Source of the DNA: Tissierellia bacterium
GTDB taxonomy: Bacteria; Bacillota; Clostridia; Tissierellales; Tissierellaceae
Direction of reading: 5' to 3'
Assembly: GCA_012519355.1 (NCBI GenBank)
Contig: JAAYQJ010000167.1
Coordinates: 1-33,584, forward strand
Length of the DNA stretch: 33,584 bases
Position numbers and translations under genes: made by a program
Part shown: positions 1 to 33,584 of the stretch, in pieces
How positions within the stretch are numbered: position 1 is the first letter of the stretch
Layout: each line of letters opens with the position of its first letter
Notes under the pieces: generated by a model
The model's input: only the letters and a program-made list of their open reading frames with translations
Database searches by the model: none
Told to the model about the DNA's origin: nothing

Positions 1-308
1 AAAGTGGCAACTCCTGTTAGGCCCTTTGGCATACTTTCTGTTAGTACCTTAGTAAATATTTGTGGTGCAGAGCTTACTCCTTCCTCTACTACCCCATTGT
101 CGGCACACATTACTACTATGGCTTTTTTATTGATTTCATTAATGACTTTTCCAGTCATACCTGCAATTTTTATAGTTACTTCTTCTAAGCTACCTAAACT
201 TCCCATTGGCTTTAGTAAACCATCCCATTTTTCTCTTGCTAGTTTTTTAGTTTCTTCATTAGGTGAAGTTATTTTACTTAAAGTTTCTTTTATTAAATTC
301 ATCTGCAT
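1..308 (-). CDS. cobT: Nicotinate-nucleotide--dimethylbenzimidazole phosphoribosyltransferase, N-terminal part (3' end lies outside window)
   Basis: Minus-strand reading from ATG at 308 or 302: M(QM)NLIKETLSKITSPNEETKKLAREKWDGLLKPMGSLGSLEEVTIKIAGMTGKVINEINKKAIVVMCADNGVVEEGVSSAPQ..., typical CobT N-terminus (LxKPxGSLG, ADNGVxxEGVS). SD-like GGAAGG upstream. The plus ORF 4..339 is its antisense. Confidence 0.88.
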   Translation of the reverse strand, partial: MQMNLIKETLSKITSPNEETKKLAREKWDGLLKPMGSLGSLEEVTIKIAGMTGKVINEINKKAIVVMCADNGVVEEGVSSAPQIFTKVLTESMPKGLTGVAT

Positions 309-309
309 T

Positions 310-576
310 TTACCTTCCTTCTCTATTTTTTCTTTTTAAATTGTTTTGTTCCATTAGCTTTTTATTTATATAATCATATCCATTTGGTTTATGAGGTATA
401 AGACAGTTTGAACAATCTTTTATGCCTGAATTATCTATATAATTTCCACCACAATCCTCCAATAAATATAGCGGACAATAGCAAAACATACAATTAAACT
501 CTTCTTTGTTTTCTACCTTGTGACATGGAAAATAATCACAAGCAAGATTTCTATAAAATCTATATGAGTTTTCCAT
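310..576 (-). CDS. Cysteine-rich small domain protein (PF04071-like) in cobalamin operon
   Basis: 88 aa with CDYFPCHK...EFNCMFCYCPLY...DCGGNY...GIKDCSNCLIPH; matches my recollection of the Cys-rich small domain family found near cob/cbi genes. Confidence 0.8.
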   Translation of the reverse strand: MENSYRFYRNLACDYFPCHKVENKEEFNCMFCYCPLYLLEDCGGNYIDNSGIKDCSNCLIPHKPNGYDYINKKLMEQNNLKRKNREGR

Positions 577-1320
577 TTATTTTTCCCCCCTGCTTTTTTC
601 TCTGATTATTTTTTCAATCAAATCTAAATCTTTTATTCCATCTTCATCTTCTCTACCTATGACTATTGGTATTATACCTAATTCCTCACAGGCTTGTAAT
701 TTTTCTAGAGTGCCGCCTTTTTGTCCACTATCCTTCATTACACAGTATTTAACTTTATATTCTTTAAACATAATTTTGTTATATTCTTTAGAAAATGGAC
801 CTAATACTGCTACTATATCTTTCATCTGTATATTATATTTTCTACATTCCTCTATACTTTCCATAGCTGGAAGTATTCTATAGATAAATCTGTTGTTGCC
901 TCGTACTTTTTCAAAATCTCCAATATTTTTAGACCCTGTTGTAAAAAATACTGTTCCTGAAATGGTAGATAAATAATTATAGGCTTCTTCATAGTTTTTT
1001 AGATAAATAGCATTTATTTTAAACTCTGTTTTAGACCTTATATATTTAATATAATATATTTTCAAATCCTTTGCCACTTGTTTTGCATTTTCAGATACTA
1101 TTTTTGCATAAGGGTGGCTTAAATCAACAATTAGTGAGATTTTGTATTCTTTACAAAATCTCACCATTTCCTGATAATTCATTCTACCTGTAAGTAGTCT
1201 ATGACTATAAATAAACTCTTTTCCTCCATCTGTAGCTATAGTTACTATATAATTATTTAAATCCTTTATTCTATTTACTATTTCCCTAGCTTCGCTGGTA
1301 CCCCCTATTATCCAAATCAT
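577..1320 (-). CDS. cbiJ: Cobalt-precorrin-6A reductase
   Basis: N-terminal MIWIIGGTSEAREI, ...VDLSHPYA...; position in cbi operon. Confidence 0.9.
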   Translation of the reverse strand: MIWIIGGTSEAREIVNRIKDLNNYIVTIATDGGKEFIYSHRLLTGRMNYQEMVRFCKEYKISLIVDLSHPYAKIVSENAKQVAKDLKIYYIKYIRSKTEFKINAIYLKNYEEAYNYLSTISGTVFFTTGSKNIGDFEKVRGNNRFIYRILPAMESIEECRKYNIQMKDIVAVLGPFSKEYNKIMFKEYKVKYCVMKDSGQKGGTLEKLQACEELGIIPIVIGREDEDGIKDLDLIEKIIREKSRGEK

Positions 1321-2039
1321 TTTATATTATATCCTCTCGGTGTTATAATTCTCTTATCTTTAATATAAGAATTTGAATTTCCTATAATAAGTATTGAAAT
1401 CATGTCTACCTTTTCATAGTCAATATTATCTAAAGTAGCAATAGTTATTTCTGTACCAGCCCTACCAGAGTTTTTAACTATACCTACAGGTGTTTCTCCA
1501 CTTCTATGATTTAAAATTATATTTACTGCCTTTTTTAAATGATCTTTTCTTCCCTTTGACCTAGGGTTGTATATAGATATGACAAAATCTGCCTCTGCAG
1601 CATTTTCAAGTCTTTTTTCTATTACTTCCCATGGAGTAAGTAAATCAGATAAGCTAATGGAAGCATAATCGTGCATAATGGGAGAACCTAATTCTGCTGC
1701 TGCAGAAAAGGCAGATGTTATTCCCGGTATTATTTCTACTTCTATTTCTTCAGCTAATTCAAGGATTGGTCCAGCCATACCATAAAGTCCAGCATCTCCT
1801 GTACTTATTATTGCTGTGTCTTTTCCATTCTTAACCATGTCTATGGCTACTTTACATCTTTCTATTTCACCCTTCATTCCAGTAGAAAAAACTTTTTTCC
1901 CTTCTACTAAATCTCCCAAGTATTCTATATAAGGAGTATAACCTACTATTATATCACTAGCTTTTATTACTTCTACTGCTTTATAAGTCATATGTTCCCT
2001 ACCACCTGGTCCTATTCCAACTACATATAATTTAGCCAT
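1317..2039 (-). CDS. cbiH: Cobalt-precorrin-3B C17-methyltransferase
   Basis: KLYVVGIGPGGREHMTYKAVEVIKASDIIVGYTPYIEY; SAM-dependent tetrapyrrole methylase signature; 4-nt overlap with cbiJ. Confidence 0.93.
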   Translation of the reverse strand: MAKLYVVGIGPGGREHMTYKAVEVIKASDIIVGYTPYIEYLGDLVEGKKVFSTGMKGEIERCKVAIDMVKNGKDTAIISTGDAGLYGMAGPILELAEEIEVEIIPGITSAFSAAAELGSPIMHDYASISLSDLLTPWEVIEKRLENAAEADFVISIYNPRSKGRKDHLKKAVNIILNHRSGETPVGIVKNSGRAGTEITIATLDNIDYEKVDMISILIIGNSNSYIKDKRIITPRGYNIK

Positions 2040-3081
2040 TGTTCATCTCCTTTGATATTGATATTGTAATGCCATTAAATTTGAGTTTATTCCTTATGAT
2101 TTTACCTCCCAGTAAATACGCAGTAGGCTCTGATACAGAATAAACTCCTATGGTATCCTTCACAAATTGGGATTTTTCAAATTTATTTTCTATTTCCTTA
2201 ATTTCATCAATAGTAAATATCCTTATAGGACAATTAAAGTATTTTGCTGCTTCTATAATCCCTCTTTCATCCTTCTTTACTTCCACTGTGCCAATAGCTT
2301 TTATGCTTTTGATAGATAAATTTGCTTCCATAAAAGCTGTTTCTATGGCGTCTATTATCCTTTTTCTTTCTATTCCTTTCCTACATCCTATGCCAATATT
2401 AATATTTTTTGGTCTTAAATAAACATATGGAATATCTATATTGGACATATTATAAGTTTTGGAACTAATTATGATAAGTCCATTAAGATTTTTTATTTCA
2501 CTTGAAATAACACCTTGAGATAAATTAAAAAATTGTAAATCGTCTAGGATGATTAGATTTGGATAATCTATTATCTTATTATCTTCTGAATAAAATCCTA
2601 TGTTCTTTTCATTTACCATCATTGCTGCTATTTTAGTTATTTCTTTCATATCTTCTATATAATAATTATTTTTTTTTGCAAATAAATCAATAGATTCTAT
2701 ATCTCTATTATCTGAGGCAGTAGTAATGACAGGAGTAGCATTTATTCTCTCTCCTATCCACGCTGCTAATTTGTTTGCTCCTCCTATATGTCCAGATAAT
2801 AAGGATATGGAAAATCTCCCTAAATCATCTATAACTACTACTGCTGGATCTATAGTTTTATGTTTTATATATGGAGCTATCATCCTTATGGCAATTCCAG
2901 TGGAAGCCATAAACACTAAGCCATCATATTTCTCCCACAGATAGGGTATTATCTTTTTTATACCTCCTTCTACTTCTTTATTAGTATAATGATGTATAAT
3001 ATATTCTTCATCTTTTAAGCCTCTTATCTTGTCTCCTAGTTCTTTGCCTTTGTCAGTAAAGGATAGACAGGCTATTTTCAT
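2032..3081 (-). CDS. cbiG: Cobalt-precorrin-5A hydrolase
   Basis: GLVFMASTGIAIRMIAPYIKHKTIDPAVVVIDDLGRFSISLLSGHIGGANKLA, and C-terminal GIGCRKG...SVSEPTAYLLGG. Confidence 0.94.
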   Translation of the reverse strand: MKIACLSFTDKGKELGDKIRGLKDEEYIIHHYTNKEVEGGIKKIIPYLWEKYDGLVFMASTGIAIRMIAPYIKHKTIDPAVVVIDDLGRFSISLLSGHIGGANKLAAWIGERINATPVITTASDNRDIESIDLFAKKNNYYIEDMKEITKIAAMMVNEKNIGFYSEDNKIIDYPNLIILDDLQFFNLSQGVISSEIKNLNGLIIISSKTYNMSNIDIPYVYLRPKNINIGIGCRKGIERKRIIDAIETAFMEANLSIKSIKAIGTVEVKKDERGIIEAAKYFNCPIRIFTIDEIKEIENKFEKSQFVKDTIGVYSVSEPTAYLLGGKIIRNKLKFNGITISISKEMNNG

Positions 3082-3836
3082 TTAGCTCCACTCCTAAATT
3101 TATGAGTAAAACTTGGGTCATATAGTTTTGACCTGTCATATTCACCTTCTATAAAATTACCTACTAGGATTTGAGCCATTTTATTAATATTCTCTTTTTT
3201 TACTTTTTCTTCAATATCCTTAAGGGTTCCAAATATTATTTTTTCATCTTCCCAAGTAGCCTTATATACTATGGCTACTGGTATATTATCTGTTCCATAA
3301 CCCTTAACCAGTTTTTCCACAACCCTATCAATTTCTTGCACAGATAAAAATATGGCCATTGAAGCTTTATACTTAGCTAAAAATTCTAAATCTTCCTCCT
3401 CTGGTACAGGAGTTCTTCCTTCTATTCGTGTCAATATTACTGTTTGACTTACATTAGGTAATGTAAATTCTCTTTTTATTGAAGCACAGGCAGCTGTAAA
3501 GGAGCTAACTCCTGGTACTACTTCATAGGAAATACCTTTTATATCTAAAATATCCATTTGTTCTCTTATGGCTCCATATATTGTTGGGTCTCCTGTATGC
3601 AATCTAACTACCTTTAGATTATCTTTTTCTGCCCTTTCTATTACTTCAATTACTTCTTCTAATGTCATTGAAGCTGAGTTGTAAAACTTAGCCCCTTCTT
3701 TACAGAATTTTAAATGTTCATTAGATACTAATGAACCTGCATATATAACCACATCAGCTTCCCCTAAAAGTTTTCTTCCTTTAACTGTAATTAAATCTAC
3801 ATCTCCTGGTCCTGCACCTACAAAACTAACCATCAC
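3078..3836 (-). CDS. cbiF: Cobalt-precorrin-4 C11-methyltransferase
   Basis: VSFVGAGPGDVDLITVKGRKLLGEADVVIYAGSLV; RLHTGDPTIYGAIREQM. Confidence 0.95.
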   Translation of the reverse strand: MMVSFVGAGPGDVDLITVKGRKLLGEADVVIYAGSLVSNEHLKFCKEGAKFYNSASMTLEEVIEVIERAEKDNLKVVRLHTGDPTIYGAIREQMDILDIKGISYEVVPGVSSFTAACASIKREFTLPNVSQTVILTRIEGRTPVPEEEDLEFLAKYKASMAIFLSVQEIDRVVEKLVKGYGTDNIPVAIVYKATWEDEKIIFGTLKDIEEKVKKENINKMAQILVGNFIEGEYDRSKLYDPSFTHKFRSGAK

Positions 3837-4386
3837 TCTTCACTCCTTTTACTATGAATATAGGATTTTGTCCCTTTAAAATACCTATTTTATCCATAGT
3901 TGATGTTTGAACTAATTGGACTTCTATATCTTTATAATTATATTTATTTAATAGCTCCACAAATTGGTTTAGGTTTTTCAAAGTTATAAAATTGCCACAT
4001 ACAATTCCCTTTTCTTCCAGATTTGTCTCTAAATATGAGAATATTTCCTTTAATTTGCCTCCAGAGCCACCTATAAAACATTTATTAAATTTTTCATTGG
4101 GAAGATTTTCTGGTGCTTGTCCATGTACTATACTTAAATCGACTCCAAACTTATCACTATTTCTTTTTATTAATTCAATACCTTCAGCTTCTCTTTCTAT
4201 TGCCCACACTGTAGCTCCATGAAGAACAGCCTCTATAGATATGGAACCTGTTCCTGCTCCTATATCTAATAATCTATCTCCATTTTCTATTGCTAAATAT
4301 CCCAATGTTAAAATTCTAATATTGAATTTAGTCATTGGGATACTACCTCTTATAAACTCTTCATCCTTAATCCATTTTATTTTCAA
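3826..4386 (-). CDS. cbiT: Cobalt-precorrin-6B C15-methyltransferase (decarboxylating)
   Basis: IRGSIPMTKFNIRILTLGYLAIENGDRLLDIGAGTGSISIEA; class I SAM methyltransferase next to cbiE. Confidence 0.93.
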   Translation of the reverse strand: MKIKWIKDEEFIRGSIPMTKFNIRILTLGYLAIENGDRLLDIGAGTGSISIEAVLHGATVWAIEREAEGIELIKRNSDKFGVDLSIVHGQAPENLPNEKFNKCFIGGSGGKLKEIFSYLETNLEEKGIVCGNFITLKNLNQFVELLNKYNYKDIEVQLVQTSTMDKIGILKGQNPIFIVKGVKSDG

Positions 4387-4963
4387 TTATCACCACTCCA
4401 AGGGAAGAAATATTTTCTATTTCTTCTCCAATATTTTTAATAATTATTTTCTCATCATCATAGGATAAATTAAATCCTACATAAATCTTTCCTTTAATAT
4501 TTAGTCTATATAATTCCTTTGATATTTTATCTGGAGTATTAAATTTATCTATTAAAAGTATACTAAGTTTATGTGATTTAATCTTTTCTAAATTATCTTC
4601 TCTTCCATGTAAAGATAAAAAGAAAGCATTTTGCCATGACTTCTGAAGCTTACCCATTAAATATTGAAAAGAAGATAATCCAGGTAATACTTCTTTTATT
4701 GGTAACCCTTTCCCCTTTAAAAAATCAACTATACCAAAGAAGTTTGGATCTCCTGATGCCAATAATAATATTTCTTTTTCTTTATCCATATATTTTAATA
4801 TTTCTTCTACCTTATTTACTTGAATAATATCTTCTCTAATATGTTTAAGGGAATTTGTTACTCTACCAAAGGCCAAAATATACTTTGCCTTTTCTATTCT
4901 CATTTTCACATCTAAAGTTAAATATTTAGGATTTCCTGGACCTACTCCAGCTACAATTAACAT
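4367..4963 (-). CDS. cbiE: Cobalt-precorrin-7 C5-methyltransferase
   Basis: LIVAGVGPGNPKYLTLDV; LLASGDPNFFGI; overlaps cbiT. Confidence 0.9.
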   Translation of the reverse strand: MLIVAGVGPGNPKYLTLDVKMRIEKAKYILAFGRVTNSLKHIREDIIQVNKVEEILKYMDKEKEILLLASGDPNFFGIVDFLKGKGLPIKEVLPGLSSFQYLMGKLQKSWQNAFFLSLHGREDNLEKIKSHKLSILLIDKFNTPDKISKELYRLNIKGKIYVGFNLSYDDEKIIIKNIGEEIENISSLGVVIIENKMD

Positions 4964-6033
4964 ATATTCACCCCTTTTTCCATGGAATATATGATTACTT
5001 TCACTTTATAATCTTCATCCTTTAAATATTTTCTAATCCTTTCTTCTGCTCCTTTTTCCATATATTTTGCCACCTTACCATATCCTGCTTCTATACAGAT
5101 ATTTAGTCCTTCCTCAGCTGTAATGGATTTATTAACTTTATTTAATAACTTCATGGGAGCACCCATAAGGGCCAAATAATATACGAAGGCTTCCATTCTT
5201 CCATCACACACTTTACTATGAGTATTAAATATACCTATGGAGAGTTTTGAAAATTTTCCTATATGTCCTATTAAAGTTATGGATTTAAAGCCTTTATTAT
5301 ATATATAAAGTAAACTATCTCCTAGAAAATTAGATACTTTAACTTTTGGCCCCTTTATTTCCAATTCTTCACATAACTTTTCCCCATAGTTTCCCGGCAC
5401 TAAAATAATATGTTCTTTTCCTAGAGTATCTGCTATCATATCTACTTCCATATATATGGTCTTTAACAGTGCTTCTTCACTCATGGGATATACTATGCCT
5501 TTGGTACCTATAATGGATATGCCACCTTCGATTCCAATATTTTTGTTATAAGTTTTTTTCCCTATTTCTTCTCCCTCTGGGGCGAAAATTAAAATATCAT
5601 ATCCTCTATCTGAAACTTCCCTTACTTCTTTTTCTATCATTTTCTTTGGTACAGGATTAATAGCAGCATGGCCAATTTCACCAAATAATCCTTTTCTTTT
5701 TATTTTCCCTATACCTTGTCCACCATCTATAAAAACAATTCCATCATTTCTACTAGATACTGTTGCATATATTTCTATGCCATCTGTATTATCAGGATCG
5801 TCTCCGGCATCTTTTACAATGGAACATGTTGCCCTATTACCTTCAATTAACTGGCTGTTCACTTTAAGTTTTAGTCTAATGCCTGCTGGTGTATCTATTT
5901 CTACATAATTTATTATCTTTCCTGTTTCAAGCATAATAGCTGCTGCTTTTGCTGCCCCTGCTGCACAACTACCTGTGGTATATCCACATCTTAAGTTTTT
6001 TCCATCTTTAATTACATATAAATCTAATGTCAT
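4957..6033 (-). CDS. cbiD: Cobalt-precorrin-5B C1-methyltransferase
   Basis: LRCGYTTGSCAAGAAKAAA; CSIVKDAGDDPDNTDG; GIGKIKRKGL. Confidence 0.96.
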   Translation of the reverse strand: MTLDLYVIKDGKNLRCGYTTGSCAAGAAKAAAIMLETGKIINYVEIDTPAGIRLKLKVNSQLIEGNRATCSIVKDAGDDPDNTDGIEIYATVSSRNDGIVFIDGGQGIGKIKRKGLFGEIGHAAINPVPKKMIEKEVREVSDRGYDILIFAPEGEEIGKKTYNKNIGIEGGISIIGTKGIVYPMSEEALLKTIYMEVDMIADTLGKEHIILVPGNYGEKLCEELEIKGPKVKVSNFLGDSLLYIYNKGFKSITLIGHIGKFSKLSIGIFNTHSKVCDGRMEAFVYYLALMGAPMKLLNKVNKSITAEEGLNICIEAGYGKVAKYMEKGAEERIRKYLKDEDYKVKVIIYSMEKGVNIC

Positions 6034-6650
6034 CTTCCTACTACCATGTATAAAAGGGCATTGATAATAGAAGCAGATACATTACTTCCTCCTTTATTGC
6101 CTACTGTAGATATAGATGGTATAGAGAATTGTCTTAAATATTCCTTAGACTCTTGAGCACCAACAAAACCTACTGGTACACCTACTATAAATCTAGGATT
6201 AACTTTACCTTCCTTAAATAATTCTAATAGTCTAAATAATGCAGTTGGTGCATTGCCTATTACAAATATATCTATTCCTTCTCTAACGGCTAAGTCTACT
6301 GCACAGGCCGACCTAGTAGTACCTAATTCCTTCGATAAGGAAAATACCCTTTCATCATCAATAAAGCATTTTAGCTGACAATTTGCCTTTTTAAGTGCAG
6401 GCTTGTTAATTCCCATGTAGGCCATCTTAGTATCTGTAAATATGGTTTTTCCCTCTAAGATAGCCTTTTTGGCTTCTTCTATAAATCCATATTTAAATTC
6501 AATTATATTTCTATAATCTAAATCTCCAGTGGTGTGTATCATTCTCTTTGCTACTAACTTTTCTTCTTTAGTAAAGGAAGTATCTCCCATGACCTCATCT
6601 ATAAGAGCCATACTTTTATTTTCTATTTCCATAGGATTTTTAATATACAA
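6030..6650 (-). CDS. cbiC: Cobalt-precorrin-8 methylmutase
   Basis: VAKRMIHTTGDLDY; FTDTKMAYMGI; PRFIVGVPVGFVGAQESKEYL. Confidence 0.95.
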   Translation of the reverse strand: MYIKNPMEIENKSMALIDEVMGDTSFTKEEKLVAKRMIHTTGDLDYRNIIEFKYGFIEEAKKAILEGKTIFTDTKMAYMGINKPALKKANCQLKCFIDDERVFSLSKELGTTRSACAVDLAVREGIDIFVIGNAPTALFRLLELFKEGKVNPRFIVGVPVGFVGAQESKEYLRQFSIPSISTVGNKGGSNVSASIINALLYMVVGR

Positions 6651-6652
6651 TT

Positions 6653-7972
6653 TTATCCCTCTTTTCTTATGTTTTTAACAATATCCAATAAATAATTTAA
6701 GGATTCCATATTTCCAAGGAAATTAATATGTTGATAATAAGCCAAGACATTTTTATAGATATATCCACATTGCCATTTTCTTTTATTGTTCATTGGCTTT
6801 GCAATATAAAATATTGGCTCCAATTCTATATGGATTAATGATCGATGATATTCATGACCAGTAATTATAGTTCCTTGTTTTCCCAGTAAAGTATCTTGGT
6901 TTAAATCTATATTTACATATCCAAATCTTTGCAATCTATCTGTCATTTTAGCATGCCCATTAAATATATTGCACATGGGATAATTTTCTATTGAAGAGAC
7001 TAAATACATAAAACCTCCAGCCTCTGCAATAATAGGTTTTCCTTTCCCTGCATTTTCTCTAATAGAAATAATCATATCCTTATTTAAGGACAATTCCTTT
7101 TTATAAATTTCCGGATACCCACCACCTATATATATAAGGTCAGCCTGTGGAAGTTTTTTATCTCTAATTGGGGAAAAATATTCTACTTTGCATATATTTT
7201 CCAGTAGGTTAAGGTTTTCATTATAATAAAAGTTAAAAGCTTCATCATAGGCGATGGCTACTTTTATATCTTTTTTTCTATCATATTCATAGGGTGTAAT
7301 TTCAATTTCACTAGCTAATTTTAGTATTTTATCTATATCTATTGTTTTTTCCACTGCTATTGCTGCCTTAGATATTAATTCTTCAGTGTCCTTTTTTTCC
7401 TCAGGCTGCATAAGCCCTAAGTATCTGCTTTCTACTTCTAAAGATATATCATGGGATAGATAACCTAATACTTCAATATCTATATATTCTTTAATTTTTT
7501 CCTTTAATAATAAATACATATCTTTACTTACTTTGTTTAGTATAAGCCCTTTAATCTTTGAGCCAGGAAATTCTACCATACCTTTTATTTTGGGTATGGC
7601 TGAAAACATTTCACCTTTAGGTCTATATACTAATATGGCTGGAATATCTAATTCCTTCGATATATGAAAGCTTGAATTTTCAAAGGTATTAAATATTCCA
7701 TCAAAATATCCCATGGCTCCCTCTATTATTCCATATTCTCCATAATTCATAGACAAAGATTCTCTGATACCTTTTTTTCCCATTAAATGCATATCAAGAT
7801 TTCCGGCTCTTTTTCCTGATGCCAGTTCTAGATATTTAAGGTCAATGAAGTCTGGGCCTGTTTTAAATGCAGATATATTTAATCCTTTGTTTTTCATTGC
7901 CCTAATAAGTCCTAAAGTAATAGTTGTTTTCCCAGTATTACTAGAAGGAGCTGTAATCATTATGGATTTCAT
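6653..7972 (-). CDS. cbiA: Cobyrinate a,c-diamide synthase with apparently inactive glutaminase site
   Basis: ITAPSSNTGKTTITLGL P-loop; GGGYPEIY; GHEYHRS. At the expected catalytic Cys (AECGG) the sequence reads IIAEAGGFMYL (codon GCT, plus positions 7019-7021). Confidence 0.92.
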   Translation of the reverse strand: MKSIMITAPSSNTGKTTITLGLIRAMKNKGLNISAFKTGPDFIDLKYLELASGKRAGNLDMHLMGKKGIRESLSMNYGEYGIIEGAMGYFDGIFNTFENSSFHISKELDIPAILVYRPKGEMFSAIPKIKGMVEFPGSKIKGLILNKVSKDMYLLLKEKIKEYIDIEVLGYLSHDISLEVESRYLGLMQPEEKKDTEELISKAAIAVEKTIDIDKILKLASEIEITPYEYDRKKDIKVAIAYDEAFNFYYNENLNLLENICKVEYFSPIRDKKLPQADLIYIGGGYPEIYKKELSLNKDMIISIRENAGKGKPIIAEAGGFMYLVSSIENYPMCNIFNGHAKMTDRLQRFGYVNIDLNQDTLLGKQGTIITGHEYHRSLIHIELEPIFYIAKPMNNKRKWQCGYIYKNVLAYYQHINFLGNMESLNYLLDIVKNIRKEG

Positions 7973-9022
7973 CTACATCTTCTCCAATTCATTAAAGATT
8001 TCTATAAGTTTTTCATTGTCTTTCCTTGCCTTTATGGCAACCCTAATATAGTTTTTGTCTAATCCCGTAAAACTGGAACATTTTCTTATGACTATACCTC
8101 TTTCCAGGAAAAAATTAAATACATATTCTTCATCCCATTTTAATAATTTAATTAAAATATAATTAGTTTCTGTAGGAAATACTTTTATAAGGGAAAGTCT
8201 TGATAATTCTTGATACATATATTGTCTTTCTATTTCTATATATTCTTTACTTGTTCTTATATATTCTTTGTCATTAAATATAAAATTCCCTGCTGCCTCT
8301 GCAAAAGAGTTTACACTCCAAGGCAATTCTATTTTTGATATTTCTTTTGCTAAAGCCATAGATGTACATCCATAGCCAAGCCTTATACCCGGCAGTGCAA
8401 AAAACTTTGTAGCAGCTCTTATAATTCCTACATTCTCATAATTTGATTCTCTAAATAATTCTATACTATCATAATCCCCAGAACAAAATTCGAAAAAAGC
8501 CTCATCTAATACTAGATATGCCCCTGATTTTTTAATTATATTATGAAGTATTGTTAATTCTATTTTATCTAACCTAAGTCCAGTTGGATTATTTGGATTA
8601 CCAAGTATTATTAAATCATCTTTTTCGATAATATTTCCAATAGCTTTCATATCTATAGTAAAATCAGAATTGTATGGAATTCTAATCACTTCTTTTTCAT
8701 GGATAATAGCTCTTTTTTCGTATTCTGAAAAAGAGGGAGTGCATATCAATACTCTATTTGCTAGCATTATAAAATCATTTATTAACTCTACTGCACCATT
8801 ACCAACTATGGTGTTTTCCTCGTTACATTTTAAATAATTAGATATAGACTTTTTTAATTTTCTATATTTCATATCTGGATATGCTTCAAGGTTTTTAAAA
8901 CTATCCATTAATACTTCTCTTAACCCCTTTGGTGGACCTAAAGGATTTATATTGCTGCTATAATCTATTAGTTCTCCATTATAATACATTTCATAAGATA
9001 ATAAATCTCCTCCATGTTCCAT
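7973..9022 (-). CDS. cobD: Threonine-phosphate decarboxylase / histidinol-phosphate-aminotransferase-like PLP enzyme
   Basis: MEHGGDLL...YSSNINPLGPPKGL; NPNNPTG; PLP-Lys region AATKFFALPGIRLGYG; SD GAAGGTGATGAA before ATG. Confidence 0.9.
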   Translation of the reverse strand: MEHGGDLLSYEMYYNGELIDYSSNINPLGPPKGLREVLMDSFKNLEAYPDMKYRKLKKSISNYLKCNEENTIVGNGAVELINDFIMLANRVLICTPSFSEYEKRAIIHEKEVIRIPYNSDFTIDMKAIGNIIEKDDLIILGNPNNPTGLRLDKIELTILHNIIKKSGAYLVLDEAFFEFCSGDYDSIELFRESNYENVGIIRAATKFFALPGIRLGYGCTSMALAKEISKIELPWSVNSFAEAAGNFIFNDKEYIRTSKEYIEIERQYMYQELSRLSLIKVFPTETNYILIKLLKWDEEYVFNFFLERGIVIRKCSSFTGLDKNYIRVAIKARKDNEKLIEIFNELEKM

Positions 9023-9059
9023 TTCATCACCTTCTTTATATAATTTTATATAGCGTTAA

Positions 9060-10560
9060 TCATAACTTGTAATGCTTGAATTCACTGTATTATATACAGT
9101 GGATTTTTCTTATCACTCAAAAATATTTCTATTTTCAAAAAGGGTTTTCGCCTCTCTTTGTCGAATAATATAAGTACTACCAAATATTATATTAAGGAGG
9201 CGAAGCCCTTGTATGAACGCCAATTAATCTTTAATAACATTGATTTATTTGCATCTAACAGCAAATCAAAATTTTATGAAAAAATCTTTGATTCCATTGA
9301 TTTATCTAACTTCCCAAAGTATCATCCATCTAAGTTTGGACCTACTGGCTATAGTCTACATGCACTTTTTAGGTCCTTTATTGTCATGAAAACTGAAAAA
9401 CTGGCTAAGATTACTGAATTACTTAGTTTTCTTGATACTAATCCATATATTGCCTATTTATGTGGTTTTGAGCCTTTTAAACCTTTACCTTCTTACTCTG
9501 TTTTTCAACGGTTTATTAAGAATTTAGATAATAATATATTAAAAAATATTATGAAATCTCAAGTCTTAAAACTTGTTGAGCTTGAGTTTGTTGATAATTC
9601 TTTTGTCTCATGCGATGCTACTCCTGTTTTTGCTAATACTAAACAAAATAATCCTAAGTCCTTTGTCTCTAACAAGTTTAATAAGGATAATTATCTTAAA
9701 TCTGATTTAGATTGTAAGTTAGGAGTTTACACTGCATCTAATTCCCATAACGAGAAGAAATATGAATTCTACTGGGGTTATAAAAATATTGTTCTAACAG
9801 ATGCTATTTGTGGTCTCCCTATTGCTGAAATTACAACAACTGCTGATGTCTCTGAAGCCTCTATGGTTATTGATTTTCTAAAAGAAACTAATGAATGGTT
9901 TTCTCTTAAAGAAACCTATTTTATTGCTGATAAAGCCTATGATACAAAAGATATTCATAACTTTATTCGTTATGACCTTCAAGGTCATGCATTTATCCCG
10001 CTTAATCCTCGCAACACTAAAGAAAGAAAGATGTTTAATGGTACTAATGTTATTTGTGAAGCAGGACTATCTATGCATAAGGATGGAAAACAGTATTTTG
10101 ACTCTTATATTAAGCAAAAGTTTTGTTGTCCTTTTAGAACTAAAAAAGACGATTCTTTGTGTCCATGTAAGCACCCTAAATACTTCAACGGCAAGAAAAA
10201 TAGAGGATGCACCAGCTATATTACATTAGGTACTGATTATCGTTCTTCTATAAATAGAGAATCTATCTTTTTTAAAAAGACTTATGCTTTAAGAACAGAG
10301 TCTGAAAGGTACAATTCAAGGTGGAAAAACCTTAATCTTGAAAAACCTACAGCACGAAATATTAATTCTATTACTAATTTAAATACCTTAGGTCATATCA
10401 CATTATTATCTTTGGCTCTTGCAGCTATTATTGATAATCAAAAAGATAAAATTAGATCTTTAGCTAAGTTTAAAAAGATATCATAGGTTAATGTATGACT
10501 TATCTTCTTACTTTTAGGATTAAAACACTAATCCTAGCTTTGCTGTGCCTTTTTTTATTT
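9060..10560 (+). mobile_element. Insertion sequence carrying one intact transposase gene (ends approximate)
   Basis: Sole plus-strand gene within a minus-strand gene train. Flanked by imperfectly related palindromes (9083-9101 CACTGTAT-TAT-ATACAGTG; 10515-10536 TAGGATT...AATCCTA). Terminal inverted repeats and target duplication could not be defined by eye. Confidence 0.7.
9158..10486 (+). CDS. DDE transposase (IS1182/IS4-like, DUF772-type N-terminus)
   Basis: 442-aa ORF with FGPTGYSLHALFRSFIVMK...; candidate DDE residues in CDATP, IADKAYD and ALRTESERYNSRWKN; Cys-rich CCPF...CPCKHP...C insert. More likely start is TTG at 9209 (LYERQL), 8 nt after AAGGAGG at 9194-9200. Confidence 0.9.
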   Translation: MSNNISTTKYYIKEAKPLYERQLIFNNIDLFASNSKSKFYEKIFDSIDLSNFPKYHPSKFGPTGYSLHALFRSFIVMKTEKLAKITELLSFLDTNPYIAYLCGFEPFKPLPSYSVFQRFIKNLDNNILKNIMKSQVLKLVELEFVDNSFVSCDATPVFANTKQNNPKSFVSNKFNKDNYLKSDLDCKLGVYTASNSHNEKKYEFYWGYKNIVLTDAICGLPIAEITTTADVSEASMVIDFLKETNEWFSLKETYFIADKAYDTKDIHNFIRYDLQGHAFIPLNPRNTKERKMFNGTNVICEAGLSMHKDGKQYFDSYIKQKFCCPFRTKKDDSLCPCKHPKYFNGKKNRGCTSYITLGTDYRSSINRESIFFKKTYALRTESERYNSRWKNLNLEKPTARNINSITNLNTLGHITLLSLALAAIIDNQKDKIRSLAKFKKIS

Positions 10561-10643
10561 TTTTACCTTTAAATTTTCAATTTCCCAGATAATATTTTTT
10601 GCCTTCCCTTATTTCATAGTAATTTTATTTACTGTACCAAAAT

Positions 10644-11441
10644 TTAATCAATTATGCTCATCTCTATAATTTTATGGGGTATAAAGTATGGACAATCATT
10701 TATCTTATCTTCATATATATGGGCTTCTATTCTAAATACATCTTTTAATAATTTAGTTTGTAATATACTATTAGGTTTTCCATATTGGCATACTTCTCCA
10801 TCTTTTAGTACATAAATTTTATCTGAATATCTTGCAGCTTGATTTAAATCATGTAAAACCATTATTACAGTAATGCCCAAGGATTGGTTAAGTTCCTTTA
10901 CCAATTCTAATACTTCTAACTGGTAAGATATATCTAAATATGTGGTAGGTTCATCTAGGATTAATATTTTTGGTTTTTGAGCTAAGGCCATGGCTATCCA
11001 AGCTCTTTGTCTTTCCCCACCTGAAAGATTTCCTATATACCTATCTTTTAATTTTACAAGTCCAGTTTTTTCAATTGCCCAATGGATAATATCTTTATCA
11101 TCCTTACCTATTCTTTTCCCAAAACTTAAGTGAGGATACCTTCCATAGGATACAAGGTTTTCCACAGTAATATCAGCAGATACATGTTTTACCTGTGGCA
11201 ATATGGCCATTTCTCTGGCTATTTTTTTAGTTTGAATTGTATATATATCTTTTCCTCCAAGATATATATTTCCCGAATATGCCTTAATATATCTTGACAA
11301 TGCCTTAATAAGAGTAGTTTTTCCTGAACCATTTGGTCCAATAATAGTAACTATTTCTTCATTATTTACTCTAAAATTAGCATTTTTTAATATTAATTTA
11401 TCTCCATATTTAATTTGTAGATTTTTAGTTTCTATACCCAT
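10644..11441 (-). CDS. Iron-siderophore/cobalamin-type ABC transporter ATP-binding protein (BtuD/FecE-like)
   Basis: Walker A GPNGSGKTT, signature LSGGERQRAWIAMALAQ, Walker B ILILDEPTTYLD. Confidence 0.93.
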   Translation of the reverse strand: MGIETKNLQIKYGDKLILKNANFRVNNEEIVTIIGPNGSGKTTLIKALSRYIKAYSGNIYLGGKDIYTIQTKKIAREMAILPQVKHVSADITVENLVSYGRYPHLSFGKRIGKDDKDIIHWAIEKTGLVKLKDRYIGNLSGGERQRAWIAMALAQKPKILILDEPTTYLDISYQLEVLELVKELNQSLGITVIMVLHDLNQAARYSDKIYVLKDGEVCQYGKPNSILQTKLLKDVFRIEAHIYEDKINDCPYFIPHKIIEMSIID

Positions 11442-11443
11442 GG

Positions 11444-12442
11444 CTACATTGCCTCCTTTTTCCTTAATAAATAAAGAAAAAATGGTGCTCCAAGTGCTGA
11501 CATTATAATCCCTACTGGTATCTCTGCCGGTGCAAATAAAGTCCTAGATAAGGTATCACAAATCATAACAACTGATGCACCGAAGAATATAGTTCCGGGA
11601 AAAAGGTATCTATAATCTGAACCTATAAATAGTCTAACCATATGAGGTACTATAAGTCCAACAAAGCCTAATAAACCTACTACTGATACTGCCGCCCCAG
11701 CTAACAAAGATGAAATTATAATAAAAATAAATCTAGTTTTTTCCACCCTTATACCTAAGCCTGTGGCAACTTCATCTCCCAACATAAGAATATTTAATTT
11801 ATCTGGTAAAAATAATGTAAGTATTATACCTATCACTGCATAGGGTAAAATCATTCTAACATCTTTCCAAGTTATAGCCGAAAGACCTCCCACCATAAAT
11901 CCTAATACTCCTTGAACTCTATCTGGAAAAAAAGTCATTAGGGCATTTGTCCCTGCACTAAATAAAGATGATACTGCTACTCCTGCCAATACCAGTCTTG
12001 TAGGCAGTGCTCCTTCTTTCCAAGCCAAAGAATAGATAAATAATGTGGCAAATAAAGCGCCTATAAAGGCACCTATTGGTACTAAATAATAGTACTGGGG
12101 AAAGACAATAAGGATAATAAAAGCAAAAAAACCTCCCCCAGAGGAAACCCCTATTATATTAGGGCCTGCTAGGGGATTTCTCATTATTCCTTGAAGTATG
12201 GCACCAGATAATGATAAGCATATGCCTACTAAGGCAGCAACTATAGTCCTTGGTAATCTTACATTCCATATTATTTGGTAATTTACAGTATCTTTTTCAT
12301 ATATAATTGATTTAACTATTCCTAGGGGAGATATTTTTACTGCTCCATTTCCAAGGCTAAAGAAAAAACTGGCTATGAATAAGAGAATAAATATGGTAAT
12401 TATTATATTTTTTTTGAATCTCTCTTTTCTACTTTTAATCAT
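11444..12442 (-). CDS. FecCD-family ABC permease (BtuC-like)
   Basis: LRLPRTIVAAL-type motif (VRLPRTIVAALVGICLSLSGAILQGIMRNPLAGPNIIGVSSGGG); GLIVPHMVRL. Confidence 0.93.
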   Translation of the reverse strand: MIKSRKERFKKNIIITIFILLFIASFFFSLGNGAVKISPLGIVKSIIYEKDTVNYQIIWNVRLPRTIVAALVGICLSLSGAILQGIMRNPLAGPNIIGVSSGGGFFAFIILIVFPQYYYLVPIGAFIGALFATLFIYSLAWKEGALPTRLVLAGVAVSSLFSAGTNALMTFFPDRVQGVLGFMVGGLSAITWKDVRMILPYAVIGIILTLFLPDKLNILMLGDEVATGLGIRVEKTRFIFIIISSLLAGAAVSVVGLLGFVGLIVPHMVRLFIGSDYRYLFPGTIFFGASVVMICDTLSRTLFAPAEIPVGIIMSALGAPFFLYLLRKKEAM

Positions 12443-12456
12443 AGCCTACTCCTTTT

Positions 12457-13497
12457 CTATTTAAATACATCTGGATATAAAATCTTTGCTAGTCCCTCAT
12501 ATGCTTCTGCATATCTATGGTTTGGCTTAAACATATAAAGATCCTTAGGTAAAATTATATACCTATTGTTTTTTACTGCTGATAAAGAGCTCCATGCCGG
12601 ATTAGATTCTACATCTTCTTTTAATCTTTCCATTACCTTATCCATATCGCTACCTGTAGTCTGTACAAATATAAAATCAGGATCTTCCTCAAGGATTTTT
12701 TCAATACTAAAGTTTGAAGTACTTAATGCATCATTTGAGTAATCAGCAATATTTATAGTGTGTAAATCTTGTAACATTTCTCCTACTGTAGAATCTGAAC
12801 CTCTGGCTGTAACAGATTTTGCACTGGCCATCATTATCAGCACTTTATATTCCTTATCTTTTGGTGATTTATCTATTATGCTTTCTATTTCTTGTTTTAC
12901 TTTTAGAACATTTTCTTCATACAAATCTTCTCTTTCATTTAAAGCTGAAAATAGTCTTGCCAATTTAAAATAATCTTCTTTTACATAGTATTCCATGGCT
13001 ATGAAAGGTATATTATTTTCTTCTAAAATAGGTACTAATTCCATTTGTGATTTTTGTGTTGATATTAAAATTACCAAATCTGGTTCCAGTGATAATATTT
13101 TTTCTGCACTTATGGAGCCAAGGGAACCTACTATTTCAGCATCTTCTGTTCCTTCTATAGGTGCTTGTCCTACCGATTCCTCAATTTTTCCAACTATTTT
13201 TCCACCATTTCTCATCCAAATATCTAAATAAGAATTATATATAACTACTACTCTTTCAGGGTTCTTCTTTAAAGTTACTTCTTCTCCTCTACCATCTATA
13301 AAAGATACAGTTTCATCTGTAATTGTTATTCCATACTCTTCTACTTCTTGTCTATTATCTTGGTTTGCTTCCGTTTCTTGTGTAATATCTCCTGTTTGTA
13401 CTATTTGCTCGTCCCTTTCTTTAGTATTACATCCAGTTAAAATTGTTGCTACTAAAGCTAACACTAGTATTAGTGATAATATTTTTTTGTTTTTCAT
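12457..13497 (-). CDS. Periplasmic-binding-type lipoprotein of ABC importer (BtuF/FepB-like)
   Basis: Lipobox ATILTGC; RVVVIYNSYLDIWMRNGGKIVG; EKILSLEPDLVI. Confidence 0.9.
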   Translation of the reverse strand: MKNKKILSLILVLALVATILTGCNTKERDEQIVQTGDITQETEANQDNRQEVEEYGITITDETVSFIDGRGEEVTLKKNPERVVVIYNSYLDIWMRNGGKIVGKIEESVGQAPIEGTEDAEIVGSLGSISAEKILSLEPDLVILISTQKSQMELVPILEENNIPFIAMEYYVKEDYFKLARLFSALNEREDLYEENVLKVKQEIESIIDKSPKDKEYKVLIMMASAKSVTARGSDSTVGEMLQDLHTINIADYSNDALSTSNFSIEKILEEDPDFIFVQTTGSDMDKVMERLKEDVESNPAWSSLSAVKNNRYIILPKDLYMFKPNHRYAEAYEGLAKILYPDVFK

Positions 13498-14159
13498 TAT
13501 AATCCTCCTTGTTTTCTACCTAAAATCAAAGATATATAGTCTTTATCATTTAATATTTTTTCCCTATCCGTTATGATTTCTTGTTCTTCTAATGTTGCCC
13601 TTTTAATATACTTAAAGATGAAATCATTGTTTTCTAATGAATCTAATATTTTTTCTTTTTCCCTAAAAGTTTTTAACACTACTATGGAATTTATCTTTTC
13701 TAATAAGTTTTCATCTAACTCATCACATAATAATAGGCTTTCACCCTTTATAGTAAGAGGGATTTTACTTGCACTAGCTGCCGCCACAAAGGACGGAATT
13801 CCTGAGATTATTTCCACATCTATATCTTTACCTTCTAATTCTTTCATAATATATATAAATGTACTATATATCATAGGGTCACCTATGGTAAGAAATGAAC
13901 CTATCTTACCTTCAGGTATTTCCTTTAATATTATTTCTGCTGCCTTTTTATAATCTTCACCAGTAACCTTTCCCATTGGTAAATCAATAAGTATTATTTT
14001 TTTATTGCTAATGAAATCTTTTGCTGTATCTATAGCCATATTTTTTCCCTTATTATTTGGAGCAAATATAACTGATGAGTTCTCCATTGCCTTGACGGCT
14101 TTAATAGTTAGAAGTTCCTTATCTCCTGGGCCTGTACCAATACCATATAATTTCTTCAT
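13497..14159 (-). CDS. cbiL: Cobalt-precorrin-2 C20-methyltransferase
   Basis: LYGIGTGPGDKELLTIKAVKAME; GDPMIYSTFIYI. Confidence 0.93.
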   Translation of the reverse strand: MKKLYGIGTGPGDKELLTIKAVKAMENSSVIFAPNNKGKNMAIDTAKDFISNKKIILIDLPMGKVTGEDYKKAAEIILKEIPEGKIGSFLTIGDPMIYSTFIYIMKELEGKDIDVEIISGIPSFVAAASASKIPLTIKGESLLLCDELDENLLEKINSIVVLKTFREKEKILDSLENNDFIFKYIKRATLEEQEIITDREKILNDKDYISLILGRKQGGL

Positions 14160-14911
14160 TATCTCTCTCCTATTATTTCTCCAAGATGTTCTAAAAATAT
14201 ATCTTGGATAAGCTTATATTCACCTAAACCTCTTAAACATACTTCAACTTGAAAACCTTCCCTTTCAAGTATTGATTTCCAAGAGTCATCATCCTCAGAA
14301 GCCATATCATTTACTACATGATCTCCTGCTACTAGCATAAAGGGTTTAAGTTTTATCTTTTTTATATCTTTTTCTTTTAATTCTTTTATTATATCTTCTA
14401 TGGTTTTACTTCCTTCCACTGTACCAATAAAGACATTTGTGAAACCTTTTTCATGATAAGTATTTTCTAATATTTCATAGACTTCATCCGCCTCGTGATT
14501 AGAGCCATGACCCATGAATACTAATGCCTCGTTATCTCCTAATTCATTGATTTCTATGGATTCAACAATTCTTATATAATCATTCTGTAGGCTCAATAAT
14601 GGCAATCCTAACTTTACATCATATTTAGTAAGTTTCTCATATTCATGTCCAGGGATTATATGTAGAGGCTGGATATATATTTCTTCTATACCTTGATCTT
14701 TCATCTCTCTCATTGCTTCGTCAGGGTTAAACACATGGATATTGTCCCTTTTCTTTAATATGTTGATAACCATTTGGGAGGTAAATGCCCTTAAAACTAA
14801 GTAATCTTTTTCATATCTTTCTTTTATTAGGTTCTCTATGCTTTCTATGCATAGCTTTCTAGTATTCTGGTAGGTAGTTCCAAAACTAGCTATTATTATC
14901 CCTTTTTTCAT
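14159..14911 (-). CDS. cbiK: Sirohydrochlorin cobaltochelatase
   Basis: KGIIIASFGTTYQNTRKLCIESIE; VFMGHGSNHEAD; LKPFMLVAGDHVVNDMAS. Confidence 0.94.
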   Translation of the reverse strand: MKKGIIIASFGTTYQNTRKLCIESIENLIKERYEKDYLVLRAFTSQMVINILKKRDNIHVFNPDEAMREMKDQGIEEIYIQPLHIIPGHEYEKLTKYDVKLGLPLLSLQNDYIRIVESIEINELGDNEALVFMGHGSNHEADEVYEILENTYHEKGFTNVFIGTVEGSKTIEDIIKELKEKDIKKIKLKPFMLVAGDHVVNDMASEDDDSWKSILEREGFQVEVCLRGLGEYKLIQDIFLEHLGEIIGER

Positions 14912-15711
14912 AAAATCTTCCTTTCTTCATATGATAAAAACTCTTCTTCGTTTTTAAATAAAATAGTATTAAATTTCTCATGAATTCTAACAAGCCAAGG
15001 TTTTGTTAAGGAAGCTTCATTTAATAATTTATCTTCGGAAAAAACCTTTTGCTTTTCACCTTCGTCAATTATACTACCTTTACTTAATATATAAATATAA
15101 TCACAGATATCATAAATTAAATCCATATCATGACTAGATATTATAATGGTTTTACTACTACTTATCTTATTGATTATCTCTTTCATTTGTTTTGTCATAT
15201 AAGGGTCTAGACCGGAGGTTGGTTCATCTAATAGGAGTATGCTTGATTCCATGACTAAGACACCGGCAATAGCAATCCTTTTCTTTTGACCATAGCTTAA
15301 AAAGTGTATAGGCTTATCCACTAAATCAAGGGCATCAACTTGCATCAAGGCATTAACTACCTTCTCTCTTATTATATCCTCACTAACACCCATATTTCTC
15401 AATGAAAAGGCTATATCATCAAATATATTTGAGTAAAATAACTGCTGATCAGGATTTTGAAATACCATATTAACTTGTTTCTTATACTCCCTTAAATAGG
15501 CTTTATTATATTTTAGGGGAATATCATTATATGTTATTGAGCCTTTATTTGGCTTTAAAATCCCCATAATATTTAGAAACAAAGTTGATTTTCCTGAACC
15601 ATTTGCTCCAATAATCCCTATTACCTTCCCCTTGGAAGTGTCTAAATTTATATTATTTAATGCTTCTGTTCCATCCTCATATTTATAATATAGATTGTTT
15701 ACTTTTAACAT
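14908..15711 (-). CDS. cbiO: Energy-coupling cobalt transporter ATPase
   Basis: GANGSGKSTLF; MVFQNPDQQLFYSNIFDDIAFSLRNMG; LSYGQKKRIAIAGVL. Confidence 0.95.
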   Translation of the reverse strand: MLKVNNLYYKYEDGTEALNNINLDTSKGKVIGIIGANGSGKSTLFLNIMGILKPNKGSITYNDIPLKYNKAYLREYKKQVNMVFQNPDQQLFYSNIFDDIAFSLRNMGVSEDIIREKVVNALMQVDALDLVDKPIHFLSYGQKKRIAIAGVLVMESSILLLDEPTSGLDPYMTKQMKEIINKISSSKTIIISSHDMDLIYDICDYIYILSKGSIIDEGEKQKVFSEDKLLNEASLTKPWLVRIHEKFNTILFKNEEEFLSYEERKIL

Positions 15712-16392
15712 TTAATCACCTAGTTTAAATTCTCCATCATATAGTTTACATTCTAAAGATATATTCATCTCATTATGTTTTATAAATACTCTGGTGAAAA
15801 GATTTCTAATAAGTAATGCTGTAGACCTTAATGCAATTCTTTTATTTTCATATCCAAACTTCATGGTTTGTGCTAAGTAAATATTATTTGCTTCCTCAAT
15901 GAAGATAAATATACTTCTATAAATCAGTACCATTAATTCAATTAACAGATTAGGTACTTTTAATTTCTTTAGGGCCCTAATAATATCCATTATTGGAGTA
16001 GTTAAAATCAAGAAATATACTGATGTTAAAGATGATAATACTGTTATAAATAGTCTCGCTCCTTTATATAAGGATTCAGTAGTTATACCAATACAAATAT
16101 TCCTTACCTGGAAATAGTAGAGATAATTATAACCATTGACTGAAACCACTATGGTCATTATACTAAGTAACAAAAAAGATAAAGGTAATATTAGCATCTT
16201 AAAATAACTTCTAACTGGAATCTTAGCTATTCCAAGGACTAGAACAGCCATAAAAACGATGGTAAATAAATCAAAATAATAATTGTTGATTAATCTTGGT
16301 ATAGCTATCCCTCCACAGGAAAGAAGAATCTTTACCTGTGGAGAGCAGTCTTTCAATCTATTGGTATATGCATATCTATCTATTAAGAGCAA
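15712..16392 (-). CDS. cbiQ: Cobalt ECF transporter transmembrane protein
   Basis: CbiQ-like hydrophobic protein located between cbiN and cbiO; LIELMVLIYRSIFIFIEEANNIYLAQTMKFGY. Confidence 0.92.
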   Translation of the reverse strand: MLLIDRYAYTNRLKDCSPQVKILLSCGGIAIPRLINNYYFDLFTIVFMAVLVLGIAKIPVRSYFKMLILPLSFLLLSIMTIVVSVNGYNYLYYFQVRNICIGITTESLYKGARLFITVLSSLTSVYFLILTTPIMDIIRALKKLKVPNLLIELMVLIYRSIFIFIEEANNIYLAQTMKFGYENKRIALRSTALLIRNLFTRVFIKHNEMNISLECKLYDGEFKLGD

Positions 16393-16669
16393 CTTTATAT
16401 CTTTCCTTTAACACACCTAAAATATAACCTATAAGTCCAGCACCAATAGCCACTTGAAGTGAGAATAACAAGCTCTCTATCTCACCACTTGGTGGTTCCC
16501 AAAATGACTCGAACCATGGCTCATAATCTGGATTTATCTCTTGAATCACTTCCTCCGCTTGTCCATCAGCTCCACCAAATTCAGAATCTCCTTTTATAAT
16601 TAAGGGAGTAATTACTATTATGGCTATTAAAAATAGTAGAATAATATTTTGTTTAAATAGACTCTTCAA
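16376..16669 (-). CDS. cbiN: Cobalt transport protein CbiN
   Basis: 97 aa; [55 protein letters not shown]. Confidence 0.96.
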
Positions 16670-17381
16670 GCTTTATCACTCCTTCTTTTCTATATTCTTG
16701 AATAAGATTAAATACCATTACTGTTACAATCCCCTCAACAATTGCCAATGGCAATTGAGTAACTGCAAATACAGATAAGAACTTTGTAAAGGATACTATA
16801 ATTCCTCCCGTAGTATCTGGGAATGCAAGGGAAAGTTGGATTGACGTAACTATATAAGTAGCCAAATCCCCTAAACTTGCTGCTAGAAAAACAGTAAAGC
16901 CTTTATTTTTACCACCTTTACTCAAAAGCTTATAAATTCCAAAAGATACAAATGGGCCTACTACCGCCATTGAAAATGCATTTGCTCCCAAAGTTGTTAT
17001 CCCTCCATGAGCTAATAATAGGGCTTGAAATAACAGTACTATAGTTCCTATAACTGTCATAGTCATTGGTCCAAATAATATGGCACCTAGCCCTACTCCT
17101 GTTGGGTGAGAACAAGAACCTGTAACCGATGGAATTTTAAGAGCAGATAAAACAAATACGAATCCACCTACTAGACCTAGCATCATTTTATGATCTTGTC
17201 CTTCTCTTAATCCTTTCCCTACCTTTTTAAGTCCTATGACTAAAAATGGTAGAGTTAGTACTGACCAGACAATTGCCCATTTAAGAGGTAAAAAACCCTC
17301 CATAATATGCATTGCCTGTGCAACCTGTGGAGTCGCAACTAAAACAATAAGAGCAATCCACATTAAAAACTTCTTTTTCAT
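16653..17381 (-). CDS. cbiM: Cobalt ECF transporter S component CbiM
   Basis: [67 protein letters not shown] before ATG. Confidence 0.97.
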
Positions 17382-17445
17382 ATAATCACCTCACATTTAT
17401 TTTAAAGGAATAACCTTTACTAAGTTAGGTGACCTATGAAGGAAA

Positions 17446-17477
17446 ATAAAAATCCCTAACCTGAATAGATTAGGGAT
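17446..17477 (-). terminator. Rho-independent terminator of the riboswitch expression platform
   Basis: Minus strand ATCCCTAATC-TATTCA-GGTTAGGGAT followed by TTTTATTTT. Confidence 0.85.
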
Positions 17478-17551
17478 GGAAATTATACTAATACAAATAT
17501 AATACAAAATAGTATAATTATAAGTTTTTCCTTCCCTCCGAAGGTCACTTC

Positions 17552-17714
17552 AATACCATTAGGCAGGTCTCCTGACTTGTGATTCATTTTACTCTCAGCA
17601 CCTTCCCGGATTGGTCCAGTGGTATACGCTGATTTCATCATCACTTACAGTAGCGGGGGCTGTATGGGATTTTCACCCATTTCCCTATTAATCCTTAACG
17701 GAACCTAAAGTATT
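17552..17714 (-). promoter_or_regulatory. Cobalamin riboswitch aptamer upstream of cbiM
   Basis: Minus strand contains GGGTGAAAATCCC...CAGCCCCCGCTACTGTAAG...CACTGG...GGTGCTGAGAGTAAAATGAATCACAAGTCAGGAGACCTGCC (B12 box). P1-type pairing AATACttTAGG / CCTAatgGTATT closes the element. Confidence 0.95.
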
Positions 17715-17734
17715 CTTATTCAATTTTCATTTTT

Positions 17735-17763
17735 ATGCTACCATAAAACAAAAATTAATACAA
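17735..17763 (-). promoter_or_regulatory. Candidate promoter for riboswitch-cbi operon
   Basis: Minus strand TTGTAT-17 nt-TAGCAT immediately upstream of aptamer; weak match to sigma-A consensus. Confidence 0.35.
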
Positions 17764-17803
17764 GATATTTTTATTAGTATATTGGGACTACTTATAATGT
17801 ATT

Positions 17804-18739
17804 TTACTTTATTAGCTTGATTAAAGTATAAATAACTACTAGCAACACTTGGCTACGGTACATAATTTCTATAGAATTTTTTATATGTTTTTTGTTTATA
17901 GGATTTATTTTATCTCCAATAGTAGGCTTTTCTACTAGCTTTCCATGATAATAGTTGCTACCACCTAATTGGATACCTAAAAGTCCTGCTACCGCCCCTT
18001 CAGGATAAGGAGCATTTGGACTTTTGTGATTTTTCCTATCTCTAAACATTATTTTAATACCATTTACAAGATTAAACCTACCTATAGACCCTAAGGACAT
18101 AAGTAAGCCTGTAATTCTAGCTGGTAGAAAATTAAATATATCATCTAGCTTTGCAGGAAAATATCCAAGGTCCTTATACTTTTCATTCATATAGCCAAGC
18201 ATAGAGTCCATAGTATTAATAAATTTATAGGCTAGTCCACCTGGTGCTCCTAATAGGGTAATGTAAAATAAAGGAGCTATGACTCCATCCGAAGTATTTT
18301 CTGCTACTGTTTCAACTGTTGCCCTAACAATTCCTTCTTCATATAAATTCTTTGTATCCCTACCTACTATATAGGATAACCTAATTCTTGCTTCTTCTAT
18401 CCCTAAGTTCAAGGCCTTATATACCTTCATAGCCTCATAATGCAAGGATCTTGCAGCTATGCAAGTATATATTAGATAAACATTGACTATATTATACAAG
18501 ATGTTATAGGGTTTAATTGCTTTTAGCAGTAAAAATGGTATAAGGAATCCAAGACTAATATTGATTACTACAATTATAAAGCCTGCAAATTTCAAGCCCT
18601 TATTAGTTTTAGCTATTCTTCTAGCTACTTTGTCCTCAAGGGATATTATCCTCCCCATTAGCTTTACTGGGTGGGGAAAACTATAGGGGTCTCCTAATAT
18701 AAAGTCTAATATTACTGCCAATATTATATTGGTTACCAT
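17804..18739 (-). CDS. cbiB: Adenosylcobinamide-phosphate synthase
   Basis: DFILGDPYSFPHPVKLMGRII; RDTKNLYEEGIVRATVETVAENTSDGVIAPLFY; FNFLPARITG. Confidence 0.94.
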   Translation of the reverse strand: MVTNIILAVILDFILGDPYSFPHPVKLMGRIISLEDKVARRIAKTNKGLKFAGFIIVVINISLGFLIPFLLLKAIKPYNILYNIVNVYLIYTCIAARSLHYEAMKVYKALNLGIEEARIRLSYIVGRDTKNLYEEGIVRATVETVAENTSDGVIAPLFYITLLGAPGGLAYKFINTMDSMLGYMNEKYKDLGYFPAKLDDIFNFLPARITGLLMSLGSIGRFNLVNGIKIMFRDRKNHKSPNAPYPEGAVAGLLGIQLGGSNYYHGKLVEKPTIGDKINPINKKHIKNSIEIMYRSQVLLVVIYTLIKLIK

Positions 18740-18770
18740 CTTTCTTCTCCTTTTATGCTACAAACAAGGA

Positions 18771-19613
18771 TTAATCTAATCCCATAATTTTATAGATGTA
18801 GTTAATATCCATATTTTCTCGGATGACCTTAGATAGTTTATCTAATTCCCTATTTATCTCTTCCATGGTTTGCTCAATTTTATTGCATTTTTTATCATAG
18901 TCTACTAAACTATCTTCATCTACTAATTCTAAGTGTGCAAAGGGAATTGTTCCTACAACTGGAATATTTAACAGTTCTTCTATCATTTTAATTCCTGGAT
19001 CTAGTAGGGTCTTGTCTCCTCTGAATTTATTTATTATAAGTCCCTTTATTCTTTTTCTTTCATGGTCTTCTAATAACATTACAGTACCATAAAGGGAAGC
19101 AAATACTCCTCCTCTATCAATATCTGCTACTAGGAGGACTGGGGCATCGGCCATTTCAGCAATTCCCATATTTACAATATCATTTTCTTTTAGGTTTATT
19201 TCTGCTGGACTACCTGCCCCCTCTATAACAACTATATCATTTTCATTTTCTATCTCTCTATATGTATCTAGTATCATGGGTTTAAGAATATTCTTATACT
19301 TAAAATATTCCCTAGCCTCCATATGGTCTTTATCTTCACCTTTTAATACAACCATAGACCCCTTATCAGTTTTTGGTATAAGTAAGATTGGGTTCATATT
19401 TGGATGGGGTTCAAGACCTGCAGCTATTGCCTGTAAAGTCTGGGCAGTACTAATCTTGTATCCTTCTTTAGTTGTATAATATTTTGAAGACATATTTTGA
19501 GACTTAAATGGATAAACCTTATAGCCATCTTCTTTAAATATCTTACAAAGGCCTGTACATAATAGGCTCTTGCCTGCTGAAGATGTAGTACCTTGTATCA
19601 TAATATTTGCCAT
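18771..19613 (-). CDS. cobQ: Cobyric acid synthase, synthetase domain only (GATase domain absent)
   Basis: [74 protein letters not shown]. Stops at 280 aa; canonical CobQ/CbiP is about 500 aa with a C-terminal GATase. Confidence 0.93.
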
Positions 19614-19624
19614 ATCTACGCCTC

Positions 19625-20377
19625 CTACCTATATTTTCTTATTTCTTCTTTTAAATTTTCTATCTTATATTCTAAGGATAGTATGGGATTTAAATTATAT
19701 TTATCTACTAAATAATATAGGTCTACTATTTCTTCTATAATAGGACTTTGGTGAAGATCGTATTGGCCATCATTAGAATGAATATGAATATATTCAATAT
19801 AATCTCCTAACTCCCTAATCCAATCTTCTAAAGAGGCTGTCCCGAGTTTAGCATGGCCTATATCTAAATTAATTTTAATTTTAGGTAAGGCTATGGTATC
19901 TATTAATTCCCCTAACATAGTTGGAGTTTCTTCAAAGATATTTTCTAGAAGAATAGTTCCCTTATAGTCTGGCACTTCATCCAATATCTTTAACCAAAAT
20001 TCCTTAGCCTGCATATTATTTAACTTCCTTAATCTCGGCTCATTTAAATATGGATTTATTTGACTATGAAATATTAGATAGTCTATGTCTAATTCCCTTG
20101 CTGCTTTTATTGTATATAGGTATTTTTTATAGCTAATTTCTCTAATGTCCTTGTCTGGACTAGCTGGTTTCAAGTCTAAGAAGGGACCATGTAAGGCTTT
20201 TATATTGTTAAAATCCTTAAGTAGGACTTTATAGTCACCTATTATTCTATTCCTATCCACTAAGGATAGATTTGGTTCCACAAAATCCTGCAATTCTACA
20301 CCAAGATTTAGGGCCTTTATTTGATCAATATTTAATTCTCCCATATGTGACACTGCAATTAAAATTTTTCTTCCCAT
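19625..20377 (-). CDS. Sugar phosphate isomerase/epimerase-like TIM-barrel protein (AP endonuclease family 2 fold)
   Basis: [52 protein letters not shown] metal-binding motifs. Start trimmed to ATG at 20377 (AGGGAG SD) from ORF start 20422. 11 nt upstream of cobQ. Confidence 0.82.
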
Positions 20378-20536
20378 AATTTTCTCCCTAAATAGTTCCA
20401 AGAGCAACCTCCCCGGCCTCAAACTAATTTCCTTATAAGAAATTCATTCTTTTAGATGATTCCATTATATCAAATAAAAAAATATTCTCTACTCTTTTTT
20501 ACTTTTCCTTTATTATTGTCCCAAAAAATGCTTGAA

Positions 20537-20555
20537 GCCCTGGTTAAACCAGGGC
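20537..20555 (-). terminator. Probable terminator hairpin
   Basis: GCCCTGG-TTTAA-CCAGGGC; minus strand followed by TTCAAGCATTTTTT (T-run is displaced, so uncertain). Confidence 0.45.
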
Positions 20556-20709
20556 CTTTCATCTTTTGTTTCTTAGTTTTTTATCCTTAGTTGGTATATT
20601 ATGTAGTTATAAGCAAGTCCAAGGTTCTCTAATAACTACAAGTTAAATATATCATTAAATACTTTTAAATAAAATCCTGAATTTTGTCCTTACATTAGGT
20701 ACATCTGTC

Positions 20710-21369
20710 CTATTTTATATCCCTATTCCTTATCCAATATGCTGCAGCTTCTGTTCTATTGGAAACATTTATCTTTTTAAAAATATTGCTTACATAGTTT
20801 CTTACGGTCTTCTCTGATATGTATAATGAAGCGCCTATTTCCTTATTAGTTTTTCCCAAACTTAACATTTCCAGTATTTCCTTTTCCTTTGGACTTAAGA
20901 TCGAATCCTCCATTGAACTGCTTTTATCCTTCTTAATATTAGTAAAAATTATTTCTGTTACTGAAGAATCCAATACTGATTCTCCTTCATAGACAGATAT
21001 TATAGTTTTAATTAATTCTTCTGCATCAGCATTTTTAAGTAGATAACCATCTACACCAGATCTTATGGCCTCTACTACTAAGTGGTCTTCAGTATAGGCT
21101 GTTAATATTATTATTTTTATTTCAGGAAATATGTTCTTTATGCTATTACATCCGCTAATCCCATCTCCATCTGGTAATTTAAAATCCAACAATACTACAT
21201 CAGGCTTAAGTTCCTTTATCATGTCAATTCCTTCGTTTAAGGTTGAAGCTTCACCACATACTTCTAACCTATTATCCAGTTGTAATAATAGTCTTAAGCC
21301 TTCCCTTACCACACTATGATCGTCAACTAATAAAACTCTTATGGCTTTTGTCATCTTTATCCCTCCCAA
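20710..21369 (-). CDS. NarL/FixJ-family response regulator
   Basis: RVLLVDDHSVVREGLRLLL receiver; LSPKEKEILEMLSLGKTNKEIGASLYISEKTVRNYVSNIFKKI LuxR HTH. Confidence 0.95.
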   Translation of the reverse strand: MGGIKMTKAIRVLLVDDHSVVREGLRLLLQLDNRLEVCGEASTLNEGIDMIKELKPDVVLLDFKLPDGDGISGCNSIKNIFPEIKIIILTAYTEDHLVVEAIRSGVDGYLLKNADAEELIKTIISVYEGESVLDSSVTEIIFTNIKKDKSSSMEDSILSPKEKEILEMLSLGKTNKEIGASLYISEKTVRNYVSNIFKKINVSNRTEAAAYWIRNRDIK

Positions 21370-22727
21370 GGGACTATAAGTCTAATTTTTGTTCCACTGT
21401 CAATGGCTTCAATATTTAATAATCCACCAATTCTTTTAGCTCTGGCCTCCATTGATGTAAGACCTAAATGCTTATCATCATGGTTTATAGTCCCGATACC
21501 AATGCCATTATCTAATATTTCAATATGCAAAAAGTTCTCTTGGGCTTCGATATTGATTTTACCCTCAGTTCCTTGCGAATGTTTAATAATATTCGTTATA
21601 GCTTCTTTTATAATATAATATATTTGTGTAGATTTTTCAGAGGATAACCTTCCACAGTTTAAGGAATACTCACTATTTAAGCTTAACTTTATCTCTTGAT
21701 TTTCATTTAATTTACTTATCATTTGTTGGATATTCTCATTTAAATCTTCAATTTCTATTGTTTCCAAAGTGTTAGATGATAGAAACTTTCTTGTCTTATT
21801 TATTGTGCTATTTATATCATTTTTGATTTGCTTTAGTAAGTCTTGATTTTCCCTATTCTTCATTAAATACTCTATTTTTAATCCTACACCATATAAATCT
21901 TGTATAATGCCATCATGTAATTCAATACCTAATTTTCTCCTTGCTTCGGAAGTTATTCTGTGCTCTTCCAGCCTTTTTAATCTTTCCTTCTGTTCCCAAC
22001 CAAAGGTATCTATTACTTTTATTAATAGGCTGTTAATCATTATCCCAACAGATGCTTTTACAACTTGTATGGGAATATGAAATGTATTGGATATTAATTG
22101 GCAATTTATTACATTTGCTGGAAAAAAATCCATTTTACATACAAATAGACCTTCCAATATACCGTATACCAAAAAAATGTTTGCAAGGGCAAAATACCTC
22201 TTTGCCATTAGATAGGACTTGTTTTTCTTTATTTCCTTAGAATTCATGTAAAGGGCTATGGCTGAAATTAATCCACTTGGTAGTGCCAATATATATCTTG
22301 CAATTATAGTATTGTATTCTGGATTATTAGAATGATAGTCTAGTCCATAATAATTAACCAGACTAATATATCCAATAAACCAAAGAATACTAATAATGGC
22401 AGGTACTTTTAAGGCATATGCTTTTCTCTTTTCCTTTAATGGCAAAAGGCTAATGCCAAAATACATTAGGTAAGCAAAGGATGCAACTTTAAATACCTGT
22501 TTAACATTGAAGATAATAGGCTCATACTCCATAAATAATTCTGTGAGTGTAGCCATTGTCATCCATTCAGATGTACCATGGAGGATTCCAAAATATCCTA
22601 GATATTTTAACGACTTTACCAAGGGTAGGTTTGTCAGTTCCTTACCCTTGTCTTGGATTGAGAATATCCCCATATTAATAAAGGCAAAACCATATATTAA
22701 ATATATTATAAAAAATACCTCTGGCAT
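21357..22727 (-). CDS. Membrane sensor histidine kinase (HisKA_3 type)
   Basis: Hydrophobic N-terminus; ELHDGIIQDLYGVGLKIEYL H-box; EAITNIIKHSQG N-box; DNGIGIG; overlaps response regulator. Confidence 0.93.
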   Translation of the reverse strand: MPEVFFIIYLIYGFAFINMGIFSIQDKGKELTNLPLVKSLKYLGYFGILHGTSEWMTMATLTELFMEYEPIIFNVKQVFKVASFAYLMYFGISLLPLKEKRKAYALKVPAIISILWFIGYISLVNYYGLDYHSNNPEYNTIIARYILALPSGLISAIALYMNSKEIKKNKSYLMAKRYFALANIFLVYGILEGLFVCKMDFFPANVINCQLISNTFHIPIQVVKASVGIMINSLLIKVIDTFGWEQKERLKRLEEHRITSEARRKLGIELHDGIIQDLYGVGLKIEYLMKNRENQDLLKQIKNDINSTINKTRKFLSSNTLETIEIEDLNENIQQMISKLNENQEIKLSLNSEYSLNCGRLSSEKSTQIYYIIKEAITNIIKHSQGTEGKINIEAQENFLHIEILDNGIGIGTINHDDKHLGLTSMEARAKRIGGLLNIEAIDSGTKIRLIVPWEG

Positions 22728-22893
22728 AAAAATATCCCCTTTGTATATATTATATCATAAAACTTGGACTTCAGATTTCATTAGTATCTTATTATCCATA
22801 CCTAGTTCTTTTTCTCTGTTAATAGAATATCATAAAAATGAGGATTGATAAAGTAATAGAGTTGTTATTATATAAAAAGTACTACAAAACTAT

Positions 22894-22924
22894 GAGCCCT
22901 TATTTCATGTGAAATTAAGGGCTC
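22894..22924 (-). terminator. Rho-independent-type terminator after FMN-binding-like lipoprotein gene
   Basis: GAGCCCTTAATTTCA-CA-TGAAATAAGGGCTC stem on minus strand just past stop of 22934..23530; T-rich sequence follows. Confidence 0.7.
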
Positions 22925-22933
22925 AAACATTCA

Positions 22934-23530
22934 CTATTTATAATACTTATTTACATGGTAATCAAATAAGGCATGTAATACTGCCAAAGTATTATCTACA
23001 GATACTGTAGCACCTGTATAGGCATCTACGAAATCAACCTTTTGTCCGCTTCTTTCTACTTGTCCAGCATCTTTAATATCTCTTAATGTATTCAATCCAT
23101 CTACTTCTGCCTTGCTCTTATATTGTAAATATGGTAACAATTCTTTTTCTATTTCTTCATATGTAACTCCATTTACTGGGTTTGTTGGGCTATCTCCCCA
23201 AAAATGATAGCTTATATTCCTTATAGTTGCTTCTTCAGGACTATTGTTGTTATTGTTGATTTCTACATATAAGAGATGCTGGTAGTTTTCAGATGCTGCT
23301 CTACAAGTACAAGATAAGTAGCTTACTTGGTACTTAGTATAATTGTCCATCTCATATTCAAATAGTATTACAGCAGCATAGTCATTTAGTTCGTTACCTT
23401 TACGATGTTTATAAGTGATAATTTTTTCATTGCTAAAATTGTCAAAATCCATATTGGCTGCACTTTGGGAACATCCAGTTAGTAGCAAAATCAATAATAA
23501 AAATAATGCTAAGTATTGTATTTTTTTCAT
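22934..23530 (-). CDS. Lipoprotein with FMN-binding-domain-like C-terminus
   Basis: Lipobox LLLTGCS; C-terminal VDAYTGATVSVDNTLAVLHAL resembles the DxxTGAT flavinylation motif. Confidence 0.65.
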   Translation of the reverse strand: MKKIQYLALFLLLILLLTGCSQSAANMDFDNFSNEKIITYKHRKGNELNDYAAVILFEYEMDNYTKYQVSYLSCTCRAASENYQHLLYVEINNNNNSPEEATIRNISYHFWGDSPTNPVNGVTYEEIEKELLPYLQYKSKAEVDGLNTLRDIKDAGQVERSGQKVDFVDAYTGATVSVDNTLAVLHALFDYHVNKYYK

Positions 23531-23542
23531 AATGTCCTCCTG

Positions 23543-24235
23543 TTATGACCTTTTTTCTGTAAGTTGATTGAAGTCAATTAGGCGATATCTTAGCTTGTGA
23601 AATGCATTGTAGTCATACATATTGTTTTCACCATAGGAAACCTTAACATGTACTGTATGGTCTCCTTTGTATCCCCAGAAACCGCCAATATTGTAGATCT
23701 TACTTGGATCATAACCTAGTTCAATTAATAGACCCCTTGTAAATCCTGCATAACCTCCACCACCGCACATGAGGAATATATGCTTATCTTCTGGAAAAAG
23801 GTCCTTAACTATCATTTCTGATTCTTCAAAATTTGCTGTCACTGAAGCTATGTTTCCGTCATCATCCCATGTTAAGGTGAACAAGGTAGGTCCATTATAT
23901 TGGGTTTTTGCTACTTCTGGTGGTAAACCAGTTAAGTTAGCAAGATAAGGATATGGAACTACTTCAAATCCTTCAACAGTGCCTGATAAGACTGGGTCTC
24001 CACCTATTGCACCATAGTCGCCTGGGTCCACTAGCATTCTAACATCAATATATGCTACATCCTCTCTTCCTAGCCATTGATCGATTGTTTCAACATTAAT
24101 GTTTTTGTCTACTCCAAACATGCTAGTTTCATCTGGCTCAGCAGCTGGTATTTCTGGTAATGCTTCATTACTAGAACAGGCTGCCAAAGATAAAGCTACT
24201 GCTAAAATGATAAGTAGTTTTAAATATTTTTTCAT
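23543..24235 (-). CDS. Rhodanese-like domain lipoprotein
   Basis: Lipobox SLAACSS; DVAYIDVRM...; FLMCGGGGYAGFTRGLLIELGYDPSKIYNIGGFWGYKG (rhodanese active-loop-like). Confidence 0.78.
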   Translation of the reverse strand: MKKYLKLLIILAVALSLAACSSNEALPEIPAAEPDETSMFGVDKNINVETIDQWLGREDVAYIDVRMLVDPGDYGAIGGDPVLSGTVEGFEVVPYPYLANLTGLPPEVAKTQYNGPTLFTLTWDDDGNIASVTANFEESEMIVKDLFPEDKHIFLMCGGGGYAGFTRGLLIELGYDPSKIYNIGGFWGYKGDHTVHVKVSYGENNMYDYNAFHKLRYRLIDFNQLTEKRS

Positions 24236-24255
24236 TTACATCCCCCCTATATTTT

Positions 24256-24283
24256 ATTGTATCATTAGTGAAATTATTGTCAA
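24256..24283 (-). promoter_or_regulatory. Sigma-A-like promoter of rhodanese/FMN lipoprotein operon
   Basis: Minus strand TTGACA-16 nt-TACAAT, followed by GGGGGG SD and ATG at 24235. Confidence 0.65.
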
Positions 24284-24471
24284 TTAATTATGGGAAATAT
24301 TGTCACTTTTGTAAATTTGATTGGTCTTTTTACAAAAGCTTTTATTATAATATTTGACTTACTAGTTCAATACAGTCTTCCTCTGTATTATGATTTTACT
24401 AATTATATTTTTGTAAGTCTGTGGCTAAAATTTTTGGTTAATATATTAACTATTTTAGGGGGAATTAAAAA

Positions 24472-24497
24472 TCCCTTGATTGTTTACAATCAAGGGA
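24472..24497 (-). terminator. Rho-independent terminator after PPC-domain gene
   Basis: TCCCTTGATTG-TAAA-CAATCAAGGGA then TTTTTAATT on minus strand. Confidence 0.85.
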
Positions 24498-24518
24498 CTA
24501 TATTCATTACAAAATGGC

Positions 24519-24944
24519 TTATTTGCTTAAATCTAATAGGTTAATGCCTATCTCATGGCTAAATTCTCTGTCTACCCTGCCTTCAATTACATCAATTATT
24601 ATTTCTCCTGTAGCACTGATATAAGCATGGTTTAAATGACCACCAAACATATTGTAACTATCATCACACAATCCTATATGAAGATGTATATATACTTCAC
24701 CATCCATCTCAGAAATATTTCCTACTAAACTTATAACCTCCATATCACCTTCAAATTCCTTAGAAAAATATTCCTTTTCCCCTATTTTAAATAATCCAAT
24801 TTTAGCTTTACTTACGGCTCCAATACCAGATACACTTCCAAGGTGTATTTCTTCCTTAGCTGCCAAGCTTTTTATGGATTCTACGATCTCTTCTCCTCTT
24901 TCTAACCTAACTACATATTTATTCCCAAATCTCTTGTATTCCAT
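24519..24944 (-). CDS. PPC/DUF296 domain protein
   Basis: YVVRLERGEEIVESI...HLGSVSGIGAVSKAKIGLF...EVISLVGNISEMDGEVYIHLHIGL...GGHLNHAYISATGEIII. Confidence 0.88.
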   Translation of the reverse strand: MEYKRFGNKYVVRLERGEEIVESIKSLAAKEEIHLGSVSGIGAVSKAKIGLFKIGEKEYFSKEFEGDMEVISLVGNISEMDGEVYIHLHIGLCDDSYNMFGGHLNHAYISATGEIIIDVIEGRVDREFSHEIGINLLDLSK

Positions 24945-25048
24945 TATAATACTCCTTTCTCACCAGATAATTCTTACGTCCTTCCTCAATGTTTTCTTAT
25001 TTTAATAGTTTCCCTTATAGTACTAATTTTAATCTAAAATATATATAT

Positions 25049-26110
25049 TTATTTAATACTTAATAAGCCAGATTTCATAGCTAGTTTCCTAAGGACTGGA
25101 TTGTACATGGCTGGAGATTTTAAATTTTTCATAATTAGATTTAACCTAATATCCCTTACCTTATTCTTATACCTATCCAAAAATCCATCTAAACCAACTT
25201 CAAGACTCTGGGCTAAATATAAGGAGGTTTTCAAGGCATAGCTTATTCCCTCAGCTGAACTAGGGCTAATTGCCCCTGCAGCCTCACCAACTAAGGCAAT
25301 ATTTTCATTTCCCGCATAAAACTGGGCTAGTTTCTTTGGCCTATAGATGAAAGCCCCTTCTGTTTTTACCTTGTTATTAAATACTAAACCTAATTCTTTC
25401 AATTTTCCTTTTAAGATCTGGTATTTTTCTATAGGATTATCTTTGGGCTTAAGAGCAGACCCTAATAAGAGATAATTCTCCTTGGGGATAATCCAAGAAT
25501 AGAAGTCGCTTATTTCTCCATCAAAAATAGCTGTGAAATATGGCATAGGATCTGAAGATTCATACCATTCCTGTATAGATATATACTCAACTGGGGCAAG
25601 AAAGTCCTTGCTAATAGACCTCCTAACTTTAGAGAAAGAACCATCTGCTCCGATAATAAGCTTTGTCTTAGCAGTAATCTCTTTTCCATTGGATATATAT
25701 TTTAATTCATATCCACCAGGTATTTTAGAAAAGCTTTTAAATAGGCAGTTAAACTTCTTATCTATACTAGTTGGAAGTAACGAAACCAACCACCTATCAA
25801 ACTTCTCCCTATCCATATTGTAATAGAAACGCTGGTATAGCCTTTCCTGATTATTTGTTAAATCTATAGTCCTAACTGCAAAAAGTTGTGGATCAACTAA
25901 AAGATCCTTAGGTACTCCTAAGCCTAGCTTTGCAATCATCTTCTGTGCATCAGGGGCAAGCAAGCCTCCACAAGGTTTTCTTATCTTATTTTTAGGATTT
26001 ACATTTGCTAGGTCTCTTTTATCAATCAATAGGACATTATATTTATCACCGACTAACCTTGCAAGATTAGCCCCAGCTGGACCTGAGCCTATAATTGCTA
26101 TATCATACAT
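25049..26110 (-). CDS. Geranylgeranyl reductase-family FAD-dependent oxidoreductase
   Basis: YDIAIIGSGPAGANLARLVG dinucleotide-binding motif; LIIGADGSFSKVRR; LVGEAAGAISPSSAEGISYALKTS. Start trimmed to ATG at 26110 (GAGGTG SD). Confidence 0.85.
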   Translation of the reverse strand: MYDIAIIGSGPAGANLARLVGDKYNVLLIDKRDLANVNPKNKIRKPCGGLLAPDAQKMIAKLGLGVPKDLLVDPQLFAVRTIDLTNNQERLYQRFYYNMDREKFDRWLVSLLPTSIDKKFNCLFKSFSKIPGGYELKYISNGKEITAKTKLIIGADGSFSKVRRSISKDFLAPVEYISIQEWYESSDPMPYFTAIFDGEISDFYSWIIPKENYLLLGSALKPKDNPIEKYQILKGKLKELGLVFNNKVKTEGAFIYRPKKLAQFYAGNENIALVGEAAGAISPSSAEGISYALKTSLYLAQSLEVGLDGFLDRYKNKVRDIRLNLIMKNLKSPAMYNPVLRKLAMKSGLLSIK

Positions 26111-26150
26111 AATGCACCTCATTATTTCTTATTTATCACCTTGTCTTATT

Positions 26151-26366
26151 CTATTCTTCATCATCTCTCCTATATTCTAAAATATCACCTGGTTGACAGT
26201 CTAAAGCATCACAGATTGCCTCTAAAGTGGAGAATCTAATAGCCTTTGCCTTCCCATTTTTTAGTATAGAAATATTCGCCATAGTTATTCCAACTTTCTC
26301 AGAAAGTTCTGTAACACTCATCTTCCTCTTAGCCAACATCACATCAAGATTAATAATAATAGCCAT
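26151..26366 (-). CDS. Small XRE/Cro-CI-family HTH regulator
   Basis: MLAKRKMSVTELSEKVGITMANISILKNGKAKAIRFSTLEAICDALDCQPGDILEY. Confidence 0.92.
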   Translation of the reverse strand: MAIIINLDVMLAKRKMSVTELSEKVGITMANISILKNGKAKAIRFSTLEAICDALDCQPGDILEYRRDDEE

Positions 26367-26376
26367 TGTATTCACC

Positions 26377-26856
26377 TCAAATCGTTAAGTCATTATCTCT
26401 TTTTATGTCTATGGCATTCTGAAGTAGCTTTTGAAGAACTGCAGCGAAGACTGATACTACCATTGGCCCGAAAATAAAGATCATGCCAAGGATTATGACT
26501 CCAGGAGCATCATCAACTTCTGCCACAATATAATAAAGTGGCATACAGACTAGATGTAATATGCTTATCAAGCCAGCGCAGTTTTTTATATTTTTTATAG
26601 CTTTTACAGATAGGTCTGAAAATGCCTCATTACGGTCAATATAGGTCAAGAGTTTAAAGGCTTGGTAGAGGGCAATAAAAAATGGTATTGCTGATAGATA
26701 CAAGGTAGTTAAAATACCATATAATATAAAAGCAATTCTAGTGCTACTTGTTGCAGCTTCTTTAGTAAATATAGGAAAAATAATTATACATAAGGCTAGG
26801 ATTGGAAGCCCAATAAAAAATATTGCTGTTTTTAAAAGGATTGTCTCCTTCTTCAT
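26377..26856 (-). CDS. DUF2975-like membrane protein
   Basis: Four hydrophobic segments; immediately precedes an XRE regulator, a typical pairing for DUF2975. Confidence 0.75.
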   Translation of the reverse strand: MKKETILLKTAIFFIGLPILALCIIIFPIFTKEAATSSTRIAFILYGILTTLYLSAIPFFIALYQAFKLLTYIDRNEAFSDLSVKAIKNIKNCAGLISILHLVCMPLYYIVAEVDDAPGVIILGMIFIFGPMVVSVFAAVLQKLLQNAIDIKRDNDLTI

Positions 26857-26982
26857 AAAATTCACCTCTTAAATATTATTATGAATTATTTTACCATAAT
26901 ATTTATCGTTTATCAATAAATATTTATCCCAATTCGTTAATTATTTATTGATTCTTGCCTTTGTATTATAAACAAAAAAATA

Positions 26983-27005
26983 AAACCTCTAATATTCAGA
27001 GGTTT
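26983..27005 (-). terminator. Rho-independent terminator
   Basis: AAACCTCTGAATATTAGAGGTTT then TATTTTTTTG on minus strand after 27024..27341 ORF. Confidence 0.8.
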
Positions 27006-27023
27006 CTTTACTAAACTAGTTGC

Positions 27024-27323
27024 CTATACAGTCCTAACTATATCATTAAATTCTTTTATTATCTTCTTAATCTTTTCTTCTCCTATTTCCTCAATACTTT
27101 TACCCATATCTAGGTGGTATTCTTCTATAAACTCATCTACTTTTTCCTTGGTCCTGCTATCTAATTTGTTATAGAAGTTTCCTAATACTGTGGTTAAAGC
27201 AATAAATGGATTCTTTTCTATGAAGTAGGATTCTGCCAAAACACCTATACCATATCTTTCGCATTTAAATACTGCCCTAAATGTTGTTTCTATTTGAAAG
27301 GCATATTTATAGGTATCAAACAT
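27024..27323 (-). CDS. Hypothetical protein
   Basis: MFDTYKYAFQIETTFRAVFKCERYGIGVLAESYFIEKN...; good SD (AGGGAGG) and own terminator; no family recognised. Confidence 0.65.
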   Translation of the reverse strand: MFDTYKYAFQIETTFRAVFKCERYGIGVLAESYFIEKNPFIALTTVLGNFYNKLDSRTKEKVDEFIEEYHLDMGKSIEEIGEEKIKKIIKEFNDIVRTV

Positions 27324-27438
27324 ATATAAGCCTCCCTTCATAAAGAATTTATTATATCTCTAATTCTACTTATATGTATTATAACATAAATTATATATTT
27401 CTTTCATCATAGGTGGTATAAATTGAGCAATGAAAAAA

Positions 27439-27460
27439 AGGTCTACCAATTGGCAGACCT
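27439..27460 (-). terminator. Rho-independent terminator of acc operon, overlapping accA stop codon
   Basis: AGGTCTGCCAATTGGTAGACCT then TTTTTT on minus strand; accA stop TAG (27461-27459) overlaps the stem. Confidence 0.88.
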
Positions 27461-28400
27461 AGAAAATACTTCTAAATTTTTCATATCTCTTATTTATTAA
27501 TTCCTCTGCTTCTAATTCCATAAGAGATTTTATTTCTTGGGAAATATATTTCTTAATATTCCTTGCTGTAAGATACTTATCCTTATGAGCTCCACCTAGG
27601 GGTTCCCTTATTAGCTTATCTATAACTCCAAAGGCTAGTAGGTCCTTGGCAGTTAGCTTCATGACCTTGGCTCCTTCTTCAGCCTTTTTTGCATCTTTCC
27701 AAAGAATGCTTGCAAGACCTTCAGGAGAAATTACTGAGTAGATGGAATTTTCCAGCATCCCTATCCTATCTCCAACTCCAAGGGCCAAGGCACCACCAGA
27801 ACCCCCTTCACCTATAATAATAGAAATAATTGGTGTCTTTAGCCTGCTCATTTCCATCAAGTTTAAGGCTATGGCTTCACCCTGCCCTCTTTCTTCTGCT
27901 CCTAAGCCACAATAAGCACCAGGAGTATCTATAAAGGTAATTACTGGCCTATTAAACTTTTCAGCCTGTTTCATAAGCCTTAATGCCTTTCTATAGCCTT
28001 CAGGATTTGGCATACCAAAGTTTCTTTTGATGTTTTCCTTAGTATTCCTCCCCTTCTGATGGCCTATTATGGTAACTGGAATCCCTTCAAACCATCCTAT
28101 ACCACCTATTATGGCGCCATCATCTCCAAAATACCTATCTCCATGAAGTTCCATAAAATCCTCTATTAGGATTTCAATATAATCTAAGCTTGTAGGCCTA
28201 TCTTGGTGCCTTGCTATATTCACGATTTGCCATGGACTTAAGTTTTCATAAATCTGTTTTTTAATGGCATTTACTTTTCTTGATAAAATGTATATTTCAT
28301 GGGAAAAATCAATATTATTTTTCTCTGAAATCTCTTTTAACTCATTGATCTTGTTTTCAAGCTCTATAACCAGTTTTTCAGACTCTATGAACTTACTCAT
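27459..28400 (-). CDS. accA: Acetyl-CoA carboxylase carboxyltransferase subunit alpha
   Basis: [80 protein letters not shown]. Start taken at ATG 28400 with GGGGTGGAG SD. Confidence 0.96.
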
Positions 28401-29226
28401 GGACTCCACCCCCCTTGGAATGAAGTCTTAGTATGCTTGATAGGGTTTCCTTCATATCCTCTCTTTTTACTATCTTGTCTATAAAACCCTTTTCTAATAA
28501 AAATTCTGCCCTTTGAAAACCTTCAGGTAATTTTTGTCTAATGGTCTGTTCTATTACTCTAGGACCTGCAAAACCAATTAAGGCTCCTGGCTCTGCAAGG
28601 ATTATATCACCTAACATAGCAAAGCTAGCTGTAACTCCACCAGTAGTTGGATCTGTTAAGACAGATATATAGAGTAGGCCACTTTCATCTAGCCTAGCCA
28701 AGGCAGCTGAAGTCTTTGCCATTTGCATAAGGGATAAAATACCTTCCTGCATCCTAGCCCCACCTGAGGCTGAAAATATTATTATGGGTAGTTCCTTTTC
28801 AATTGCTTTTTCTATAGCCCTTGTAATTTTTTCTCCTACAACTGTTCCCATACTTCCCATCATAAAACTAGGATTCATTATACATATAACTGCTCTTTGT
28901 CCATTTATATCTCCCTCACCTGAGATGACTCCTTCCTTTTCCATACTTACTTCTTTGGCTTTAGCAAGCTTAGCCTTGTAATCAGGAAAATCTAATGGAT
29001 TTGAAGATTCTAAGTCTATATCAAATTCTATAAATGTACCCTGGTCTATTATATCTTCTATTATTTTTCTAGGCTCAATTCTAGAATCCTTAATCTTATC
29101 ATAGGAAGTATTTACTAGCTTATTAACATTTTCAACTTCTTTAGCCTTTAAAAGGTCTTCCCTATCTGGTTTTCCTTGAACTGGTATTGTTGCATATTTT
29201 TTCTTTGTAAAGAAATCCTTAAGCAT
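28393..29226 (-). CDS. accD: Acetyl-CoA carboxylase carboxyltransferase subunit beta, lacking N-terminal Cys4 zinc ribbon
   Basis: [88 protein letters not shown]. No Cys in the first ~110 aa. Confidence 0.95.
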
Positions 29227-29240
29227 TTATGACCTCCAAT

Positions 29241-30593
29241 CTATTTGTTTTCGCTAAATAAAACCTTTTCTATAAAGGATGTATCTATTTTATTCTGTAT
29301 AAATTCCTCATTGTTTAATATTTCCTTTTGAAAATCTACATTGGTTTTAATTCCAATTATGACTAACTCATCTAAGGCCCTCTTCATCCTGTTTATAGCT
29401 TCATTCCTGTTAGCTCCCCATACTATTAGCTTACCAATCATAGAGTCATAATTTGGGGGGATGATGTAGTCTTCGTAAATATGACTATCTACCCTTATAC
29501 CATAGCCTCCCGGAGCAAAGTATCTTTCTATTTTACCTGGAGAAGGCATGAAGTTTTTCTCAGGGTCTTCAGCATTTATCCTGCACTCAATAGAATGTCC
29601 ATTTATTCTAATATCATCCTGGACTAGGTCTAATTTTTCTCCATAGGCTATTTTAATCTGTTCCTTTATTAGGTCAACTCCAGTAATTTGCTCTGTAATT
29701 GGGTGTTCTACCTGTATTCTGGTATTCATCTCGATGAAATAAAAGTTCTTGTCCTTATCTAGTAAAAATTCTATTGTCCCTGCACTTACATAGTTAACAG
29801 CCCTAGCTGCCCTTAATGCTACCTCACCCATTTTCTTTCTTAGGCTTTCATTTATAATACTGCAAGGGGCCTCTTCTAGTACTTTTTGATTTCGCCTTTG
29901 AAGTGAGCAGTCCCTTTCACCTAAATGTATTATGTTCCCATGGGAATCCGCCAATATTTGGAACTCAATATGTCTAGGTTTTTCTATAAACTTTTCCAAA
30001 TACATCATATCATCATTGAAGGCAGCCATGGATTCTGATTTAGCCATATTGAATTTAGAAATAAACTCATCTTCATTATGGACTATCCTCATCCCTCGTC
30101 CACCGCCACCATTTGAGGCCTTTATCATTATTGGATAACCTATGTCTTTAGCCATTTCAAAGGCTTTATGAGCATCATTAGTAGCTTCCTTTGACCCTGG
30201 AACTACAGGTACACCTGCATCTATCATGGCCTTCCTGGCCTGGGCCTTATCTCCCATGATCTCTAAGTGTTCCTTATTAGGTCCAATAAATTTGATATTG
30301 TTTTTTATACAGGCATCTACAAGGTCCTTATCCTCAGACAAAAAACCATATCCAGGATGAATGGCATCTGCCTTGGTTACAAGAGCTGCGCTAATGATAT
30401 TTTCCATGTTTAAGTAGGATTTTCTTGATGGTGCAGGACCAATACAAATAGCTTCATCTGCCATGTGTACATGTATAGAATCCTCGTCTGCTTCAGAATA
30501 TATGGCTACTGTTTTTATCCCCATTTCTTTGCAGGTTCTAATGATTCTGACAGCTATTTCACCTCTGTTGGCAATTAATATCTTCCTAAACAT
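29241..30593 (-). CDS. accC: Biotin carboxylase
   Basis: MFRKILIANRGEIAVRIIRTCKEMGI; GNGGGGRGMR-type ATP loop (ASNGGGGRGMRIV); FIEMNTRIQVEHPITEQITGVDL. Confidence 0.97.
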   Translation of the reverse strand: MFRKILIANRGEIAVRIIRTCKEMGIKTVAIYSEADEDSIHVHMADEAICIGPAPSRKSYLNMENIISAALVTKADAIHPGYGFLSEDKDLVDACIKNNIKFIGPNKEHLEIMGDKAQARKAMIDAGVPVVPGSKEATNDAHKAFEMAKDIGYPIMIKASNGGGGRGMRIVHNEDEFISKFNMAKSESMAAFNDDMMYLEKFIEKPRHIEFQILADSHGNIIHLGERDCSLQRRNQKVLEEAPCSIINESLRKKMGEVALRAARAVNYVSAGTIEFLLDKDKNFYFIEMNTRIQVEHPITEQITGVDLIKEQIKIAYGEKLDLVQDDIRINGHSIECRINAEDPEKNFMPSPGKIERYFAPGGYGIRVDSHIYEDYIIPPNYDSMIGKLIVWGANRNEAINRMKRALDELVIIGIKTNVDFQKEILNNEEFIQNKIDTSFIEKVLFSENK

Positions 30594-31051
30594 TATACCC
30601 TCCTAATCTTCATTAAAGGTTGACCATATTGTACTATATCCTCATTTTTAACTAGTATTTCAACCACTTCTCCTGCTACTTCTGCTTCAATTTCATTCAT
30701 TAATTTCATTGCTTCGATTATACATAGGGTCTGCCCTTTTTCAACTATACCACCTATTTTTACAAAGCTCTCTTCTCCTGGTCCAGGAGCTTGGTAATAA
30801 GTCCCAACCATTGGGGATTTCACAATATATAGGTTTTCATTTTCTAATGAGATTTCTTCTCTTTGTGTAAGTTTCTTATCATCTGCAACTTCTATGGTAT
30901 TAGAAGCCTTAAAAGTTGAATCCTTGTCTTTATTAGAACTTCCTTTTGAGATTATTACTTTTGTATTATCTTTTTGAATCTCTACCCTTTCAATATCTGT
31001 ATTGTTTATGGTAATGATCAAATCCTTAATGTCTTTTATATCCATCTTCAT
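30593..31051 (-). CDS. accB: Biotin carboxyl carrier protein
   Basis: VKSPMVGTYYQAPGPGEESFVKIGGIVEKGQTLCIIEAMKLMNEIEAEVAGEV biotinylation motif EAMKLMN. Confidence 0.96.
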   Translation of the reverse strand: MKMDIKDIKDLIITINNTDIERVEIQKDNTKVIISKGSSNKDKDSTFKASNTIEVADDKKLTQREEISLENENLYIVKSPMVGTYYQAPGPGEESFVKIGGIVEKGQTLCIIEAMKLMNEIEAEVAGEVVEILVKNEDIVQYGQPLMKIRRV

Positions 31052-31071
31052 TCACCTCCTCATAAAAGTTT

Positions 31072-31103
31072 ATAGTTTTTAAGAACTATAAGTATATATT
31101 ATA
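31072..31103 (-). promoter_or_regulatory. Candidate promoter -10 (31098-31103) and operator-like palindrome (31072-31090) upstream of accB
   Basis: Minus strand TATAAT followed at the expected start site by TATAGTT-CTTAA-AACTATA. Confidence 0.5.
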
Positions 31104-31127
31104 ACATATAATTTTATTCATCCGAAT

Positions 31128-31160
31128 AAAAAACAACAGGAAAGCTCTCCTGCTGTTTTT
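31128..31160 (-). terminator. Rho-independent terminator after 71-aa ORF
   Basis: AACAGCAGGA-GAGCTT-TCCTGTTGTT then TTTTATTC on minus strand. Confidence 0.8.
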
Positions 31161-31207
31161 AACTTATCTATAGCTCTTAACTGTTTTAATCATAGCCCTA
31201 CCCCTAT

Positions 31208-31423
31208 TTAATTTAGTCTTACTATTATTATCTCTATATTCTCTAAGGCTAGTGTATAAGCCACATAATAAATCCTTGAAGGTATGTCACTATCACAGCA
31301 ATCATGTAAAACTAGTAATTCATAAAGCTCATTAATACCTTCTATATCCTTACCATGTTTAGCCTGTATCTCTCTTAGTAGTTTTTCATCTACCTTATCC
31401 TTTAATAATATTCTATATCTCAT
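31208..31423 (-). CDS. Small hypothetical protein (71 aa)
   Basis: ATG preceded by AGGAGTGATTAT; MRYRILLKDKVDEKLLREIQAKHGKDIEGINELYELLVLHDCCDSDIPSRIYYVAYTLALENIEIIIVRLN; own terminator. Confidence 0.65.
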   Translation of the reverse strand: MRYRILLKDKVDEKLLREIQAKHGKDIEGINELYELLVLHDCCDSDIPSRIYYVAYTLALENIEIIIVRLN

Positions 31424-31587
31424 ATAATCACTCCTATGAATTATTTTAATGCCGTGTACTTCTACTGTAGTTTTTACATTTTCTGCTTATTCATATCAAC
31501 TACATCACTTTTCCTTAATTACCTTTATTCTATCAAATAGATTAACTAATTTCTACCAGTACTATTGACTAAACCTTTTTATAGGAA

Positions 31588-31628
31588 AAACCCGTAGCCA
31601 AGGTTTTCCACCTTATAAACTACGGGTT
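31588..31628 (-). terminator. Rho-independent terminator after SLH protein gene
   Basis: ACCCGTAG...CTACGGGT stem with inner AAGGTGGAAAACCTT, then TTTTTCC on minus strand. Confidence 0.8.
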
Positions 31629-31715
31629 CTAAGTTTGCTGAGTTTCATGTTAGTTTTAGAATAATTGACCAGGTCAGATTTTTTATCCCCGACTTTACTA
31701 ACTTACACTTCTTTA

Positions 31716-33584
31716 TTAATTCTTTGTGCTATCTTTTCTTACACCGTTTTTATCAACTTCATAGTCATCCACCATGGTGTCTTTAGCAAGAGAACCATCG
31801 TAATAGAAGTAATACCAATTACTTTCTATCTCCATCCACTTATCTGAAACCATCAGGCCATTGTCGGTGAAGTAGTAGGTTTTGTCTTCTATGTCCATCC
31901 AACCTACAGTTGCATTATTTCCTGAGTAATATCTCCAATTGTCGCCTTCCTTCACCCAACCAGTTCTCAAGGATCCATTCTTATTGAAGAAATACTTCAT
32001 TCCATCAATGGTCTGAGTTCCAGTAAGTTTCTTTCCATCCTTGTAGTAGAACCACTGACCTGAATCATTAATTGTCCAGCCATATGCTGTCTTAGGATCT
32101 ATTGTCAAATTGATATAGCGATGGAGCATACAACTGAGTTCAGCACGGGTAGCATTATTTTTTGGATTAAATTGATTATTGGTATCACCTATCATGATGC
32201 CGGCCTGCTGCATGGCTGTGACTGCATCCTTATAAAGGCTACCAATACTTGCACCATCAGCATAAGATGTGGCTTCACGGATGATAGGCAGCTTATATCC
32301 AGTTGCCTTAGCATAATTTGCAAAGATGACTGCAATCTCATCCCGGGTAATTGGCCTATCTGGTGCAAATTTTTGATTACCTATGCCCTTCACAATACCT
32401 TTATTGTATGCCCATTCTATATAAGGACGGAAAGGACTATTGGTTTTCACATCAGTGAAACTATTGGTATCAAATGCATTTACATCTACACCACTCAACC
32501 TTCCTAGAGCAGTTACCAACATTGCCCTTGTCATGGCCATGTCAGGAGCGAAAGTAGTTTCAGAAGTTCCATTGAGCAAGCCTCTAGCTACTACATATTC
32601 GATAGACTCCTTACCCCAATGGTTTTCAATATCAATAAACTTTGCACTAGGTTCTTTATAACCTACACCATGGATTAAGAGATGGTTAGTTGTAATTTCC
32701 AATACACCTTCATCGATATCATAATTTGCTCCATCAATCAGTGTTGCATTGCCTCTTTCATTTACATATGCTCCACAAAGGTAGTTGGCTGTTTCATTCT
32801 CGTTTGCTTCATATTGTATAGAAATGGTTGCAATACCATCATTTAAATCAGTAATCATAATGGTTTTTCCATCCTTAACATAGCTAACTCCTATGTTATA
32901 TATAGGCCTTCTACCTATATATTCCTTTGCTGCTGCAGCAATATTTTCTACAGGTTTAATTGAAATGGTTATATCTCCTTCACTCTGATTTTTAATTTCT
33001 TCCAAGGCCTTTTCATCAAAGCTGATTGTTACAGGGTATCCGCTGATCTTATAACTTTTAACTCCTGTCTTCACCAGTTTGTCGAAAGCACCTTGTGGGT
33101 GGGTTACTGTCAGTGAAGATACCTCCTTTGGTATAGTGAGATCTAACTCTACTGAAATTCCATTTCTGGTTTTCCCCTGTTCCTTAGCATAAGATTGGGC
33201 ATCGGTTATTGCATCAGTAATAACCTTATCGGAAATTACTGTTTTGGCTTCACCCTTATCCTCTACTGTAACTTCTACAAGAGCTGCCACAGTTACTGGT
33301 TGGTCTGGTTTCTTTTCTTCTAGTATTGTTGTCTCTGTTTTTGGGGTTTCAACAGTAGGTGCTACATAGCTGTAGCCACCACCGCCAACGTTGCCGCCTC
33401 CGCCTTTATATGTCCAATTAGCAGTAATTGTGGTATCATTATTTGGCATGATAAAGGTGGTACTTGCACTGCTGGCATTAGAGAAACTACCGCCTCCTGA
33501 TGTAGTCCAGCCAGCAAAGCTATAATTGGTCCTACTACCTGCATGGATGGTGACCTTAGCTCCAGGTGCATATTGGCCTGCTCC
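31716..33584 (-). CDS. Large surface protein, C-terminal part: InlB-like repeat, three SLH domains, cell-wall/choline-binding repeats (5' end outside window)
   Basis: Frame is open through 33584 (GAGQYAPGAKVTIHAGSRTNYSFAGWTTSGGGSFSNASSASTTFIMPNNDTTITANW), so ORF-track start 33449 is internal. FIDIENHWGKESIEYVVARGLLNGTSETTFAPDMAMTRAML (SLH) and two more; GWVKEGDNWRYYSGNNATVGWMDIEDKTYYF repeats. Confidence 0.9.
   Translation of the reverse strand, partial: GAGQYAPGAKVTIHAGSRTNYSFAGWTTSGGGSFSNASSASTTFIMPNNDTTITANWTYKGGGGNVGGGGYSYVAPTVETPKTETTILEEKKPDQPVTVAALVEVTVEDKGEAKTVISDKVITDAITDAQSYAKEQGKTRNGISVELDLTIPKEVSSLTVTHPQGAFDKLVKTGVKSYKISGYPVTISFDEKALEEIKNQSEGDITISIKPVENIAAAAKEYIGRRPIYNIGVSYVKDGKTIMITDLNDGIATISIQYEANENETANYLCGAYVNERGNATLIDGANYDIDEGVLEITTNHLLIHGVGYKEPSAKFIDIENHWGKESIEYVVARGLLNGTSETTFAPDMAMTRAMLVTALGRLSGVDVNAFDTNSFTDVKTNSPFRPYIEWAYNKGIVKGIGNQKFAPDRPITRDEIAVIFANYAKATGYKLPIIREATSYADGASIGSLYKDAVTAMQQAGIMIGDTNNQFNPKNNATRAELSCMLHRYINLTIDPKTAYGWTINDSGQWFYYKDGKKLTGTQTIDGMKYFFNKNGSLRTGWVKEGDNWRYYSGNNATVGWMDIEDKTYYFTDNGLMVSDKWMEIESNWYYFYYDGSLAKDTMVDDYEVDKNGVRKDSTKN

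Follow-up and report, generated by a model that had tools for sequence, protein, structure and literature searches.

Loss of the glutaminase nucleophile in CbiA and of the glutaminase domain in CbiP at a cobalamin locus of a Tissierella relative, with ammonia as the probable nitrogen donor

CPS1 is the textbook natural case of a glutamine amidotransferase (GATase) domain that has lost its nucleophile. The human and tetrapod enzyme keeps its class I GATase domain, carries Ser294 in place of the nucleophilic Cys, and uses free ammonia only (PMC4655335, PMC7657897). A laboratory equivalent exists in S. aureus, where GatD, the GATase_3-family partner of MurT, has C94 as its nucleophile (PMC5871853, PMC3266927). 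In the GatD C94G mutant the glutamine-dependent activity is gone and the NH3-dependent activity remains, and MurT continues to require bound GatD (PMC3266927). GMP synthetases accept external ammonia; in Archaea the enzyme has two subunits, and its ATPPase, which lacks a fused GATase, uses external ammonia in vitro (PMC10526850). B12 biosynthesis is described as depending on glutamine for its amidation steps (PMC7242693). Clostridium ultunense, placed in the Tissierellaceae, abounds in digesters with high ammonia; it lacks glutamine synthetase and assimilates ammonia by glutamate dehydrogenase (PMC5924567).

The results presented here concern a window of 33,584 nucleotides (contig JAAYQJ010000167.1) from the draft genome of a Tissierella relative (263 contigs, 84% complete). 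The window harbors cbiMNQO, cbiK, cbiL, cbiA, cbiC-J, cbiPB and a cobalamin riboswitch (Table 1), the context of anaerobic corrin ring synthesis. Like other members of the CbiA/CobB family (PRK01077, TIGR00379), the cobyrinic (hydrogenobyrinic) acid a,c-diamide synthases, its CbiA is a full-length two-domain protein that scores above the family cut-offs and is encoded within a complete B12 operon. Unlike them, it has Ala in place of the nucleophilic Cys, which by the known mechanism would make glutamine impossible as the donor. CPS1 has an unrelated synthase domain and is a eukaryotic nitrogen-disposal enzyme, whereas the enzymes described here are bacterial B12 and GMP enzymes with joint and repeated loss. 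GatD C94G shares with CbiA the GATase_3 family and the nucleophile position, but is a laboratory mutant in a system of separate subunits; CbiA of the window is natural, clade-fixed and a single chain. The C. ultunense findings cited above include no glutaminase-site loss in CbiA, CbiP or GuaA (PMC5924567). No earlier account of glutaminase loss in CbiA, in CbiP or within this order came to light in a search of mainly non-subscription literature. Events of this kind have a precedent in CPS1; what is new, as far as that search shows, is the enzymes and lineage affected and the repeated occurrence of the loss in parallel.

Table 1. Features of the B12 locus and adjacent genes in the window.
Feature	Position	Strand	Basis or remark
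small Cys-rich "zf-like" protein (PF04071)	310..576	-	at the end of the cbi operon
cbiJ	577..1320	-	
cbiH	1317..2039	-	
cbiG	2032..3081	-	
cbiF	3078..3836	-	
cbiT	3826..4386	-	
cbiE	4367..4963	-	
cbiD	4957..6033	-	
cbiC	6030..6650	-	
CbiA/CobB	6653..7972	-	NCBIfam and Pfam profiles, alignment
codon for H415, homologue of GatD catalytic His189, retained	6728..6730	-	GatD alignment
GHEYHRS (residues 372-378)	6839..6859	-	not the GatD-equivalent His
codon 318, GCT (Ala), GATase nucleophile position	7019..7021	-	GatD alignment
GGGYPE, oxyanion-hole-type motif of GATase domain	7109..7126	-	alignment rows
P-loop SNTGKTT, ATP-dependent amide synthase domain, intact	7922..7942	-	
CobD-like threonine-phosphate decarboxylase / aminotransferase	7973..9022	-	
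IS-type transposase (DDE_Tnp_1 + DUF772)	9158..10486	+	between CobD-like gene and importer, opposite strand to the B12 genes
FecCD/periplasmic-binding/ATPase importer, BtuFCD type, three genes	10644..13497	-	
tetrapyrrole methylase, cbiL	13497..14159	-	cbiL by position
cbiK cobalt chelatase	14159..14911	-	
ABC ATPase, cbiO	14908..15711	-	cbiO by position
cbiQ	15712..16392	-	
cbiN	16376..16669	-	
cbiM	16653..17381	-	
cobalamin riboswitch	17545..17723	-	RF00174, 125.8 bits; upstream of cbiM
cbiB	17804..18739	-	directly downstream of truncated cbiP
cbiP/cobQ cobyric acid synthase, 280 aa, ATPase half only	18771..19613	-	CobQ profile 2-238 of 480
TIM-barrel AP_endonuc_2, xylose isomerase-like protein	19625..20422	-	directly upstream of truncated cbiP

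Ala318 of CbiA and its spread in the order

CbiA is a 439-aa protein with an N-terminal ATP-binding domain containing a P-loop and a C-terminal GATase_3 domain (107 bits, Pfam), the architecture of the family, and it exceeds both NCBIfam CobB/CbiA cut-offs (PRK01077, 403.1 bits vs 254; cobB TIGR00379, 344.8 vs 261.4). A single copy is present in the genome and no second copy was found. The ORF contains GKPIIAEAGGFMYL and reads KPIIAEAGGFMYL around codon 318, which is GCT (Ala) where GATase_3 enzymes carry the nucleophilic Cys. A PDB search with the single CbiA sequence gave no match, and a profile search succeeded; the nearest solved folds to the CbiA model are GatD and CTP synthase. When a profile of 19 relatives was aligned to the solved S. 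aureus GatD, residue 318 paired with GatD Cys94, which bears out the sequence-only reading in placing Ala at the nucleophile, at the codon it had named. That reading had also taken GHEYHRS as the catalytic-His region. This candidate is rejected by the same alignment, in which GatD H189 pairs with H415, within LAYYQH. H415 is present in all Ala-type (12/12) and all Cys-type (50/50) rows, and GGGYPE is kept in every Ala-type row. CbiA thus has the catalytic His, but not the nucleophilic Cys, of a class I (triad/dyad) glutamine amidotransferase. In the AlphaFold model (pLDDT 86.5), strand 314-316 is followed by helix 318-324, and this predicted strand-turn-helix at 314-324 is the layout expected of a nucleophile elbow.

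The substitution is not confined to the window. CbiA was readable at the nucleophile column in 88 of the 199 genomes of the order that were surveyed, with Cys in 50, Gly in 22, Ala in 12 and Ser in 4, such that 38/88 are non-Cys. In both the first alignment of relatives and the 88-genome alignment, outgroups have Cys and relatives of the window have Ala, Gly or Ser. A CbiA tree computed without the nucleophile column requires at least seven changes between Cys and non-Cys and at least 12 residue changes. Ala occurs in Tissierella praeacuta DSM 18095, T. pigra, Tissierella sp. P1 and the single-contig genome G020, encoded by GCT or GCA. Within the Ala clade, dN/dS of the GATase domain is 0.06-0.25, close to that of the CbiA ATPase domain; the dead GATase domain is under purifying selection. 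This clade-wide spread escaped the sequence-only reading, as did the loss in CbiP within the same window. In five genomes of family f4 (G132, G136, G151, G165 and G047) with a Gly-type CbiA, the catalytic His is also replaced, by Gln or Glu; glutamine synthetase was detected in these genomes, and the CobQ Cys is kept in four.

Glutaminase domains of CbiP, GuaA and other enzymes

The CbiP encoded in the window scores 362.1 bits against PRK00784 (cut-off 273) and 309.9 against TIGR00313 (cut-off 309.9), the latter reaching the equivalog cut-off from half of the profile. Pfam found no GATase_3 in the 280-aa protein, nor is there a separate GATase_3 protein in the genome, the sole GATase_3 being that of CbiA, which lacks the nucleophile. 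Neither neighbor supplies the missing half, as the downstream gene is cbiB and the upstream gene encodes the TIM-barrel protein. CobQ is short throughout the family of the window, with frames of 280-325 aa, too small to accommodate a GATase domain, besides two pieces cut by contig ends. Across the order, CobQ is short in 32 and full in 6 genomes with non-Cys CbiA, vs 8 short and 37 full with Cys. In two of the six exceptions, G047 (L187) and G163 (L191), both with Gly-type CbiA, the full-length CobQ has itself lost the nucleophile motif. In G163 the GuaA nucleophile is also Gly, and glutamine synthetase gave no match.

Short CobQ is also found in genomes that lack CbiA (G002, G009, G014, G016 and G025-G027; e.g., L056, L061 and L063). 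These organisms may salvage a precursor that enters after the CbiA step; a salvage class with CbiP and without CbiA has been tabulated (PMC6593275). CobQ frames of 283-297 aa occur outside the order as well, in genomes G218, G447, G370, G470, G538, G316 and G567 of the class, and GATase-less CobQ may therefore have more than one origin within the class.

GMP synthetase has undergone a similar loss. On contig C176 of the window's genome, guaA closely follows a guaB-like gene and begins, with an ATG preceded by a ribosome-binding site, at the ATPPase domain. The protein lacks the N-terminal GATase domain, and the contig ends before the 3' end of the gene. Short GuaA relatives in the family are 314-323 aa and have no GATase domain, and GuaA consists of the ATPPase only in G000, G006, G013 and G017-G020. 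In CbiA-bearing genomes of family f6, GuaA is full-length with Gly or Glu at the nucleophile, and elsewhere the nucleophile is Asn or Ala, or the domain is partly deleted. GuaA has Cys in all 11 examined genomes that have Cys CbiA and full CobQ. The short GuaA resembles the archaeal ATPPase, but the latter has a separate GATase subunit in Archaea, of which the complete, Tissierella-type genome G020 showed no counterpart. In that genome GATase_3 is present in CbiA only, and CTP synthase, which retains its Cys, is the sole PF00117 protein. Short GuaA therefore has no partner in sight, and glutamine use has not been given up entirely. No partner GATase subunit for GuaA, CbiA or CbiP was found in searches for GATase_3 in the window's genome and G020 and for PF00117 in G020. 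In G085, of which 1.6 Mb (61%) was sampled, E. coli queries for carA, carB, asnB, glmS, purF, gltB and purL, which may miss distant forms, gave no match, nor was a GatA amidase signature found.

Glutamine synthetase in the order

Glutamine synthetase (PF00120) had no match in the window's genome or in the other genomes of family f1 with Ala-type CbiA, including G020; the same search was positive in 14/14 control genomes. It was unmatched in 30/38 non-Cys genomes vs 6/50 Cys genomes (Fisher p ~1e-10, kinship ignored). Only six independent pairs were usable for comparing loss of CbiA Cys with loss of glutamine synthetase, of which one or two show a difference, almost always in the direction expected (p ~0.5), and the independent-pairs test of CbiA against short CobQ was likewise underpowered. 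Because the Fisher test ignores kinship and the independent pairs are too few, the link between the CbiA and glutamine synthetase losses, which is carried by a few large clades, is suggestive. There are exceptions in both directions: eight non-Cys genomes have a glutamine synthetase match, and four genomes of family f13 have none yet keep the Cys. Five f13 genomes (G074, G053, G086, G039 and G065) have no glutamine synthetase match and a short CobQ, with Cys kept in CbiA in 4/5 and in GuaA in 3/5; they possibly represent an intermediate stage.

Source of the amide nitrogen

Taken on the genomic evidence, it is likely that CbiA, CbiP and GuaA of this organism run on free ammonia, as an adaptation of lineages short of glutamine. 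Ordinary CbiA also uses ammonia, a property not counted as evidence here. The ATPase domain of CbiA would activate the a and c carboxylates, with free ammonia rather than glutamine supplying the amide nitrogen. CbiA may have kept its GATase domain for the fold, for substrate binding and as an ammonia route to the synthase site. CbiP, the next amidation enzyme, goes one step beyond in having no GATase domain at all, as does GuaA of the same genome, while relatives have lost the GuaA nucleophile by point mutation. Behind these changes there is probably a single cause, namely that lineages lacking glutamine synthetase and inhabiting ammonia-rich niches turned to ammonia; the ecology of C. ultunense agrees with this. 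The requirement of MurT for bound GatD, even with dead C94G, fits a dead but conserved CbiA GATase domain whose role would be to maintain a functional synthase, with NH3 coming in from solution. GatD C94G used NH3 at pH 8.5 but not at pH 7.5 (PMC3266927), and ammonia use at cell pH may therefore need high ammonium.

Other explanations are less consistent with the data. A separate glutaminase subunit could feed ammonia to dead CbiA and to the GATase-less CbiP and GuaA, as split GATases exist in GatD/MurT and archaeal GMP synthetase, and some genomes of the order encode a stand-alone GATase_3 protein of 214-255 aa. However, neither the window's genome nor complete G020 has a GATase_3 protein other than CbiA, and CTP synthase is the sole PF00117 protein of G020. 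A separate glutaminase would also have no obvious place to dock, since CbiA still carries a GATase domain of its own; such a subunit is quite unlikely. It is very improbable that CbiA still hydrolyzes glutamine through another residue. CbiA contains three Cys, at 261, 334 and 402, and no replacement nucleophile is evident among them: C402 is frequent in Cys-type enzymes too, and C334 is missing from 4/12 Ala-type rows. The best candidate is C261, the sole Cys enriched in Ala-type enzymes (12/12 vs 2/50 Cys-type rows), which retain H415 and GGGYPE. Yet C261 is present in just 20/38 of all non-Cys rows, and in the predicted model it lies between helix 251-260 and strand 262-266, away from the nucleophile elbow at 314-320. 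The domain losses in CbiP and GuaA point in the same direction as the change in CbiA, and GatD C94G has no glutamine activity.

The missing nucleophile could also mean that CbiA is a decaying or non-catalytic relic in an organism that does not amidate cobyrinate, and activity is beyond what genome data alone can demonstrate. Against this are the complete anaerobic cobinamide operon with its cobalamin riboswitch, the intact P-loop, the low dN/dS of both domains and the persistence of the Ala form in cultured species and single-contig genomes; we give the relic little credence. As the window comes from a 263-contig draft, a sequencing or assembly artefact was also considered. The sequence-only reading had argued that a single-base error cannot account for the codon, and this argument stands: at least two base changes separate GCT from a Cys codon. 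Many independent assemblies, some of them from cultured strains, share the Ala residue, which is encoded by two different codons (GCT and GCA); it is therefore not a read error, and the chance of an artefact is close to nil.

The losses in CbiA, CbiP and GuaA are a warning for annotation, as such proteins are named as glutamine-hydrolyzing yet are without the needed residue or domain. To judge from CbiA without the nucleophile and CbiP without the GATase domain, a whole lineage can dispense with the glutaminase halves, and the two routes of loss at one locus provide ready variants for separating synthase from glutaminase function. We also favor, with less assurance, a broader view of the Tissierella order, in which several lineages would have dismantled glutamine-based nitrogen transfer stepwise: glutamine synthetase disappeared, and different routes (domain deletion, or replacement of Cys with Ala, Gly, Ser, Asn or Glu) turned GMP synthetase, CbiA and CbiP into ammonia-only enzymes, leaving only some glutamine users, CTP synthase among them. 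The repeated parallel loss in GuaA, together with the absent glutamine synthetase, offers a testable instance of a switch of nitrogen currency by a group of bacteria.
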